Positions 1 to 64,000 of a stretch of 64,000 bases of DNA are shown here, one piece after another. The stretch is from Phytoamicus setariae (GTDB taxonomy: Bacteria > Pseudomonadota > Alphaproteobacteria > Rhizobiales > Rhizobiaceae). Under the pieces are notes generated by a model. The model had not been told where the DNA came from. It ran no database searches and worked only from the letters and a program-made list of their open reading frames with translations. The stretch is taken from the NCBI RefSeq assembly GCF_016722925.1, contig NZ_JAEQNC010000009.1, positions 1 to 64,000 of the forward strand, given 5' to 3'. The position numbers and the translations under genes were made by a program. Every line of letters begins with the position of its first letter. The first letter of the stretch is position 1.

Positions 1-84
1 CCATAGAACCTCCGTTCTGTGTCGCGCATAAAATAGCGGTCCAAGCACGGAGGTCTCTCAACTACGATGTAGAACACGTCCAGT

Positions 85-103
85 CCTCCACCGTAGGTGG
101 AGG
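85..103 (+). other. Short GC-rich inverted repeat, possible terminator
   Basis: Seven-base arms (CCTCCAC and GTGGAGG) flank a five-base loop and are followed by a short T run. It could end a plus-strand transcript coming from outside the window, but the T tract is weak. The rest of bases 1-207 holds no gene that I can support. Confidence 0.3.
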
Positions 104-117
104 TTTACTTACTTCAT

Positions 118-150
118 AAAAAAGGCCCCGGTTCTGAATGAACCGGGGCC
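118..150 (-). terminator. Rho-independent terminator of the sugar ABC operon
   Basis: A perfect 11-bp stem (GGCCCCGGTTC with GAACCGGGGCC) encloses a 5-base loop at 135-139. Read on the minus strand it is followed by a run of T (the A run at 118-123 on the plus strand). It lies about 60 bases beyond the stop codon of the minus-strand sugar-binding protein gene, so it is the expected end of that operon. Confidence 0.85.
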
Positions 151-207
151 TTCTTCATTTTATCCGATGGCCGCATTTGCGGCCACCGCATATTCAGGTC
201 AGGACTA

Positions 208-1146
208 TCAGAACGCCGGTTCGACCGACTCGACATTTTCTTTGGTCACGACGGTCAGCGGGATCGGCAGGCGGGCGCCCACGTCTTTACCGCTGAGAAT
301 GTCATTCATGGTGTTGATCGCGAGCTTGCCGTCCTCGACCGGCGACTGCACGATCGTCGAGTACATTTCACCCGAACGGATGGATTCGAAAGCATCCTTC
401 TGGCCGTTGATCCCGACGATCGGCGGCGTCGGCTTGCCCGGATTGGCTTCCTTCCATGCGTCGATGAAGCCTCGTGCCATCGTGTCGTCATTGGAGTAGA
501 CGCCGGTGATCTTGTCGCCGAAGCGGGTGATCAGATCGCGGCTGGCGACAAGTGCCTTCTGCTGGTCGAAATCGGCGTTGACCGTATCGAGGACCTCGAT
601 CTTGCTGCCGGCTTCCTTGAGCCGATCGGTGAAACCGCCGACGCGACCGATCGTGGTGCCATTTCCGGCCTGGCCAGCGATGATGACGACAGCGCCCTCG
701 TTGTTCAGCGCCTTGCTGAGCGAGTCAGCGGCCATCTTGCCCTCTTCGTAGACATCCGGGCCGGTGAACGACTTGATAAACGCATTTGCCTGCTCGGCCA
801 TCGGCGAATTGATCAGGATCGACGGGATATTGGCCTGCTTGGCGCGGGCAAGGCCCGGAATATAGGCCTGCGGATCGAGCGGCCATAAGATGATGCCATC
901 GACGCGGCGAGCAATGCAGGTGTTAAGCTGGTCGGTGCCAGTCTGGGCGTCGAAATTCTGGCTGAGGCTCAGAATGGTGATGCCGAGTTCAGCAGCGCGC
1001 GCTTCAAGCGCCTTGTTGGCCGGTGTCGCATAAGCATGTGAGTCCGCAGCCGTGACGTAGCAAACAGTCTTTGCCGACGCCATTCCCGCGGTCACCACAC
1101 AGGTCAGCGCTACGGCCGCCAGAAGCTTCTTGGTATGTGCAATCAT
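208..1146 (-). CDS. Sugar ABC transporter, periplasmic substrate-binding protein (RbsB-like)
   Basis: This 312-residue protein starts with a classical Sec signal peptide (positive N-terminus, hydrophobic core, cleavage expected after the ASA at residues 23-25). The mature part has the two-lobe type I periplasmic-binding fold of the Peripla_BP_4 family (ribose, galactose and related sugars), with motifs such as VDGIILWPLD and VYSNDDTMARG typical of the hinge and ligand region. It should capture a sugar or sugar derivative in the periplasm and deliver it to the two permeases encoded upstream. It is the last gene of a four-gene minus-strand operon and has a good ribosome site (GGAGGA) before the ATG. 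The exact ligand cannot be read from sequence; the sugar-acid genes across the divergent promoter suggest a uronic or aldonic acid or a related polyol (inference). Confidence 0.9.
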   Translation of the reverse strand: MIAHTKKLLAAVALTCVVTAGMASAKTVCYVTAADSHAYATPANKALEARAAELGITILSLSQNFDAQTGTDQLNTCIARRVDGIILWPLDPQAYIPGLARAKQANIPSILINSPMAEQANAFIKSFTGPDVYEEGKMAADSLSKALNNEGAVVIIAGQAGNGTTIGRVGGFTDRLKEAGSKIEVLDTVNADFDQQKALVASRDLITRFGDKITGVYSNDDTMARGFIDAWKEANPGKPTPPIVGINGQKDAFESIRSGEMYSTIVQSPVEDGKLAINTMNDILSGKDVGARLPIPLTVVTKENVESVEPAF

Positions 1147-1175
1147 TGTCGTCCTCCGTTTATGATTGATATCGG

Positions 1176-2138
1176 TTATCGGGATGCCGGCACTTCCGGA
1201 CCTGTGAGCGGCCGGGTTCTGATCGTTCGATCAAGCACGACCAAAAGCATTAGAATGCAGCCTGCAACAATCTGCTGGATGTAGGCGGGTACAGACTGGA
1301 ACTCCATCGCGGTCGTCAGCGAGGCGATGGTCAGGATTCCGCCCAGCGTGCCAAGCGCCGAGCCGCGCCCGCCTTCGATGCGGGTTCCACCGACCACGAC
1401 AGCGGCGATGACCATGACGGTGAGGTCGCTGCCGAAGACAGGCGAACCGGTGTTCATGGTCAACGCCTGCAGCACGCCCGCGACACCCGCAAGGGTGCTT
1501 GCGAAGACGAAGCCCGAGAAGAAGATTCGGTTCGAATTGATGCCGCTTGCCTCTGCGGCCATGGCGCTCGAGCCGACCGCAAACAGGTTGCGGCCCGGCA
1601 CCGTGTAAACCAACCAGAAATGCAGCAGAATTATCGCGACCAGAAACAGCGCGCTGCGCAGTGTGAAGATTTCCAGATAGATCTCGCTGATCGCCAGCGA
1701 GAACATCATGTCGATACCACTGACCGGCTGGCTTTCGGTGATCCAGTGGGCGATCGAGCGAAAGGCGAGCATCGAGGCAAGCGTCGCCACCAGCGAGTTG
1801 ATGCCGAGCCGCACCACCAGCCAGCCATTGATCATCCCGGCCGCCGCACCTGTCAGAACTCCGACCAAGGCGGCCAGACCGATGCCCAGCGTCGGCTGCA
1901 GGATGATCGAGACGATGCCTGAAACCGCAAACACCGCACCGCCGGAAAGGTCGATCTGACCAGAGATCAGCAACACCGTCAGACCGATGGCAATGAGCCC
2001 CATGGTCGCGGCGCGATCCAGTCCCAGCCCAAGCGTGACGAGGCTGAAGAAACCCGGAACAAGGATCGAAGCAAGCAACAGCGTGGCAAGCAGGATGAAG
2101 CCGACGCGATAGCGCAGGGCAAATGAAAGAGCGTTCAC
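1176..2138 (-). CDS. Sugar ABC transporter permease (RbsC-like)
   Basis: A 320-residue, very hydrophobic protein of the BPD_transp_2 family, with about eight to ten membrane segments and the family pattern VVVGGTRIEGGRGS near residues 245-260. It forms the inner-membrane channel of a ribose-type importer, probably as a heterodimer with the permease encoded just upstream. The start is GTG and overlaps the stop of the upstream gene as GTGA, which indicates translational coupling. It is 29 bases upstream of the binding-protein gene. Confidence 0.9.
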   Translation of the reverse strand: MNALSFALRYRVGFILLATLLLASILVPGFFSLVTLGLGLDRAATMGLIAIGLTVLLISGQIDLSGGAVFAVSGIVSIILQPTLGIGLAALVGVLTGAAAGMINGWLVVRLGINSLVATLASMLAFRSIAHWITESQPVSGIDMMFSLAISEIYLEIFTLRSALFLVAIILLHFWLVYTVPGRNLFAVGSSAMAAEASGINSNRIFFSGFVFASTLAGVAGVLQALTMNTGSPVFGSDLTVMVIAAVVVGGTRIEGGRGSALGTLGGILTIASLTTAMEFQSVPAYIQQIVAGCILMLLVVLDRTIRTRPLTGPEVPASR

Positions 2139-3136
2139 GAGACTACTCCCCGCCGGCGCAATGCCAGGTCGCTTGCGACCGCGCCTGCGATCAGAATTCC
2201 CAAAGCCAGACCCTGCACGGGCGTACGCACCCCCTGCAGCACCATCACATTCGTCAGCAACTGCACGAAGATCAGTCCGGCGATTGCCCGCGGCACGCTG
2301 CCGAAGCCACCGATAATCGAGACGCCGCCGACCACGACGGCAGTGATGGCACTGAATTCATATCCGGTGCCGACCATCGGCCGCGCCGCCTGCAGCGTCA
2401 GCCCGAGAAGCCCGCCACTGATGCCGGACGCAATGCCGGTAAACACGAAAGCACCAGCTTTTACCGCCCGCACGGGAACCGCGCTGGCTTCAGCAGCCGA
2501 ATAGTTTCCGCCGGTCGCAGTCGTCCAGCGGCCCCAGAAGGTGCGCGACAGGATGAGGTGACCGATGATGGCAACGACTATGAAGATGATCACCACCATG
2601 GGGATGCCGAACAGCCGTGACTTGACGAAATCACCGGAGCTTGCGTCGGCGCCATAGACGATCACGCCGCCAACCAGAGCCTGCACGATGCCGAGGATGA
2701 TCGTGCCCATGCCGAGCGTGACGATGATGGCGTTGACGCGGGCATAACCGATCAGCAGACCGTTGATGAGACCGGTCGCACCGGCAACCAGCACGGCCAC
2801 CGCAAAGGCTCCGCCCGTTCCGAATGTCGGTTGCAGGGCAAGCGACAGAATGGCGCCGCAGGCAATCGTCGCCGGAACAGACAGATCTGCCAGGCCGCCG
2901 ACAACAAGTACATAGGTCATCGCCACCACGACGATCCCGACGATCGACATCGAAGTCAGCACGTTCAGAAAATTGCCAGTCGTCAGAAAGACCGGGCTAC
3001 TGAGCGCGCCGAAGACCATGACCGCGACAATGATGAACGGCAGGCCGCCGCGCGCAAATATTTCGAGGGTGCGGTTTGCACGCGAAAAGCGGTCCGCAGG
3101 CTCGGGCTGCCGGGCAACCTCCGAAACGATTGTCAT
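2135..3136 (-). CDS. Sugar ABC transporter permease (RbsC-like)
   Basis: A second permease of 333 residues in the same BPD_transp_2 family. After about 30 cytoplasmic residues it has multiple transmembrane helices and the conserved VVVGGVSIIGGFGSV segment near residues 265-280. Its start overlaps the stop of the ATPase gene by four bases (ATGA), and its own stop overlaps the next permease. Two different permeases with one fused ATPase and one binding protein is a common layout for rhizobial sugar importers. Confidence 0.9.
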   Translation of the reverse strand: MTIVSEVARQPEPADRFSRANRTLEIFARGGLPFIIVAVMVFGALSSPVFLTTGNFLNVLTSMSIVGIVVVAMTYVLVVGGLADLSVPATIACGAILSLALQPTFGTGGAFAVAVLVAGATGLINGLLIGYARVNAIIVTLGMGTIILGIVQALVGGVIVYGADASSGDFVKSRLFGIPMVVIIFIVVAIIGHLILSRTFWGRWTTATGGNYSAAEASAVPVRAVKAGAFVFTGIASGISGGLLGLTLQAARPMVGTGYEFSAITAVVVGGVSIIGGFGSVPRAIAGLIFVQLLTNVMVLQGVRTPVQGLALGILIAGAVASDLALRRRGVVS

Positions 3137-4632
3137 TGGACGCCCTCCCCGGTTGCGAGTGCCATTATCTTTTCTTCCGAAAGCTCGTCGCGCATCAGCG
3201 GCTTGGCGGCATTGCCCTCATGCATAACCACCACGCGGTCGCAGACGGCCAGCACCTCGGGCAGCTCCGAAGAAATCATCAGAACGGCAATTCCTTCTGC
3301 GACCAGTTCACCGACGATGGCGTGGATGTCCGATTTCGCCCCGACATCGACGCCGCGCGTGGGTTCGTCGAGGATCAGCAGCGCGGGCTTGGCCGCAAGC
3401 CATTTTGCCAGCACGGCCTTTTGCTGGTTGCCCCCCGAAAGCGTTGAAATACGCCGCTCCGGGTCCGGCGGGACAATCGAGAAGCGCTTGGCATAATGCT
3501 TTGCGAGTTGCTTCTCGTCGGAATCCTTGATCCAGCCCATACGCGTCAGGGAGCGGATGATCGGCAGGCCGATATTTTCCCGCACCGACATGCCCGGCAC
3601 AATTCCGTCGCCCTTGCGATCCTCCGGGACATAGGCGATGCCCGCCCGCATGGCATCAGCGGGCGATTTTGGCGCAACTGTCTGGCCGCGCATCCTGATC
3701 GTGCCCGCCGTGCGCTTGGAAAGGCCGAAGATGGCGCGCGCGACCTCCGTGCGGCCGGCCCCGACAAGGCCCGTCAGCCCGACAATTTCACCGGCCCGGA
3801 CATCGAAGCTGACCCCGGCAAAGTGCTCGCCGTCGCTGAGATTTTCCACCTCAAGTACCGGAGAGCCGATGACGGCCTCAGCCTTGGGGAACAGGTCGCT
3901 CACGTCGCGCCCGACCATCAGCCGGATCATGTCAGCGGCAGTGATGCCCGCGACAGGCCGGGTTTCGATCATCGCCCCATCGCGCAGTACTGTCACCTCA
4001 TCGGCAATATCGAGCACTTCGCGCAGCCGGTGGCTGATATAGATAATGGCGATTCCGGCATCGCGCATCTTGCGCAGCACTCCGAACAGGATGCCGGCTT
4101 CATGCTCGCTGAGACTGGAGGTCGGTTCATCGAGCACGATAATGCGCGGCGCCGCCGCATAGGCCTTGGCGATTTCAACCAACTGCTGCTGGCTGATCGT
4201 CAGGTCACCCAGCCGACAGTTCGGGTCGATGACGGTGCCGAGTTCTTTGAGGACGCGGGCGGCGTTTCGCACCATTTCGCCCCGATCAAGCATACCGCGT
4301 CTGGTCGGCATGCGGCCAAGGAAGACATTTTCGGCAACCGTCAGATCCGGCACCAGGTTGAGTTCCTGGTGCACCATGCGAATGCCCAGCTTCTGGCCAT
4401 CGGCGGGATTGTGCATGCGAACTTCAGCGCCGTCGATCTCGATCGACCCGGCCGTGGGCTGATAGGTGCCACTGAGGATTTTCATCAGCGTCGATTTTCC
4501 GGCGCCGTTTTCGCCCACGATCGCATGGACCGTGCCGAAACGAACCGTCAGGCTGACGCCCGACAGCGCCCGCACGCCTGGAAACTGCTTGCTGATATCG
4601 CGCATTCGGAGAGCGGGACGGCTAGACGTCAT
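3133..4632 (-). CDS. Sugar ABC transporter, fused ATP-binding protein (RbsA/MglA-like)
   Basis: This 499-residue protein has two nucleotide-binding domains in tandem. Domain 1 has a complete Walker A (GENGAGKST, residues 40-48) and Walker B (IIVLDEPTSSLS). Domain 2 has the family's usual degenerate Walker A (GLVGAGRTE, with Arg in place of Lys) but a full LSGGNQQK signature and LILDEPTRGVD. That asymmetry is normal for RbsA, MglA and XylG proteins. I chose the ATG at 4632, which begins MTSSRPALRM; an upstream in-frame GTG at 4707 would add 25 residues unlike the family. It is the first gene of the operon, transcribed away from the GntR regulator. Confidence 0.88.
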   Translation of the reverse strand: MTSSRPALRMRDISKQFPGVRALSGVSLTVRFGTVHAIVGENGAGKSTLMKILSGTYQPTAGSIEIDGAEVRMHNPADGQKLGIRMVHQELNLVPDLTVAENVFLGRMPTRRGMLDRGEMVRNAARVLKELGTVIDPNCRLGDLTISQQQLVEIAKAYAAAPRIIVLDEPTSSLSEHEAGILFGVLRKMRDAGIAIIYISHRLREVLDIADEVTVLRDGAMIETRPVAGITAADMIRLMVGRDVSDLFPKAEAVIGSPVLEVENLSDGEHFAGVSFDVRAGEIVGLTGLVGAGRTEVARAIFGLSKRTAGTIRMRGQTVAPKSPADAMRAGIAYVPEDRKGDGIVPGMSVRENIGLPIIRSLTRMGWIKDSDEKQLAKHYAKRFSIVPPDPERRISTLSGGNQQKAVLAKWLAAKPALLILDEPTRGVDVGAKSDIHAIVGELVAEGIAVLMISSELPEVLAVCDRVVVMHEGNAAKPLMRDELSEEKIMALATGEGVQ

Positions 4633-4892
4633 CTTTGCGCCCCAAACCGTAACGCGACGCCCGCCGGCAAGGGACAACGAACAAGGAACGAGACAGCCAT
4701 GCGGCACCCCGTCACCTGGGGGACAACGAGCACTTCATCGAAATCGTCGGCGCAGGGACTGCAAATGCCGACTACCGCTTCATATCGTTTCATTTTTGCC
4801 CTTGGATTGAAAAACCATGCAATACACCCCTGAGATCGGGGCGTCCGCCGAACAAGCTGATCCCTCCCGGATCGGCGACGAAAATTGATTAC

Positions 4893-4906
4893 ACTAGTAT
4901 AATAGC
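4893..4906. promoter_or_regulatory. Putative GntR operator, site 1
   Basis: ACTAGTATAATAGC matches 12 of 14 positions of the ideal palindrome ACTAGTATACTAGT, the sort of site bound by FCD-type GntR regulators. It lies on the ABC-operon side of the divergent region. The extended match to site 3 is 13 of 15 bases (TTACACTAGTATAAT at 4889-4903 against TTACACTAATATAAC at 5823-5837). Confidence 0.5.
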
Positions 4907-4990
4907 ACCCGCAAGATACCTTTTTCACCCACACGGATGAACACCAAACTTCCGCAAATGTCAGCGAATGTGGCGCCTGACCGTTGACAT

Positions 4991-5004
4991 CCTAGTATAA
5001 TTAT
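4991..5004. promoter_or_regulatory. Putative GntR operator, site 2
   Basis: CCTAGTATAATTAT shares the CTAGTATAAT core with site 1. It lies about 45 bases before the gntR start codon, where a bound regulator could block its own promoter. The right half is weaker (10 of 14 against the ideal palindrome). Confidence 0.45.
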
Positions 5005-5049
5005 GATGCTGCTGAGTGCATATCATCAGCCACAGCAGCCTGGGAAGAG

Positions 5050-5724
5050 ATGACTCTGGAAACACCCAACCTCAACCGCACATTTCCACTCCGGGACCAG
5101 ATTTATCAATATATCCGGGGACTTATCGTCAGCGGCCAGATGCGACCGGGCGAGGCGATCAACGAGGTAGCGATCGCCGAACAGCTCGGCGTCTCCAGGA
5201 CGCCCGTGCGGGAAGCGGTCAAGCGGATCAGCGACGAAGGCCTCGTCAATGTCTTCGCACAGAACGGCACCTTCGTCGCCCCGATCAGCCTGAAGGAACT
5301 CGAAGAAGCTTATGTCATCCGCAGCGCGCTGGAGATGGAAAGCGCCAAGCGCGCCGCAACCAAGATAACGACCGCTCATATCGAGGCCCTGGAAGACAAT
5401 ATCGCCGCGCACGAGTTGGCCATTTCCCGCCAGAAGTTTGCGGAAGCCATTCGCCTGGATGATGTTTTTCATAAAACAATCGCTGAAATCAATGACTTCC
5501 AGATGCTGTGGCGCGCCGTCGACATCTCCAAGGCGCAGATGGACCGTGGTCGCTACCTGTCCATCCCGAAGCCCGGCTATGGCGACGTCACCATCCAGCA
5601 GCACCGGCAAATCCTGAAGGCATTGCAACGCCACGATGGGGCAGCTGCCGCCAGCGCCATGCGCGATCACCTAAATACGTCGCTGCGTAATGCGCTGGAA
5701 GTTGCAGCAGTCACCATGGACTAG
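5050..5724 (+). CDS. GntR-family transcriptional regulator, FCD subfamily
   Basis: A 224-residue cytoplasmic regulator. Residues 10-77 form the winged helix-turn-helix, with the typical GVSRTPVREAVKRI recognition region at 47-60. Residues about 85-215 are the all-helical FCD ligand domain. The likely metal and ligand residues are present: Asp137/Asp138, His141, His185 and His207. FCD regulators usually sense carboxylic or sugar acids and act as repressors released by ligand. Its place between the sugar importer and the SDR/dehydratase genes, and the repeated operator motif in all three upstream regions, make it the local regulator of this sugar-acid pathway (inference). Confidence 0.9.
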   Translation: MTLETPNLNRTFPLRDQIYQYIRGLIVSGQMRPGEAINEVAIAEQLGVSRTPVREAVKRISDEGLVNVFAQNGTFVAPISLKELEEAYVIRSALEMESAKRAATKITTAHIEALEDNIAAHELAISRQKFAEAIRLDDVFHKTIAEINDFQMLWRAVDISKAQMDRGRYLSIPKPGYGDVTIQQHRQILKALQRHDGAAAASAMRDHLNTSLRNALEVAAVTMD

Positions 5725-5826
5725 CCGCTGCTGGCCAATCGCCGCATATGGCATTGGAAATCGCAATTCATGCTTCATTTTTGAGGGGCTGCAAAATCAG
5801 CGGTGGTATCTTGATCGGTCAGTTAC

Positions 5827-5840
5827 ACTAATATAACAGT
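5827..5840. promoter_or_regulatory. Putative GntR operator, site 3
   Basis: ACTAATATAACAGT matches 11 of 14 positions of the palindrome ACTAGTATACTAGT. It sits in the 221-base gap upstream of the SDR gene, about 105 bases before its start, and would put the dehydrogenase and dehydratase genes under the same regulator. Confidence 0.45.
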
Positions 5841-5945
5841 GGCGCAACACCCAGCTTCGGCAACCGGCCCGAGCCTGGATTGCGCCGCCGCAAATGAATT
5901 TCGTGGCTAGAGGCTATTACAGGAACGAATGAGGAGAGTTTCAGC

Positions 5946-6692
5946 ATGAACAGGATTGATCTCGACGGCCAGCATGCCGTGGTCACAGGCGGGGCGCAGG
6001 GCCTCGGCTTTGCCATGGCCAAGCGGTTCGTCGCCTCGGGCGCGACAGTGACACTCTGGGACATGGACGAAGCATTGCTCGCAACCGCCAAGGAAGTGCT
6101 GGGGACGGCCGCGACAACGGTGGTCGTCGACATTTCCGATTGGGGTCAGGTCGACGCCGCTCAAAAGAAGACAGAGGAACTCGCGAGCCCTGCCTCGATT
6201 CTCGTCAATTCGGCCGGTATCGCCGGTGCTGCCGCGCCGCTCGACACCTATGATATCGACATGTGGAAGAAAATCATCGACATCAACGTCAACGGCACCT
6301 TCTACGTCAATCGCGCACTGGTGCCGGGCATGAAGGAACGCAATTACGGCCGGATCGTCAACATCGCCTCGGTCGCCGGCAAGGAAGGCAATCCCAACGC
6401 CGCCGCCTATTCGGCCTCCAAGGCAGCCGTGATGGGCTTGACGAAATCGCTCGGCAAGGAACTGGCGGGCTACGACATCGCCGTCAACTGTATCACCCCG
6501 GCAACCGCCCAGACCCGGATTCTCGAGCAGCTGACCCCCGAGTTTATCGATTACATGCGCAACAAGATCCCGCGTGGCCGGTTCCTCGAAGTCGAGGAAG
6601 CCGCATCCATGGTCGCCTGGCTGGTGTCCAAGGAAAACAGCTTCACCACCGCTGCCACCTTCGACCTCTCCGGCGGGCGCACAACCTACTAA
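5946..6692 (+). CDS. SDR-family NAD(P)-dependent oxidoreductase, probable sugar-acid dehydrogenase
   Basis: A 248-residue classical short-chain dehydrogenase. The cofactor motif TGGAQGLG is at residues 14-21, and Asp39 at the end of the second strand favours NAD over NADP. NSAG is at 88-91, and the catalytic Ser142, Tyr155 and Lys159 (YSASK) are all present. It should oxidise a hydroxyl of a sugar, sugar acid or deoxy-keto acid to a ketone in the cytoplasm. It precedes a UxaA-type dehydratase and shares a candidate GntR operator with the sugar importer, which supports one catabolic route. The substrate is not determined by sequence. Confidence 0.85.
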   Translation: MNRIDLDGQHAVVTGGAQGLGFAMAKRFVASGATVTLWDMDEALLATAKEVLGTAATTVVVDISDWGQVDAAQKKTEELASPASILVNSAGIAGAAAPLDTYDIDMWKKIIDINVNGTFYVNRALVPGMKERNYGRIVNIASVAGKEGNPNAAAYSASKAAVMGLTKSLGKELAGYDIAVNCITPATAQTRILEQLTPEFIDYMRNKIPRGRFLEVEEAASMVAWLVSKENSFTTAATFDLSGGRTTY

Positions 6693-6811
6693 AGCGGGCA
6701 GGGTCGCCGGTCGCATGACCAGCGGCCCGCCAAGGCGGCGCAATGCCGGAAATACGGTTGCCGCTGCCTTATGTCGGCGGTTCATATCCATCCAGTTTAC
6801 GAATAGGCATC

Positions 6812-8323
6812 ATGGCTCGCTTCATCAAGCTTACGGCATCCGACAACATCGTGCTTGCCGTCGATCCCTTCAATCCCGGCGATCAGGCCGAATCCGTGAC
6901 TGCAAAGGTTCGCATTCCGCGCGGCCACAAGATGGCAATCCGCAGCATCGGCGAGAACGAGCCTATCGTGAAATACGGCCAGGTGATCGGCTTTGCCCGC
7001 CAGCCGATCGAGCCCGGCGACTGGGTGCACGAGCACAACGTCTATGTGCACGAATTCGAACGCGATTACGTGTTCGGCGACCAGCTGAAGCAAACGCCCG
7101 CCATCACCGACAGCGACCGGCTGACATTTCAAGGCTTCCGGCGCGCCGACGGCAGGTACGGCACCCGCAACTATATCGCTGTGCTGACCTCGGTAAACTG
7201 TTCGGCCAGTGCCGCCCGCTTCATTGCCGAGCAGGTCAACCAGTCGGGCATTCTCAAGCAATTCCCCAATATCGACGGCGTGATCTCGCTCGTGCACGGC
7301 ACAGGTTGCGGGCTCGATGTCGATGGCGCGGCCTACGATCTTCTCAAGAAGACCCAATGGGGATTTGCCACCAATCCGAATGTCGGCGGCGTGCTAATGG
7401 TCGGCCTGGGCTGCGAAGTCTTCCAGATCCCCCGCTGGATGAAATCCTATGGCGTCGAGGAAAGCACCATCTTCCGCACCCTGACCATCCAGGAAGCCGG
7501 CGGCACCCGCAAGACTGTCGAGGCCGGCGTCGAGGCGATCAAGGCGATGTTGCCCGACGTCAATGCCGCCACCCGGACGCAGGCACCGGCATCCGAACTG
7601 ATGCTCGCTTTGCAATGCGGCGGCTCGGACGGCTATTCCGGCATCACCGCCAATCCGGCGCTCGGGGCGGCTGTCGATCTGCTGGTTGCGCAGGGCGGCA
7701 CCGCCATCCTGTCGGAAACGCCGGAGATCTACGGTGCCGAACACCTACTCACCCGCCGCGCCGAAACCCGCGCCGTCGGCGAAAAGCTGGTGGAGCGCAT
7801 CCGCTGGTGGGAGGATTACACCGCCCGCCACAATATGGAGATGAACAACAACCCCTCCCCCGGCAACAAACTGGGCGGCCTGACGACGATTCTGGAAAAA
7901 TCGCTCGGCGCATCGGCCAAGGGCGGCTCGACCAATCTTCGGGCGGTCTATGAATATGCCGATCCGGTGACCGAGCGCGGCCTCGTCTTCATGGACACGC
8001 CGGGCTACGATCCGGTTTCGGCCACTGGCCAGGTTGCCGGCGGCGCCAATATTCTCTGTTTCACCACGGGCCGGGGCTCGGCCTTCGGCTGCAAGCCCGC
8101 CCCTTCGATCAAGCTCGCATCCAACACCCACATTTTCGAGCAGATGCGCGAAGACATGGACATCAACTGCGGCGATGTTCTCGATGGCGTGTCGCTGGAG
8201 GCCAAGGGGCGCGAGATCCTCGAATCGATCCTGCGCGTCGCCTCCGGCGAGCAGACACGGTCGGAAGCACTGGGCTATGGGGATAACGAGTTCGTGCCCT
8301 GGAGCATCGGCGCGACGATGTGA
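6812..8323 (+). CDS. UxaA-family sugar-acid dehydratase (altronate/galactarate dehydratase-like)
   Basis: This 503-residue protein has the UxaA architecture. An N-terminal SAF domain (about residues 1-75) is followed by the large iron-dependent dehydratase domain starting at the hallmark GYGTRNYIAV-like segment near residue 115. Conserved Cys-containing motifs are visible (HGTGCG, GLGCEVFQ, LQCGGSDGYSG). UxaA and GarD enzymes remove water from aldonic or aldaric acids to give 2-keto-3-deoxy acids. I chose the ATG at 6812 (MARFIKL); an upstream ATG at 6743 would add 23 residues not expected in the family. It follows the SDR gene by 119 bases and is probably co-transcribed with it. Which acid it takes cannot be decided here. 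Confidence 0.85.
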   Translation: MARFIKLTASDNIVLAVDPFNPGDQAESVTAKVRIPRGHKMAIRSIGENEPIVKYGQVIGFARQPIEPGDWVHEHNVYVHEFERDYVFGDQLKQTPAITDSDRLTFQGFRRADGRYGTRNYIAVLTSVNCSASAARFIAEQVNQSGILKQFPNIDGVISLVHGTGCGLDVDGAAYDLLKKTQWGFATNPNVGGVLMVGLGCEVFQIPRWMKSYGVEESTIFRTLTIQEAGGTRKTVEAGVEAIKAMLPDVNAATRTQAPASELMLALQCGGSDGYSGITANPALGAAVDLLVAQGGTAILSETPEIYGAEHLLTRRAETRAVGEKLVERIRWWEDYTARHNMEMNNNPSPGNKLGGLTTILEKSLGASAKGGSTNLRAVYEYADPVTERGLVFMDTPGYDPVSATGQVAGGANILCFTTGRGSAFGCKPAPSIKLASNTHIFEQMREDMDINCGDVLDGVSLEAKGREILESILRVASGEQTRSEALGYGDNEFVPWSIGATM

Positions 8324-8334
8324 TGCGCCGTGCG

Positions 8335-9225
8335 CTAGGGTTTCGCAGCCTGACCGCGGATAAAATTGATGATGGCGGAGAAATCCTCACCGCCGTGTCC
8401 TTCGTTTGCAAAAAGGCCATAAAGCTGGGTGGCAAGCGCCCCTAGCGGCGTTGCCGCACCGGCTGCCATCGACGCTTCCTGCGACAGCCGCAGGTCCTTG
8501 AGCATCAACGCTGCGGCAAAACCGGGCTTGTAGCCGTTGTTGGCGGGCGACGTCGGCACGGGACCGGGCACCGGGCAATAGGTGTTGAGCGACCAGCACT
8601 GGCCCGAGGATGTCGAGGCGACATCGAACAGCGCCTGATGTGAAAGCCCGAGTTTTTCCGCCAGCACGAAGGCTTCGCAGACCCCGGCCATGCTGATGCC
8701 GAGGATCATGTTGTTGCAGACCTTAGCCATCTGGCCTGTGCCGGCGTCGCCGCAATGGATGATGCGCTTGCCCATCTGCGCCAGAATCGGCTCGGCCTTT
8801 GCGAAAGCTTGCGAGGTGCCGCCGACCATGAAGGTCAGCGTACCGGCCGCCGCTCCGCCGGTGCCACCGGAGACCGGCGCATCGACAGAGATCCAGCCAT
8901 GTTCGGCCGCGATCGCATGCGCTCTGTTGGCGCTCGCCACATCGATGGTCGAGCTGTCGATCATCAAAGTGCCTGAGGGAACGAGCTTTCCAAGCTCCGT
9001 CCAGACCGAAACCACATGGGTGCCGGCGGGCAGCATGGTGATGACGACATCGGCGCCGCCTATCGCCTCATCCAGCCGCGCCGCCTCGACGACCCCGGTG
9101 GCGGCAGCCGCCTTGCGCGACGCCTCCGACAGATCGAAGCCTTTGACCGTGTGACCCGCCTTGACAAGATTGGCCGCCATCGGCCCACCCATATTGCCGA
9201 GCCCGATGAATGCAATGGTGGCCAT
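8335..9225 (-). CDS. mmsB: 3-hydroxyisobutyrate dehydrogenase
   Basis: A 296-residue beta-hydroxyacid dehydrogenase. The NAD-binding GLGNMGG motif is at residues 8-14, the substrate-binding DAPVSGG at 115-121, and the catalytic lysine at 168 within GTGQMAKVCNN. It oxidises (S)-3-hydroxyisobutyrate to methylmalonate semialdehyde in valine breakdown. The start at 9225 has a strong GGGAGG ribosome site; an upstream in-frame start would add 29 unlikely residues. It is the last gene of a three-gene operon with the hydrolase and acyl-CoA dehydrogenase of the same pathway and converges with the dehydratase gene at 12 bases. Confidence 0.9.
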   Translation of the reverse strand: MATIAFIGLGNMGGPMAANLVKAGHTVKGFDLSEASRKAAAATGVVEAARLDEAIGGADVVITMLPAGTHVVSVWTELGKLVPSGTLMIDSSTIDVASANRAHAIAAEHGWISVDAPVSGGTGGAAAGTLTFMVGGTSQAFAKAEPILAQMGKRIIHCGDAGTGQMAKVCNNMILGISMAGVCEAFVLAEKLGLSHQALFDVASTSSGQCWSLNTYCPVPGPVPTSPANNGYKPGFAAALMLKDLRLSQEASMAAGAATPLGALATQLYGLFANEGHGGEDFSAIINFIRGQAAKP

Positions 9226-9250
9226 GACATTTCCTCCCGATGAGAGCCGG

Positions 9251-10303
9251 TCAATAGAGCGGCCGCGGATGGCTGGTGAAATAGGCATCGATATAGGCAT
9301 CGGCTTCGGCAAGCGTGGCTGGCCGCCAATGTGGATTGCGGTCCTTGTCGATGACGGCAGCCCGTACGCCCTCGTAGAAATCGTGGCTCGTCAACACGGC
9401 CGGTGTCGCGGCAAATTCACGTGCGAGACACTCTTCGAGCGTCGCGCTCGCCCTGCCGAGCAGCAGCATTTTAAGCGTCACCTTCAGGGAAACCGGCGAC
9501 TTCGTCAGCAACAACGCGCGCGTTGCAGCGGCGAAAGTCGATCCATAGGCCTCCAGCGCCGCGAGAATCTCCTCAATCGTTGCGTGGGAAAAGGCCCGCT
9601 CGATCGTATCCGTCATTTCGCCCGTAGCGCCCAGGGGCTGCTGTTCGCTAAAACGATCGATAGCCGCGTCCACCGCTTCGACGGCACTGCCCGCAGGTAG
9701 TTGCGAGAGCTGTTGCAACAATTCTTCCAGCCTGTCGTGGTTCACATTCCAATCCGCCAACCCGGCAGCGATCGCGTCCGCCGCCCCGATCTGCGTGCCG
9801 GTCAAGCCGAGATAGGTTCCCCATTCGCTGCCGGGGCGCGACAGCAACCAGCTTGCGCCGACATCGGGGAAAAAGCCGATGCCTGTCTCCGGCATCGCCA
9901 GCCGCGTCCTGTCGGTGACGACACGATGGCTGGCATGGGAGGAAAGGCCGACACCGCCGCCCATGACGATCCCGTCCATGATGGCGACATAGGGTTTCGG
10001 AAACCACGCGATGCGGGCATTCAGCCGGTATTCTTCGCGCCAGAACTGCTCGGCGAGCATCGAGCCCTCTTTGCCGCTCTGGTGAATGGCGCGGATATCG
10101 CCGCCGGCGCACAGTCCGCGCTCACCCTCCCCCGTCAACACAACGACGGCGATCTCAGGATCTGCAGCGAAAGCATCGAGCGCCGCATCGATGTCACGCA
10201 CCATGGCCAATGTCAGGCTGTTGAGTGCTTTCGGCCGGTTGAGGCGGATATGGCCAGAGGATCCCGAGCGGGAGATGAGAATTTCGGGTTCGCCATGGGC
10301 CAT
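9251..10303 (-). CDS. 3-hydroxyisobutyryl-CoA hydrolase (enoyl-CoA hydratase superfamily)
   Basis: A 350-residue crotonase-fold protein. The length, and the extended C-terminal half with FYEGVRAAVIDKDR, match 3-hydroxyisobutyryl-CoA hydrolases rather than the roughly 260-residue hydratases. The oxyanion-hole motifs GLCAGGDIR and GIVMGGGVGLS and the catalytic region MPETGIGFFPDVG are present. It releases free 3-hydroxyisobutyrate from its CoA ester for the dehydrogenase encoded 25 bases downstream. The start at 10303 (MAHGEPEIL) is 10 bases after the acyl-CoA dehydrogenase stop. Confidence 0.87.
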   Translation of the reverse strand: MAHGEPEILISRSGSSGHIRLNRPKALNSLTLAMVRDIDAALDAFAADPEIAVVVLTGEGERGLCAGGDIRAIHQSGKEGSMLAEQFWREEYRLNARIAWFPKPYVAIMDGIVMGGGVGLSSHASHRVVTDRTRLAMPETGIGFFPDVGASWLLSRPGSEWGTYLGLTGTQIGAADAIAAGLADWNVNHDRLEELLQQLSQLPAGSAVEAVDAAIDRFSEQQPLGATGEMTDTIERAFSHATIEEILAALEAYGSTFAAATRALLLTKSPVSLKVTLKMLLLGRASATLEECLAREFAATPAVLTSHDFYEGVRAAVIDKDRNPHWRPATLAEADAYIDAYFTSHPRPLY

Positions 10304-10313
10304 GGAATGCCTT

Positions 10314-11456
10314 TCACTGTCCGCCGACGATCGATCGCGCAATGATCAGGCGCATGATCTCGTTGGTGCCTTCGAGAATCTGGTGGACACGGAGGTCGCG
10401 CACGATCTTTTCGATGCCGTATTCACCGAGATAACCGTAGCCGCCGAACAATTGGAGCGCGTCGTTGGCGACGGCGAAACTCACATCCGTGACGTGTTTC
10501 TTGGCCATGGCGCAGAGCCGCGTCGCTTCCGGCGACTGGTCGTCCAGTGCCTTGGCTGCGCGCATCAGGAAGGTGCGCGCCACTTCGAGGTCGGTGGCCA
10601 TATCGGCCAGCCGGAACTGCAGCGCCTGAAAATCGATGATCGCATGGCCGAAGGCCTTGCGGTCCCGCATGTAGACGACCGCCTTGTCGAACGCCGATTG
10701 CGCCCCGCCCAGAGCGGCGGCGGCAATGTTCAGGCGCCCGCCATCGAGCCCGGCCATGGCAAACCTGAACCCCTCTCCCTCCGCGCCGAGACGATTTGCG
10801 GCCGGAACACGGACTGCCCCCATGACGACCGATCGCGTCGGCTGGGCGTTCCAGCCCATCTTCTTCTCATTGGCCCCGAATGAGAGACCGGGAGCATCCC
10901 TCTCTACGATGAAAGCGGAAATGCCTTTCGGCCCCTCCCCACCAGTGCGCGCCATCACCAGATAGACATCCGTGGCACCCGCACCCGAAATGAACTGCTT
11001 CTGGCCGTCGAGCACGTAGTGGTCGCCTTCGCGAACGGCGCGGGTTCTCAGCGCCGCCGCATCCGAGCCGCTTCCCGGCTCGGTGAGGCAATAGCTGGCA
11101 AGTGTCTGCATGCCGATGAGGCGCGGAAGCCAGTGTGCCCGCTGGTCGTCGTTGCCGTAACGGTCGATCATGCCCACGACCATGTTGTGGATCGACACAT
11201 AGGAGGCGATGCACGGACATGCCGTCGCCAGCGCCTCAATGATCAGCGCCGCTTCCAGTCTGCCAAGTGCGGAGCCGCCGAACTCTTCTCCGGCATAGAT
11301 GCCGCCCATACCAAGCGCGCCAGCTTTCCGCAGGGTTTCCACCGGAAAGTGCTTGTTCTGGTCCCACTCGATGGCAAATGGCGCCATCTCCTGGGCTGCA
11401 AAGCCTGCGGCCATCCCGACAATTGCGCGTTGCTCTTCGGTGAGGTCGAAATCCAT
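10314..11456 (-). CDS. Acyl-CoA dehydrogenase, probable isobutyryl-CoA dehydrogenase
   Basis: A 380-residue FAD flavoprotein of the acyl-CoA dehydrogenase family, with the FAD signatures CLTEPGSGSD and QLFGGYGYL. The catalytic base is the first Glu of ILEGTNEI near the C-terminus. By gene context (hydroxyisobutyryl-CoA hydrolase and mmsB follow directly) it most likely oxidises isobutyryl-CoA to methacrylyl-CoA in valine degradation. A GGAGGA ribosome site supports the ATG at 11456. The hydratase and methylmalonate-semialdehyde dehydrogenase needed to complete the pathway are not in this operon. Confidence 0.88.
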   Translation of the reverse strand: MDFDLTEEQRAIVGMAAGFAAQEMAPFAIEWDQNKHFPVETLRKAGALGMGGIYAGEEFGGSALGRLEAALIIEALATACPCIASYVSIHNMVVGMIDRYGNDDQRAHWLPRLIGMQTLASYCLTEPGSGSDAAALRTRAVREGDHYVLDGQKQFISGAGATDVYLVMARTGGEGPKGISAFIVERDAPGLSFGANEKKMGWNAQPTRSVVMGAVRVPAANRLGAEGEGFRFAMAGLDGGRLNIAAAALGGAQSAFDKAVVYMRDRKAFGHAIIDFQALQFRLADMATDLEVARTFLMRAAKALDDQSPEATRLCAMAKKHVTDVSFAVANDALQLFGGYGYLGEYGIEKIVRDLRVHQILEGTNEIMRLIIARSIVGGQ

Positions 11457-11608
11457 GCATTCCTCCGATGCAGTGATATCCTACGTCAGACTCCAGATTG
11501 CGTGAATTCGCGTCACCGCGATACCGGCCATCTGCGGGCATCATTATAGGGGATTGCGCAACAATAGTCCTTCACCATCGGAGGGCGGCACGCATTTACG
11601 CCACGACA

Positions 11609-12778
11609 CTAAAGCGTGAAATTGGCCAGCCGGGCCTCGAGCAAGCGGATCGTTGGCGCATCCGCATTGGCGAATGCAAAGCGCAGGTAGCTCTCCTGAC
11701 CCTCGCCGAAATACACACCCGGCAGGCAGACGATGCCGGCCTCGCGCGCCAGCTTCTCTGCCACCACTTCCGAACGAACGCCTTCGAACGGGTGTTTGAT
11801 ATAGGCAAAGTAAGCGCCGAGCGCCTGCAGGCCCCAATGCGGCAGCCGGCTCATCACATCCCGGAGCGCATCGGCGCGGCCGGCAATTTCGGCACGGTTG
11901 GCGATGCGCCAGTCGCGGAGTGCCGGGATTGCCTTGGCGACCGCTGCCTGAGGCGCGCGCGGTGCGCAGATCTGCAGGTTATCCATGATCTTGGCGACCT
12001 GATCGACCATTTCAGCGCCTGCGGTAATCGCCCCGAGTCGGTGACCGGGAATGCAATAGGATTTCGAAAAACTGTAGGTCAGGGCGAGATTGTCTTCCCA
12101 GCCGGGGATAGAAAGAAGATCATGCGGCGCCCCGGCATCGGCGGCCAGAAAATCGCGATAGGTCTCGTCGAGGATCAGCCACGTGCCGTTCTGCCGACAG
12201 AGCATGAAGATCTCCCGGAGCAATCCCGATGGATAGACCGCGCCGGTCGGATTGTTCGGGGTGACCAGCACTAGCGCCTTGACGCCGGACACCAGCGCCG
12301 CCCGGACCGTTTCCAAGTTCGGAAGGAACGAGTTCTGCGGGTCACAGGCAATCAGCGTCGACTTGATGCCGAGCATCGCGAGCGTGGTTTCCTGATTGAA
12401 GTAATAGGGATTGGTCATCGCCACCGTATCACCATAACCGGTAACCGCCATCGCCACGCACATGAAGGCCTGGTTTGCGCCGGAGGTGATGTGGATGTTG
12501 TCAGCCGCCACCGGTGCGGCATAAACCTCCGTCATATGCTGGGCATAGGCAACGCGCAACACATCCTCGCCTTCGATGGCGCCATAGCTGGTGTAATCCC
12601 TTGAGCCGGCCATTTCAGAAAGCCAGTTGAGCATATGCGGGTGCGGCGGATAGCCCGGCACAGCCTGGCTCAGGTCGATCAATTGCCCTCTCGAACCGTC
12701 ATAGGCTTTTGCCCAGGCAAGCACGGACGGAATGGGCGGAGGAGACAGCCGGGCGATGAGCGGATTGAAGGCGGGCAT
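11609..12778 (-). CDS. PLP-dependent aminotransferase, class I/II
   Basis: A 389-residue fold-type I aminotransferase. The pyridoxal-phosphate lysine lies in SFSKSYCIPGHR; VTPNNPTGAVYP and the LILDETYRDF segment (Asp that contacts the cofactor ring nitrogen) are also clear. It transfers an amino group between an amino acid and a keto acid in the cytoplasm. The start at 12778 is backed by a GGAGG ribosome site nine bases upstream; the longer open frame upstream adds unconserved sequence. It is encoded on the same strand as the valine-type operon, 152 bases away, so it could feed branched-chain keto acids into it, but the substrate is unproven. Confidence 0.85.
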   Translation of the reverse strand: MPAFNPLIARLSPPPIPSVLAWAKAYDGSRGQLIDLSQAVPGYPPHPHMLNWLSEMAGSRDYTSYGAIEGEDVLRVAYAQHMTEVYAAPVAADNIHITSGANQAFMCVAMAVTGYGDTVAMTNPYYFNQETTLAMLGIKSTLIACDPQNSFLPNLETVRAALVSGVKALVLVTPNNPTGAVYPSGLLREIFMLCRQNGTWLILDETYRDFLAADAGAPHDLLSIPGWEDNLALTYSFSKSYCIPGHRLGAITAGAEMVDQVAKIMDNLQICAPRAPQAAVAKAIPALRDWRIANRAEIAGRADALRDVMSRLPHWGLQALGAYFAYIKHPFEGVRSEVVAEKLAREAGIVCLPGVYFGEGQESYLRFAFANADAPTIRLLEARLANFTL

Positions 12779-12961
12779 GCGAATAGTCCTCCGTAGTTTG
12801 ATCAGGACGCTTTGACCGATGCAGCAGGCGTCGTCAATCTGCCTTTCGCCACCAAAAGCGGCTTTTATCCGGAGCGCACAGGGACAGGAGGGCGTTTGCC
12901 GCAGCCAGCCACCACCCAGGACACGCTCGACACGGCACGAAGGCTTCACGCCATGATACAT

Positions 12962-14752
12962 TTACCCCGAGATGCCCGCCTTGCTAAGCCCATCGGTCAG
13001 TCGGTCAACATCGGCCTTGTTGCGAAACGGGAGCCGCCCGACGTGCTCGGCAAATGAATATTTTGGATTGATCCCCATCAGCTCGCGCCAGACGCGGGCC
13101 GCTTCCTCGGCCTCGCCCAATTGGCCGAGCGCGACGGCAAGAAAGGCGCGAGAGAGATCGGTCTCCGGGTTGAGCTGGATACGCTCCTTGAACAGTGCCG
13201 CGGCGGCTTCGAATTTGCCGGCGACTAGATAGGCCGTGCCAAGAAAGTGGATAAATTGGTGCTTGTACAGGGGATCGAGCCGGATGGCTTGCTCGATATG
13301 GGGGACGGCGGCGAGAGGCTGGCCGGCATAGATGTTGACGATTCCGCGCGCGTTGTGCGCCTGAGCGAAGTTTGGATTGAGGTCCAGCGCCGTGTCCGAT
13401 TCAACCGCAGATCGGTCGAGGTCCTTTTTCCACAAATAGAACACCGAGGCGACGTAATGAACGAAGGCAACCTGAGGACTCTTCTGCAAGGCCAAGTTGA
13501 CATGGCGCTCGGCCTTTTCGAGCGACTGGCTCCAGTCATCGGTCCAGTGGAACTGCCAGTTCAGAATCTGGGCCATCGCGAGGCCGGCAAAAGGCTCGCC
13601 ATAGCTCGGATCTTCGGCAATCGCTTTCTCAAAGAGGTCAATCGAGCGCCCGAACGCCTCGCGGTTCCTGATCGTCCCCCACAGCAGCTCGCGCCCAAGC
13701 AGGAAGAAGTCGTGCGCCCTGCTGTTGGTCGTTTCGACGGCATCGAGCCTCGCGGCTTCGCTGGGGCTCAGTTTGATCTTCAGGGCGTCAACGATCCGCT
13801 GGGTGACCTCGTCCTGGACCGCGAAGATGTCGCTCAGTTCGCGATCAAAGCGTTCGGCCCAAAGGTGTCCGCCGGTTTCCGCGTCAATTAACTGGGCAGT
13901 GATCCGTACTCGGCCACCCGCGCGGCGGATGCTCCCTTCGAGCACCGAGCGAACGCCGAGCTCACGGGCCACCACACGGATGTCGACCGCCCTGCCCTTA
14001 TAGGCGAAGCTCGAATTGCGCGCGATCACCAGCAGGCCGCCGATCTTGGAGAGGTCGGTGATCACGTCCTCGGTTATCCCGTCAGCAAAGTACTCCTGCT
14101 CAGGATCGCCGCCTATGTTCTGGAATGCCAACACGGCGATCGAAGGCCTGTCGGGCGGCGAGAGTCCCGCTGGAGCCTTTTCCGGCGCAGCGGGCTTAGT
14201 TGGCGTCGCGGACTTCACTTCGGCAGGGACGCCAACCTCAAGCGAATAGACCCGGATCGGTTGCTCTATGTTCTTGAGCTGAACCTCGCCGAGATCGTTG
14301 ACCGCCAGGTCGAGCCTCGCTCTGACCTGGCGAAATGCATCTTCGGACAGACAGATCGCGCCCGGCTGCGCGATTCCTTCCAATCGTGCGGCGATGTTGA
14401 CGCCGTCGCCCATCAGATCACCGTCGCTCTCTTCGACGACGTCGCCGAGATGGATGCCGATGCGGAAGACGATGCGCCGGTCCTCCGGCACGCCCGCATT
14501 GCGCTCGACCATCGCGTTCTGCACTTCTATTGCGCAGCGCACGGCATCGACCACGCTGTGGAACTCGATGAGACTTCCGTCCCCGGTACGCTTGACGATG
14601 CGCCCATGATGCACGGCAATAGTCGGATCGATCAGATCGCTGCGCAGCGCCCTAAGTCGCGCCAGAATGCGATCCTCGTCCGCGCCCGCGAGCCGGCTAT
14701 AGCCGACGATATCCGCGACCAGGATGGCCGCAATCTTTCGCGTTTCCGGCAT
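12962..14752 (-). CDS. Class III adenylate/guanylate cyclase with TolB/FlgO-like and TPR regions
   Basis: About 596 residues in three parts. Residues 1-180 form a class III cyclase domain with the metal-binding Asp of LVADIVGYSRL, the purine-selecting Lys and second metal Asp in VKRTGDG, and the transition-state Asn/Arg in GVNIAARLE, so it should be catalytically competent. About 210-350 is the TolB/FlgO-like domain common in these proteins (SIAVLAFQNIGGDPEQEYFADG). From about 365 to the end are TPR-like helical repeats for protein contacts. It lacks a clear signal peptide or membrane helix. I chose the start at 14752 (MPETRKIAAILV), the family-like start; a longer frame reaches 14842. Such genes are multicopy in rhizobia. 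Confidence 0.85.
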   Translation of the reverse strand: MPETRKIAAILVADIVGYSRLAGADEDRILARLRALRSDLIDPTIAVHHGRIVKRTGDGSLIEFHSVVDAVRCAIEVQNAMVERNAGVPEDRRIVFRIGIHLGDVVEESDGDLMGDGVNIAARLEGIAQPGAICLSEDAFRQVRARLDLAVNDLGEVQLKNIEQPIRVYSLEVGVPAEVKSATPTKPAAPEKAPAGLSPPDRPSIAVLAFQNIGGDPEQEYFADGITEDVITDLSKIGGLLVIARNSSFAYKGRAVDIRVVARELGVRSVLEGSIRRAGGRVRITAQLIDAETGGHLWAERFDRELSDIFAVQDEVTQRIVDALKIKLSPSEAARLDAVETTNSRAHDFFLLGRELLWGTIRNREAFGRSIDLFEKAIAEDPSYGEPFAGLAMAQILNWQFHWTDDWSQSLEKAERHVNLALQKSPQVAFVHYVASVFYLWKKDLDRSAVESDTALDLNPNFAQAHNARGIVNIYAGQPLAAVPHIEQAIRLDPLYKHQFIHFLGTAYLVAGKFEAAAALFKERIQLNPETDLSRAFLAVALGQLGEAEEAARVWRELMGINPKYSFAEHVGRLPFRNKADVDRLTDGLSKAGISG

Positions 14753-15066
14753 GGGCGTGGCCTCAAACGCAAAGAAGAATAGCACAATTGTGGAGAGGTT
14801 GCGCAATAATCGAGAGAGATTGAGTTGAGGGGCCGTAGCCAAGCGGGCGGCTTCAAACCAACTTGACCCCTCGTCTGCCTGCCATCTTTAGCTGAGAAAA
14901 GCTCCACGAAAATATCTTCGGCAAATAGTGCCGCTTGCAACGTCCTCCCGCGAGTGGGTTCAGCGCTCCAAAGTGGTTCCGATCCCACATTTCGGCAAAG
15001 GGCTGGGGTTTCGGGCGCCCCTTTCCGATTCAATAGTTATCGATGGGCAGCAAACGGCGCGAGCGG
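14753..15066. other. Intergenic region, no gene seen
   Basis: A 314-base stretch between the cyclase start and the end of the alpha/beta hydrolase gene, both on the minus strand. It contains short open frames only, without family-like sequence or ribosome sites, and no strong hairpin. It probably carries the cyclase promoter. Confidence 0.4.
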
Positions 15067-15906
15067 TCAGCTTCTGGCGATGGTCTCCGCCACGAGACTG
15101 GCGAGGACGGTTTGCGGGTTGCCCATCTCGCTGATGATGCTCATGTGGTTAAGACCGGGCAGGACAAAACGGCGCGCTCGCGTGCCGCGTGCGGCACGCA
15201 GGGTGGCATAGTCCTCCGCCTGCTTGTGAAACGGTTCCGTCTCGTCTTCGCCAACCACAAGCGTCGCCTTGATATCCTCCACCGGTTGCGCATCATAAGG
15301 CGACCAGCGATCGACCTCCTGCTGCGTCAAACCGATCTCGGCTTGCAGAAAGCTCTTGGTCAGCGGCTCCAACTGGTAGAGGCCGCTGACGAGCAGCAGC
15401 GACCGGACAGGCGTTTTCAGCGGCGCGGTTTCGTGCGGGCCACGCGCGCCGAGATAGGAGGCGAGATGGGCGCCAGCCGAATGGCCCGACGCCGATAGCC
15501 GTGATGGGTCGCCACCATGGCCGGCGATATTGCCCGAGACCCAGTCTGCTGCGCGCCGCACCTGCTTGACGATATGCGCCATGCGCACTTTCGGCATCAG
15601 CGAATACTCGATCACCACCGCAATCGCGCCACCGGCACAAATGCTTTCGGCCACGAAGGCATAATCCTCCTTGCGGTTGGCGCGCCAATAGCCCCCATGG
15701 ATGAAGATGTGCACCGGCATGGGTTTACCGTCGCTCGCAGGGAAGAAGATATCCAGGCGTTCGTCCCCGTCGGCACCATAGGCAATATCGAGGACATGGC
15801 GCTTCGACGCACGGGTCGCATCGCTCATTATCCCGTAGCGTTCGACAATGGCGTCGAAATCGGCGACGTGTTGACGGGTCTTGAATGGATCATGGATTTC
15901 GCTCAA
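15067..15906 (-). CDS. Alpha/beta hydrolase, kynurenine-formamidase-like
   Basis: A 279-residue alpha/beta hydrolase. The oxyanion motif HGGYW and the nucleophile elbow GHSAGAH (Ser) are typical of the arylformamidase and esterase group, and the acidic residue and His are expected near VVGEDETEP and GLNHMS in the C-terminal third. It would hydrolyse an amide or ester in the cytoplasm; N-formylkynurenine is one option, other small esters another. The start is TTG with an AGGAAGGAA ribosome site a few bases upstream. No kynurenine genes are nearby, so the specific reaction stays open. Confidence 0.75.
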   Translation of the reverse strand: MSEIHDPFKTRQHVADFDAIVERYGIMSDATRASKRHVLDIAYGADGDERLDIFFPASDGKPMPVHIFIHGGYWRANRKEDYAFVAESICAGGAIAVVIEYSLMPKVRMAHIVKQVRRAADWVSGNIAGHGGDPSRLSASGHSAGAHLASYLGARGPHETAPLKTPVRSLLLVSGLYQLEPLTKSFLQAEIGLTQQEVDRWSPYDAQPVEDIKATLVVGEDETEPFHKQAEDYATLRAARGTRARRFVLPGLNHMSIISEMGNPQTVLASLVAETIARS

Positions 15907-15942
15907 ACGGCCGTTCCTTCCTCGCGGAGATAGTTTTCAAGC

Positions 15943-16243
15943 GTGAGGCGGACGCACTCGCTTCCAACACCATCGCGGATCGGTGCGCTTTGCGCAATAC
16001 CGGTCGGCGGCGCGCTCGGCCCGGACAAAATCCTCGGTGTGGGTCTCAGGGTCTTCTACCGAGGTTTCCGGACCGGAGGTCCTTGGCGAGCGCGTAGTCG
16101 CAGCCGCCACGGCTGGTGCAGATGGCGTCAACTTCTACAATTACGGCCTGATACCGGCCAAACGGCTCGACTGGGTGCGTAGCGCCATCGATGGCCTCGG
16201 TCGGGTAACAAACGTCTACCCCCGAAGCGACCACGGCGCTTGA
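15943..16243 (+). pseudogene. C-terminal remnant of an unidentified protein, frameshifted
   Basis: One frame reads KILGVGLRVFY and, about ten codons later, a different frame continues as a natural-looking protein end with AGADGVNFYNYGLIP and KRLDWVRSAI. The two pieces appear to be one C-terminal segment broken by a frameshift near 16075-16085. No intact 5' part exists, because the hydrolase gene starts at 15906 on the other strand. I do not recognise the family with certainty. Confidence 0.5.
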
Positions 16244-16282
16244 TGTCGAGATGGATCAGATCACCAGGCTGACAAATCTGCA

Positions 16283-16810
16283 TCATTCTGGTTCACGCCA
16301 GGACAACTGGTCCTTTGGCAGCCGGCCGCTGGGATCGATCACGTTCACCCGATGCGGCAACGATTCGCCCCATTTCCATAGAACCAGGTTGCGGTCATCC
16401 GGCTCCGCGCCGGGCGCGAAACTGGGCACGACAATACCGGCGACATCCCGCGCACGCAGCCGGTCATGAATCCCCCAGGACTGGGGTCGCTTGCCCTCGG
16501 CCAGCGCCAATGCCCATCCGCAGGCAAGTTCATCGAGCGTGACGGCATATTCGTCTCGCCCCTGCTCCGTCGTCAGATCGGCGATATCATCGCAATCGAC
16601 CTCATAGGAGCACAGCACACAGGGATCGATGCGGTGGGCAAAGCCCTGATTGGCCTCCTTGACCGCCGTCATGATGCTGAGGCCGAGATAAAGAGCAGGC
16701 ACGCCCTTCGGATTGAAGCGTGCACCGCGAATGGCAGCACCATCGCCGGAAATCGGCTTGAACGACCATCGCGGATCATGCGCCCGGTAACAGGTACCGA
16801 CGAACCTCAA
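16283..16810 (-). CDS. RES-domain toxin of a type II toxin-antitoxin system
   Basis: A 175-residue RES-family protein. The residues that name the family and line the active site are present: Arg31 (GARFN), Tyr41 (LYLG), Glu52 (VKEA) and Ser130 (VPSFA). RES toxins of this group (ParT, MbcT) attack NAD or transfer ADP-ribose to a target in the cytoplasm and so stop growth. Its start overlaps the stop of the antitoxin gene upstream by four bases (ATGA), the standard antitoxin-first arrangement. Confidence 0.87.
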   Translation of the reverse strand: MRFVGTCYRAHDPRWSFKPISGDGAAIRGARFNPKGVPALYLGLSIMTAVKEANQGFAHRIDPCVLCSYEVDCDDIADLTTEQGRDEYAVTLDELACGWALALAEGKRPQSWGIHDRLRARDVAGIVVPSFAPGAEPDDRNLVLWKWGESLPHRVNVIDPSGRLPKDQLSWREPE

Positions 16811-17196
16811 GCAAAGCCCCCAAGCGCCATATGATCGAGATAATCACGCACGGCCCCTGCCTTGCCTTCCTTGACGAGCGCTTCGGCGGTCCGCCCGGCA
16901 AATGCCGGCATCGGCTGGGCGCGATACCAGGCCATCGCCTGTTCCTTGCCACCAGCCCATTCGGCGACCCTGCCGATGATCTCGAGCATTTCGCGCAACC
17001 GGCTCTGGGTTTTTATGGTTCCGCTCCGCGCCGTTCGATACAGTGTCTCGCGCGCCAGCCCGGCGGTATCGGCAAGCTGCCCCTTGGACATGCCGAAGTC
17101 GTTTGCCACCTGCTCAACGGCAATCTGGCCGCCTCGGTCCATGAACGACAGGACCAGCGGTTCATCATGTGCAGATACTTTGCGCGCCTGGACCAT
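16807..17196 (-). CDS. Xre-like antitoxin with MbcA/ParS/Xre C-terminal domain
   Basis: A 129-residue protein. Residues about 30-60 form an Xre-like helix-turn-helix (MSKGQLADTAGLARETLYR), and about 75-128 form the toxin-binding MbcA/ParS/Xre domain (formerly DUF2384), with the WYRAQPMPAFAGRTAEALV pattern. It should neutralise the RES toxin encoded directly downstream and repress its own promoter. The ATG is preceded by an AAGGTGATT ribosome site. An inverted repeat just upstream is a likely operator. Confidence 0.87.
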   Translation of the reverse strand: MVQARKVSAHDEPLVLSFMDRGGQIAVEQVANDFGMSKGQLADTAGLARETLYRTARSGTIKTQSRLREMLEIIGRVAEWAGGKEQAMAWYRAQPMPAFAGRTAEALVKEGKAGAVRDYLDHMALGGFA

Positions 17197-17207
17197 ATAA
17201 TCACCTT

Positions 17208-17235
17208 GCCATATTCAGCATCGTATTTATATGGC
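17208..17235. promoter_or_regulatory. Inverted repeat upstream of the Xre/RES operon, candidate operator
   Basis: Arms GCCATAT (17208-17214) and ATATGGC (17229-17235) are separated by 14 bases in an AT-rich promoter-like segment directly upstream of the antitoxin start. Autoregulation by the Xre antitoxin through such a dyad is usual for this family. The site itself is only inferred. Confidence 0.45.
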
Positions 17236-17399
17236 AGAATATATAGCAAATACCGCTAGATTTCAAGTTCCGTGTTTTGGTGTCGCCTCGACGAGGGAGC
17301 AATCTCGCCCGAAAATATCCCGGGCATTGCAGCCGGCCGGATGTCGCTCTAGGAAATCATGCGAGCGCTGTCTTGATTTGCATCGAAAGGACCCAGGAC

Positions 17400-18167
17400 T
17401 TGCCCAGATTTGCTGCAAACCTCACCATGATGTTCAACGAGGTGCCGTTTTCGCAGCGTTTCAAGGCTGCCGCCGATGCTGGGTTTGGAGCCGTGGAATT
17501 TCTGTTTCCCTATGACCATCCCGCCGAATCCGTCGCCGAATGGCTGCAGGTAGCCGGGGTGCGGCCGGCGTTGTTCAACATGCCGCCCGGCGATTGGGCG
17601 GCCGGCGATCGTGGATACGCGGCGCTGCCCGGCAGGCAGGAAGACTTCCGGCATACCGTCAACAAAGCGATCGACTACGCCCGTATCATCGGAACGCCGT
17701 TTCTGCACATGATGGCAGGTATTGCCGATGGCACCGATGCGGCCGCCAAGAGGACCTACCGCGACTCGCTGAAATTCGCCGCCGACGCCACCGCTGAGAT
17801 CGGCGTCGGGCTGGTGATCGAGCCGTTAAACAAGCGCGACATGCCCGGTTATTTCCTCGACGATTTTGACCGCGCAGCCGACATCATCGCCGAACTCGAT
17901 CATCCGAACCTGAAACTGCAGTTCGATATCTATCACCGGCAGATCATGCATGGCGACGTGCTGAAGGGGCTGGAGAAGATGATGCCGATCATCGGCCATA
18001 TCCAGACGGCATCGGTGCCCAAACGCAACGAGCCGGGCACCGGCGAACTCAACGATGCCAGGATTTTCCAAGTGCTCGATGAGCTGGGCTATGGTGGCTA
18101 TGTGGGCTGCGAATACCGGCCAACAGGCGATACCGTCGCCGGACTTGGCTGGATGCAGGCCATCTGA
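17400..18167 (+). CDS. hyi: Hydroxypyruvate isomerase (Hyi family, TIM barrel)
   Basis: This 255-residue sugar-phosphate isomerase/epimerase-fold protein begins at a TTG, giving the typical Hyi N-terminus MPRFAANLTMMFNE; an AAAGGA ribosome site sits about nine bases before. The longer frame from 17277 is unconserved. Metal and catalytic segments are clear: the Glu of IEPLNKRD, the Asp of LQFDIYH, the His/Gln of IGHIQTA and the Glu of VGCEYRP. The enzyme interconverts hydroxypyruvate and tartronate semialdehyde in glyoxylate metabolism, though relatives act on other small keto sugars. It stands alone and converges with the amino-acid ABC genes. Confidence 0.82.
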   Translation: MPRFAANLTMMFNEVPFSQRFKAAADAGFGAVEFLFPYDHPAESVAEWLQVAGVRPALFNMPPGDWAAGDRGYAALPGRQEDFRHTVNKAIDYARIIGTPFLHMMAGIADGTDAAAKRTYRDSLKFAADATAEIGVGLVIEPLNKRDMPGYFLDDFDRAADIIAELDHPNLKLQFDIYHRQIMHGDVLKGLEKMMPIIGHIQTASVPKRNEPGTGELNDARIFQVLDELGYGGYVGCEYRPTGDTVAGLGWMQAI

Positions 18168-18172
18168 ACGTC

Positions 18173-18195
18173 TCGCCCGCCGCAGAGGCGGGCGA
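18173..18195. terminator. GC-rich hairpin between convergent genes
   Basis: A perfect 9-bp stem, TCGCCCGCC with GGCGGGCGA, around a 5-base loop. It lies between the stops of the isomerase and the permease genes and can serve both directions. No T run follows, so it may act as a Rho-assisted or stabilising hairpin. Confidence 0.5.
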
Positions 18196-18200
18196 AACAC

Positions 18201-18872
18201 TCATCTCAGCCGCTTCTGCACGAAGGACTGGACCAGCATGAAAATCGAGACGATGGCAAGGTAATAGACCAGCGCCGCGCAATACCATTCGACAAACCGG
18301 AACGAGGCGGCAATAGCGTCGTTGACGACGGCCATGATTTCCCGCAGCGAGATTACATAGGCCAGCGAAGTCACCTTCAGCAGGTTTATGAACTCATTGA
18401 CCAGCGGCGGAAGCGCAATGCGCAACGCCTGGGGCAGAATGACCAGACGGAACGCCTGAAAACGTGTCAGACCGAGCGCATAGGCGGCTTCGCCCTGCCC
18501 CTGGCCGATTGCCCGCAGGGCACCCTTCATGATCTCCGCCATATAGGCAACGGTGACCAGCGTAAATGAAATGCAGGCCGCCACGAAGGGTGTAAACCAG
18601 CTCACCTTCAGGAGGATCGGCAACACCTGCGGCGAACCGTTCCACACCAGCAGCAGCACCAGAATGAGTGGTGCCGCCCTGAAAACCCAGACATAGACCT
18701 GAGCAGCGATGTTCCGGCCCCGCTTGCGCGAATTCAGGCAAAGCGCAAGCGGCAGGCACCCGAAGAAGGACAGGACAAAGACGATCAGGGACAGGATCAG
18801 TGCGACCCCCGCACCCTTCAGCATGGCAGGTGCGAGAAGCGCTGTCAGAAATAGCCCCAGATCGAAGGACAT
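18201..18872 (-). CDS. Polar amino-acid ABC transporter permease (GlnP/HisM-like)
   Basis: A 223-residue membrane protein with about five hydrophobic helices and a well-formed EAA loop (GQGEAAYALGLTRFQAFRLVILPQALR) that docks the ATPase. It should form the channel for a polar amino acid or an opine-like compound. It lies 14 bases after the binding-protein gene. Neither a second permease nor an ATPase gene is next to it, so it may form a homodimer and borrow an ATPase encoded elsewhere (inference). Confidence 0.85.
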   Translation of the reverse strand: MSFDLGLFLTALLAPAMLKGAGVALILSLIVFVLSFFGCLPLALCLNSRKRGRNIAAQVYVWVFRAAPLILVLLLVWNGSPQVLPILLKVSWFTPFVAACISFTLVTVAYMAEIMKGALRAIGQGQGEAAYALGLTRFQAFRLVILPQALRIALPPLVNEFINLLKVTSLAYVISLREIMAVVNDAIAASFRFVEWYCAALVYYLAIVSIFMLVQSFVQKRLR

Positions 18873-18886
18873 CTATCCGACCTGCC

Positions 18887-19696
18887 TCAGGAGTCGTGGT
18901 CGACGTCGAAGACATCGGCCGACAAACCATACTTGTCGGCCAGAGTGCCGAAGAAGCCCTCCGCCTTGAGCTGCTTCAACGCGCCGCGAATGGCAGCCAG
19001 ATCTTCCGGATTGCGGCGGATGTAGATGCCGTAGGTAAAGTCCGACTTCCAGGTGTAGGCGACCCTCAGCTGATCCTTGGCGTCGGCCACGCGATAGGCG
19101 CCTTCGGCTTCTTCCGTCAGCGTTGCATCAGCGCGGCCGACCATGACCTGCTGATAAGCGGCCTGCTGTGCCGGATAATCCTGGACGATGATCGGGGCCT
19201 TTCCAGCGGCTTCGAAATCCTTGTTGAGCGGATTGACGCGATCTTCCTTGTAGTAGGCACCGGCTTCGAGTGCGAGCGTCTTGCCGCTGAGCATTTCCGG
19301 CCCCGTCAACTCGGTGTTGTCAGCTTTCGTGACCATCACGGTCGCAGACTTCATGTAGCGCGCACCGTCATAGCTCTTGCGGCGCTCTTCATTGATGTAA
19401 ATGCCGCTGACGATCAGGCTGCAGCGACCCGATCCGAGGGTTGGCAGCAATCCGGCAAAGTCAGTTACCGTGTAGGTGGTCTTTGCCCCCCAGCTCTTGG
19501 CCAGCGCTTCGGCAATCTCGATATCGATACCGATCGGCACCGTATCGCCAGGGCTCTTCTTGAATGTCAGCGGTGGAAACGCCGCTGTCGTGCAGATGTT
19601 GAGCGTACCTTCCGAAATGAACCCCGGTTCGGCAGCTGAGGCGGTTGTCGCCGCAAGAGCGAGGACAGCCGCTGACATTGTAAGCTTGAAAGACAC
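18887..19696 (-). CDS. Amino-acid ABC transporter substrate-binding protein (SBP_bac_3)
   Basis: A 269-residue periplasmic protein with a Sec signal peptide ending in ASAA near residue 22. The body has the type II binding fold of the SBP_bac_3 family: the N-lobe sequence LNICTTAAFPPLTFKK and the segment VPIGIDIEIAEALAKSWG are diagnostic. It should bind a polar amino acid or related nitrogen compound. It lies between the GYD gene and the permease gene in one minus-strand unit with an amidohydrolase, so the ligand may be a precursor or product of that enzyme (inference). Confidence 0.87.
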   Translation of the reverse strand: MSFKLTMSAAVLALAATTASAAEPGFISEGTLNICTTAAFPPLTFKKSPGDTVPIGIDIEIAEALAKSWGAKTTYTVTDFAGLLPTLGSGRCSLIVSGIYINEERRKSYDGARYMKSATVMVTKADNTELTGPEMLSGKTLALEAGAYYKEDRVNPLNKDFEAAGKAPIIVQDYPAQQAAYQQVMVGRADATLTEEAEGAYRVADAKDQLRVAYTWKSDFTYGIYIRRNPEDLAAIRGALKQLKAEGFFGTLADKYGLSADVFDVDHDS

Positions 19697-19721
19697 GATG
19701 TTCCCCTTTGTTTTGATTGTC

Positions 19722-20033
19722 TTACTTTATGCGTCCGACGATATCGCCATAGGTCTGGGTGTCGAAAGCCGGCAGGATCAGAGGCTCGACATGGCCGTCC
19801 CGCCGCGCCGTCAGCACGTATTGCATCATCGCTTCGTTGCTCGGCATCTCGAACACCTGAACAAAGTCGTAGATGCCCATGACGGCATAGAAGGATATCG
19901 AGCGGCCACCGAGTGCGGCGACCCGATCTTCGCTTGTCTTGCGCCGGCTGGCGCTGTCCGAAAGCTCTGCGAGCCCCTTTGCGGTCAGACGCATCAGGGA
20001 AATATAGCGCTGGGGGCCTTTTTCACTCTCCAT
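19722..20033 (-). CDS. GYD-domain protein
   Basis: A small 103-residue protein of the GYD superfamily (ferredoxin-like alpha/beta fold): YISLMRLTAKGLAEL at the start, and GIYDFVQVFEMPS carrying the GYD-type motif in the middle. The function of the family is not known; members often sit beside oxidoreductases or hydrolases. Its start overlaps the stop of the hydrolase gene (TGATG), showing translational coupling with that enzyme. Confidence 0.75.
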   Translation of the reverse strand: MESEKGPQRYISLMRLTAKGLAELSDSASRRKTSEDRVAALGGRSISFYAVMGIYDFVQVFEMPSNEAMMQYVLTARRDGHVEPLILPAFDTQTYGDIVGRIK

Positions 20034-20707
20034 CAGGCAGCTCTTCCGGAAAGCTTGGCCAGGCCTTCAAGGACAGCAGCAGTATCCGCAAGAGTGCCGA
20101 AAACGCCGCCCTCGACCGTCACCATATGCAGGGCCGCTTCATGGGCATATTGATCGCCGCTTGCGCATGCGTCGGTGATCGTCAGGCACTGGAAATTCCG
20201 GTCGCAGGCCTCACGCAATGTCGTGTGCACGCAGACGTCCGTCGTGCAGCCGGTAAACAGCAGGTGGGTAATGCCCTGCGCGCGCAGCACGTGCTCGAAA
20301 TCCGTATAGGTAAACGCACTGTTGCAGGTCTTGTCGACGATAATATCGTCGGGCAGAACCTCGATTTCCGGCACGATTTCAAAGCCGGGGCTGGAACGAA
20401 GAAGAGCGTCGGTTCCTTCAAGCCCGTTCCGCTTGCGGCGCCATTTCTCGTAGGGCGTCATATCAGCCAGATCCGCCCTGTAGCCCTGACGAGTATGAAT
20501 GATGCGGATACCGGCAGCGCGCGACGCGTCGATAAGCTTATTGACTGCGGGAAGGATGGCGCGCAACGGCGATGGGTCGTAGCCTTGCCGTGCGAAGTAA
20601 CCCGTCTCGGAAAGGAAATCCTGCTGCAGGTCGATCACAATCAGGGCTGTCGCCTTGGGATCGAGGTTGCCATCATATGGATAATTGAACGGTATTGCCT
20701 TGATCAT
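20033..20707 (-). CDS. Cysteine hydrolase of the isochorismatase superfamily, BiuH/RutB-like
   Basis: This 224-residue enzyme has the expected catalytic Asp in VIDLQQDF, a lysine in the middle region, and the nucleophilic Cys in TGCTTDVCVHTT. The order YPYDG, IIHTRQGYRADLADM, YEKWRRKR and TLREACDR resembles biuret amidohydrolase and ureidoacrylate hydrolase, so it probably cleaves a ureido, carbamoyl or amide compound in the cytoplasm. It is the first gene of a four-gene unit (hydrolase, GYD, binding protein, permease) and is divergent from a LysR regulator, which suggests induced use of a nitrogen compound. The exact substrate is open. Confidence 0.82.
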   Translation of the reverse strand: MIKAIPFNYPYDGNLDPKATALIVIDLQQDFLSETGYFARQGYDPSPLRAILPAVNKLIDASRAAGIRIIHTRQGYRADLADMTPYEKWRRKRNGLEGTDALLRSSPGFEIVPEIEVLPDDIIVDKTCNSAFTYTDFEHVLRAQGITHLLFTGCTTDVCVHTTLREACDRNFQCLTITDACASGDQYAHEAALHMVTVEGGVFGTLADTAAVLEGLAKLSGRAA

Positions 20708-20765
20708 TTTTGCCTCCTGTCGGAATCCTGCATACCATCGTCAACCGTTAGTAAAAATCGATTTA

Positions 20766-20787
20766 TTTCGAACAGAATCGTTCTATA
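20766..20787. promoter_or_regulatory. Small dyad in the divergent LysR/hydrolase promoter region
   Basis: GAAC (20770-20773) and GTTC (20780-20783) form a short dyad within an AT-rich 110-base gap between the hydrolase and the lysR gene. LysR proteins bind AT-flanked dyads in such gaps. The match to the T-N11-A rule is only approximate. Confidence 0.3.
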
Positions 20788-20817
20788 AAACTCAACGATT
20801 GCCATGGAAAAGATCTC

Positions 20818-21723
20818 ATGCCACGGTTTGCGATGTATCTCCAATACCTGCCAGCCTTCGAGGCGGCCTCACGCCTCGGCAGCGTCAGGGCAGCGGCGGA
20901 GGAACTGAATCTCAGCCCAAGTGCCATCTCACTGCAATTGAAGAAACTGAGCGACACGACCGGCATCGCGCTGTTCGAGAGGTCAGGAAGGAACCTGGCG
21001 CTCACACAGGCGGGCCGGGATTTCTCGCAAGCCGTTGCCTTGACGCTCAGCCAACTGGATCTTGCCGCGCGCGGGGCACGCGAACAGGATCCCGACCGGC
21101 AAGCGAAATCGCTGACGATTTCAGTGCCGACGGCGCTCGGCATCGCCTGGCTGAGCAGCGTCGTGGTGGAGTTTGCCGAAAGCCGCAATATCACCAACCT
21201 GACGATCAACGAGGCGATCGCCCATTCCGCAGTCGATTGGGAGGCCAACGACATGGCGGTCGTCTATGACAATCCGCCTTTCCCCGGAAAGCACTGGCAG
21301 TTGCTGAGCGAGGTGCGGCTGCAGGCGGTCTGCTCGCCTATCCTGTTTCCCCGGCTCGACCTGCAGCACCGCGACAGGAAGCTGAATGGCATTGCCGTGC
21401 TTCATGAGGATGAGGGTGACGAATGGAAGAAATGGGCACGCGCCTGCCGGGTCAGCCTTCAGGGCAGCCCCCATGTGCGGGTGGATTCGGTCGCGCAGGC
21501 TGTCGCCTCTGCCGTGCAGGGCCGGGGAATAGCGCTCGTCTCAGACGTGCTGACCCGCAATTATCTCAGCGAAGGCAGGCTCATCCAGCCATTCTCCACC
21601 TCCATCAATGCCGCCGCAGCCTACTATATCGTCTGCGCGGCCGAGCGCGCCGAAGACCCCCTGCTCCTGTCGCTGGCAGACCGCATCCTTGAATCGCTCA
21701 AGCCGGCGAGAAGCGGAACATAG
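20818..21723 (+). CDS. LysR-family transcriptional regulator
   Basis: A 301-residue LysR-type regulator. Residues about 8-65 are the winged helix-turn-helix (FEAASRLGSVRAAAEELNLSPSAISLQLKKL), and about 90-295 the two-lobe effector domain (GKHWQLLSEVRLQAVCSP). It resembles the GcvA-like subgroup that reads amino-acid or related signals. It is transcribed away from the isochorismatase-family hydrolase operon and most likely controls it. The start is either this ATG or the ATG six codons later; the HTH is complete in both. Confidence 0.88.
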   Translation: MPRFAMYLQYLPAFEAASRLGSVRAAAEELNLSPSAISLQLKKLSDTTGIALFERSGRNLALTQAGRDFSQAVALTLSQLDLAARGAREQDPDRQAKSLTISVPTALGIAWLSSVVVEFAESRNITNLTINEAIAHSAVDWEANDMAVVYDNPPFPGKHWQLLSEVRLQAVCSPILFPRLDLQHRDRKLNGIAVLHEDEGDEWKKWARACRVSLQGSPHVRVDSVAQAVASAVQGRGIALVSDVLTRNYLSEGRLIQPFSTSINAAAAYYIVCAAERAEDPLLLSLADRILESLKPARSGT

Positions 21724-21747
21724 TGCATCGGACGCTCTAGATTCTCG

Positions 21748-22070
21748 CCTCGACTTGAGCCAGCGGTCGAAAGCCACGGCAAGGATCAGGATCAGGCCGA
21801 TAACCACGGACTGGGTGTAGGAGGACACATTGTTGAACTGCAATCCGTCCTGCAGGACCCCAATCAGTGCCGCTCCGACGACGGTGCCGCCGAACAGCGA
21901 AGTGCCACCGATCACCACGGCCGAGATGACCGTCAACTCGTAGCCGAGCCCCGCCACCGCCTCCGCCGAATTGAGCCGGGCGGCAAGCACGAAGGCGGCA
22001 AGGCCGGAAAGACGCGCGGCCTCCGCATTGCCGCCCACGGCATAGACTGCGCGCTTGCCGCGCCGACGGC
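21748..22070 (-). pseudogene. Truncated RbsC-type ABC permease remnant
   Basis: Minus-strand translation gives the C-terminal third of a sugar ABC permease: RAVYAVGGNAEAARLSG, GYELTVISAVVIGGTSLFGG and the last helix ending in AFDRW. Everything upstream of about 22070 (the first 200 residues) is missing, and the natural stop is lost, so the frame runs on antisense into the LysR gene. No binding protein or ATPase partner is present. This is a decayed fragment of a former sugar importer. The stretch 22071-22292 holds no gene. Confidence 0.75.
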
Positions 22071-22292
22071 CTTGATGTCGATGAATTGCGATAGCGCCGC
22101 CGCCGTCTTTTTAGGATGCAATCACCGGCTTAAGTCACTTTACTATAATTCATACCGCTTGCATGGTTCGGAAGATTGCCGCATTCGTCCGTTGACCGGT
22201 CGAGAGCCATCCAATTCCAGATCGACACCTTGTCGGTCATCAACCATCGTTCAACGCCACAGCAGTGGCGGAATTCAAATCGGGGAGTCTTC

Positions 22293-23063
22293 ATGTCCAA
22301 ATACAAGGTGCTCTTGGCGGGCGAATCCTGGGTGTCTACGTCCACCCACATCAAGGGCTTCGACCAGTTTGCCACCGCGACCTACCACACTGGCGCCGAC
22401 GAACTGCTCGCCGCGCTGAAGGGCGGTCCCCTGGATGTCCGGTTCATGCCGTCGCATGAGGCACAGGCCCAGTTCCCGCAGTCGCTCGAAGCCATGCAGG
22501 AATATGACGCGATCGTTCTGTCGGATATCGGCGCCAACACGCTGCTGCTGCATCCCGACACCTGGCTCAAGTCGAAGCCGACGCCAAACCGCTTGCGCCT
22601 GCTGCGCGACTATGTGCGCGAAGGCGGCGCTCTGCTGATGTATGGCGGCTACTACAGCTTCCAGGGCATCAATGGCGGCGCGCGCTATCACAAGACGCCG
22701 ATCGAGGAAATTCTTCCGGTTTCCTGCCTGCCGGTCGACGACCGCGTCGAAGTGCCGGAGAGCTTCAGGCCTGTTGTTTCCGGCCGCGCCGACCATCCGA
22801 TTCTCGCCGGCATCGGCACGGAATGGCCCGCACTGCTCGGCTTCAACGAAGTCGTGGTCAAGGACGGCGCCGATGTGCTCGCCACCGTGTCGACGGATTA
22901 CGGTTCGTTGCCGTTGCTGGTTGCCGGCACCTATGGCAAGGGTCGCACCGTCGTCTGGACATCGGATGTCGGTCCACATTGGCTGCCCAACGAGTTCATC
23001 GCCTGGAACGGCTACAAGGCTCTGTTCGAACAGCAGATTCTTTGGGCTATCGGCAAGGATTGA
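22293..23063 (+). CDS. Putative glutamine-amidotransferase-fold cytoplasmic protein (DUF1355-like)
   Basis: A 256-residue protein with a class I glutamine amidotransferase-like Rossmann fold. It opens with YKVLLAGESWVS, has the mid-segment AIVLSDIGANTLLLHP, and has LLMYGGYYSFQGI where the catalytic loop would be; there is no obvious catalytic Cys in the usual place, so true glutaminase activity is doubtful. The start at 22293 has a GGGGAG ribosome site; the longer frame from 22176 is unsupported. It lies upstream of the nitrilase remnant and the first peptide-type ABC operon and may have been part of the same catabolic locus. Confidence 0.75.
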   Translation: MSKYKVLLAGESWVSTSTHIKGFDQFATATYHTGADELLAALKGGPLDVRFMPSHEAQAQFPQSLEAMQEYDAIVLSDIGANTLLLHPDTWLKSKPTPNRLRLLRDYVREGGALLMYGGYYSFQGINGGARYHKTPIEEILPVSCLPVDDRVEVPESFRPVVSGRADHPILAGIGTEWPALLGFNEVVVKDGADVLATVSTDYGSLPLLVAGTYGKGRTVVWTSDVGPHWLPNEFIAWNGYKALFEQQILWAIGKD

Positions 23064-23097
23064 TCGGGCCAGCAGGCAACGGAAGTTGGGGTGACAG

Positions 23098-23327
23098 ATG
23101 GAAAAGCGGGTGAAGGAAGCCGGGATCAAGGCTGAAAGCATCCAGATGCAGCCGAGATCATCGGGCAGACGAACGACAATGTCGCTCGCTCCATCGAATT
23201 GCTGGAACAGGCGGGTGCCAAAGGCGCCCGTCTGGACTGCATTTCGTCGCCGGCATCTCCGAACAAACCCGGCTGGCACTGAGCCACGAAACCAAATCAC
23301 GTTTCAATAGTTCCTTACTCTAGTACC
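23098..23327 (+). pseudogene. Nitrilase/carbon-nitrogen hydrolase remnant
   Basis: Joining frames gives a recognisable N-terminal nitrilase pattern. IKAESIQMQP (from 23125) is followed after a one-base shift by IIGQTNDNVARSIELLEQAG and AKGARL. After a gap, in another frame from 23237, comes LHFVAGISEQ, ending with RFNSSLL before a TAG. In intact nitrilases the missing piece holds the catalytic Glu. So the gene has a frameshift, an internal deletion and no C-terminal half. The remaining bases of 23064-23459 hold no other gene. Confidence 0.55.
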
Positions 23328-23459
23328 CACACTGGTCTGGTTTGACCCTGATCAATGGCAAGAAAGACGGGTACATTAAGCTGCGCCAAGTAACACCCGA
23401 CGCGGCAACGACCTGACAGCGAAGATGCGTTTCGCGCCGCCAAGATGGAGGAACCGCAT

Positions 23460-23897
23460 ATGATCATCCGCGAGATGCGACATTCCGATTGCACAGCGCT
23501 GCTCTCAGAGAGCCGATTGGCGCGGCTTGCCTGCTGCCGAGACAATATTCCCTATGTGGTGCCCATCTATTTCCACTATGTGAGCAATCGCATCGTCAGC
23601 TTCTCCATGCCCGGCCAGAAAATTGAATGGATGCGTGCAAACTCGCATGTCTGCCTTGAAATCGAGCACTTCATCGACAAACGCAGGTGGAAATGCCTGC
23701 TGGTCAACGGCCTGTTCGAAGAGCTGACTGGAGATGACCAGCGTGAGAGCGCCTGGACAGCATTGCAGACAGACAACGATTGGTGGGAACCCGGTTCGCT
23801 CAAGCCGGGCCCTCAGGTCGTCACCAGCGATAGAAGCCACATCTTCTATGCGGTTAACATCGAGAGCATGTCCGGGCGTGAAGCCATTGACGAATAA
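23460..23897 (+). CDS. Pyridoxamine 5'-phosphate oxidase-family FMN-binding protein
   Basis: A 145-residue split-barrel flavin protein. MIIREMRHSDCTALLSESRLARLACCRDNIPYVVPIYF is the typical start of this small PPOX group (cf. general nitroimidazole-resistance-like proteins), and IEWMRANSHVCLEIE is the second conserved block. The function is generally a flavin or heme-type cofactor-dependent reductase or oxidase of unknown substrate. The ATG at 23460 has GGAGG eight bases before it; a longer frame from 23445 is less likely. It stands alone, 263 bases upstream of the peptide-type ABC operon. Confidence 0.78.
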   Translation: MIIREMRHSDCTALLSESRLARLACCRDNIPYVVPIYFHYVSNRIVSFSMPGQKIEWMRANSHVCLEIEHFIDKRRWKCLLVNGLFEELTGDDQRESAWTALQTDNDWWEPGSLKPGPQVVTSDRSHIFYAVNIESMSGREAIDE

Positions 23898-24001
23898 GCT
23901 ATGATAGCGGTTCAATACCGCCATATGCTCTGCGCCGACCGAATTGGCTTCGATAGTCAACGGCTTTCTTGAGCCACGGCCTTCAAATCTCAGCCGAAGC
24001 C

Positions 24002-24020
24002 CAGATCATCTTATGATCTG
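24002..24020. promoter_or_regulatory. Perfect inverted repeat upstream of ABC operon 1
   Basis: CAGATCAT, three bases, then ATGATCTG: an 8-3-8 perfect dyad in the 263-base gap before the binding-protein gene (start 24161). It could be an operator for the importer or a small hairpin. No regulator gene is adjacent. Confidence 0.4.
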
Positions 24021-24160
24021 ACACAACACCTTTTCGGTATTGCAACAGCGAATGGCGTAGATAGGATCGCCCCTTGAGGCTGGGGATAACACTATCCGCG
24101 ATCAGGGCAATGGAGCTGAAACTCCATTACATGGTCTAGCCTAAAAACAAGGGGAACCAA

Positions 24161-25744
24161 ATGACCGACGAACTTTCCTATCTCAGCCGCCGCGTCGCAT
24201 CGGGTAAGCTCAGCCGCCGCGATTTTCTGGGCCGCGCAGCGGCGCTGGGCGCGAGCACAGTCTTCGCCAACGGCCTTCTTGCCACTGCCGTGCGGGCGGA
24301 AGGCCCCGTCAAGGGCGGCATCCTGAAGGCCGGCATGCAGGGCGGCTCGGCAACCGACAGCCTTGATCCCGCGACTTGGCAGAGCCAGGTTCCCTATGGC
24401 TTCGGCCGCCAATGGGCCGAACAGCTCGTGCAGGTCGACGGCAACGGCGTAGCCCAGCCGGCACTTGCCGAGGAATGGGGTGCATCGAAGGACGCCAAGG
24501 TCTGGACGTTCAAGATCCGCAAGGGCGTGCAATTCCACAACGGCAAGGATCTGACCCCGGCCGACGTGCTCGCCACCATGGAGCGCCATTCGGACGAGAA
24601 GTCAAAATCCGGCGCCCTCGGCCTGATGCAGGGCATCGACAAGCTCTCGATCGATGGTCAGAACATCGTCATCAGCCTGAAGGAAGCCAATGCCGATCTG
24701 CCCTTCCTGCTTGACGATTACCACCTGATGATCCAGCCGAATGGCGGCAAGGATAACCCGACGGCAGGTATCGGCACTGGCCCCTATAAGGTCGCCGAAA
24801 ACAATGTCGGTGTCCGTCTCGTCGGCGAGAAATTCGCCAACTACTGGCGCGATGATCGCGGCCATGCCGACCAGATCGAAATGATCGTCATCAACGACGC
24901 CACAGCCCGCATGTCGGCACTGCAGGGTGGCCAGGTGCACATGGTCAACCGCGTCGAACCGAAGATCGTCGATCTGATCAAGCGCGTACCGGGCATCACG
25001 ATCCAGAACATCGCCGGCAAGGGACACTACGTTTTCATCTCCCATTGCAACACTGCCCCCTTCGACAACAACGACCTCAGGCTCGCTCTGAAATATGCCA
25101 TCGACCGTGAAGAGATGGTCCAGAAAATCCTGATGGGCTATGGCTCGGTCGGCAACGACACGCCGATCAACAAGTCCTACCCGCTGTTCAGCGAAATGGA
25201 GCAGCGTACATTCGATCCGGAAAAGGCTGCCTTCCACTACAAGAAGTCGGGCCATTCGGGGTCGGTTCTGTTCCGCACCTCCGACGTCGCCTTCCCGGGC
25301 GCTATCGACGCTGCCCAACTCTTCCAGCAGAGCGCTGCCAAGGCCGGCATCACCGTCGAGATCAAGCGCGAACCTGGCGATGGTTACTGGTCGGAAGTCT
25401 GGAACAAGCAGCCGTTCTCCGCATCCTATTGGGGCGGCCGCCCGACCCAAGACCAGATGTACTCGACGGCCTACTACTCCAAGGCCGACTGGAACGACAC
25501 GCGCTTCTTCAACGAAAAGTTCGACAAGATGCTGATTACGGCCCGCGCCGAACTCGATACGGACAAGCGCAAGAAGCTCTATGCCGACATGGGCACGATC
25601 GTCCGCGATGAGGGCGGCGTCATCGCTCCGATGTTCAACGACTTCATCGACGCTACCGGCCCGCAGGTCGGTGGTTGGGTGTCGGACTACAACGGGGAAC
25701 AGATGAGCGGCTACGCGCTATCAAAATGCTGGCTGACGGCTTGA
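24161..25744 (+). CDS. Peptide-type ABC transporter substrate-binding protein (SBP_bac_5), system 1
   Basis: A 527-residue periplasmic protein with a twin-arginine signal (SRRDFLG at about residues 18-24 and a hydrophobic stretch to about 45), so it is exported folded. The body follows the DppA/OppA pattern: AEEWGASKDAKVWTFKIRKG, VQFHNGKDLTPADV and LRLALKYAIDREEMV. It should bind peptides or another larger solute. It has an AAGGGGAA ribosome site and leads an operon with two permeases, a fused ATPase and a phosphodiesterase-like gene. Confidence 0.9.
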   Translation: MTDELSYLSRRVASGKLSRRDFLGRAAALGASTVFANGLLATAVRAEGPVKGGILKAGMQGGSATDSLDPATWQSQVPYGFGRQWAEQLVQVDGNGVAQPALAEEWGASKDAKVWTFKIRKGVQFHNGKDLTPADVLATMERHSDEKSKSGALGLMQGIDKLSIDGQNIVISLKEANADLPFLLDDYHLMIQPNGGKDNPTAGIGTGPYKVAENNVGVRLVGEKFANYWRDDRGHADQIEMIVINDATARMSALQGGQVHMVNRVEPKIVDLIKRVPGITIQNIAGKGHYVFISHCNTAPFDNNDLRLALKYAIDREEMVQKILMGYGSVGNDTPINKSYPLFSEMEQRTFDPEKAAFHYKKSGHSGSVLFRTSDVAFPGAIDAAQLFQQSAAKAGITVEIKREPGDGYWSEVWNKQPFSASYWGGRPTQDQMYSTAYYSKADWNDTRFFNEKFDKMLITARAELDTDKRKKLYADMGTIVRDEGGVIAPMFNDFIDATGPQVGGWVSDYNGEQMSGYALSKCWLTA

Positions 25745-25760
25745 GCCCGGTTCTGAGCTC

Positions 25761-26720
25761 ATGCCCATACCCATCCTGAAACTTCTCGCCCAGCGCATCG
25801 CGCTGGGCATCCTCCTGCTGTTCGCAGTGTCCGTGCTGATCTTTGCCGGCACACAGATCCTGCCAGGTGACGTAGCACAATCGATCCTGGGGCAATCGGC
25901 AACGCCGGTGGCGCTTGCCAACCTGCGTGAATCGCTCGGCCTCAACGACCCGGCCTATGTCAGGTATTTCAGGTGGCTCTGGGGCATCCTGCACGGTGAC
26001 CTCGGCACATCGCTGACCAGCCAGTTGGACATCGCCAGCTCGATCAAGGAGCGATTGTGGAATACGTTGTTCCTGGCCTTCTGGGCCGCGGCCGTTTCCA
26101 TTCCGCTTGCCGTGATTCTCGGACTGACCGCCGTGCGCTACCGCAACGGCCCGGTCGACAAACTGATCTCGGGCCTCGCGCTTGCCTCGACCTCGGTGCC
26201 GGAATTCTTCATCGGCTATCTGCTGGTTTATTTCCTCGCGGTAAAATTCCAGATTTTCCCGGGCATTTCGACAGTCTATGACGGCATGCCCTTCCTCGAG
26301 AAGATGAAGGCGATTGCGCTGCCGGCCACAGCGTTGACGCTGGTGGTGCTGGCTCACATGATGCGCATGACGCGTGCCGCGATCCTCAACGTCATGCAAT
26401 CGGCCTATATCGAAACCGCCGAACTCAAGGGCCTGACAGCGTTCGAGGTCATCCGCAAACATGCCCTGCCGAATGCCATCGCGCCGATCATCAATGTCGT
26501 CATGCTCAACCTTGCCTTCCTCGTGGTCGGCGTCGTGGTGGTCGAGGTGATCTTCGTCTATCCCGGCATGGGCCAGTATCTCGTCGACCACGTCGCCAAG
26601 CGCGATGTACCGGTGGTCCAGGCTGTCGGGCTGATCTTCGCGGCGGTCTACATTCTCCTAAACATGGTGGCAGACGTGGCAGCGATCCTTGCCAATCCTC
26701 GCCTCAGGCATCCGAAGTGA
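25761..26720 (+). CDS. Peptide-type ABC permease (DppB-like), system 1
   Basis: A 319-residue membrane protein of the DppB/OppB type. An N-terminal helix is followed by a periplasmic segment with AGTQILPGD and SLGLNDPAYVRYFRW, then five or six helices, and an EAA loop near ETAELKGLTAFEVIRKHALPNA that contacts the ATPase. It begins 16 bases after the binding-protein stop and pairs with the next permease to form the channel. Confidence 0.9.
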   Translation: MPIPILKLLAQRIALGILLLFAVSVLIFAGTQILPGDVAQSILGQSATPVALANLRESLGLNDPAYVRYFRWLWGILHGDLGTSLTSQLDIASSIKERLWNTLFLAFWAAAVSIPLAVILGLTAVRYRNGPVDKLISGLALASTSVPEFFIGYLLVYFLAVKFQIFPGISTVYDGMPFLEKMKAIALPATALTLVVLAHMMRMTRAAILNVMQSAYIETAELKGLTAFEVIRKHALPNAIAPIINVVMLNLAFLVVGVVVVEVIFVYPGMGQYLVDHVAKRDVPVVQAVGLIFAAVYILLNMVADVAAILANPRLRHPK

Positions 26721-26729
26721 GGGCGCATC

Positions 26730-27560
26730 ATGCTTGATATCAAACGCATTCCGCCCGGCGCGGCCATCGGGCTTGTCGTCACCCTTCTCTTCCTGCTGGT
26801 GGCGATTTTCGCGCAACTCATTGCCCCCTATGGCCTCGGCGAGATTGCCGGCGGCGTGTGGGAGCCGATGTCGGCGAAATTTCCCCTCGGCACAGACAAT
26901 CTCGGCCGCGATCTGCTGTCGCGGATGATCTACGGCGCCCAGACGACGATTTTCATCGCCGTGCTGGCGACGCTGCTTTCCTTCTCGATGGGAGCGATTC
27001 TCGGCTTTGCAGCCGCGGTCGTCGGCGGCTGGTTCGATATGGTCATGTCGCGTTTCGTCGATCTCCTGATGGCGATCCCGACGCTGATCTTCGGACTGGT
27101 CGTCCTATCGGTTCTGCCTTCGACCCTGGCCACGCTGATCCTGGTCATGGGCGTGCTCGATTCCACTCGCGTCTACCGTTTGTCACGCGCCGTCGCCGTC
27201 GATCTCAACGTCATGGATTTCGTCGAAGCGTCGAAACTGCGCGGCGAAGGCAAGTGGTGGGTGATCTTCGCCGAAATCCTGCCGAACGCGCTTTCGCCAC
27301 TGGTGTCTGAATTCGGCCTGCGCTTCATTTATGCGGTGCTGTTTCTCTCCGCTCTTTCCTTCCTCGGTCTCGGCGTGCAGCCCCCCGCTGCCGATTGGGG
27401 CGGCATGGTCAAGGAAAACAAGGACGGCATCGTCTTCGGCATCCCCGCAGCCCTGATCCCGGCCGGCGCGATCGCAGCACTTGCCATCTCGGTCAACCTG
27501 GTCGCCGACTGGATTCTCAACCGGACCACCGATCTCAAGGGAGGGCGCGGAAATGGCTGA
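26730..27560 (+). CDS. Peptide-type ABC permease (DppC-like), system 1
   Basis: A 276-residue membrane protein of the DppC/OppC type. It has the hallmark periplasmic motif FPLGTDNLGRDLLSRMIYGAQTT after the first helix, then five helices with an EAA loop (VEASKLRGEGKWWVIFAEILPNA). It is the second half of the transmembrane channel. Its 3' end overlaps the ATPase gene start by eight bases. Confidence 0.9.
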   Translation: MLDIKRIPPGAAIGLVVTLLFLLVAIFAQLIAPYGLGEIAGGVWEPMSAKFPLGTDNLGRDLLSRMIYGAQTTIFIAVLATLLSFSMGAILGFAAAVVGGWFDMVMSRFVDLLMAIPTLIFGLVVLSVLPSTLATLILVMGVLDSTRVYRLSRAVAVDLNVMDFVEASKLRGEGKWWVIFAEILPNALSPLVSEFGLRFIYAVLFLSALSFLGLGVQPPAADWGGMVKENKDGIVFGIPAALIPAGAIAALAISVNLVADWILNRTTDLKGGRGNG

Positions 27561-29190
27561 TACCTTGCTCGATATTCGCAACCTCCGGATCGAGGCGACC
27601 GTCTATCCTCCCGGCGAGCAGCCGAAGGATGTCCTGATCGTCGATGACGTGTCGCTGACCCTCGAAAAGGGCAAGGTGCTCGGACTGATCGGCGAGTCCG
27701 GCGCCGGCAAATCGACCATCGGCCTCTCGTCCATGGGGTTCGGCCGCGGTGGCGTCCGCATAACCGGCGGGGAGGTAATCCTCAACGGTCGCGATATCCT
27801 CAAACAGGGCCGCAATGGCATCCGCAAGCTGCGCGGCAAGGAAGTCTGCTACGTCGCGCAATCGGCAGCAGCGGCTTTCAACCCCGCCCAGCGGCTGATG
27901 GACCAGGTGGTGGAAGCCGCGCTCAAGCATGGCGTGGCCAACCGTGCCGAAGCCGAAAAGCGGGCAATTGCCCTGTTCAGAAAACTCAGCCTGCCGGATC
28001 CGGAAAATATCGGCCGGCGCTATCCGCATCAGGTCTCCGGCGGCCAGTTGCAGCGTGTGATGACAGCGATGGCGTTGTGTCCGGAGCCGGACCTCATCGT
28101 CTTCGACGAGCCGACCACGGCGCTCGACGTGACGACGCAGATCGACGTGCTGGCGGCCATCAAGGATGCGATCCGCGACACTGGCGTCGCCGCCCTCTAT
28201 ATCACGCACGACTTGGCTGTCGTGGCACAGGTCGCCGACGACATCATGGTGCTACGCCACGGCAAGATGGTGGAGAAGGGAAGCACCTACCAGATCATCA
28301 AGGAGCCGAAGCAGGCCTATACCCAGGCGCTGGTTTCCGTCCACCATATCGAGCATGAGGAGAAGCAGCCGGGATCCAAGCCGATCCTGTCGGTTAAGAA
28401 CGTCACGGCGTCCTATGGCCGGGGCATCCTGCGCGTCCTCAACAATGTGTCGGTCGATATCCATCCCGGCCAGACGCTGGCCGTCGTCGGCGAATCCGGT
28501 TCAGGCAAATCGACGCTGGCGCGCGCCATCACCGGCCTTCTGCCGCCAAGCGACGGCGAAGTCAGCTTCGACGGCCGCAAGCTGCCGCGCAAGCTTTCCG
28601 ACCGCAGCAAGAATGACCTGCGCGAGTTGCAGATGATCTACCAGATGGCCGATGTGGCGATGAACCCGCGCCACACGGTCGGCACGATCATCGGGCGTCC
28701 GCTGACGTTCTATTTCGGCCTCCGGGGCGCAGAACGCCAGAAGCGGGTCCTCGAACTGCTCGAGGAAATCGAGATGGGAAAGGGCTTCATCGACCGCTAT
28801 CCGGCCGAGTTGTCGGGCGGCCAGAAGCAGCGGGTGTGCATTGCGCGTGCCCTTGCCGCCAAACCCAAGCTGATCATCTGCGACGAAGTGACGAGCGCGC
28901 TTGATCCGCTGGTGGCGAACGGCATTCTCAAGCTCTTGCTCAACCTGCAGAAAGTCGAGCAGGTCGCCTATCTCTTCATCACCCACGATCTGGCAACGGT
29001 GAAGTCCATCGCCGATTCCATCGCGGTGATGCACCGGGGCAATGTCGTCCGATACGGATCGAAGAGCAAGGTCCTGACGCCCCCATACGACGACTACACC
29101 GACCTGCTGCTGTCATCCGTGCCGGAAATGGAGATCGGCTGGCTGGAAAAAGCCATCGCCGGACGGAAGATGGCAAGCGCCGGGAATTAG
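27553..29190 (+). CDS. Peptide-type ABC ATP-binding protein, DppD-DppF fusion, system 1
   Basis: A 545-residue protein with two complete nucleotide-binding domains. Domain 1 has Walker A GESGAGKST at 47-55, QVSGGQLQR and LIVFDEPTTALD. Domain 2 has Walker [19 protein letters not shown] and LIICDEVTSALD (Val for Pro, harmless). It powers the importer from the cytoplasm. I chose the ATG at 27553, which overlaps the permease stop; the longer frame from 27481 lies inside the permease gene. Domain 2 ends with the oligopeptide-type C-terminal extension. Confidence 0.9.
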   Translation: MADTLLDIRNLRIEATVYPPGEQPKDVLIVDDVSLTLEKGKVLGLIGESGAGKSTIGLSSMGFGRGGVRITGGEVILNGRDILKQGRNGIRKLRGKEVCYVAQSAAAAFNPAQRLMDQVVEAALKHGVANRAEAEKRAIALFRKLSLPDPENIGRRYPHQVSGGQLQRVMTAMALCPEPDLIVFDEPTTALDVTTQIDVLAAIKDAIRDTGVAALYITHDLAVVAQVADDIMVLRHGKMVEKGSTYQIIKEPKQAYTQALVSVHHIEHEEKQPGSKPILSVKNVTASYGRGILRVLNNVSVDIHPGQTLAVVGESGSGKSTLARAITGLLPPSDGEVSFDGRKLPRKLSDRSKNDLRELQMIYQMADVAMNPRHTVGTIIGRPLTFYFGLRGAERQKRVLELLEEIEMGKGFIDRYPAELSGGQKQRVCIARALAAKPKLIICDEVTSALDPLVANGILKLLLNLQKVEQVAYLFITHDLATVKSIADSIAVMHRGNVVRYGSKSKVLTPPYDDYTDLLLSSVPEMEIGWLEKAIAGRKMASAGN

Positions 29191-29216
29191 CCGTTTGCCT
29201 GCTGATTGTTGCTGCG

Positions 29217-29246
29217 CGCAATGCTCCTCACTCCAGGGGCATTGCG
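29217..29246. other. Inverted repeat between the ATPase and phosphodiesterase genes
   Basis: CGCAATGC and GCATTGCG (eight-base arms, 14-base spacer) lie in the 97-base gap, followed by a T- and A-rich stretch. It could reduce read-through or be a binding site. The arms are perfect. Confidence 0.35.
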
Positions 29247-29287
29247 GCTCCTTCTTATAAATAATCCGATTGCGGAGGAAGTACTTT

Positions 29288-30127
29288 ATGACACTCAAGA
29301 CCAAGCTGCTGCTGATCATCCTCGATGGCGTTCCCTATCGCAACTTTCGCACCTTGATGGGCAATCTGGAGGGGTGGGTCACACATGGCGATGCTCAGGT
29401 GTGGAAAATGCGCTCGGTGCTGCCTTCGACCTCGGCTTGCTGCTATGCTTCGATCCATACCGGCGTGCCGCCACAGGTGCACGGCGTGCTTTCGAATGAG
29501 GGCCGGTTCCGGGTTTCCCAGCCGGATATCTTTTCCGAAGTCAGCAAGGCCGACGGCAAGACCGGTGCAGTGACCCATTCCTATTGGTCCGAATTCTTCA
29601 ACCGCTATCCTTTCGATCTGGTGCGTGACCTCGAATATGACGAGCCCGGCAGCCCGATCACCCATGGCCGGTTCCACACAATGCACGGCTATAACCTGAT
29701 CAACCAGATGACGCCGAGCGACACCGATCTCTTTGCCACGCTGACAATGCTGACCGAGCGCTTCGGCATCGACTACGGCATCCTGCACACCTGCACGCTC
29801 GATTCCATGGGCCATCGCTTCGGCCACGATACGCATGAGATGGACCAGGCGCTGTTCGTCATGGATGCGCAGCTGGCGGCTTTCCTGCCACGCTGGCGCA
29901 AGGCCGGCTACGAGGTGATGGTCTGCGCCGACCACGGCCAATCGCCGCGTGGCCACCATGGCGGCCACGCCGACGAGCAACAGGATTTCGCGCTTTATTA
30001 CTTCGGTGAAGGCAAGGGACCGGCCGAGGACGTGCTCCTCGACCAGTTGCAATTGGCGCCGACCATCCTCAAGCGGCTGGGCGTGGAGATACCGGCGACG
30101 ATGAAGGCTACTGCCTTCCTGGATTGA
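29288..30127 (+). CDS. Alkaline-phosphatase-superfamily phosphodiesterase/nucleotide pyrophosphatase
   Basis: A 279-residue metal-dependent hydrolase of the type I phosphodiesterase group. The first metal Asp is in LLIILDGVPYRNF, the nucleophile Thr/Ser region is PSTSACCYASIHTG, the second metal set is DSMGHRFGHD, and ADHGQSPRGHHGGH gives the remaining Asp/His ligands. No signal peptide is evident, so it acts in the cytoplasm. It cleaves a phosphate ester, phosphodiester or phosphonate; its position after a peptide-type importer suggests that it processes the imported solute (inference). The start has a GGAGGAAG ribosome site. The 3' end overlaps the convergent esterase gene by 20 bases. Confidence 0.82.
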   Translation: MTLKTKLLLIILDGVPYRNFRTLMGNLEGWVTHGDAQVWKMRSVLPSTSACCYASIHTGVPPQVHGVLSNEGRFRVSQPDIFSEVSKADGKTGAVTHSYWSEFFNRYPFDLVRDLEYDEPGSPITHGRFHTMHGYNLINQMTPSDTDLFATLTMLTERFGIDYGILHTCTLDSMGHRFGHDTHEMDQALFVMDAQLAAFLPRWRKAGYEVMVCADHGQSPRGHHGGHADEQQDFALYYFGEGKGPAEDVLLDQLQLAPTILKRLGVEIPATMKATAFLD

Positions 30128-31085
30128 CCTCAGCTGGAAGCGGGTGGCCCCACTCCTTGCTGCCCAGAGTCCTGATGGACTCGACGATACGCGAAAAACT
30201 TTCGCGCGCCCGTGCAACGGAATGCCGGGCGCGGAGGTGGCCGTGCACCAGGCCCGCGTCTTCGTGCCACCACGCCTTTACACCGGCAGCGAGCAGCACG
30301 TCGCGATAGGCTTCGCCGTCTGATGACAGGGGGTCGCATTCCGCGGTAATGACAATCGTGGGTGGCAGGTCGCTGAAATCAGGATCCGACAGCGGCACAT
30401 AGGATATATCGCGGGAATGGTCCTTCCCGCCGGTGCGGATGTCCTTGTAGAAGACCAGATCGCGCATGGTCAGCATCGGCGCTTCCGCATGCGTGACGTA
30501 CGAACCGCGGGTGATATCGCCCCCGAGACCGGGATAGATCAGCATCTGGCCGACCGGCTTGCGTGGGTGGCTGCGGGTGTGATGGGCGACCGCAGCCGAA
30601 AGATTGCCGCCAGCGCTGTCGCCTGCAAGCACGATCGGCAGATCGAAGGTGCCGGCCACCCAGTTGAATGCCGTCATGCAATCGTTGAACGAGGCAGGAT
30701 GCTTGTGCTCCGGGGCAAGCCGATAGTCGACCGAAACGACGTCATAGCCCGTCCGATGACAAATCTCGGCGCAGACATCGTCGTGGCTTTCCAGCCCGCC
30801 AACAACGAAACCGCCACCATGAGAATAGAGCACCACGGCCTGTGGGGCATTTTGCTCGGCGCGATAGTGACGGATCGGAATTTCGTGGCCTTCCGCGGCC
30901 TTGATGAACTTGGTTTCAGCCGTCACGCCATCGGGATAGCCGGTGAAAAACTCCCGGCACATTCTGTTATAGACCTCACGTTGCTGGTCTATCGTGTAAT
31001 CGATCGTATCCGGCGGGTAAAAAGAATTGGTGCGATCGATAAACGCCCAGGTTTCGTCATCGATCAACGTCCGATAGTCAGTCAT
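30108..31085 (-). CDS. Alpha/beta hydrolase, hormone-sensitive-lipase-type esterase
   Basis: This 325-residue esterase has the HSL-family oxyanion motif HGGGFVVGG, the nucleophile GDSAGGN, and the acid/His end region ECDPLSSDGEAYRD with HGHLR. It would hydrolyse short acyl esters in the cytoplasm. The start at 31085 (MTDYRTLID) was preferred over a frame six codons longer. It precedes no obvious partner; the 261-base gap upstream (31086-31346) holds only its promoter region as far as I can see. Confidence 0.82.
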   Translation of the reverse strand: MTDYRTLIDDETWAFIDRTNSFYPPDTIDYTIDQQREVYNRMCREFFTGYPDGVTAETKFIKAAEGHEIPIRHYRAEQNAPQAVVLYSHGGGFVVGGLESHDDVCAEICHRTGYDVVSVDYRLAPEHKHPASFNDCMTAFNWVAGTFDLPIVLAGDSAGGNLSAAVAHHTRSHPRKPVGQMLIYPGLGGDITRGSYVTHAEAPMLTMRDLVFYKDIRTGGKDHSRDISYVPLSDPDFSDLPPTIVITAECDPLSSDGEAYRDVLLAAGVKAWWHEDAGLVHGHLRARHSVARARESFSRIVESIRTLGSKEWGHPLPAEVNPGRQ

Positions 31086-31346
31086 GAAAAACGTCCCGTA
31101 CAATTCATTTCCAGAGCATCACGCCTGCTCCTGCAAAGGCTTGCCGACATGGCTGTCGCGCAAGCATAAGATAGAATCGCCCTGCCCGTTCCAGCTTCCT
31201 GTTTGCACCAGTTCCCGTCGCGATAAGAAAAGAAAATCAAGGCTGATACCCACGTGGGCGATTGCTTGCCGCAGCAGATCGCCAGAGCGGCCGAAGCATC
31301 TGGGAAACGAGTGGCAGGTATTTCAGCCGGGCCGAGGTTCCCGCGC

Positions 31347-31865
31347 TTACAAGCCGGGTTTCTTCGTTGCCCGTCTCATCAGTTGTTCTGCGGCCCGGAC
31401 CAGGCAGGTCTTGGCCAACGCGACCCGATCCTCAGTGTAGTAATGCTCTTCATGCAGCATGTTCACAGTGCAGACAAACACGTCATCGATAAAGATCGGC
31501 AGGTTGATGACAGAACCGCACCCCAGCGAGCCGATGAGCTCATAATCCGGAAATACTTTAGCAATGTCGGCCAGCGTGTTGGCAACGAAAGCAACACGCT
31601 GTTCGCTAACGCCTTTGAACCACGCATCGTAATGGATCGGCTTGGTGCCCGACGCCGGATAGCTCCGTGCATCGCTGGAATAGGCGCGACGGGCGACACC
31701 CGCGGCCATGTCGACCGTCATCACGGTAAACAGCTTTGCACCGACCACCTCTTCGGTCAGCGCCTGCAAGGCGGCGAAAGCCTGATCGGCGTGTTCAGCA
31801 CGCCCAAGGGCTGCGTCGAATTCGGCACGGGCGCGCTCAAGATCAGGCATTTCGTTATCTCGCAT
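31347..31865 (-). CDS. GAF-domain protein coupled to ABC system 2
   Basis: A 172-residue protein made almost entirely of one GAF domain (about residues 25-160): LFTVMTVDMAAGVARRAYSS, then the pocket-like segment GSLGCGSVINLPIFID and the Cys in FVCTVNML. There is no output domain. GAF domains bind small ligands or tetrapyrroles. The start codon overlaps the stop of the ATPase gene (TAATG), so it is translated with the importer; it may sense or stabilise the imported solute (inference). Confidence 0.8.
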   Translation of the reverse strand: MRDNEMPDLERARAEFDAALGRAEHADQAFAALQALTEEVVGAKLFTVMTVDMAAGVARRAYSSDARSYPASGTKPIHYDAWFKGVSEQRVAFVANTLADIAKVFPDYELIGSLGCGSVINLPIFIDDVFVCTVNMLHEEHYYTEDRVALAKTCLVRAAEQLMRRATKKPGL

Positions 31866-32608
31866 TACAGATTGATACCGCCAAAGCTGGCAGCATAGAG
31901 TGCGCGTCCATACTCGGACGCGAGATTGCCCGCCTTAAGCTGGGCGACATCGGCGATCTCCTCGATCCGCCCCTTGCGCATCACTGCCAGCCGGTCGCAG
32001 AGGAAGGAAACGACGGGCAGATTGTGCGTCACAAGCACATAGGTGAGCCCGCGCTCTTTTCTCAGCCGCTTCAGCAGGTTGAGCACTTCGGCCTGCACCG
32101 ACACGTCGAGTGCTGAGGTGGGCTCGTCGAGCAGCATCACCTTCGGCTCGAGCATCAGCGCGCGGGCAATCGCCACGCGTTGCCGCTGGCCACCCGACAG
32201 CTGGTGCGGAAACCGGAAGCGGAAGCGCCGGTCGAGACCGACCGCCTCCATAACCGCCTCGACGCGGGCGCCGCGATCGCCGATACCATGAATGATCAAC
32301 GGTTCGGTCAGCGTGGCGTCGATTGTTTTCTTGGGATGCAGCGAGCCATAGGGGTCCTGAAAGACCATCTGGCACTGGCGGGCGATGTCGCGCGAAATCC
32401 GGTGATGGACCGGCTTGCCCAGCATGTTGATGGAACCGGTCCATTCCGTCGCGAGCCCAGCAACTGCCTTCAGCACGGTGGATTTGCCCGAACCGCTTTC
32501 GCCGACCAGCGCAAAACTCTCGCCAGCAGCGACATCGAACGTGATGTCATGGGTGATCCTCGACGGCCCATAGGAAATGTCGAGGTTTTTCAGGCTGAGC
32601 GCGCTCAT
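31865..32608 (-). CDS. Peptide-type ABC ATP-binding protein (DppF-like), system 2
   Basis: A 247-residue single nucleotide-binding domain. Walker [10 protein letters not shown] is near residues 36-44; QLSGGQRQR and [11 protein letters not shown] are complete, and the switch His is in LVTHNLPV. It works with the partner ATPase encoded just upstream, whose stop overlaps this start by four bases (ATGA). It lacks the long C-terminal extension of some family members, which is not unusual. Confidence 0.9.
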   Translation of the reverse strand: MSALSLKNLDISYGPSRITHDITFDVAAGESFALVGESGSGKSTVLKAVAGLATEWTGSINMLGKPVHHRISRDIARQCQMVFQDPYGSLHPKKTIDATLTEPLIIHGIGDRGARVEAVMEAVGLDRRFRFRFPHQLSGGQRQRVAIARALMLEPKVMLLDEPTSALDVSVQAEVLNLLKRLRKERGLTYVLVTHNLPVVSFLCDRLAVMRKGRIEEIADVAQLKAGNLASEYGRALYAASFGGINL

Positions 32609-33441
32609 GTCCGTGCCCCTTGCGTGCGGGCGAGAACCGGAAGCTCATCGCGGGTTTCGTTCATGCGCGGCATGGCGGCCAGCAGGCCGCGCGTATAGGG
32701 ATGCTGCGCTTCGGAGAGTTTCGACGCCTCGCATTCCTCGACGACCTTGCCACCATTCATGACGAGAATGCGGTCGCAATAGCGCGACACCAGTGCCAGG
32801 TCGTGGCTGATCAGGATCAGGCCCATGCCCCGGCGTTTGACGAGATCGTCGATGATGTTGAGCACCTCGGCCTGCACCGAGACGTCGAGTGCCGATGTCG
32901 GCTCGTCGGCGATCAGCAGATCGGGCTCCGGAATCAACATCATGGCGATCATCACCCGCTGGCCCATGCCGCCGGAAATCTCGTGCGGATAGAGCGAATA
33001 GACATGGGCGGGGTTGTTGATCTGCACCGCTTCAAGCATTTCGAAGACGCGGTTGCGGATGTCGCGGCCCGACAGTTTCGTATGGATTCTCAGCGCCTCG
33101 GCGATCTGTTCGCCGATCGTCATCACCGGGTTGAGCGAGAATTTCGGGTCCTGCATCACCATGGAAATGCGCGCGCCACGGATCGCCCGCATCTGCCGCT
33201 CGCTCTGGGCCATGAGGTCGATGCCGTCGAAGGACATACGGCTCGCCGTCACCTTGCCCGGTGCACGCACCATCTTCAGGATGGAGCGGCCGGTCATCGA
33301 TTTGCCCGAACCGCTCTCGCCGACGACGCCGAGCCGCTCGCGGCCGAGCGTGAACGAGATCCCGCCGACGACGTCCACATCGCCCCGGATGCTGGGGAAC
33401 GTGACGCGCAGGTTTTCGACTTCGAGAATGGGGCGGCTCAT
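32605..33441 (-). CDS. Peptide-type ABC ATP-binding protein (DppD-like), system 2
   Basis: A 278-residue nucleotide-binding domain. Walker [10 protein letters not shown], the signature EISGGMGQR (a usual DppD variant) and [12 protein letters not shown] are complete. The start at 33441 ([11 protein letters not shown]) overlaps the permease stop as ATGA. A frame extending to 33597 overlaps the permease gene and was rejected. Confidence 0.9.
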
Positions 33442-34343
33442 TTCTTTTCTCCCTGCCTGGGATCGAGCACATCGCGCAGGCCGTCGCCGAGGAAGCAGAA
33501 GCCGAGGCTGACAACGATGATCGCAATGCCGGGCATGGTCGCCACCCACCATTGATCGAAGATAAAGGTGCGGCCGCGCGAAATCATCGCGCCCCATTCC
33601 GGCAGCGGCGGCTGTGCACCAAGGCCGAGAAAGCCGAGACCGGCCGCCGTCAGGATGATGCCGGCCATGTCGAGCGTGACACGGATGATCATCGAAGACG
33701 TGCAGAGCGGCAGGATATGGCGAAGCACGACACGGATGGCCGAAGCCCCCTGCAACTGGATCGCGGCGATGAATTCCGAATTGCGAAAGGTCAGCGTCTC
33801 GGCGCGCGCGATGCGGGCATAGGCCGGCCAGGTAGTAATCGCGATGGCGATGATGGCGTTTTCGATGCCCGGGCCAAGCGCCGCTACGAAAGCAAGCGCC
33901 AGGATCAGCTTGGGCATGGACAGGAAGATATCGGTGATTCCCATAAGGATCCGATCTACCCAGCCGCCGGCATATCCGGAGACGGCGCCGATCACCAGAC
34001 CGAGTGGCGCGGCGATGACAGCGACGAGGAGCACGATCGTCAGCGTGATGCGCGAACCATAAACAATGCGCGAGAAGATATCGCGGCCGAGCTCATCTGT
34101 GCCCATCCAGTGCGTCGAACCCGGTGCCGCGAGCCGGTTTGCCAGGTCCTGGCCGTCAGACGCATAGGGCGCGATCCACGGTGCAAACAGGCCGGTCACG
34201 ATCAGCACTACGATGATCACCGCGCCGACCACCGCAAGCGGATTGCGGGCCAGTGCCAGCAGGGTCCTGTACAGCCGACCGACATCGGCCTGCAGCCGGG
34301 AGTTTGGAAATTCGTCAAGCAACCATTCGCGTGTCGCAGACAT
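33438..34343 (-). CDS. Peptide-type ABC permease (DppC-like), system 2
   Basis: A 301-residue DppC/OppC-type membrane protein. It has about 35 cytoplasmic residues, a first helix, then the hallmark HWMGTDELGRDIFSRIVYGSRIT, and five more helices with an EAA loop (AIQLQGASAIRVVLRHILP). The start at 34343 overlaps the stop of the DppB-like gene (TGATG). It lines the channel with that protein. Confidence 0.9.
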   Translation of the reverse strand: MSATREWLLDEFPNSRLQADVGRLYRTLLALARNPLAVVGAVIIVVLIVTGLFAPWIAPYASDGQDLANRLAAPGSTHWMGTDELGRDIFSRIVYGSRITLTIVLLVAVIAAPLGLVIGAVSGYAGGWVDRILMGITDIFLSMPKLILALAFVAALGPGIENAIIAIAITTWPAYARIARAETLTFRNSEFIAAIQLQGASAIRVVLRHILPLCTSSMIIRVTLDMAGIILTAAGLGFLGLGAQPPLPEWGAMISRGRTFIFDQWWVATMPGIAIIVVSLGFCFLGDGLRDVLDPRQGEKK

Positions 34344-35428
34344 CAGCGTGCCCTCGGGTCGAGGACGCGGTAAAGGACGTCCGACAGTTTGTTGATGAAG
34401 ATGAAAACGGCACCGATGACGAGCGTCGATCCCAGCACCGCGTTCATATCGGCGTTGAGCAGGGCGGATGTCAGATAGTTGCCGATTCCTGGCCATGAAA
34501 ACACGGTTTCGATCATGACGGAGCCTTCCAGCAACCCCGCATAGGAAAGCGCGATCACGGTAATCAGCGGCACCCGGATCGGCCGGAACGCGTGGCGCCA
34601 CAGCACAAGCCATTCAGGCACGCCCTTGACGCGCGCGGTGGTGATATATTCCTGCCCAAGCTGGTCCAGCATGAAGGAGCGGGTCATGCGGGCAATGTAG
34701 GCGAGGCTGTAGAAGCCGAGCACGAAAGCCGGCAGCATGATGTGGCTGATGGCATTGAAAAACACGTCAGTGTCGCCGGCAATCAGGCTGTCGATGAGCA
34801 GCAACCCCGTGACGGGCGGCACGAGTCCGTCATAGAAGATATCAATGCGGCCCGGCCCACCGACCAGTTTCAGCTTTGCATAGAACAGCGCAAGCCCGAC
34901 CAGACCCAGCCAGAAGGCCGGCACGGAATAGCCGAGAAGACCGAGCACGCGGATGACCTGGTCGGTCCACGACCCCTGCCGGCTGGCCGCGATCACGCCC
35001 ATCGGCACACCGATCACCACACCGATGATGATCCCGAGGGTTGCCATTTCAAGCGTCGCGGGGAAGACCCGGGCAAGATCCTCGATCACCGGGTTCTTGG
35101 TGGAAACCGAAGTTCCGAAATCGCCGTGCAGGATGTTCCAGACATAATTGGCGAATTGCACGATCCAGGGTTTGTCGAGACCGAGCGCCAGACGCGCTTT
35201 CTCGTAAACCGCTGGCGGGGCGCGGTCGCCGACCACGGCAAGAACCGGATCGATTGGCACGACCCGGCCGATGAAGAAGGTGATTGCCAGCAGGCCCAGA
35301 AACGTCAAGGCCACTGTCAGGACGAAACCGAGAAAACCACGGAGGAATGGCCAGTATTCAGCCGAAGTCCGGCTGTTGCGCGGGTCGCCCATGGCGTTAC
35401 CCGGCGGTATTGCATCAACTGTGCTCAC
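34343..35428 (-). CDS. Peptide-type ABC permease (DppB-like), system 2
   Basis: A 361-residue DppB-type membrane protein, longer than average because of about 35 extra N-terminal residues. The periplasmic segment RVVPIDPVLAVVGDRAP and the EAA region TARVKGVPEWLVLWRHAFRP are present. The start is GTG with a GGGGA ribosome site. It is the first gene of a five-gene minus-strand operon, divergent from an XRE-cupin regulator and separated from it by a palindromic region. Confidence 0.88.
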   Translation of the reverse strand: MSTVDAIPPGNAMGDPRNSRTSAEYWPFLRGFLGFVLTVALTFLGLLAITFFIGRVVPIDPVLAVVGDRAPPAVYEKARLALGLDKPWIVQFANYVWNILHGDFGTSVSTKNPVIEDLARVFPATLEMATLGIIIGVVIGVPMGVIAASRQGSWTDQVIRVLGLLGYSVPAFWLGLVGLALFYAKLKLVGGPGRIDIFYDGLVPPVTGLLLIDSLIAGDTDVFFNAISHIMLPAFVLGFYSLAYIARMTRSFMLDQLGQEYITTARVKGVPEWLVLWRHAFRPIRVPLITVIALSYAGLLEGSVMIETVFSWPGIGNYLTSALLNADMNAVLGSTLVIGAVFIFINKLSDVLYRVLDPRAR

Positions 35429-35475
35429 AAATTTTTCCCCATGTATCGGCGTGATTAGCCGGCCGACATTCCCTA

Positions 35476-35514
35476 AAGCATAAAAATATGCTTGGAGGAT
35501 GCAAGTTTATTTGC
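35476..35514. promoter_or_regulatory. Palindromes in the divergent XRE-cupin/ABC system 2 promoter region
   Basis: AAGCATA, four A, TATGCTT (35476-35493) is a perfect 7-4-7 palindrome. A second dyad, GCAA with six bases then TTGC, lies at 35501-35514. Both are inside a very AT-rich stretch between the importer operon and the regulator, about where an XRE-cupin protein would bind to control both units. Confidence 0.5.
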
Positions 35515-35550
35515 TTATATCAAAAAAATTTTTGTGGGAGAAAAAGTTTT

Positions 35551-36153
35551 TTGCCAGATTCAGCAGCCGAAAAAGAGACCACGGGAACGCCAAAGGTCGG
35601 CGCCCTGATCAGGGCGCGGCGGCAACAATTGAAAATGACGCTTTCCGATCTCGGCGCGGCATCAAGCGTATCCGTCGGCTATCTCAGCCAGGTCGAACGC
35701 GATCAGGCAACGCCTTCGCTTGGCACGCTGACCCAGGTTTCGCGCGCGCTCGACGTCGGCGTGGAATACTTTATTGCCGCCCCGAGTGCTCAAGAGGCGC
35801 TCAGCCGTGCCGAGCAGCGACCGAAATTCTCGATCAACGGATCTTCGATCGTCTATGAGCGACTCGGCGCCGAATTTCCCGGCAGCACGCTCTCGTCGTA
35901 TATACTTACCGTGCCTCCCGGCTACCGTTCCGAAATGGTCAGCCACGAAGGTGAGGAAATCCTCTACATTCTCGAAGGCGAGATCAGCCAGCGCGTCGAT
36001 GACGCAGAATTCGTCATGCGTGCCGGCGACAGCCTGCATTTTCGTGGCAACCGTCCGCACGCCTGGAAGAACAATTCCGAAAAACCCGCCAAGCTCTTCT
36101 GGGCTGGCACGTTGGCGATGTTTCGCACCGGCAACGACAAACCATCCGTATAG
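35551..36153 (+). CDS. XRE-cupin transcriptional regulator
   Basis: About 200 residues. The N-terminal XRE helix-turn-helix (ALIRARRQQLKMTLSDLGAAS, SVGYLSQVERDQATPSLGTL) is followed by a small C-terminal cupin domain (HEGEEILYILEGEIS, GDSLHFRGNRPHAWKN) that should bind a small effector. I chose the TTG at 35551, about ten bases after a GGGAG ribosome site; the frame continues up to an ATG at 35488, but those 21 residues are Cys- and aromatic-rich and unlike the family. Regulators of this type often control uptake of amino acids or polyamines. It most likely controls the divergent importer and the binding-protein gene behind it. Confidence 0.82.
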   Translation: MPDSAAEKETTGTPKVGALIRARRQQLKMTLSDLGAASSVSVGYLSQVERDQATPSLGTLTQVSRALDVGVEYFIAAPSAQEALSRAEQRPKFSINGSSIVYERLGAEFPGSTLSSYILTVPPGYRSEMVSHEGEEILYILEGEISQRVDDAEFVMRAGDSLHFRGNRPHAWKNNSEKPAKLFWAGTLAMFRTGNDKPSV

Positions 36154-36218
36154 GATAGCCGTTGCGCCACATGGCGGACGGACATGAAACCGACCTTGTT
36201 GAAAAAGGGGGACTAAAA

Positions 36219-37802
36219 ATGAAGCTCTTCAAAGCGGCACTGCTTGCCGCAGCACTCGCGATGCCGTTCGCGCCTCTCGCCGCAAAGGCTGAGACGCCCC
36301 CGAACATCCTCGTCGTGGCCCAGAACATCGACGATATCGTCGCGATCGATCCGGCCGAAGCCTATGAATTCTCGTCGGGCGAATACGTCACCCAGGTCTA
36401 TGACCGGCTGGTGCAGTATGAGGCCGAGGATCTTTCCAAGCTGAGCCCGGGCCTTGCTGAAAAGTGGACCGCCGACGAAGCGGCCAAGACCATCACCTTT
36501 ACCCTGCGTGAGGGTGTGAAGTTCCATTCCGGCAACCCGCTGCGCGGCGAGGACGTGGTCTATTCGCTGACCCGCGTCGTCAAGCTCAACAAGGCGCCGG
36601 CGTTTATCCTGACCCAGTTGGGCTGGACCGCCGACAACATCGCCGACATGGTCAAGGCTGACGGCAACACCGTAACGATCAAGTTCACAGGCGATTTCTC
36701 TTCCGCCTTCGTGCTCAACGTGCTCGCTGCCCGCCCGGGCTCGATCATCGATGCGGAAACCGTCAAGTCAAACGAAAAGGACGGCGATTTCGGCAATGCA
36801 TGGCTGAACGCCAACTCCGCCGGCACCGGCCCGTTCAAGCTGCGCACCTATCGCGCCGGCGAAATGCTGACGCTCGACGCCAACCCGGATTATTTCAAGG
36901 GTGCGCCGGCTGTAAAGTCTGTCATCATCCGTCACGTGGCTGAGTCCGCAACCCAGCAGCTGCTGCTGCAGTCCGGCGACGTCGACATGGCCAAGAACCT
37001 GACGCCCGACCAGATCGCCGGCCTCAAGGATATCACGGTCGAGACCTATCCGCAGGCGGCCGTGCACTTCCTCAGCCTCAACCAGAAGGCCGAAGCACTG
37101 CAGCCGGAAGCCGTCTGGGAAGCTGCCCGCTACCTCGTCGACTACAAGGGAATGACCGACTCGTTCCTGAAGGGTCAGATGAATGTCCACCAGGCCTTCT
37201 GGCCGAAGGGCTTTCCGGGCTCCTACGACGAGAACCCCTATAGCTACAACCCGGAAAAGGCCAAGCAGATCCTTGCCGACGCCGGCATCAAGACACCAAT
37301 CAAGGTAACGCTCGACGTCATCAACTCGGCGCCGTTCACCGACATCGCGCAGTCGCTGCAGGCATCCTTCGCCAAGGGCGGCATCGAGTTCGAAATCCTG
37401 CCGGGTACCGGCGGTCAGGTGATCACCAAGTATCGCGCCCGTACCCATCAGGGCATGCTGCTCTATTGGGGCCCTGACTTCATGGACCCGGATTCCAACG
37501 CGCACGCCTTTGCCTTCAACGAAGACAATTCGGACGAGAAGTATCAGTCGACCACGACCTGGCGGAATGCCTGGGCCGTGCCGAAGGAGCTGAACGACGA
37601 AACCAAGGCGGCTCTCGCAGAGCCCGACCAGAACAAGCGCAACGAGATGTATGTCGACCTTCAGAAGAAGGTTCAGGCCAAGTCGCCGATCATCGTCATG
37701 TTCCAGGCCGAACTGCAGATCGCGATGTCGCCGAAGGTGCATGGCTATGTCAACGGCGCCCTGCCTGACTTCGTCTTCTACCGCACGGTCAAGAAGGACT
37801 AA
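36219..37802 (+). CDS. Peptide-type ABC substrate-binding protein (SBP_bac_5), system 2
   Basis: A 527-residue periplasmic protein with a Sec signal peptide ending in AKA at about residue 24. The SBP_bac_5 body shows LAEKWTADEAAKTITFTLREG, VKFHSGNPLRGEDVVYSLTRV and SYNPEKAKQILADAG. It is the binding protein of importer system 2, but is encoded on the other strand behind the regulator. The start at 36219 follows an AAGGGG ribosome site; a longer frame from 36162 is unsupported. A GC hairpin follows the gene. Confidence 0.9.
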   Translation: MKLFKAALLAAALAMPFAPLAAKAETPPNILVVAQNIDDIVAIDPAEAYEFSSGEYVTQVYDRLVQYEAEDLSKLSPGLAEKWTADEAAKTITFTLREGVKFHSGNPLRGEDVVYSLTRVVKLNKAPAFILTQLGWTADNIADMVKADGNTVTIKFTGDFSSAFVLNVLAARPGSIIDAETVKSNEKDGDFGNAWLNANSAGTGPFKLRTYRAGEMLTLDANPDYFKGAPAVKSVIIRHVAESATQQLLLQSGDVDMAKNLTPDQIAGLKDITVETYPQAAVHFLSLNQKAEALQPEAVWEAARYLVDYKGMTDSFLKGQMNVHQAFWPKGFPGSYDENPYSYNPEKAKQILADAGIKTPIKVTLDVINSAPFTDIAQSLQASFAKGGIEFEILPGTGGQVITKYRARTHQGMLLYWGPDFMDPDSNAHAFAFNEDNSDEKYQSTTTWRNAWAVPKELNDETKAALAEPDQNKRNEMYVDLQKKVQAKSPIIVMFQAELQIAMSPKVHGYVNGALPDFVFYRTVKKD

Positions 37803-37816
37803 GCATGCTAGCTATT

Positions 37817-37837
37817 CCGGGCCGCTTCGCGGCCCGG
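37817..37837 (+). terminator. GC-rich hairpin after the binding-protein gene
   Basis: CCGGGCCGC, a three-base loop, then GCGGCCCGG: a perfect 9-bp stem 15 bases after the stop codon. The T run is missing, so termination may be partial or factor-assisted. Confidence 0.55.
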
Positions 37838-37938
37838 ATTGGCACCATGCCCGACACTTGAGCAAACAACGCCATCGCATCGAAAGATGCGCTGGCGAAA
37901 AAACCGAAGACGTAATTCCGTTCATACCCGCTGCGGAA

Positions 37939-38427
37939 TTAGCTGACAGCTATCCGTCGATAGTGGAAGTAGCGGCCCGATGGCACGCTATCGAGTCCCG
38001 GCAGGGCAACCAGCTTGGGATGTTCCAGCGGCAACCCGCTGACGGCAAAACCACCCGGAGCAAGCGCACCGGCAACACTGTCCGGCAGCCATGTCAGCGT
38101 TATCGCATCCAGATCGTCGTGCCCGGTACCGATGTCGGCGTGAACGAGTGCCGCGTTGCCGCCCATGAAATCCAGGATCGTATCCCTGATCTCACCCACC
38201 ACCATATTGCTCGGATCGGGTGTGGAGGCCTGAAACGACCGTGCCATGCGATCAAATGCAATGACCCTGCGATCCGGGAAAAGCTCCCGCAAATGGTCGA
38301 AGGTTCGACCGTTTCCGAGCCCGAGCTCGAGTATGTCTCCCGGCAGTGCTGCCACCTGATCACGGATTTCGTTGAGGATATCGCGCTGGGCGGACAGGCG
38401 CCGTATGAAACTGTCGAGTCGGCTCAT
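37939..38427 (-). CDS. Class I SAM-dependent methyltransferase
   Basis: A 162-residue small methyltransferase. It begins with MSRLDSFIRRL, has a clear SAM-binding motif I (ILELGLGNGRTFDHL), the acidic residue after strand 2 in VIAFDR, and a motif IV-like segment near ALVHADIGTG. It is likely cytoplasmic; the target (small molecule, glycan or protein) is unknown. The start at 38427 was chosen because the preceding 12 codons depend on a TTG without a ribosome site. It is divergent from an FkbM methyltransferase gene at the edge of the glycan island. Confidence 0.75.
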   Translation of the reverse strand: MSRLDSFIRRLSAQRDILNEIRDQVAALPGDILELGLGNGRTFDHLRELFPDRRVIAFDRMARSFQASTPDPSNMVVGEIRDTILDFMGGNAALVHADIGTGHDDLDAITLTWLPDSVAGALAPGGFAVSGLPLEHPKLVALPGLDSVPSGRYFHYRRIAVS

Positions 38428-38564
38428 GGATCGGTTGTGCTCTGCCTGAATGATGCTCGCCAATGCTTATACGAGCACCGTATCAAAGTCGACAGCCGGC
38501 GTGACACGCTCCGCTAAATCGTTGTAATAGCGGCTCTGGTATAACGAGAGCACCGTGGTTGCGA

Positions 38565-39419
38565 ATGAACAGTTTGAGACGTTATCTCCGCAAAGCTCGC
38601 GACAAGCTGGCGACACGTTTTTTCGACACAAGGTTCGGCCGCAAAATATTGGTCCACGGGATCGGAGCCCGTACGCTGTCCATGACCGTCGATTGCGGCG
38701 ACCACATCATGACATTCTCGCCGGGCGACTACATCGGAAGAAAAATCTTCCGCAAGGGCCACTACGACAGGGATCACGTGACGCGGCTTCTAGTCATCCT
38801 CAGGGAACGCGGGCTGTCCATGGATGGCAAAGTACTGCTGGAACTTGGTGGCAATATCGGCACCCATACAGTCTATTTCGCCCTTAGCCGGACATTCAGC
38901 CACATCGTCAGCGTTGAACCCGATCCCCGCAATATCAAACTTCTGCAGACCAACATCCTCCAGAACGGCATCGAAACCGGCATCACCGCGGTCAACTGTG
39001 CGGCGGGCGAAGTCGAGGGCGAAATCGAGTTCTTCCAGAACCAGAGCAACCACGGAAGAAGCGGTATGTCGCGCCGCAGCCCGGCCGATGTCAGCATTAC
39101 TGTGCCGGTAAAGCCCGTGACGCGCATCCTCGAAGAAGCCGGCGTATCGATCGATGATATCGGACTCGTCTGGATGGATATCGAGGGATACGAACCCGTC
39201 GTGATGCGCTCGATGCGCAGCCTGCTGGAACGCCGAATTCCCGTTTACACTGAATTCACGCCGGAACTCTATGGACCGGAGGAGGCCGCTCGGTTCGTCG
39301 AGAGCATCGCGGAATTCTATGAGGATTGCCGGGTTTTCCTCGAAGACACGCATATGCAGATGAAAGTGCGCGACATCCCCATAAAGGAACGGCAGTTCGA
39401 CGTGCTGCTCCTGCCATGA
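38565..39419 (+). CDS. FkbM-family methyltransferase
   Basis: A 284-residue SAM-dependent methyltransferase of the FkbM family. Motif I is VLLELGGNIGTHTVYFA, the acidic ligand-binding residue is in VSVEPDPRN, and the family block LVWMDIEGYEPVVMRS is complete. FkbM proteins O-methylate sugars, polyketides or glycan ends, and many sit in capsule or LPS clusters. Start at 38565 (ATG) or two codons earlier (TTG). It opens the glycan and nucleotide-signal island. Confidence 0.85.
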   Translation: MNSLRRYLRKARDKLATRFFDTRFGRKILVHGIGARTLSMTVDCGDHIMTFSPGDYIGRKIFRKGHYDRDHVTRLLVILRERGLSMDGKVLLELGGNIGTHTVYFALSRTFSHIVSVEPDPRNIKLLQTNILQNGIETGITAVNCAAGEVEGEIEFFQNQSNHGRSGMSRRSPADVSITVPVKPVTRILEEAGVSIDDIGLVWMDIEGYEPVVMRSMRSLLERRIPVYTEFTPELYGPEEAARFVESIAEFYEDCRVFLEDTHMQMKVRDIPIKERQFDVLLLP

Positions 39420-39525
39420 CGCTCCCGGGATCCTGTCCATGCAGGCAGCAGCTTACTGCCCTTTTTTGCCAAACAGCCCTCAAAGTCTCATCGCACCACT
39501 GCCTCGATCATGCTAGTTTGCCTGC

Positions 39526-40710
39526 ATGGCTAGCGGCAACAACGATACTTTCTTCAGTAGCGTCCCGGTCTTCGTAGAATTCGAAGGCGTAACCGACATC
39601 GAAAACTATCGTCCGTTGCCCGAAGACTGGGGTTTGGTGACGGGCGATATCGTCAATTCCACCGGCGCCATCGAAGCTGGAAGCTATAAGGCGGTCAACA
39701 TGGCCGGCGCGAGCATCATATCCGCCGTGCTCAATACATTGGGCCAACAGGATCTGCCCTTTGTTTTTGGTGGCGATGGAGCGCTGGTTGCCGTTCCGGC
39801 CTCCGGTCTTGAAAAAGCCCGCACGGCAATGGCGGCGGTACGGACCTGGGTCAAGGAAGAGCTCGGTCTCGATATGCGCGCCGCGATCGTGCCGGTCACG
39901 GATGTGCGCGCCGCCGGGCTGGATGTACGCGTCGCTCGGTTCAGGGTGAGTGACGAAGTGTCCTATGCCATGTTCGCCGGCGGAGGAGCAAGCTGGGCGG
40001 AATCCCGGATGAAGGAGAACCTTTATAGCGTCGAACCGGCGCCGGCCGCGACGCGGCCGGACCTGACTGGACTGTCCTGCCGATGGAATCCTATTCCGTC
40101 GCGCCATGGAGAAATCGTCTCGATCATCGCGGTGCCCGATCAACCCGGCGACGGCACTGCATTCCCAAGTCTGATTGCCGACGTCGTTGCCCTGGCAAGC
40201 CGACAGGAACGCGGCGGCCACCCGATTCCCGCCGACGGACCAGCTGCGGGCTTTTCCAGCGTCGGCATGGAGTGGGAAGCAAGGGCGTCGGCACCGGCAC
40301 AAAAACGGCTCTGGCGGAAGCTTTTCATCTACGCTGTGACCAGCCTGGGCTATTTCCTGTTCCGGTTCAACCTCAAGTTCGGAACCTTCGATGCGAAACT
40401 CTACAAGCGTGAGACCGCTCAGAACACGGACTTCCGAAAGTTCGATGACGGGCTGAAGATGACCATCGATGTCGATGCCGAAAGCCTTCGAAAGATAGAG
40501 GCACGGCTGGAGGCGGCCGCCAATGCCGGCATCTGCCGTTACGGACTGCATCGACAGGATGCCGCGCTGATGACGTGTCTCGTGTTGACGCCGCTCAGCC
40601 ACGACCACATGCACTTCGTCGATGGCGCGGCCGGTGGCTACGCCCTGGCAGCCATGCGGCTGAAAAGCAAGTCCGCCTCTTTGGTTGCCACCGCCGCCGC
40701 TACGCCTTGA
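39526..40710 (+). CDS. DUF3095 protein with a nucleotide-cyclase-like motif pattern
   Basis: This 394-residue protein belongs to the DUF3095 family. The region LVTGDIVNST and, about 60 residues later, FVFGGDGALVAV are placed like the two metal-binding Asp motifs of class III cyclases. The segment near 290-300 (FIYAVTSLGYFLFRF) may be a membrane-associated helix. The biochemical activity of the family is not known to me; nucleotide binding or synthesis is inferred from fold-like motifs. Its 3' end overlaps the convergent nucleotide-sugar dehydrogenase gene by 11 bases. A further class III cyclase is 1.6 kb away. Confidence 0.75.
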   Translation: MASGNNDTFFSSVPVFVEFEGVTDIENYRPLPEDWGLVTGDIVNSTGAIEAGSYKAVNMAGASIISAVLNTLGQQDLPFVFGGDGALVAVPASGLEKARTAMAAVRTWVKEELGLDMRAAIVPVTDVRAAGLDVRVARFRVSDEVSYAMFAGGGASWAESRMKENLYSVEPAPAATRPDLTGLSCRWNPIPSRHGEIVSIIAVPDQPGDGTAFPSLIADVVALASRQERGGHPIPADGPAAGFSSVGMEWEARASAPAQKRLWRKLFIYAVTSLGYFLFRFNLKFGTFDAKLYKRETAQNTDFRKFDDGLKMTIDVDAESLRKIEARLEAAANAGICRYGLHRQDAALMTCLVLTPLSHDHMHFVDGAAGGYALAAMRLKSKSASLVATAAATP

Positions 40711-42043
40711 CGATATGGTCGCCGGCTATCCCGCGGCGGCCAAATGCGTTTCTGGTATCGACTATCAGTTTCGACCAGCCGGCCAGTGCCGCATAGTCGA
40801 TCTGGTCGTGGTCCGTAGAGATCAGGACGGCATCGAAACCGGTGACCGTCTGCTCTGTCAGCTCCAGCGAGAGCCGGCCTTTCAGATTCAAGTACTCCCG
40901 CGTCGCCGGGACCGACGCCACATGCGGATCGTGATAACTGGTCGTTCCGCCGCGGGCCTCGATCAACTCTATCAGCTTCAAGGATGGGCTTTCGCGAATG
41001 TCGGGCACGTTCTTCTTGTAGGCGAGCCCGACGACAAGCACGCGCGATCGGCTGAGCGCTTGACCGAGCCGCATGTCGAGTGCTTCGGCAAGCCGGTCCA
41101 CGACATGGCGCGGCATTGCCGAATTGATTTCGCCGGCGAGCTCGATGAAGCGGGTGGGCAGCTCGTATTCGTGGGATTTCCAGGTCAGATAGAACGGGTC
41201 GATCGGTATGCAATGGCCACCCAACCCGGGTCCGGGATAGAAGGGCATGTAACCGAAGGGTTTTGTCTTTGCCGCGTCGATCACTTCCCAGATGTCTATG
41301 CCCATCGCCTCGTAGACCACCTTGAGTTCATTGACCAAGGCGATGTTGACCGCCCGGAAAACGTTCTCGGTGAGCTTGACGGCCTCCGCGGTCGCCGTGG
41401 ACGATACCGGCACCACTGTGGTCACCACGGCACCATAGAAGGCGACAAGCAACCGGGAGGCTTGCTCGCCCGAACCCGCGACGATTTTGGGAATGTTCGA
41501 GGTCTTGAAATCGCGGTTGCCCGGATCTTCGCGCTCTGGTGAAAATCCAAGAAAGAAGTCCTGACCGGACTTGAGCCCGGTCTTCTCCAGGATCGATCGA
41601 ACCACGTCATCGGTGGTTCCGGGATAGGTGGTCGATTCCAGAACGACCAGCTGACCCTTTCGCAGTGATTTCGCGATCGATTCACAGGTCTTGACGATGT
41701 AAGAAAGGTCCGGCGCCCGGTGCTTGGTAATCGGGGTCGGCACGCAGATTATGATGATATCGCAGTCCGACAGCTCGGAAAAATCGACTGTGGCGCGAAA
41801 TCTGCCTTCCCGGACGTGCTCGGACAAGAGCGACGCCGGAACGGCTTCGATGTAGGAATGCCCATCCGCAATCTTGACGATCTTTTCCGGGTCGACATCA
41901 AATCCTGTGACGGAAAATCCATTGCTGGCAATCGCCATCGCCAGAGGCAACCCGACATAGCCGAGACCAATCACGCCGGCGCGGGCGCTGCGCGTCTGAA
42001 TTCTTGAAAGGAGGGATTCGTGTAGCGACGCAGTGACAGTCAA
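40700..42043 (-). CDS. Nucleotide-sugar dehydrogenase (WbpA/TviB-like, UDP-sugar 6-dehydrogenase)
   Basis: A 447-residue UDP-glucose/GDP-mannose dehydrogenase-family enzyme. The NAD motif GVIGLGYVGLPLA is at about 23-35, ESTTYPGTT and ERxDPGN-like blocks are in the middle, and the catalytic Cys lies in GPGLGGHCIPIDPFYL near residue 275. It oxidises the C6 hydroxyl of a UDP-HexNAc or UDP-hexose twice to the uronic acid, a precursor for acidic surface polysaccharide. The start is uncertain: I chose a TTG at 42043 (SLTVTASLHES region) because a further 36 codons to 42151 look unconserved. Confidence 0.85.
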   Translation of the reverse strand: MTVTASLHESLLSRIQTRSARAGVIGLGYVGLPLAMAIASNGFSVTGFDVDPEKIVKIADGHSYIEAVPASLLSEHVREGRFRATVDFSELSDCDIIIICVPTPITKHRAPDLSYIVKTCESIAKSLRKGQLVVLESTTYPGTTDDVVRSILEKTGLKSGQDFFLGFSPEREDPGNRDFKTSNIPKIVAGSGEQASRLLVAFYGAVVTTVVPVSSTATAEAVKLTENVFRAVNIALVNELKVVYEAMGIDIWEVIDAAKTKPFGYMPFYPGPGLGGHCIPIDPFYLTWKSHEYELPTRFIELAGEINSAMPRHVVDRLAEALDMRLGQALSRSRVLVVGLAYKKNVPDIRESPSLKLIELIEARGGTTSYHDPHVASVPATREYLNLKGRLSLELTEQTVTGFDAVLISTDHDQIDYAALAGWSKLIVDTRNAFGRRGIAGDHIVKA

Positions 42044-42275
42044 ACTATGGACTCTGGAATTGATGACGTTGAGCCCTATTGAGAATTTTGCGGACCCGAT
42101 GTCAAGCGCCGCACCGTTTCGGGCAATCAGCCCGGCGATGTTGCAAGGCAATTACGCAAGCTAATCTGGTTTTGCTGATGATTCAGACTATATTCCTACC
42201 AATTCGCGGGATGCGATCCGTACGCCCCTGCGTCGCCGGCCCGAAGCGACATGTGATGGAAAGATCGAAAAGACC

Positions 42276-43622
42276 ATGAGTTTGCCCCGTATAAATGTCT
42301 CCGAGACGTTGCTTAACCGTGTCTCAAACTGGCTGCAGCAATCTGCGCTGAATGGTGCAAATCTCGAAGATCTGATCAAGGGCTTTTGCGAAAGGCTCGC
42401 TGCGGCTGGTGTGCCGCTGGTGCGCGTGCATCTCAGCTTCTCCATGTTGCATCCGCTTTACGATGCGCTTGGCTTTACCTGGATACGTGGAAAAGGCATG
42501 AGCGTCGAGGGCTTTCGCGCATCTGCCAACGAACAGGACACCAATCGATTTCTCAACAGCCCCTACTACTACCTGCTGACCAACAATCTCCAGCACATGC
42601 GCCGGCAGATCGACCCGACTGCGCCGGCGGAATTCACGGTTTTCGAAGACCTGAAAAACATGGGCGTCACCGACTACCTCGCATTCGTGCATGCCTTTGG
42701 CGAAGGCACCAACCAGGGCATGCTGGGATCCTGGTCCACGGACCTGCCGGGAGGCTTCGGCGACAATATCATCGAAGCGTTGCTGCAAATCCAGAATAGC
42801 CTGGCTGTCGCCGCGAAAATGGCCGTTCTGGGTAAACTCGCCGACAACATGGTGACCACCTATCTCGGCGGCAATGCCGGAAAGCGCGTTCTCTCCGGCC
42901 AGGTGCGGCGTGGAGACGGGGAAACCATTCGCGCCGCGCTGGTGATGGGCGACATGCGGCAATCAACGATCCTGGCGGAAAAGGCCGGCCGCCAAGTCTA
43001 TATCGATACGTTGAACGAGTTCTTCGATGCGATCGCGGCGCCATTCAACAAGAATGGCGGAGAAATCCTCAGCTTCGTGGGCGATGGATTCCTCGCCGTC
43101 TACCCCTGCGGTCGACATCGCGAGCCGTCCCAGACTGCTGCGCGGGCGGCGATGGCGGCGGTGAGACAGGCCACGGCTCGCATGGCCGAAATGAACGGGC
43201 GAAGAAAGAAAAATGGCCTGGGCGAAATTCGCTACGGAATCGGCCTGCACATGGGCAATGTGATGTTCGGCAATGTCGGCCTAAAGGATCGCCTCACATT
43301 TTCGGCATTTGGCGGCGCGGTCAACGAAGTCTCGCGCTTGGAGGGATTGACGAAAACGCACGCCCATCCGATCATCGCCAGCCAGGCATTCGCCACATAT
43401 TGCGGCGGCGACTGGGTAACATTGGGCGCAAAGAAGCTGCGCGGGGTGGAAACCAAGGTGACGGTACTGACGCCCGGCGAAGAAAATATGAAGATGACCA
43501 ATATCGAGTCGACGGAAATAGCCCGGACGGATGTTGGCTCGGAAGCCGAGCAGGTTATGCTCCTCTATCGAAATTCTCGGGGACGGCAACAACAAAGACT
43601 TGGGGAAAATTTCTTTCGATGA
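42276..43622 (+). CDS. Class III nucleotide cyclase with atypical purine-selecting position
   Basis: A 448-residue protein. Residues 1-200 are a conserved rhizobial N-terminal region of unknown role (LAAAGVPLVRVHLSF). Residues about 215-400 are a class III cyclase domain with metal Asp226 (VMGDMRQST) and Asp270 (SFVGDGFLAVY), and the transition-state pair Asn350/Arg354 (AVNEVSRLEG). The residue four before Asp270, normally a Lys that selects adenine, is Ser266, so substrate choice or activity may be altered. The last bases overlap the polysaccharide-lyase gene (ATGA), an unusual coupling of a signalling enzyme to a glycan-degrading one. Confidence 0.85.
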   Translation: MSLPRINVSETLLNRVSNWLQQSALNGANLEDLIKGFCERLAAAGVPLVRVHLSFSMLHPLYDALGFTWIRGKGMSVEGFRASANEQDTNRFLNSPYYYLLTNNLQHMRRQIDPTAPAEFTVFEDLKNMGVTDYLAFVHAFGEGTNQGMLGSWSTDLPGGFGDNIIEALLQIQNSLAVAAKMAVLGKLADNMVTTYLGGNAGKRVLSGQVRRGDGETIRAALVMGDMRQSTILAEKAGRQVYIDTLNEFFDAIAAPFNKNGGEILSFVGDGFLAVYPCGRHREPSQTAARAAMAAVRQATARMAEMNGRRKKNGLGEIRYGIGLHMGNVMFGNVGLKDRLTFSAFGGAVNEVSRLEGLTKTHAHPIIASQAFATYCGGDWVTLGAKKLRGVETKVTVLTPGEENMKMTNIESTEIARTDVGSEAEQVMLLYRNSRGRQQQRLGENFFR

Positions 43623-44584
43623 CAAAGACTTTGGCAACGGTCTCGCTTCTATCGTCATTACTAGGCACCACTCCCGCAACAGCAGATCCACTGAATACCA
43701 CTCTCACCGACGGCTTCGACGAAGACAGCTTTTCTGCTGCCGGTGGATTGTACTATCGCGACAACGAGGAGCAGCGCGCCGGAACAGTCGAGTTCCAGAG
43801 CGCAGTAACACGCTCCGGTCGAGGCGCCTTGAAGCTGACTGTGCAGCCAAACTGCGCGGCGATACGCGATGGCTGCAGCGAACGGGCGGAAATCTGGGAA
43901 AAGACGGCTCTGCGCGTGCCCTACGACCAGGCTGTCTGGTACGGATTTGCGGTCAAGTTCGCCGATCCCATACCGCAGGATGACCATCGCTACCTCATCG
44001 CTCAATGGAAGCGGGAGGTCGGCCCGGACGCAAAGGGCGATTTCAGCCCCTTTCTGGCGATCCGGTTGAAAAAGGGCAAGCTCTTCTTCACGGTCGAAAC
44101 CAACTATGTTGCAGGCGCCCGCACCGGACCGGAAGACACAGCTGCAACCTGCTCCGACAACCAGGCCGCCGTTTGGCTCCGCCCAGATACCAACCAGATG
44201 CGCGCCCTCGTTGCGACCGACAGCAACTGGACGCCAGAGGATGGCTCCCGATTCAACTCGTGCAGCGACAAGATTACCGTGATCGATCGGGGCAACCCGC
44301 TTCCCACCCCAGATTCCGGCTGGATTGATTTTGCAGTCATGACCAAACCCGGCCCCGGCGGCGACGGCCACATTGAAATCTTCGCAAACGGCAAATGGAT
44401 CAAGACCATCAAGGGCCATATTGGCCACAGCGATCCTGGCCTCGGCAAGAACCAGTACTTCAAGTTTGGGCCTTATCGCGCAGCCGGCGCAGGTGCATGG
44501 TCCATGTACTATGACGACTTCCGCCGCTCGCCGAACTGTGAGGCCGTGCTCGGCGACGGCGCAGCATGCGCCATGATTAAATGA
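43619..44584 (+). CDS. Secreted polysaccharide lyase (heparin-lyase I-like family)
   Basis: A 321-residue exported protein with a Sec signal peptide (cleavage near ATADP, about residue 23). The rest is a beta-jelly-roll of the Polysacc_lyase group: SGRGALKLTVQ, RAEIWEKTALRVPYDQAVWYGF, LIAQWKRE, and the C-terminal YFKFGPYRAAG with MYYDDFR. Such enzymes cut uronic-acid-containing glycans by beta-elimination in the periplasm or outside. Its ATG overlaps the cyclase stop, so both are made from one message. It precedes an oligosaccharide/peptide importer, consistent with glycan turnover. Confidence 0.78.
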   Translation: MTKTLATVSLLSSLLGTTPATADPLNTTLTDGFDEDSFSAAGGLYYRDNEEQRAGTVEFQSAVTRSGRGALKLTVQPNCAAIRDGCSERAEIWEKTALRVPYDQAVWYGFAVKFADPIPQDDHRYLIAQWKREVGPDAKGDFSPFLAIRLKKGKLFFTVETNYVAGARTGPEDTAATCSDNQAAVWLRPDTNQMRALVATDSNWTPEDGSRFNSCSDKITVIDRGNPLPTPDSGWIDFAVMTKPGPGGDGHIEIFANGKWIKTIKGHIGHSDPGLGKNQYFKFGPYRAAGAGAWSMYYDDFRRSPNCEAVLGDGAACAMIK

Positions 44585-44745
44585 TCCGACGGCAAAGTCC
44601 CGACATCGGGCGCGTAGAAAAGATTCGCGTACCACAGCAATGTTTGAATAAAGTGTGTTGTGCTCATAGACGCGCGCGCGGCAGTGGGATAGCTTTTGGT
44701 TTCGCGCAGGCGATTGTAATCGAGTAACCCGGAGAACCTGCTGGC

Positions 44746-46641
44746 ATGATCGGTGGAAGCGATCTCTTACGGATAGAAAATCTCAACATCTCCTTCTCCC
44801 TGCTCGGTGGGAAAATCGAAGCGGTCAAGAAAGCCGAGTTGCGTGTTCTGCCAGGCAAGGTGACGGCGCTGGTCGGTGAGTCCGGCTCGGGCAAATCGGT
44901 GATCAGCCAGGCCGTCATGGGAATTCTCCCGCAGATCGCATCGGTCAGTGGCAAAATACTGTTCAACGACACGGTCAACGGCAACGGACCGGTCGATATC
45001 CTGAGCCTGCCGCGGGATGGGGCACAGATTCGCGCCCTGCGCGGCAATCGCATGGGAAAGATCTTCCAGGAGCCGATGACCTCGTTGTCGCCGCTCCATA
45101 CAATCGGCAACCAGATCTCCGAAGTCCTGACAATTCACTCGGAATACAAGAAGGACGAGAGACGAGAGCGTACCGAGGAAATGCTCGGCCTGGTGGGATT
45201 TGCCAAACCTTCCCGTGCGTTCGACATGTATCCGTTCGAGTTGTCGGGCGGCATGCGCCAGCGCGCCATGATCGCCATGGCGCTGATCTGCCGCCCTTCC
45301 CTGCTGATCGCCGACGAACCGACGACGGCGCTCGACGTGACGATCCAGGCACAGATTCTGCAGTTGTTGCGCGAACTGCAGACCAAGCTCAATATGGCCA
45401 TGCTTCTGATCACCCATGATCTGGGCGTCGTGGCGAATGTGGCCGACGAGGTCGTGGTCATTTATCACGGCGAGATCATGGAAGCCGGCCCCGTCGAGAC
45501 AATTTTCCGCCGGCCTGCCCACCCCTATCTGAAAGGGCTCATGTCAGCCGTGCCGCATTTCGACATGCAGCGGGGCGAACGGCTCAAGTCGCTGCGTGAA
45601 GTGCCCGTCAACGTCAGCAACCTTCTGGAAAAGCGGACCGTCGATGCCGAAAGCCAGTCGGGAACAATCCTGTCTGTTCGCAATGTCGTAAAATCCTTCT
45701 CCGCACGCAGCTCCAGCTGGTTCGGAAAGAGCGATGCGAACCTGACACGCGCGGTCGACGACGTAAGTTTTGACGTGCGGCGCGGTGAATGCCTCGGACT
45801 GGTGGGCGAAAGCGGCTGCGGCAAAACCACGCTCAGCAAGATTCTGATGCGCGCCATCACCCCGAATTCCGGTGGCGTCATGTTCAATAGCAGTGACGGA
45901 CAGCAGATTGATGTCCTTGCGGCAAGCGGCCATGAACTGGAGGAACTGCGGACGAAGATACAGATGGTCTTTCAGGATCCGGTCTCTTCATTGTCTCCCA
46001 GAATGACCATTCAAAACATTCTCAGCGAGCCATTGGAAATCCATGATCGCGGCAATGCAAAATCCCGTTCGGAAAAAGTTGCTGCGCTCATGGCGGCAGT
46101 CGGATTGGACAGGCGTTACCTCAACCGCTATCCGCACGGGCTTTCTGGCGGCCAGCGCCAGCGCATCGGTATTGCCCGCGCCCTCGCCCTCGGGCCGGAA
46201 ATCGTGATCTGCGACGAGCCGGTTTCAGCGCTCGACGTGTCTGTGCAGGCCCAGATCCTCAATCTGCTGAAGGATTTGCAGAAGGAGCTCGGCCTTACCT
46301 ACATTTTCATTTCGCACAATCTGGCGGTTGTCGATTATATGGCCGACCGGATCGCTGTTATGTGCGGCGGACGGATAGTCGAACTCGCCCCGCGCAATCA
46401 GCTCATGCAATCGCCGGTGCACCCCTATACGAAATCCCTGCTTGCGGCCGTGCCATTTCCAGACCTCGACCGCCCGCTTGACTTTGCCAGCCTGATTTCA
46501 AGCGGCGCATCCGACAAACGCAACTGGGGTACGCAGTTCCGTGACGACGGCGATGTCAGCAGCCTTGCGGCGGCTGACCTTGGTGGAGGACATCTGGTGC
46601 TTGCGCGCAGGAACGTCGATGCCAGGGAGTTACGACCTTGA
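44746..46641 (+). CDS. Fused ABC ATP-binding protein, peptide/oligosaccharide importer system 3
   Basis: A 631-residue protein with two nucleotide-binding domains. The first has Walker [10 protein letters not shown] at 44-52 (Val for Thr, tolerated), ELSGGMRQR and [12 protein letters not shown]; the second has GESGCGKTT, GLSGGQRQR and IVICDEPVSALD. Both look functional. A C-terminal tail of about 50 residues after domain 2 is extra. It is the first gene of a four-gene importer operon with ATGA-type overlaps throughout. Confidence 0.9.
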   Translation: MIGGSDLLRIENLNISFSLLGGKIEAVKKAELRVLPGKVTALVGESGSGKSVISQAVMGILPQIASVSGKILFNDTVNGNGPVDILSLPRDGAQIRALRGNRMGKIFQEPMTSLSPLHTIGNQISEVLTIHSEYKKDERRERTEEMLGLVGFAKPSRAFDMYPFELSGGMRQRAMIAMALICRPSLLIADEPTTALDVTIQAQILQLLRELQTKLNMAMLLITHDLGVVANVADEVVVIYHGEIMEAGPVETIFRRPAHPYLKGLMSAVPHFDMQRGERLKSLREVPVNVSNLLEKRTVDAESQSGTILSVRNVVKSFSARSSSWFGKSDANLTRAVDDVSFDVRRGECLGLVGESGCGKTTLSKILMRAITPNSGGVMFNSSDGQQIDVLAASGHELEELRTKIQMVFQDPVSSLSPRMTIQNILSEPLEIHDRGNAKSRSEKVAALMAAVGLDRRYLNRYPHGLSGGQRQRIGIARALALGPEIVICDEPVSALDVSVQAQILNLLKDLQKELGLTYIFISHNLAVVDYMADRIAVMCGGRIVELAPRNQLMQSPVHPYTKSLLAAVPFPDLDRPLDFASLISSGASDKRNWGTQFRDDGDVSSLAAADLGGGHLVLARRNVDARELRP

Positions 46642-48548
46642 TCAAGCGGCGAACCATCCTTGGCATGCTTGCCTGCAGTAGTATTCCCGGGCTTGTCAGC
46701 GCACGGTCGCGAGAGCCGGACTTCCTCTGGGAGAAACTGCGCGCAGCCGCCCTGCCGGATATCTCTGATCGATTGCCAAAAACACCGCGCGTCATCAACC
46801 TGGCGGCGATGGGGCGACAACCCGGAAACTATGGCGGCGTGATACGCACCTTGATCGGCGGCCAGAAGGACATCCGGCTGATGACAATCAACGGCTATGC
46901 AAGGCTGGTCGGCTACGACGAAAAGCTCGCAATGCATGCCGATATTCTTGAGAGCTACGAGACGATCGAGGATCGGATCTTCACCTTCCGGATTCGCGAA
47001 GGCCACAGATGGTCGAATGGCAATGACCTGACCGCCGAGGATTTCCGTTATTGCTGGGAAGATGTCTATCTGAACAAGGACCTCAAACGCGGCGGCCTGC
47101 CCAGAGAACTCATGGTCGATGGCAAGGCACCGCGCTTTGAAGTCCTGGACAAGTTCACCGTGCGCTATACCTGGCATGCACCAAATCCCGATTTCTTGCC
47201 CAAGCTGGCCGCGCCACAGCCACTGGTGATCGTCCTGCCTTCCGCCTACCTCAAGATGTTCCACAAGCAGTATCAGGACAGCTTTCGGCTCTCCTCGCTG
47301 GTCAAGCAGTATCGCGCGAAAAAATGGACCGATCTGCATCTGAAGATGTCTCGCAGCTATCGGCCCGAGAATCCTGACCTGCCAACGCTGGATCCCTGGC
47401 GCAACACCACCGCTCCCCCAGCCGAACAATTCGTCTTCGAACGCAATCCGTACTTCCACCGTGTCGATGAAAACGGCCTGCAACTGCCATACATAGACCA
47501 GGTCATCCTGAATGTGAGTTCGTCGGAAATCATCGCGGCCAAGACCGGATCCGGAGAAAGCGACCTGCAGTCGAATGGCATCGACTTCGCAGACTATGCC
47601 TTTCTGAAGGACGCGGAGAAACGATATCCTGTCAAGGTCAGTCTCTGGAAACGCACCCAGGGCTCCAGGGTGACCTTGCTGCCAAATTTGAACTGCACCG
47701 ATCCCGTCTGGCGAGCGATTTTCCAGGATGTTCGCGTCAGACGGGCCCTGTCGCTCGCCATCGACAGGGCGGAGATAAACAAGGCTGTCTTCTACGGACT
47801 TGCAGCCGAGAGCGCCGACGCCGTCTTGCCTGAAAGTCCGCTGTTTCGGCCCGAATACAAGACTGCCTGGAGCACGCATGATCCGGAGCAGGCCAATGCG
47901 CTTTTGGATGCCGCCGGCCTGGTTGCGCGGGATGACGACGGCCTCCGGCTCCTGCCTGATGGCAGGAGCGCCCAAATTGTCGTCGAGACGGCCGGAGAGA
48001 GCACGCTCGAGACCGATATTCTGCAGCTCGTGACGGATCACTGGCGGGCGATCGGCGTGTCGCTTTTCATCAAGACCTCGCAGCGTGACGTTTTCCGCAG
48101 CAGGGCCATGGGCGGCAGCATCATGATGTCGATGTGGTCCGGGCTCGATAACGGCATTCCGACGGCCGACATGAGTCCGGCCGAGCTCGCCCCGACCGGC
48201 GATGAGCAGTTGCAATGGCCCGTCTGGGGGATCCACTACCTGTCAAATGGCCAGAAGGGAAAGCCGCCTGAACTGCCCGAGGCAGCGGAACTGATTGACC
48301 TGCTGCATCAATGGGGCAAAACGGTCGACATGGAGGAGAGGGCCGATATCTGGACGAAGATGCTCAAAATCCATTCGGAGCAGGTTTTTTCCATCGGCAT
48401 CGTCAACGCCACGCATCAGCCGGTATTGCGGTCCTCCCGGCTGCGCAACATACCGGACGTGGCACTCTACGGCTTCGACCCGACCAGCTATCTCGGCGTC
48501 TACATGCCTGACACATTCTGGTTTGGCGAGGAAGCCCTGCCGTCATGA
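46638..48548 (+). CDS. Large SBP_bac_5-type substrate-binding protein, system 3
   Basis: A 636-residue exported protein, about 100 residues longer than standard peptide-binding proteins and in the range of oligosaccharide-binding relatives such as AgpA. The N-terminus MIKRRTILGML resembles a short twin-arginine signal. The body has FTFRIREGHRWSNGNDLTAEDF and RVRRALSLAIDRAEI, typical of the family. It starts at TTG with a four-base overlap to the ATPase stop. With the lyase upstream, I infer uptake of glycan fragments rather than peptides. Confidence 0.85.
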   Translation: MIKRRTILGMLACSSIPGLVSARSREPDFLWEKLRAAALPDISDRLPKTPRVINLAAMGRQPGNYGGVIRTLIGGQKDIRLMTINGYARLVGYDEKLAMHADILESYETIEDRIFTFRIREGHRWSNGNDLTAEDFRYCWEDVYLNKDLKRGGLPRELMVDGKAPRFEVLDKFTVRYTWHAPNPDFLPKLAAPQPLVIVLPSAYLKMFHKQYQDSFRLSSLVKQYRAKKWTDLHLKMSRSYRPENPDLPTLDPWRNTTAPPAEQFVFERNPYFHRVDENGLQLPYIDQVILNVSSSEIIAAKTGSGESDLQSNGIDFADYAFLKDAEKRYPVKVSLWKRTQGSRVTLLPNLNCTDPVWRAIFQDVRVRRALSLAIDRAEINKAVFYGLAAESADAVLPESPLFRPEYKTAWSTHDPEQANALLDAAGLVARDDDGLRLLPDGRSAQIVVETAGESTLETDILQLVTDHWRAIGVSLFIKTSQRDVFRSRAMGGSIMMSMWSGLDNGIPTADMSPAELAPTGDEQLQWPVWGIHYLSNGQKGKPPELPEAAELIDLLHQWGKTVDMEERADIWTKMLKIHSEQVFSIGIVNATHQPVLRSSRLRNIPDVALYGFDPTSYLGVYMPDTFWFGEEALPS

Positions 48549-49543
48549 TCAAATATATCCTCTGGCGCATCGCTGCGATGATCCCGACCTTGCTGCTGAT
48601 TTCAGCCTTGGTGTTCACGATCATCGAATTGCCCCCCGGCGACTATTTCGAAAGTTATGTTTCCGACCTGCAGGCGCAGGGCGAAGCGGTCGACATGCAG
48701 GAAATCGAAGAACTGCGCGAGCAGTACGGGTTCGATAAGCCACCGGTGCTGCGCTATTTCTACTGGGTGGCAGGCATGCTGCACGGCGACTTCGGCTATT
48801 CCTTCGAATACCAGTTGCCTGTGAAAGAGGTTGTCGGCGATCGCTTGTGGCTGACCGTCATGGTCTCGTTCTTTACGATCATATTCACATGGCTCATCGC
48901 GTTTCCGATCGGCATCTATTCGGCGACCCATCAATACAGTTGGGCCGATTACGGACTGACATTCGTGGGCCTGATTGGCATCGCCATACCGAATTTCATG
49001 TTCGCGCTCATCCTGATGTATTTTGCCAATATCTGGTTTGGAACATCGATCGGCCACCTGATGGACCAGAAATATCTGGCCGAGCCGATGAGCTGGGCGA
49101 AGGCGAAATCCATTCTGGAGCATGTCTGGATACCGGTGCTGATCGTCGGGACCGCCGGCACGGCCGGCATGATCCGCCGACTGCGCGCCAACCTGCTGGA
49201 CGAACTGCAAAAGCAATATGTGGTCACCGCGCGCGCCAAAGGTCTGCATCCCTTCAAGACGCTGATCAAATACCCGCTGCGCATGTCGCTCAACTTCTTC
49301 ATATCCGACATCGGCTCCATCCTTCCGGCCATCATTTCCGGCGCCGAGATCACCGCGATCGTGCTGTCACTTGAAACGACCGGCCCGATGCTGATCAAGG
49401 CGCTTCAAAGCCAGGATATGTATCTCGCTGGATCCTTCCTGATGTTCCTGGCTTTCCTCACCGTGATCGGCGTGCTGATCTCCGACATTGCACTCGCCTT
49501 TCTGGATCCGCGGATCAGGCTGCAGGGTGGGAGTACAAAATAA
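48545..49543 (+). CDS. ABC permease (OppB/DppB-like), system 3
   Basis: A 332-residue membrane protein. The first helix is followed by a periplasmic segment with the family block LPPGDYFESYV and LREQYGFDKPPVLRYFYW, then five to six helices, and the EAA loop TARAKGLHPFKTLIKYPLR. It overlaps the binding-protein stop as ATGA and its own stop overlaps the next start (TAATG). Confidence 0.9.
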   Translation: MIKYILWRIAAMIPTLLLISALVFTIIELPPGDYFESYVSDLQAQGEAVDMQEIEELREQYGFDKPPVLRYFYWVAGMLHGDFGYSFEYQLPVKEVVGDRLWLTVMVSFFTIIFTWLIAFPIGIYSATHQYSWADYGLTFVGLIGIAIPNFMFALILMYFANIWFGTSIGHLMDQKYLAEPMSWAKAKSILEHVWIPVLIVGTAGTAGMIRRLRANLLDELQKQYVVTARAKGLHPFKTLIKYPLRMSLNFFISDIGSILPAIISGAEITAIVLSLETTGPMLIKALQSQDMYLAGSFLMFLAFLTVIGVLISDIALAFLDPRIRLQGGSTK

Positions 49544-50715
49544 TGTCCTACCTGCCGGAATCAGGCGCCCCGCTGTCTCACTATGTTTCGACCACGCCAT
49601 TCGACCCTTATTCCGTCGAGGAGATGACCGGCGAGCAAAGCCGCGTCTATCAGGCCTCGCAGCTGCGGTTGATGTGGTGGAAATTCCGAATGCACAATTT
49701 GGCGGTCATTTCCGCGGTCTTCCTGGGCATTCTCTACTTGATGATCCTCATCGTCGAATTCCTCGCCCCTTACAACCTCCACACCCGCAACGTCGACTTC
49801 ATTCACGCGCCGCCACAACAGGTCCACCTGTTCGACAAAGGCAGCTTTGTGGGCCCCTTCGTCTATGGGCGCGAAATGAAGCTGGACATGGACACGCTGC
49901 GGCGCGTCTACACCGACAATCCCGACAAGGTTGAGCCCCTTCGATTCTTCTGCTCGGGCGATCCCTACAAGTTCTGGGGCATGGTCGAGGCCAACACGCA
50001 CCTTGTCTGCCCTGCCGAGGGCGGTCAGTTCTTTCTGCTGGGCAGCGACAGGCTGGGGCGAGATGTGCTGTCGCGCATATTGTACGGTGCACGGATCTCC
50101 TTGACGATCGGATTGATCGGCATTGTCATCAGCTTCACTCTCGGAATCATGATCGGAGGATGGGCTGGCTACCATGGCGGCTGGTTCGATCTCGCTGTGC
50201 AACGCGTCATCGAAGTTTTGCAATCTATCCCCAGTATTCCACTCTGGATGGCATTGGCGGCGATCATGCCGATCACCTGGAGTCCGATGCTGATCTACCT
50301 GGGCATTACCGCAATCCTCGGATTGCTTGACTGGACCGGACTGGCCAGGGCGGTGCGATCCAAGCTTCTTTCGTTGCGCGAGGAAGATTACGTTCAGGCG
50401 GCGCAATTGATGGGCGCCAAAAGCAGCAGGATCATTGGCCGGCACCTAGTTCCAGGCTTCATGTCGCACCTGATCGCGACGGCAACCTTGTCCATTCCGG
50501 GTATGATCCTGGGGGAAACCGCACTCAGTTTTCTCGGACTTGGACTGCGTCCGCCGATCACCAGTTGGGGCATCCTGCTCACCGAGGCCCGCAGCGTCAG
50601 CGTGATCGTCTTCTATCCTTGGTTGCTATTTCCGATCATCCCGGTCATTCTCGTCATCCTCGCTTTCAACTTCCTCGGCGATGGCTTGCGTGATGCCGCA
50701 GACCCATACAAATGA
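49543..50715 (+). CDS. ABC permease (OppC/DppC-like) with enlarged periplasmic loop, system 3
   Basis: A 390-residue membrane protein, about 100 longer than a standard DppC. The extra part lies between the first helix (ends near residue 75) and the hallmark LLGSDRLGRDVLSRILYGARIS (near 165): a periplasmic loop of about 85 residues carrying two Cys (FFCSGDPYKF and LVCPAEGG). Similar extended loops occur in oligosaccharide importers of this family. The EAA loop AAQLMGAKSSRIIGRHLVPG is intact. Confidence 0.88.
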   Translation: MSYLPESGAPLSHYVSTTPFDPYSVEEMTGEQSRVYQASQLRLMWWKFRMHNLAVISAVFLGILYLMILIVEFLAPYNLHTRNVDFIHAPPQQVHLFDKGSFVGPFVYGREMKLDMDTLRRVYTDNPDKVEPLRFFCSGDPYKFWGMVEANTHLVCPAEGGQFFLLGSDRLGRDVLSRILYGARISLTIGLIGIVISFTLGIMIGGWAGYHGGWFDLAVQRVIEVLQSIPSIPLWMALAAIMPITWSPMLIYLGITAILGLLDWTGLARAVRSKLLSLREEDYVQAAQLMGAKSSRIIGRHLVPGFMSHLIATATLSIPGMILGETALSFLGLGLRPPITSWGILLTEARSVSVIVFYPWLLFPIIPVILVILAFNFLGDGLRDAADPYK

Positions 50716-50788
50716 AATGGATGTATGACATGCGGCTAAAGTTCACCTATAGAACCGCAAAAACTATCAACAAAGCAGGTTTCCCAGC

Positions 50789-52000
50789 ATGACGCGCCGA
50801 TTGGATGATGCACGTATTCTGATGTACAGCCACGACACGTTCGGCCTGGGCCATTTGCGCCGCTGCAGAACAATCGCGCACTCGCTCGTCGAGGATTATC
50901 GAGGTTTGCATGTGCTAATTATCTCCGGCGCGACAATCGCCGGAGCCTTCGACTATCGAGCGCGCGTCGACTTCGTGAAGATCCCAAGCGTCATCAAGCT
51001 GCGCAACGGCCAGTACGAATCGATGGAACAGCACATGGACCTGCACGATACGATGCAGATGCGCCAATCGATCATCCGCCATACCGCTGAAACTTTTCAG
51101 CCCGACATCTTTGTCGTCGACAAGGAGCCTTTGGGACTGGAAGGCGAGGTCGAGGAGACCCTTTCATTCCTGAAGGCTCGCGGAACCACATTGGTGCTCG
51201 GCCTGCGCGAAGTCATGGACGCGCCGCGGCTGCTCGATGCGGAGTGGAAACGGAAGAACGTCATGGACAAGATTTCCCGTTTCTACGACGAGATATGGGT
51301 CTACGGCCCCCCCGATTTCTATGACCCGCTGGTCGGCCTGGAAGTCCCGAAACCCGTCCGCGACAAGATGAGTTTCGTTGGTTTCCTCCAGCGCAGCGTA
51401 CCCAGATCCGAACTACCGGGTCACGTCCCCACAGGCGAGTACATTCTCGTCACTACCGGAGGCGGCGGCGACGGAGCCGATCTCGTCCACAACGTCATGC
51501 ATGCCTACCAGCAGGATCCGGGGCTGACCCACAGGGCCTTGGTGGTCCTCGGGCCGTATATGCCCGCTAAGAAGCGTCGCAAGCTGATCCGCAAGGGAGC
51601 GTCGATTCCCTATCTGGAGGTCATCGAGTTTGACAACCGGATGGAAGAACTTGTTGCCGGGGCGACAGCCGTCGTGGCGATGGGCGGCTACAACACTTAT
51701 TGTGAAATCCTCTCATTCGACAAGCCGGCGCTGATTGTCCCTCGTGTCCAGCCGCGCGAGGAGCAATTGATCCGGGCTCAGCGAGCCGCCGAACTGGGGT
51801 TGGTCGACATGTTGCTGCCGGAGGAGGCGGAAGACCCTATCCGGCTTGCGGCTGCGCTCAAAACATTGCCTTCGCGCCAACCACCGTCGAAAAGTGCGCC
51901 GGCCGGATACCGTCTTGAAGGGCTGCCTCACATCACTGAACTCGTCGGAGACTTGTTCGATCAACGGCAACCCGGACAATTGACGCTTGTCAAGGCATGA
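50789..52000 (+). CDS. MurG-like glycosyltransferase (GT28-type fold)
   Basis: A 403-residue GT-B-fold protein. The N-terminal loop is MYSHDTFGLGHLRRC, as in MurG-type donor/acceptor lobes; the C-terminal lobe carries the nucleotide-binding segments TTGGGGDGADL and VAMGGYNTYCEILSFDKPALIVP. It should transfer a sugar from a nucleotide donor to a glycan or lipid intermediate on the cytoplasmic side. It is a paralogue of the gene at 53365, with a GT4 enzyme between them; all three form one plus-strand unit. Confidence 0.82.
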   Translation: MTRRLDDARILMYSHDTFGLGHLRRCRTIAHSLVEDYRGLHVLIISGATIAGAFDYRARVDFVKIPSVIKLRNGQYESMEQHMDLHDTMQMRQSIIRHTAETFQPDIFVVDKEPLGLEGEVEETLSFLKARGTTLVLGLREVMDAPRLLDAEWKRKNVMDKISRFYDEIWVYGPPDFYDPLVGLEVPKPVRDKMSFVGFLQRSVPRSELPGHVPTGEYILVTTGGGGDGADLVHNVMHAYQQDPGLTHRALVVLGPYMPAKKRRKLIRKGASIPYLEVIEFDNRMEELVAGATAVVAMGGYNTYCEILSFDKPALIVPRVQPREEQLIRAQRAAELGLVDMLLPEEAEDPIRLAAALKTLPSRQPPSKSAPAGYRLEGLPHITELVGDLFDQRQPGQLTLVKA

Positions 52001-52117
52001 GCAGGACAGGCAGCAATGCAACCGTGATGCTTCTAATCAGGGCGGCGTGCCGATAAGGCTCCTTTCGTCCAAAATGTACGGGCCCCACGGCCCGACGGGA
52101 ATATCCGAGTCTGCAAA

Positions 52118-53368
52118 ATGTCAAATCGTAGCAAGATCGTCGTGGTTCTGAAGGGTTATCCCCGCCTTTCGGAGACCTTCATCGCCCAGGAATTACTGGG
52201 ACTTGAGAAAGCCGGTCTTGACCTGGTGCTGGTCGCACTGCGTCGGCCGACTGACAAGAAGAGGCACCCCGTACACGACGAGATACGCGCGCCAGTGTAT
52301 TACCTGCCTGAATATCTGCACCACGAGCCCGTTCGCGTTCTATCAGCACTGGTTTCTTGCCTGCCGAAGCTCGGTCTCTGGCGCGGACTGGCTTCATTTG
52401 CCAAAGATCTGCTTAAGGACCCGACCCGCAATCGGGTCCGCCGTTTCGGACAGGCAGCTGTCCTCGCTGCCGAATGGCCGGATGGCGGGCAATGGATTCA
52501 CGCACATTTTATCCACACCCCAGCATCCGTTGCCGCGTATGCAAGTCAGATCACCGGGATTGCCTGGACCTGCTCTGCGCATGCCAAGGACATCTGGACG
52601 TCGCCGAGTTGGGAATTGAAGGGAAAATTGGCCAGTACACGCTGGACGGTAACGTGCACGCATACCGGCTTTGACCACTTGCGTCGCCTTGGCGCGCCGA
52701 CGTCGCGTGTCCATCTGAGCTACCATGGTCTGGACCTGTCGCGTTTCAGCCCCTTCGAGGGCGTTCGCTCGCGCCGCGACGGCAGCGACCGCGACGAACC
52801 CGTCAGAATCCTCAGTGTAGGCCGTGCCGTGGAGAAGAAGGGCTACGACATCCTGCTGCGCGCCCTCAGCCTTCTGCCATCGAATCTTTCCTGGAAATTC
52901 GAACATATCGGCGACGGCGACAGTATCAAGCGCCTCAAGGGCCTTTCGGAGGAGCTCGGTATTGCTGACAGGATCGACTGGAAAGGCGCGCTGGACCAGA
53001 AGGATGTTCTTGCCGGCTATCGCGATGCCGACATCTTTGCGCTTGCCTGCCGGATCACCAGCGACGGCGACCGAGACGGGCTCCCCAACGTTCTAGTCGA
53101 AGCCTCCAGCCAGGGGCTGGTTTCCATATCGACCAATATCTCCGGCGTCCCCGAACTTCTGATCGATGGACAAAACGGCCTCGTTGTCCCCCCCGAAGAT
53201 CCCAAAGCGCTTGCAGCGGTGCTGGAAACCGCGATCAGGGACGCGGATCTTCGCCACCGCCTTGGGCAAGCAGCCGAAAAACGCGTGCGGACAGAGTTTG
53301 ATTCCAGCGCCAGCATCCGGCAACTGAAATCCCTGTTCGAAACCGAATGGCAAGCCGGCAAGTCATGA
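52118..53368 (+). CDS. Glycosyltransferase family 4
   Basis: A 416-residue GT-B glycosyltransferase. The donor-site region shows SVGRAVEKKGYDILLRAL, then GLPNVLVEASSQGLVSI with the conserved acidic residue and SGVPELLIDGQNGLVVPPEDP. It retains the anomeric configuration in known family members and adds one sugar to a growing glycan. Its stop overlaps the start of the next glycosyltransferase (ATGA). The ribosome site is weak. Confidence 0.87.
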   Translation: MSNRSKIVVVLKGYPRLSETFIAQELLGLEKAGLDLVLVALRRPTDKKRHPVHDEIRAPVYYLPEYLHHEPVRVLSALVSCLPKLGLWRGLASFAKDLLKDPTRNRVRRFGQAAVLAAEWPDGGQWIHAHFIHTPASVAAYASQITGIAWTCSAHAKDIWTSPSWELKGKLASTRWTVTCTHTGFDHLRRLGAPTSRVHLSYHGLDLSRFSPFEGVRSRRDGSDRDEPVRILSVGRAVEKKGYDILLRALSLLPSNLSWKFEHIGDGDSIKRLKGLSEELGIADRIDWKGALDQKDVLAGYRDADIFALACRITSDGDRDGLPNVLVEASSQGLVSISTNISGVPELLIDGQNGLVVPPEDPKALAAVLETAIRDADLRHRLGQAAEKRVRTEFDSSASIRQLKSLFETEWQAGKS

Positions 53369-54534
53369 GTGTAAGCCCGAAGATACGCGTACTCTTTTAC
53401 GTTCAGCATCTGCTTGGGATCGGCCATCTGGCACGGGCCAGCCGGATAGCGAGGGCTTTGGTCGGCAAGGATTTCGATGTCACGATGGTGACGGGCGGAA
53501 TGCCCGTCCCGGGCTTTCCCGGCCCGGACCTGAAGAACATCGCGCTGCCGGCGATTGCCACCGGCGATTCGGGCTTCTCGGGGCTTGTGGATGCGTCCGG
53601 CAACATCGTCGATGACGCCTTCAAGGCCGAACGGCGCGATAAGCTGATCGCAGCATTCCGCAAGATCCAGCCGGATATCGTGATCATCGAGGCGTTCCCT
53701 TTCGGGCGCCGGCAGGTCCGCTTCGAGCTACTGCCGCTCCTTGATGAAATCGCCGCTATGGAGAGAAAACCCCTGGTCGCATGTTCTTTGCGCGATATCG
53801 TGCAGGCACGCAACAAGCCCGGCCGCGACGATGAAAGTGTTGCACTTGTCGATCGCTATTTCGACCATGTGCTCGTTCACGGCGATCCCGGCTTTGCGCG
53901 GCTGGAGGATAGCTTTCCGCTTTTTGATATGATCGCCGACAAGGTGCTCTACACCGGCCTTGTGGCCGCACCTGCGCCTCCCCCCGCGACCGAGACATTC
54001 GACATCGTTGTTTCGGCTGGCGGCGGCGCAGTAGGCATAAACCTCATCCGGGCAGCGGCGGAATCGGCCAGGCATCTGCCGAAATCGCTGAACTGGTGCA
54101 TCGTCACCGGGCCAAACCTGCCGCAGGCAGATTTCGACGCGCTGGCGCTCGACGCGCCTGCCAACACGAACCTCTTCCGGTTCCGGCCGGATTTCCCTAG
54201 CCTTCTGACACGCGCCCGCCTGTCGATATCTCAAGCCGGATACAACACCGTTTGCGATATTCTGCGGGCAGGATGCCAATCCTTGCTGATCCCGTTTACT
54301 GCCGGCGGCGAGACCGAACAGACAGAAAGGGCGGCGCGCCTGGAGGAGCGGGGACGAGCCTTCGTCTTGACGGAGGCCGCGCTTTCGCCGGTAACCATGC
54401 AGGCCGCGATTGAAAAAGCGCTTTCCTCGGCCGTAACAAACCTGCAGGCACTCGATCTCGACGGCGCCAACCGAACAGCTGATATCCTGCGCGCCCTGTC
54501 GGCGACCGCTCTCGACAAGCCACAGCGCGTCTGA
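53365..54534 (+). CDS. MurG-like glycosyltransferase, paralogue of the upstream one
   Basis: A 389-residue GT-B protein beginning MSVSPKIRVLFYVQHLLGIGHLARASR. The C-terminal lobe has VSAGGGAVG and SQAGYNTVCDILRAGCQSLLIPF plus an acidic GGETEQTERA loop, the pattern of GT28-type enzymes. It resembles the 50789 gene in both lobes, so the two probably arose by duplication and act at related steps. The start at 53365 overlaps the preceding stop (ATGA). Confidence 0.83.
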   Translation: MSVSPKIRVLFYVQHLLGIGHLARASRIARALVGKDFDVTMVTGGMPVPGFPGPDLKNIALPAIATGDSGFSGLVDASGNIVDDAFKAERRDKLIAAFRKIQPDIVIIEAFPFGRRQVRFELLPLLDEIAAMERKPLVACSLRDIVQARNKPGRDDESVALVDRYFDHVLVHGDPGFARLEDSFPLFDMIADKVLYTGLVAAPAPPPATETFDIVVSAGGGAVGINLIRAAAESARHLPKSLNWCIVTGPNLPQADFDALALDAPANTNLFRFRPDFPSLLTRARLSISQAGYNTVCDILRAGCQSLLIPFTAGGETEQTERAARLEERGRAFVLTEAALSPVTMQAAIEKALSSAVTNLQALDLDGANRTADILRALSATALDKPQRV

Positions 54535-54546
54535 CTGAGACGAAAT

Positions 54547-55224
54547 CTAGACTGTGCCGATAAGCATGAAACGCGTGTACTTTTTCATCGGCAGCGATCC
54601 GGCGAAATCTATCTGGCGAAGCGCGGCTTGCGCGACGAACGCCTCGAGCGACGGCACGCAATTCACATGAGTGGGTTCGCTGAAATAGTCGTTCGATTGC
54701 AGGAGAACGCGCGTGCCACGCGGCAAGAGCCGCAGCCACCCAGGCAGATCGGCGATATGCTCGCAGCTGGTATTGATCAGAAGACCGGCATCAAGTTCGT
54801 CATAGGCGAGCGAATACATGTCGCCGGTGAGCGCGCGAAATCGGTCCTTCCAGGCTTGGTTCAACGTCTCGGCAACATTTCCAACATCAGGATCAATGTC
54901 GAAACTGTCTATCGAACCGATCTCAAAGCGCGTGTCGTCAAAAAACATGGCCGCCAGCACACCGTACCACCCGCCCAGAATGACGATGCGTTTGAATTTT
55001 CCGCCGACAGTGTCAAATAGTGCTTGTCTTGCCCACATTTTGCAGGCCACTTGCTTGTGATTGAAAGCGACCGCGACATCTGCTTGCGGGTGATGGGCAA
55101 TGACCTCGGAGAGACCACGTATCAGAGGACTGGACGTGTAGGCGCCAACCCCGCGCATGACGTCAAATGCGGCCTCGTGCCAGTCGGTTGCTGTCGATGT
55201 ATCGGTGTCCATGGTTTTCGTCAT
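54547..55224 (-). CDS. Methyltransferase-like protein
   Basis: A 225-residue protein with a Rossmann-like start at IVILGGWYGVLAAMFF and the acidic residue of a SAM site in SIDSFDIDPDVG; later segments (ALTGDMYSLAYDELDAGLLINTSCEHI) fit a class I methyltransferase. The glycine loop is not canonical, so SAM binding is likely but not certain. It is transcribed against its neighbours and ends 12 bases after the convergent glycosyltransferase stop. The target is unknown; a glycan or lipid is suggested by context. Confidence 0.65.
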   Translation of the reverse strand: MTKTMDTDTSTATDWHEAAFDVMRGVGAYTSSPLIRGLSEVIAHHPQADVAVAFNHKQVACKMWARQALFDTVGGKFKRIVILGGWYGVLAAMFFDDTRFEIGSIDSFDIDPDVGNVAETLNQAWKDRFRALTGDMYSLAYDELDAGLLINTSCEHIADLPGWLRLLPRGTRVLLQSNDYFSEPTHVNCVPSLEAFVAQAALRQIDFAGSLPMKKYTRFMLIGTV

Positions 55225-55262
55225 CGTCGTGTTGTATGTTGGTCTTTTATGGAGTGCAAGTA

Positions 55263-55850
55263 ATGGAAGCCGCTCGGTCCAATCCGGTATCAGCTGTTCC
55301 TCCGGAGCAGGACTTGCCGCACCTGACCGGTATAGGCGCTACGCTCCGCCAGGTTTTCGCCGCTCACTTCCTGGTTGATTGCCCCCATATTCTCGAAATC
55401 GGCGGTCACGAAAGGCCGATCACCGACTACCTCACCCACCATCCGGTTTCCGTCACTTCGGTCGATCCCAAAACGACCGCGCATGAAGCGGATACGTTGA
55501 ACGGGCGACCCTGTCGCGTCCGCCACATTCCGCAGAAGTTTCAGGAAATCACCTATGACTATTCGCCCGGAAGCTATGGTCTCGTGCTGCTTGGCTACTC
55601 GCTGAAACCGTTCGGCCGCCGCGATCCGCTGGGCGAACAGCTGTTCTCGCTGATAGACAACGCCGGCGTTGTGGTGATCGAATACGCACCGGCTCTCGAG
55701 CGGGCAACCTCGCAGGTCCCGCAAATTATCAGCCGTCCATCGACAAGGATCCGGACGACCGTCGACTTGCACCTTCATGATCCCGAGATCGCCGGCACGC
55801 CCTATGGGGACAGGCGTTTCTATGTTCTTGATCCGGTTGCAGCATCATAA
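55263..55850 (+). CDS. Small methyltransferase-like protein
   Basis: A 195-residue protein. HILEIGGHERPITDYL looks like a SAM motif I, and VTSVDPKTTAHEAD supplies the acidic residue after strand 2; LVLLGYSLKPFG is at the motif IV place. No obvious catalytic residues stand out. The start at 55263 follows a GGAG ribosome site; the longer frame from 55167 runs into the promoter and is rejected. It is nine bases upstream of the ABC-exporter-like gene and thus probably co-translated with it. Confidence 0.65.
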   Translation: MEAARSNPVSAVPPEQDLPHLTGIGATLRQVFAAHFLVDCPHILEIGGHERPITDYLTHHPVSVTSVDPKTTAHEADTLNGRPCRVRHIPQKFQEITYDYSPGSYGLVLLGYSLKPFGRRDPLGEQLFSLIDNAGVVVIEYAPALERATSQVPQIISRPSTRIRTTVDLHLHDPEIAGTPYGDRRFYVLDPVAAS

Positions 55851-55859
55851 GGGCCAGCG

Positions 55860-58574
55860 ATGGAAAACAGTCTGCTGCAATACATCTGGAGACATACGCG
55901 CAAGCAGCAACTGTGGATCCTGCTCGTCGTCGCGGTTTCCATGATCCCGTATTTTCTCTCGTTCGACCTGCCCAAGCAGATTGTCAACGGGCCGATCCAG
56001 GGCAAGGGCTTTGAGTCGGAGGGCGCGACCCAGATTTTCATGCGAATCGCGTTCGACCTGCCCGGTCTCGGCAATGTCGTGCTGTTTCCCGGCGTTGAAC
56101 TTGGCCGCATGGCGATGTTGTTTGCCCTCAGCATGGTGTTCCTGCTGCTGGTCATCATCAACGGCCTGTTCAAGTTCTACATCAATACCTACAAGGGCCG
56201 TCTCGGCGAACGCCTGCTGCGGCGCATACGCTTCGAACTCGTCGACCGGATCCTCCGTTTTCCGCCAAACCAGTTCAAGCGGGCCAAAGGTGCCGAAGTC
56301 GCCAGCATGGTCAAGGATGAGGTCGAGCCGCTCGGCGGCTTTACCGGCGATGCATTCGTCTCTCCGGCCCTGCTCGGCGGACAGGCGCTAACAGCCCTCA
56401 TATTCATCATCGCGCAGAATATGTGGCTGGGGTTGATTGCCGCCGCCATGGTCGGGATCCAGGGCTTCATCATCCCCCGCATGCGCCGGAGACTGCTTGT
56501 ATTGGGCCGCGAGCGCCAGCTGACCGCGCGCGAGCTGTCCGGTCGTGTCAGCGAAATCTTCGATGGCATAGGCACGATCCGGGCCTATGACACATCCAAC
56601 TACGAGCGGGCCGATATAGCCAATCGGCTCGGCCAGATTTTCAAGATCCGCTATGATCTTTACCAATGGAAATTTCTGGTCAAGTTCATCAACAACTTCC
56701 TCGCCTCTGTAACACCCTTCCTGTTCTATGCTTTCGGCGGCTACCTTGCCCTCAAGGGACAGCTTGACATCGGGCAGCTTGTGGCCGTGATCGCTGCCTA
56801 CAAGGACCTGCCAGGGCCATTGAAGGAGCTGATCGACTGGGACCAGATGCGGCAGGACGTTCAAGTCAAATACGTTCAGGTCGTCGAGCAGTTCAGCGTC
56901 GACGGAATGCTCGAAGAAGAAATCCATTCGCTGGCGACCGAACCGGCAAAGCTGCACGATGCTTCGCTGGCGACCGTCAACCTTTCGCTGACCGATGACA
57001 GCGGCGCCCGCTTGCTGTCTGCCGTGTCGATGCAAGTCAATCCGGGTGAGACAGTGGCGATCGTCGGGACCGCAGCCTCGGGCGGCGAAGCGCTTGCTGA
57101 AGCCTTTGCGCGGATAATCTGGCCGGACACTGGGAAGATCGTGCTCGGCGGCAGCGACATGAGAAGCCTGCCGGAATCTGTCACCGGCAGGCATCTGTCC
57201 TACGCGTCGTCAGATACGTATCTGTTCCAAGGGTCGTTGCGCGACAACCTGCTTTACGGCCTGAAGCACGCACCGCTGACGGAGTACGCTTACGACGAAG
57301 CTGGTGAGAAGCACCGAAAATGGGCAGTCGCCGAGGCACGCCTTGCCGGAAATCCCGATTACGATGTCAACAGCGACTGGATAGACTACGCCGCGGCCGG
57401 TGCGACCGGACCGGAAAGCATTTCCGTTGCCATTGCCGAAGCTCTGGATGCGGTGCTGCTTGCCAAGGATATCCTTGATCTTGCCATGCGTTCGATCGTC
57501 AATCCCGCCGAGCATCAGGATCTCGTGGAGCGGATCGTAGAAATACGCCATGCGCTGAGGACCGAACTGGACGAGGAAAATCTCAGCAGTCTCGTAGTGT
57601 CATTCGAACCGGGCGCCTACAATACCGAGGCGACAGTCGGCGAAAACCTCCTCTTCGGAACCGCCACAGGACCACAGTTGATGGGACGCGCGATCGGCAG
57701 CAACCAGTATTTCCTGTCTGTCATGCGCCGAACCGGGCTCGACCGCATCCTGTACGAAATGGGGCTCGAGATTGCCGAAAATGCGGTCAACCTGTTCGGT
57801 GATCTGCCGCCCGATCACCCGTTCTTCCAGCAGTTGACCTTCATGACGGCAGACGACCTGCCGCAATACCAGCTCCTCCTGCAAAAGCTGAAAGGCAAGC
57901 GCCTTGAAGATGTCGCTCCAGATGATCTGGTCAGTATCATCCGGCTGAGTTTCCTCTATATCGAGCCGCGGCACCGCTTTGGCCTTCTCACAGACGAGCT
58001 GATGGCGAAGATTGTCGCCGTCAGACAGGAATTCCACGAGGGGCTGCCGGCCGATCTTTCGGACGCAATCGAGCGCTACGACCCCGAGCGCTACATGACG
58101 GCAGCGACCCTGCTCGACAACGTTCTGCTCGGGAAAATAAGCCACAAGCATCCGGACGGATCGGAACGAATTCGCTCCATCATCCGCAAGTTGCTTTTCT
58201 CCCTGGGGCTTTACGAAAGCGTCCTGTCGATTGGCCTTGAGTTCAACGTCGGTGCCGGGGGACGTCGTCTTACCTCGGTTCAGCGACAAAAACTGAACCT
58301 GGCCAGGGCGATCATCCGGCGGTCGGCGCTCTATGTCTTCAATCGCCCGCTGGCCAGCCTCGATCTTCGCATTCAGGATCAGATTCTTCGCAACGTACTG
58401 GAATTGCTCCGTAAGAATGTCGACGCGCCCACAATTCTATGGGTGCTCTCGAATTCCTCTATGTCGGAGCTATTCGACCGTGTCGTGGTATTCGACAAAG
58501 GCAAGCTCGTCGAAGATGGGACGCATGCAGCGCTCATCGAGAGCAACGGCATTTTTAGAGAACTTGTGTCATAA
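55860..58574 (+). CDS. ABC-exporter-like membrane protein with degenerate ATPase and large insert
   Basis: 904 residues. Residues 1-330 form a type I exporter-like membrane domain with about six helices and typical loops (GLVLxxxERQLTARELSGRVSEIFDGIGTIRAY-like region at 213-243). Residues 365-900 are a nucleotide-binding-like domain in which all motifs are lost: Walker A is GTAASGGEAL at 403-412 (Lys to Gly), the Q-loop Gln is Ser, the signature is LTSVQ at 804-808, Walker B is YVFNRPLASLD at 825-835 (Asp-Glu to Asn-Arg), and the switch His is missing in WVLSNSSMS. A roughly 300-residue insert (about 470-775) separates the two halves and repeats a VGENLLFG/LLDNVLLG-type motif. It probably cannot hydrolyse ATP. 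It sits with a CNB and an MBL gene. Confidence 0.85.
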   Translation: MENSLLQYIWRHTRKQQLWILLVVAVSMIPYFLSFDLPKQIVNGPIQGKGFESEGATQIFMRIAFDLPGLGNVVLFPGVELGRMAMLFALSMVFLLLVIINGLFKFYINTYKGRLGERLLRRIRFELVDRILRFPPNQFKRAKGAEVASMVKDEVEPLGGFTGDAFVSPALLGGQALTALIFIIAQNMWLGLIAAAMVGIQGFIIPRMRRRLLVLGRERQLTARELSGRVSEIFDGIGTIRAYDTSNYERADIANRLGQIFKIRYDLYQWKFLVKFINNFLASVTPFLFYAFGGYLALKGQLDIGQLVAVIAAYKDLPGPLKELIDWDQMRQDVQVKYVQVVEQFSVDGMLEEEIHSLATEPAKLHDASLATVNLSLTDDSGARLLSAVSMQVNPGETVAIVGTAASGGEALAEAFARIIWPDTGKIVLGGSDMRSLPESVTGRHLSYASSDTYLFQGSLRDNLLYGLKHAPLTEYAYDEAGEKHRKWAVAEARLAGNPDYDVNSDWIDYAAAGATGPESISVAIAEALDAVLLAKDILDLAMRSIVNPAEHQDLVERIVEIRHALRTELDEENLSSLVVSFEPGAYNTEATVGENLLFGTATGPQLMGRAIGSNQYFLSVMRRTGLDRILYEMGLEIAENAVNLFGDLPPDHPFFQQLTFMTADDLPQYQLLLQKLKGKRLEDVAPDDLVSIIRLSFLYIEPRHRFGLLTDELMAKIVAVRQEFHEGLPADLSDAIERYDPERYMTAATLLDNVLLGKISHKHPDGSERIRSIIRKLLFSLGLYESVLSIGLEFNVGAGGRRLTSVQRQKLNLARAIIRRSALYVFNRPLASLDLRIQDQILRNVLELLRKNVDAPTILWVLSNSSMSELFDRVVVFDKGKLVEDGTHAALIESNGIFRELVS

Positions 58575-58620
58575 TAAGTACAGCAGGTAGTGGTGATACC
58601 ACCAACAGGACAGGACTACG

Positions 58621-59079
58621 ATGTTACAGGACGAAGTGCAGATTTTACGCCAGGTTCCACTGTTTTCCCGCGTCGCACCGGCAAAGCTGAAGCTTCTGGC
58701 ATTCACATCCGATCGCGTCAGCTACAAGGCCGGCGAGGCGCTGTTTCATCAGGGTGACCCCGGTGATTCTGCCTATGTCATTCTTACGGGCAAGGCCGAG
58801 ATTCTGGCGGATGCCCCGAGCGGGCAGATCAAGGTTGCGGAATTGGGCAACAATACGATTGTCGGCGAAATCGCTATTCTTTGCGATATTGCGCGAACAG
58901 CGACCGTAAAAGCGACGATGCCGATGGAGGCCTTGCGCATCCGCAAGGACATTTTCCTGAAGCTGCTCGCAGATTACCCGGAAATCGCGATCGAAATCAT
59001 GCGGGTCCTCGCAGATCGTCTCAACAAGACAACGACGGAACTGACGGAAGCCCGCAGCCACGCTGAGTCGGTACATTAG
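58621..59079 (+). CDS. Stand-alone cyclic-nucleotide-binding domain protein
   Basis: A 152-residue protein with one CNB domain (about residues 15-130). The phosphate-binding cassette GEIAILCDIARTATV retains the Glu that contacts the ribose and the Arg that holds the cyclic phosphate, so it should bind cAMP or cGMP. There is no DNA-binding or catalytic domain and the C-terminus is a short helix. It follows the ABC-like gene by 46 bases with an AGGAC-type ribosome site, so it may gate that protein on a cyclic-nucleotide signal (inference). Confidence 0.87.
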   Translation: MLQDEVQILRQVPLFSRVAPAKLKLLAFTSDRVSYKAGEALFHQGDPGDSAYVILTGKAEILADAPSGQIKVAELGNNTIVGEIAILCDIARTATVKATMPMEALRIRKDIFLKLLADYPEIAIEIMRVLADRLNKTTTELTEARSHAESVH

Positions 59080-59331
59080 ACGCCACGGAGACTGGAACGA
59101 ATGCAAGCATCCAACGTTCCCGCTATAGCGCGGACGGTGTAGTACCTTTTCATTGCAGGCGTTCGCCATCGCCAGGTCGAATATATCTTCTCGCGCCATG
59201 AAATCTATGCTCGCTTGTGCATCCTGGTTTGGCTAGCATGCAGGAGCTATGAAAACAGGACAGTTTTCAAATGAGCCAAGAACTCTATAGTGAATGAAGC
59301 CAGAGTGCGACGAACCGGGGGATAGTCGGAC

Positions 59332-60174
59332 TTGCAAACAGGGAAGAGTAACAGCGTGTTTCGATTGCGTGCCTGGGGGGTTCGGGGCAGCCTGCCGGTT
59401 TCCGGGCCCGACTTCCGGGTCTACGGCGGCGATACTGTCTGCATTGAAATGCAATGCGGAGAACACAGGCTGTTGTTTGACGCCGGTTCCGGCATCCTTC
59501 CCGCCGGCAAGGCATTGCTCGAAGACGATGTGTCGGCGTTCAACCTGTTTTTCACCCATTGCCACTACGATCACATCATCGGCCTGCCGTATTTCGCACC
59601 TTTGTTCGATGCCCGCTCGACAGTGGATGTCTGGACTGGCCACATGGCTGGAAAGATGACGACGCGGCAGATGATTGCCGAATTCATCCGCCCACCCTGG
59701 TTTCCTATCGAAATAAATGCCTGCCGCGCCAATCTTCGTTGCCGTGATTTCAAGGCGCCTGACGTGCTCGAACCGTTTCCGGGTCTGCGGATAAAGACCG
59801 GCAATCTCAATCACCCGGGTGGCGCGATCGGTTACCGTGTGGAATGGCAGGGACACTCCGCCGCATTGATCACCGATACGGAACACCTGCCGGGGGTTCT
59901 GGACACGGCAGTCCTCGAATTGATCGACGGGGTCGATATCTTCCTCTACGACACGACCTACACGGATCAGGAAATGGCCCGGCATGCCGGCTACGGACAC
60001 TCGTCCTGGCAACAGGCCATTCGTCTCGCCAAGGCCGCCGATGCGAAGAAGGTGGCTTTCATACATCATTCACCACTGAGAACCGACAAGCAGATCAAGG
60101 CGATCGACAGGATGGCCGTGCAGCAATTCGCTGGCGCATTCTCAGCCCATCAGGGACAGGTCATCGATCTCTGA
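59332..60174 (+). CDS. MBL-fold metallo-hydrolase
   Basis: A 280-residue metallo-beta-lactamase-fold protein. The metal motif THCHYDH is near residue 76, with downstream His/Asp ligands around HPGGAIGYR, LITDTEH and FIHHSPLR. It begins RLRAWGVRGSLPV, like CpdP-type and other MBL phosphodiesterases, so cleavage of a cyclic nucleotide or phosphodiester is one plausible role; this is inference. The start is a TTG with a GGGGG ribosome site some 12 bases before. The 252-base gap upstream (59080-59331) holds nothing else that I can support. It converges with the deacetylase gene at one base. Confidence 0.8.
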   Translation: MQTGKSNSVFRLRAWGVRGSLPVSGPDFRVYGGDTVCIEMQCGEHRLLFDAGSGILPAGKALLEDDVSAFNLFFTHCHYDHIIGLPYFAPLFDARSTVDVWTGHMAGKMTTRQMIAEFIRPPWFPIEINACRANLRCRDFKAPDVLEPFPGLRIKTGNLNHPGGAIGYRVEWQGHSAALITDTEHLPGVLDTAVLELIDGVDIFLYDTTYTDQEMARHAGYGHSSWQQAIRLAKAADAKKVAFIHHSPLRTDKQIKAIDRMAVQQFAGAFSAHQGQVIDL

Positions 60175-60921
60175 TCAGCTTTCGCGCAGCAACTCCGGCA
60201 GCGATGTCCAGGCGCAGGCAGCGTGGCCTGCAGTGACTTGCAACAAGCTGTCGATGAAGTGCCAAGCTTGCTCGTCATGCACCAGATGATGCGTCAGAAA
60301 TCCCATGCTGCCGCCATTGTCGAACATCTCCCGCAGGCGTTTGACGATATCGGTTACGAGGGCTTCGCGGGGCCGCGCACCTCTGGTTCCATGCCAGTCT
60401 ATCAGGTCGACATGGGTGTTGATGAGGCGGATCGAGGCCGGCTTTTCCGGTCCGAACACCGATAGCGCCTCGAAACCGAGGCCCGGAAGCTGAGCGGCTA
60501 TGGAAGGAGCGATCCGGTTCCAGGGCGGAACGAGAACGGCGGCAAAGCGACCTTGATGCAAATTGCGCAACCTTTCGAAGCCCGCCTCGATTTCCGCAAC
60601 CACGACTTCAAGCGGCCTGTGTGCGCCGAGTTCCTGCTTCTTTTCATTGGTTGCCGCGTGATTGGTATGCGACCAGCCATGGACGGCGACATTTGCCAAA
60701 GGCATCTTATCGAGATAGCCGGCAAGGGCCTGCCCCGTGTGAACAGGGATGACCGCAAGCGTTACGGGGACTGCGTGGCGGCCTGCGCATTCAAGCAGCC
60801 GCGAGAGTGCCGCCGTCGGCTCGACAGCATCGTCATCCCTCAACCAGAAGCGTGCGATCTTGCCGCCCGCCCGCCAACGGTCGAGTTCCCTAGTCAACGG
60901 GTTCCATACGTCATTCGCCAT
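60175..60921 (-). CDS. Polysaccharide deacetylase-family protein
   Basis: A 248-residue NodB-fold protein. The Asp-Asp metal/base region is LRDDDAVEP at about residues 28-36, the His pair is in HGWSHTNHA (H-x3-H-type) at about 82-90, and the C-terminal GFLTHHLVHD supplies another His. It removes acetyl groups from amino sugars or a related glycan, probably in the cytoplasm or at the membrane since no signal peptide is seen. The ATG at 60921 overlaps the stop of the glycosyltransferase gene (TGATG). Confidence 0.82.
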   Translation of the reverse strand: MANDVWNPLTRELDRWRAGGKIARFWLRDDDAVEPTAALSRLLECAGRHAVPVTLAVIPVHTGQALAGYLDKMPLANVAVHGWSHTNHAATNEKKQELGAHRPLEVVVAEIEAGFERLRNLHQGRFAAVLVPPWNRIAPSIAAQLPGLGFEALSVFGPEKPASIRLINTHVDLIDWHGTRGARPREALVTDIVKRLREMFDNGGSMGFLTHHLVHDEQAWHFIDSLLQVTAGHAACAWTSLPELLRES

Positions 60922-62012
60922 CAAATCCCACCAACAAACTGATCTAGAATTGCAGCAAGACGTTCGCTCGCCGCCTGAAAAGAGCGCTCCTGCCGGGCAA
61001 ACTGCAGCGCACCGGCTGCCAGCGCCTTGCGTTGCACGTCATCGGTCAAAAGCAGGCGGATCGCATCCGCGTAGGCTTGAAGGTCGCCCGATGGCGTCAG
61101 GATTCCCGAGCGGCCGTCCACGACCACTTCCGGCACCCCACCTTCCGCCTGCCCAACGACCGGCAGGCCGGCGGCCTGCGCTTCGAGATAGGACAACCCA
61201 TAGGCTTCCCGGCACCCCGGCCACAGGAATATGGAGCCCTCGGATAGCAACACGGCAACCTCTTCGGCCGGCTTCAAACCATGCCACTCGACACGGCCGG
61301 GAGGAAAAGCGGCAAATGCTGCCTCGACCTCTTTTCGGCAAACGCCGTCACCGGCGATTGCCAGCGTCCAGGGCAGATCCAGAAGCAGTTCCAGCGCCCG
61401 CGCCAGCATGCAATAGCTCTCCAGCTTGTTGCCCTCGCGCATCATTGCCACCGTTGCCAGCCGGCCCGGCTGTGGATTTGGCTCAAGGGATCGAACCCTG
61501 CTGGAATCGAGAAACGGTGGCAACATGGCCGTTCGCGCCGTCGGCAGTGCTTTGATTAGCCCCTCCTGGTCACGCCGGGTGAAGCAAATGTTGACCGCAG
61601 CCTGCTCCACCGCCGCGAGGGCCTCGGCCTGTGACTGCGCCCACACACCAATATTTCGACGGGAGGAGTATGATGCCTCGGCGGTTACATATGGCAGCGA
61701 AAACGACCGGGCGAGATCCAGACCGATGAGATCCGGCGACTTGTAATAGGGATGATAGGTAAACCAGAGATCCGGCGCGCCCTCGCGAAGCCAGAGAGCC
61801 GAAAGCCTCTCGCACTCGGCCTCGGCCTGCTTCTTCAGGGTCGAATAGAGCTCGGACGACGGTTCTTTCAGGTAGGTGCGCAATTCCGAAACGACGTCAA
61901 CCTGATGGCCGGCATGTTCGAGCGCGGATTTCAACAGCCGCGCCATCAATCGGTCTCCCGACGGAACTGGATGGCTTGCCGGCTTCAGTGGCGCATATAG
62001 AGCTATCTTCAT
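60921..62012 (-). CDS. Glycosyltransferase family 4, CapM/RfaB-like
   Basis: A 363-residue GT4 protein. The N-terminal lobe is KIALYAPLKPASHPVPSGDR, and the C-terminal lobe carries the E-x7-E motif in EAYGLSYLEAQAAGLPVVG and GGVPEVVVDGRSGILTP. It adds a sugar to a glycan intermediate on the cytoplasmic face. It is translationally coupled to the deacetylase downstream, suggesting that the added sugar is later de-acetylated (inference). It is divergent from the aldehyde dehydrogenase gene. Confidence 0.87.
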   Translation of the reverse strand: MKIALYAPLKPASHPVPSGDRLMARLLKSALEHAGHQVDVVSELRTYLKEPSSELYSTLKKQAEAECERLSALWLREGAPDLWFTYHPYYKSPDLIGLDLARSFSLPYVTAEASYSSRRNIGVWAQSQAEALAAVEQAAVNICFTRRDQEGLIKALPTARTAMLPPFLDSSRVRSLEPNPQPGRLATVAMMREGNKLESYCMLARALELLLDLPWTLAIAGDGVCRKEVEAAFAAFPPGRVEWHGLKPAEEVAVLLSEGSIFLWPGCREAYGLSYLEAQAAGLPVVGQAEGGVPEVVVDGRSGILTPSGDLQAYADAIRLLLTDDVQRKALAAGALQFARQERSFQAASERLAAILDQFVGGI

Positions 62013-62222
62013 GAAGCGGAACCTATTTTGCCGCGGCCGCGTCTGTCAATTCATCGTCTGCACCCGCGTTGCGGTAATCTGAAACGCCGTTGGGTGGCGG
62101 CGATTGACGCCCGACCGCCCGACCGCTATCTACCTCCCGCTTGCCCGACGAAACCGACTGCACTCGACAGCCGGAAGAGGCAGGACGCCACCCAGCTTGG
62201 CCGCCACTCCAGGGAGATCATC

Positions 62223-63698
62223 TTGCCCCTCTCACCCGCCATGAACCGGCACCTCAACGACGCCGGACTCTTCGCCAATCTCGAACGGATAGCCCATGCG
62301 GGCCGCGACTGGCATGGACCTACCTTCGATATCTTCAATCCCTCCACCGGCGAATTGCTGGCGACATTGCCCGACATGGGTGTAGCCGAGACGAAGGACG
62401 CGATCGATCGTGCCGTCGAAGGACAGCACGAGTGGGCAGCACTACCCGCCAAGGACAAGAGCGCGGTGATGCGCCGCTGGCACCAGCTGATCGTTGCACA
62501 CACCGACGATCTCGCGGCAATCCTGACGGCCGAGATGGGCAAGCCGCTGGCCGAGGCGAAATCCGAAGTTTCGCATGCGGCCGCCTACATCCAGTGGTAC
62601 GCGGAGGAAGCAAATCGAATCTATGGCGAGACGATCTCCGCCCCTTCCAATGACAGGCGCATGCTTGTCATCAAGCAGCCGGTTGGCGTCGTAGGCACCA
62701 TCACGCCATGGAATTTTCCCGCATCGATGGTAGCCCGCAAGATTTCGCCGGCGCTCGCCGCCGGCTGCGCGATCGTGCTGAAGCCGGCCGAGCAGACACC
62801 GCTGGTGGCAGGCGCGATGTTCGTGCTCGCCCAGCAGGCCGGTTTTCCCACCGGCGTTCTCAACCTGATCTACGCCTCGGAGGGAGCTGCCGTCGGCACC
62901 GAGCTCTGCACGAATCAGAATGTCCGCAAGATCAGCTTCACCGGCTCGACCGAAGTCGGCCGGCTGCTGATGCGGCAATGTTCAGACCAGATCAAGAAAG
63001 TCAGTCTGGAACTCGGCGGCAATGCACCCTTCATCGTTTTCGATGATGCCGATATCGATGAAGCGGTCGATGGTGCGATCCAGGCAAAGTTCCGCAACGC
63101 CGGTCAGACCTGCGTTTCGGCCAACCGAATCTACGTCCAGTCTGCCGTCCACGACGAATTCGCCGAAAAGTTCGTGGCCCGCGTCGCCGAACTGAAGGTC
63201 GGCGACGGTTTCTCCCCCGGCATAACAATTGGCCCGATGATAGATGGCCACGCCATTGAAAAAATCGAGGCGCATGTGGCTGACGCCAAGGCCAAGGGCG
63301 GCGAAATTCGTTGCGGTGGTCATCGTATCGAAAATGTGGGAACTTTCTTTGAGCCCACGGTTCTGACCGGCATTACCCATGAGATGCGCGTCGCGCAGGA
63401 AGAAACGTTCGGCCCCCTCGCCCCGATCATCCGGTTCGAAGATGCCGACCAGGTCGTGCGTGAAGCCAACGATACTATCTATGGCCTGGCCGCCTATTTT
63501 TATGCGTCGAACCTGAAGCGCGTGTGGCGTGTCGCCGAAGCGCTCGAATACGGCATGGTCGGCATCAATACGGGCCGCATGTCCTCGGAGGCCGCCCCCT
63601 TCGGCGGCATGAAACAATCCGGGATCGGCCGGGAGGGTTCGCGCCACGGCCTCGAGGACTATCTCGAGATGAAATATCTCTGCATGGGCGGCATCTGA
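62223..63698 (+). CDS. gabD: NAD(P)-dependent succinate-semialdehyde dehydrogenase
   Basis: A 491-residue aldehyde dehydrogenase. TITPWNFP, SFTGSTEVG, the catalytic Glu in LELGGNAP and the nucleophilic Cys in NAGQTCVSANR are all present, and the GPMIDGHAIEKI and INTGRMSSEAAPFGG regions match GabD. It oxidises succinate semialdehyde (or glutarate semialdehyde) to the acid. I prefer the TTG at 62223, six bases after an AGGGAG ribosome site; the ATG at 62241 gives a product six residues shorter. The open frame further upstream is not conserved. It is the first of a separate metabolic section. Confidence 0.88.
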   Translation: MPLSPAMNRHLNDAGLFANLERIAHAGRDWHGPTFDIFNPSTGELLATLPDMGVAETKDAIDRAVEGQHEWAALPAKDKSAVMRRWHQLIVAHTDDLAAILTAEMGKPLAEAKSEVSHAAAYIQWYAEEANRIYGETISAPSNDRRMLVIKQPVGVVGTITPWNFPASMVARKISPALAAGCAIVLKPAEQTPLVAGAMFVLAQQAGFPTGVLNLIYASEGAAVGTELCTNQNVRKISFTGSTEVGRLLMRQCSDQIKKVSLELGGNAPFIVFDDADIDEAVDGAIQAKFRNAGQTCVSANRIYVQSAVHDEFAEKFVARVAELKVGDGFSPGITIGPMIDGHAIEKIEAHVADAKAKGGEIRCGGHRIENVGTFFEPTVLTGITHEMRVAQEETFGPLAPIIRFEDADQVVREANDTIYGLAAYFYASNLKRVWRVAEALEYGMVGINTGRMSSEAAPFGGMKQSGIGREGSRHGLEDYLEMKYLCMGGI

Positions 63699-63790
63699 TG
63701 ATGCCGCTCCACTGATGAACTTCCCGATATTTGGGGCAGTGTTTTCACGGCGTTAACATTAGGGCGCCGTGCAGCCTGTCCTAACCGGCG

Positions 63791-64000
63791 TCAGACCTGG
63801 CGCCGTGTATCGCGCCAGCGGCGGATCTCGTCATGGCTCGCCTTGCCGCCGCGCGGTCCGTGGACGGTGACCGAGCGGGAGGCCGCAGCAACGGCGAAGT
63901 CCAGTGCCTCGGCAAACGGCTGTCCCTGTGTCAGGCACCAGGTCAGGGTGCCGCCAAAGGTATCGCCTGCACCCGTCACATCAACCACTTCGACTGGAAA
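63791..64000 (-). CDS. PfkB-family carbohydrate kinase, 3' end only
   Basis: The window cuts this minus-strand gene; only the last 69 residues are seen. VDVTGAGDTFGGTL is the PfkB signature with the catalytic Asp and anion-hole Gly, and the C-terminal tail GPRGGKASHDEI follows the family. It phosphorylates a sugar or nucleoside; the substrate cannot be read from this piece. Confidence 0.85.
   Translation of the reverse strand, partial: FPVEVVDVTGAGDTFGGTLTWCLTQGQPFAEALDFAVAAASRSVTVHGPRGGKASHDEIRRWRDTRRQV

Follow-up and report, generated by a model that had tools for sequence, protein, structure and literature searches.

An ABC exporter-like protein family with a dismantled ATPase site, encoded beside a cyclic-nucleotide-binding protein in Alphaproteobacteria

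The stretch of 64,000 nucleotides of Phytoamicus setariae analyzed here (the window; NZ_JAEQNC010000009.1, positions 1 to 64,000) encodes an ABC exporter-like protein in which the ATPase motifs are replaced, referred to below as the pseudo-ABC exporter. Its exporter-like build, its dismantled ATP site and its partner gene for a cyclic-nucleotide (cNMP) sensor, found in rhizobia beside surface-coat sugar genes, together suggest a former pump that has become a signal-controlled gate or scaffold. Our preferred reading, to which we give a probability of about one half, is that of an ATPase-dead, cNMP-responsive gate or scaffold with an exporter fold, which would serve a surface-glycan system. ABC exporters are the textbook example of ATP-driven motion. 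If the reading is correct, an exporter fold can work without ATP, in a class-wide family that combines the lack of a working ATP site with repeats of a coupling subdomain and a second-messenger sensor. Rhizobial cyclases and a surface polysaccharide linked to antibiotic tolerance (PMC10128002) would then gain a direct, testable effector.

The window protein and its family

By descent, the window protein belongs to the ABC exporter superfamily. Indeed, the Pfam domains ABC_membrane (residues 90-312, 82.4 bits, cut-off 28) and ABC_tran (residues 387-528, 40.4 bits, cut-off 25) both score above their cut-offs, and the predicted models (pLDDT 82.8 and 89.4) have a type IV exporter fold. All matches listed by Foldseek for these models (best 50) are ABC transporters, and the structural match to PaMsbA 9bd6 has an E-value of 3.2e-17 and a TM-score by target of 0.62. 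With 184.6 bits, the protein stays below the cut-off of 602 of the NCBIfam model for the MsbA lipid A flippase, TIGR02203. It shares a membrane domain and an NBD fold with the type IV exporters MsbA, TmrAB, TM287/288, and P-glycoprotein, which are the best PDB matches by sequence and by fold, but differs from them by its replaced ATPase residues, a repeat insert of about 270 residues and a cNMP-binding partner.

A preliminary description of this DNA had reported that the ATPase motifs were replaced while the membrane domain, the D-loop and a clean reading frame were kept. ORF, Pfam and alignment data bear out both statements. Walker A reads GTAASGGEAL, with Gly409 in place of Lys, the signature is LTSVQ, and Ser occupies both the Q-loop and the switch-His columns of the alignment; the D-loop, ASLD, is retained. 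Walker B is also altered (Table 1). Seven ATPase features were scored from the Walker A Lys-Ser/Thr, the Q-loop Gln, LSGGQ, the Walker B Asp-Glu, and the switch His. None is present in the window protein, which hence does not have the sequence of a functional ABC ATPase.

Table 1. Features of the window, with positions on the 64,000-nucleotide stretch.
Feature	Position	Strand	Remarks
Nucleotide-sugar dehydrogenase	40700..42151	-	
Class III nucleotide cyclase	42276..43622	+	PF00211, 33.7 bits, cut-off 21.9
Polysaccharide lyase	43400..44584	+	PF14099
Oligopeptide-type ABC importer: double ATPase, binding protein, permease, second permease	44746..50715	+	Name of the second permease, 49543-50715, taken from its annotated positional counterparts
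Glycosyltransferase, GT28 C-terminal type	50789..52000	+	Position of the gene taken to be SMb21265
Family 4 glycosyltransferase	52118..53368	+	
Glycosyltransferase, GT28 C-terminal type	53347..54534	+	
Methyltransferase-like protein	54547..55224	-	Name taken from annotated positional counterparts; not matched by Pfam in the window
Pseudo-ABC exporter, 904 aa	55860..58574	+	ATG start, no internal stop; ATPase motifs replaced
Transmembrane domain, residues 1-345	55860..56894	+	Conservation of 95% or more at 45 positions among 104 diverse members
Dead Walker A, residues 403-410, GTAASGGE	57066..57089	+	From alignment with relatives
Repeat unit 1, residues 425-484	57132..57311	+	Q-loop/helical unit of the NBD core
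Insert, residues 475-744 (about 270 residues)	57282..58091	+	
Repeat unit 2, residues 553-632	57516..57755	+	Contains invariant R563, N596
Repeat unit 3, residues 712-791	57993..58232	+	Contains invariant R722, N754, G758
Dead Walker B, N828-R829	58341..58346	+	From alignment with relatives
Cyclic-nucleotide-binding domain protein, 152 aa	58621..59079	+	PF00027, 78.4 bits
Metallo-beta-lactamase-fold hydrolase with HCHYDH	59332..60174	+	
Polysaccharide-deacetylase-like protein	60175..60924	-	Name taken from annotated positional counterparts in Mesorhizobium and Phyllobacterium; not matched by Pfam in the window
Family 4 glycosyltransferase	60921..62012	-	

With the window sequence as query, the insert, which the preliminary description had overlooked, gave no match at E up to 1 in either the PDB or Pfam. 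The Q-loop/helical unit is repeated in it, with an hhalign probability of 99% for units 2 and 3. In an alignment of 104 members, the invariant residues of the C-terminal half are G425, R563, N596, R722, N754, and G758. They include no ATPase motif residue; most fall within units 2 and 3, where R563/N596 and R722/N754 occupy matching places.

The family is present in 132 of 385 Alphaproteobacteria genomes. Outside this class, the phylum sample gave one match, restricted to the membrane domain and located on a short contig (L178). Walker A Lys is absent from all 31 relatives aligned beside the window protein (31-84% identity), so that the motif loss in the latter is not due to chance. The wider census is more mixed, with Walker A Lys in 73 and Glu829 in 65 of the 184 representatives. 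No representative has all seven ATPase features, the best keeps five and 68 keep none at all, whereas 27 ordinary ABC proteins used as controls score six or seven on the same columns. Among the close homologues inspected, none has both Walker motifs intact, a finding named at the outset as possible counter-evidence. Complete Walker A (Lys and Ser/Thr) and Walker B (Asp and Glu) occur together in four of the 184 representatives, all distant (L258, L168, L169, and L184); L258 and L168 share 36% identity with the window protein. Even the best of the four, L258, has neither the Q-loop Gln nor the second Gly of the signature. Lys, Glu, and His are also kept in some members (L258, L126, and L140). 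ATP binding may thus persist in parts of the family.

Different relatives retain different subsets of the motifs and the tree shows mosaics. The idea that all motifs had been lost together is therefore ruled out by the census and the tree, which indicate piecemeal losses. The selected non-hydrolytic role that had been argued from simultaneous loss nevertheless agrees with the class-wide conservation, a dN/dS of 0.08, the lack of a complete ATPase set in any of the 184 representatives and the existence of NBD-less relatives with conserved membrane-domain residues.

The probable cyclic-nucleotide-binding partner and the surface-glycan islands

The gene for a small cNMP-binding protein, also missed by the preliminary description, starts 46 bases downstream of the pseudo-ABC gene. 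PF00027 is its sole Pfam match, with no DNA-binding domain detected, and its 46 bits against the CRP model (cut-off 266) do not place it among CRP/FNR regulators. As in cyclic-nucleotide-regulated membrane proteins and in the cNMP-binding proteins associated with bacteriocin transport (TIGR03896), a cNMP-binding module is tied to a membrane transporter. The small protein differs from the TIGR03896 proteins by its weak match (42 bits), below the family cut-off of 161, and by its pairing with an ATPase-dead exporter fold. In 154 of the 184 representatives, the next gene downstream encodes a cNMP-binding protein; in 17 others, all of one clade, the domain is fused (fused domains checked by Pfam), and 12 have no cNMP domain. 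Glu83 and Arg92 of the window protein's neighbor correspond to the Glu and Arg of PF00027, which we take to be cNMP pocket residues. Both are kept in 148 of the 154 adjacent proteins and in 11 of the 17 fused domains; five of the remaining fused domains have Asp instead of the Glu and the sixth (L168) ends at the locus edge. The small protein is very probably the partner of the pseudo-ABC exporter. Because such a partner exists, the sequence evidence favors the "gated receptor" branch of the earlier proposal, with a predicted gating by cNMP.

Gain of this partner does not explain the loss of the ATPase site, since the two are not cleanly correlated. Four of the seven features are found both without a cNMP domain (L126, L137, and L139) and with one (L140, L145, and L225), and five other members devoid of the domain keep no ATPase feature. 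L168 and L184 have a fused cNMP domain yet complete Walker A and B. As they are two of the four members with complete Walker motifs, the cNMP partner is no simple substitute for the ATP site.

Among the 75 rhizobial loci having both 8-kb flanks, the cNMP gene is present in all, and the three upstream glycosyltransferases in 70, 71, and 71, respectively. The first one is missing in five loci, and in Phyllobacterium T1293 other genes replace all three. The oligopeptide-type importer recurs next to the glycosyltransferase genes. Both the window and all four named rhizobial plasmids with wide flanks have a nucleotide cyclase in the island. For Ruegeria and Azospirillum, the gene tables, which are incomplete, show no cyclase within 9 kb and 6 kb, respectively, and the cyclase link thus covers rhizobial islands. 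The metallo-beta-lactamase-fold hydrolase weakly resembles the cyclic-nucleotide phosphodiesterase NF041851, with 50.3 bits, below the cut-off of 400.

In Sinorhizobium meliloti, the interval smb21252-smb21271 was reported as required for a surface polysaccharide, the phazolicin-protecting polysaccharide (PPP), linked to antibiotic tolerance (PMC10128002). The island of the window is syntenic with part of this region (glycosyltransferase, methyltransferase, pseudo-ABC exporter, cNMP protein, oligopeptide-type importer, and cyclase). In the passages of that paper considered here, the polysaccharide genes are named as a group, whereas the pseudo-ABC exporter and the cNMP protein have no assigned role and the pseudo-ABC gene is not named among the nine PPP genes. 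By gene order, the homologue would be SMb21269 and the cNMP gene SMb21270; locus tags were deduced in this way because gene tables are missing from the PLSDB records of strains 1021 and 2011. Two overlapping ORFs share the homologue in the Sm1021 record. Altogether, a surface-glycan role of the pseudo-ABC exporter in rhizobia is probable.

Selection and possible modes of action

The pseudo-ABC exporter is almost certainly under selection. Across 87 close rhizobial pairs, the median dN/dS is 0.079 (range 0.020-0.263), indicating purifying selection. The membrane domain is the most constrained part (0.050 vs. 0.071 and 0.101 for NBD/insert) and also has the highest mean frequency of the top residue (0.60 vs. 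0.51 for NBD/insert). Seven NBD-less relatives, which the preliminary description did not mention, have the same membrane domain and all keep 32 of its 45 conserved positions; of seven such relatives whose surroundings were inspected, five lie in copper-resistance islands. This constraint and this persistence without an NBD suggest that the membrane domain has a task of its own.

According to the preferred model, the NBD would no longer hydrolyze ATP and would have become a structural and regulatory module of the type IV exporter fold, enlarged through extra copies of the Q-loop/helical unit. The pseudo-ABC exporter and the small cNMP-binding protein, whether adjacent or fused, would form one unit. 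In rhizobia, the nucleotide cyclase of the island would probably set the cNMP level and thereby change the state of this complex. The complex may then gate or organize a late step in the formation of a surface polysaccharide, either its membrane passage or its assembly, with the polysaccharide presumably made by the neighboring glycosyltransferases. We give even odds to a gate or passive transporter as opposed to a scaffold only. A bolder version, which we regard as somewhat doubtful, is that the family represents ATP-independent, cyclic-nucleotide-gated membrane gates derived from an ABC exporter. In this version, the ATP switch would have been dismantled stepwise, the NBD, rebuilt by duplication of its Q-loop/helical unit, would serve as a lever for the cNMP sensor, and the membrane domain would pass a glycan, or another substrate in the NBD-less cousins of copper islands, down its gradient.

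Alternatively, the protein may move nothing, and its membrane domain may serve as an inner-membrane anchor for the cNMP sensor and the glycosyltransferases. The conserved glycosyltransferase neighbors, the absence of any ATPase feature in the window protein and the possible docking surface offered by the invariant residues of the repeat units are compatible with such a scaffold. However, conservation and constraint both peak in the membrane domain, not in the NBD or the insert, and 32 of its 45 conserved positions persist in seven proteins devoid of NBD, so that we consider a scaffold alone unlikely.

It is still less likely that the pseudo-ABC exporter is the silent half of a heterodimer with an ATP-hydrolyzing exporter encoded elsewhere. 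Exporters with one degenerate site also have altered catalytic residues in an NBD, the closest folds include the heterodimeric TmrAB and TM287/288, and other ABC exporters are encoded in the same genome. Nevertheless, an ordinary exporter is found in only one of the 127 loci of at least 10 kb, and no dedicated ATPase-competent partner was found in the other 126, a count that concerns the loci and leaves room for a partner encoded elsewhere. Degenerate halves of known heterodimers retain far more of the site, whose loss is complete in the window protein, and no PDB chain resembles the insert in sequence. Unconventional use of ATP through residues outside the usual motifs is highly improbable: some members retain Lys, Glu, and His or complete Walker A and B, but the window protein has none of the seven features. 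Finally, motif loss alone might indicate a decaying gene or a sequence artefact, but the clean frame, the class-wide conservation and the dN/dS speak against it, the last two already refuting this rival, so that a pseudogene can be dismissed and the sequencing error rejected from the start is indeed not at play.

A literature search, which is no proof of absence, returned no title or abstract opening describing the family. When annotated in plasmid records, pseudo-ABC genes are mostly called "ABC transporter ATP-binding" or "transmembrane-domain" proteins.

Frame, boundaries and ATPase motifs of the family

The window protein had been described from its sequence as an ABC-exporter-like protein (pseudo-ABC) with a clean reading frame and with its Walker A, Walker B, signature, Q-loop and switch residues replaced. 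Both points are borne out, residue by residue for the motifs. The frame encodes 904 residues, begins with ATG and contains no stop. In Pfam, an exporter membrane domain and an ABC ATPase domain are both over the cut-off. Fold searches with two AlphaFold2 models, one from 33 sequences (mean pLDDT 82.8) and one from 104 sequences (pLDDT 89.4, pTM 0.85), gave 50 listed matches each time, all of them ABC transporters. The frame is maintained by selection, since dN/dS is low over 87 close rhizobial pairs (median 0.079, range 0.020-0.263). By part, dN/dS is 0.050 for the membrane domain, 0.071 for the core of the nucleotide-binding domain (NBD) and 0.101 for an insert described below (85-87 pairs).

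The protein's own genome holds a single full-length match, the remaining matches being partial (at most 55 bits). Matches at E 1e-60 or better occur in 29 of 61 genomes searched (its own and 60 relatives). A genome_contigs scan gave 397 stretches encoding a relative; the best 80 of these were retained, and they come from rhizobia and their kin, with 65-75% identity. A profile search of the class matched 132 of 385 genomes at E 1e-70 or better. In a phylum sample of 398 genomes, 32 matched, and the only match outside the class is a membrane-domain-only piece. The family is separable from ordinary exporters by score. Indeed, among the 45 lowest-scoring matches, from which the ranges were read, ordinary ABC proteins reach at most 120 bits, membrane-domain-only relatives 249-298 bits and a diverged side group (loci L171-L173 and L179-L182) 297-318 bits, while the remaining full-length members all have at least 694 bits. 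In the side group, the membrane domain is strongly diverged, the insert is retained and a gene for a cyclic-nucleotide-binding (cNMP) protein was looked for and not found.

For a census of the ATPase motifs, 294 loci yielded 275 family frames with an NBD, 255 of them unique, which a 90% identity cut-off reduced to 184 representatives. Each was scored for seven features: Walker A Lys, Walker A Ser/Thr, Q-loop Gln, LSGGQ Ser with the second Gly, Walker B Asp, Walker B Glu and switch His. The number kept is 0 in 68 representatives, 1 in 38, 2 in 34, 3 in 29, 4 in 14 and 5 in one; none of the 184 scores 6 or 7. Five side-group representatives were scored, and all have 0/7. The control set consisted of 27 ordinary ABC proteins, some of them non-independent, taken from the same loci and read at the same alignment columns. 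Eight have the full score of 7; the other 19 have 6 and fail at the Q-loop column alone (gap or Ser), which is therefore the least reliable of the seven.

Retention among the 184 is 73 for Walker A Lys, 65 for Walker B Glu, 36 for His, 30 for Asp, 25 for Gln, 17 for Ser/Thr and 8 for the signature Ser and Gly. Walker A and B are complete (Lys, Ser/Thr, Asp, Glu) in four representatives, L258, L168, L169 and L184; the best of them, L258, shares 36% identity with the window protein, and its Q-loop Gln and second signature Gly are missing. A recurring pattern is Walker A Lys followed by Glu or Asp, combined with Walker B Asn-Glu. In a tree of 182 family rows and eight ordinary exporters, the family forms one clade, across which partial ATPase sets are dispersed. 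From the census and the tree, the motifs appear to have been lost stepwise, with the loss complete in the window protein.

Repeat units of the insert and the cNMP partner

About 270 extra residues (475-744) separate the Q-loop strand from the signature helix. Their structure is predicted at high confidence (AlphaFold2, 104 sequences), and searches with the window's insert against PDB and Pfam at E up to 1 gave no match. The insert holds additional copies of the Q-loop/helical unit of the NBD. In profile comparisons, unit 2 (553-632) matches unit 3 (712-791) with 99.35% probability (E 5.6e-21), and unit 1 (425-484) matches units 2 and 3 with 80% and 92%; in 42 controls, which set units 2 and 3 against other parts of the protein (chiefly the membrane domain), the highest value is 4.5%. 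Six residues of the C-terminal half are invariant in 104 diverse members (G425, R563, N596, R722, N754, G758), none from an ATPase motif; R563/N596 in unit 2 correspond in place to R722/N754 in unit 3. At the ATPase columns, Lys409 is conserved at 45% and Asn828 at 56% (106 rows).

The next gene, 46 bases downstream, encodes a 152-residue cNMP protein in which PF00027 is the only Pfam domain matched. Of 181 unique loci in which 700 bases or more lie downstream, 158 have such a gene next on the same strand (median 69 bases between the frame end and the point where the matched domain begins); six more loci with too little sequence were left out, and the 23 misses are mostly fusions. Across the 184 representatives, 154 have the cNMP domain in an adjacent gene and 17 have it fused at the C-terminus; 12 lack it, and one case is undecided. 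Pfam confirmed the fused domain in eight of nine members scanned and found none in the ninth (L126). All 17 fused members fall within one clade of 19. The pocket Glu and Arg are both present in 148/154 adjacent and 11/17 fused domains; among the latter, Asp replaces Glu in five and one domain is cut off. Adjacency throughout the class, together with fusion, is strong sequence evidence that the pseudo-ABC and the cNMP protein form a physical unit. In Ruegeria, the fused form has a CAAX/CPBP protease gene and accD as neighbours, and the gene listing shows no glycan genes next to it.

NBD-less relatives and a working model

Seven NBD-less proteins with the family membrane domain, some close to each other, were aligned. 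Among 104 full-length members, 45 membrane-domain positions reach 95% conservation or more, and all seven proteins keep 32 of these. In five of seven neighbourhoods read (L174, L175 and plasmids of Phaeobacter, Pseudosulfitobacter and Thalassospira), copper-resistance genes lie next to the NBD-less gene; the other two, L177 and L178, were read as listings of unassigned ORFs. Close DNA matches to the Pseudosulfitobacter gene occur in 61 plasmid records. The three annotated genes come from plasmids of marine alphaproteobacteria and carry the label of ABC transporter proteins; the PLSDB tables, which are incomplete, list no ABC ATPase gene within 6 kb of them. It is these NBD-less relatives that argue most strongly for an ATPase-independent job of the membrane domain.

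Coordinates of window genes and of features at related loci (L-numbers)
Feature	Locus	Coordinates	Strand
Pseudo-ABC	window	55860-58574	+
cNMP protein	window	58621..59079	+
NBD-less membrane-domain protein, copper island	L175	7516-8727	
NBD-less membrane-domain protein, copper island	L174	7543-8817	
NBD-less membrane-domain protein, copper island	L217	5872-7341	
NBD-less membrane-domain protein, copper island	L218	5761-7065	
NBD-less membrane-domain protein, copper island	L222	5998-7197	
Fused form, Ruegeria	L220	5989-9973	
Fused form, Ruegeria	L221	9001-12985	
Oligopeptide-type ABC importer	window	44746-50715	
Oligopeptide-type ABC importer	L215	21551-27513	
Oligopeptide-type ABC importer	L295	27379-33348	
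Oligopeptide-type ABC importer	L296	7144-13114	
Cyclase genes, Mesorhizobium	L295	2622-35537	
Split homologue, S. meliloti 1021 pSymB (NC_003078.1)	L216	16667-19433	

The window protein is an exporter-half fold with its ATP engine lost. In known exporters, halves work as a dimer and helical units of the Q-loop/helical kind face the membrane domain. The repeats may make contact with the membrane domain or with the cNMP partner. No ligand sensor is linked to the pseudo-ABC as consistently as the cNMP-binding subunit. In the simplest working model, cNMP binding by the partner would act via the repeated helical units, these would set the membrane-domain conformation, and this conformation would gate or organise glycan passage or assembly.

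Glycan island and the S. meliloti region

In the window, the pseudo-ABC neighbours three glycosyltransferases, a methyltransferase-like gene, a metallo-beta-lactamase-fold (MBL) hydrolase, a deacetylase-like gene and another glycosyltransferase. Further upstream are an oligopeptide-type importer, a polysaccharide lyase, a class III nucleotide cyclase and a nucleotide-sugar dehydrogenase. Counts were taken over 75 genome_contigs loci that have 8 kb of flank on each side. All of them contain the cNMP gene. The upstream glycosyltransferase genes, three in number, are present in 70, 71 and 71 loci and the methyltransferase-like gene in 17; the MBL hydrolase gene, the deacetylase-like gene and the downstream glycosyltransferase gene each occur in 41. 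The importer recurs in the island and is possibly a glycan or peptide uptake partner.

The window cyclase carries GDMRQST and GDGFLAVY, in which both metal-binding Asp are presumably present. On the named rhizobial plasmids for which wide flanks were read, four in all (S. meliloti ml46, Mesorhizobium WSM1497, R. leguminosarum 22B, Phyllobacterium T1293), the gene listing shows a cyclase in every island; none is listed near full-length homologues in Azospirillum lipoferum 4B (6 kb), Ruegeria SCSIO 43209 (6 kb) and Ruegeria AD91A (9 kb). Around the Mesorhizobium homologue, five adenylate/guanylate cyclase genes are annotated within about 33 kb.

The S. meliloti genes run LacI regulator, FkbM methyltransferase, cNMP protein, pseudo-ABC, methyltransferase; then come an unlisted gap, a family 4 glycosyltransferase and a second gap. 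Since PMC11387232 gives SM_b21272 as a LacI regulator, gene order, with one gene counted per gap, would make the cNMP protein SMb21270, the pseudo-ABC SMb21269 and the homologue of the window gene at 50789 SMb21265. Nine genes between smb21252 and smb21271 are reported to be required for an uncharacterised surface polysaccharide, the phazolicin-protecting PPP; smb21252 and smb21265 mutants are phazolicin-hypersensitive, and the adenylate cyclase gene cyaA was depleted in the same screen, a single cyaA mutant being little changed (PMC10128002). Seven of the nine PPP genes are reportedly up-regulated under Myxococcus attack (PMC10315480), and cAMP-Clr raises, perhaps indirectly, expression of seven genes of the nodP2-smb21248 polysaccharide cluster (PMC5498481), whose tags adjoin the smb21252-smb21271 interval. 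The available portions of these four papers (PMC11387232, PMC10128002, PMC10315480, PMC5498481) mention neither the pseudo-ABC nor the cNMP protein. The homologue is in one frame in strains 2011 (L214) and ml46 (L215), unlike in the 1021 record, where it is split over two overlapping ORFs; this is either a strain difference or an error of the old record.
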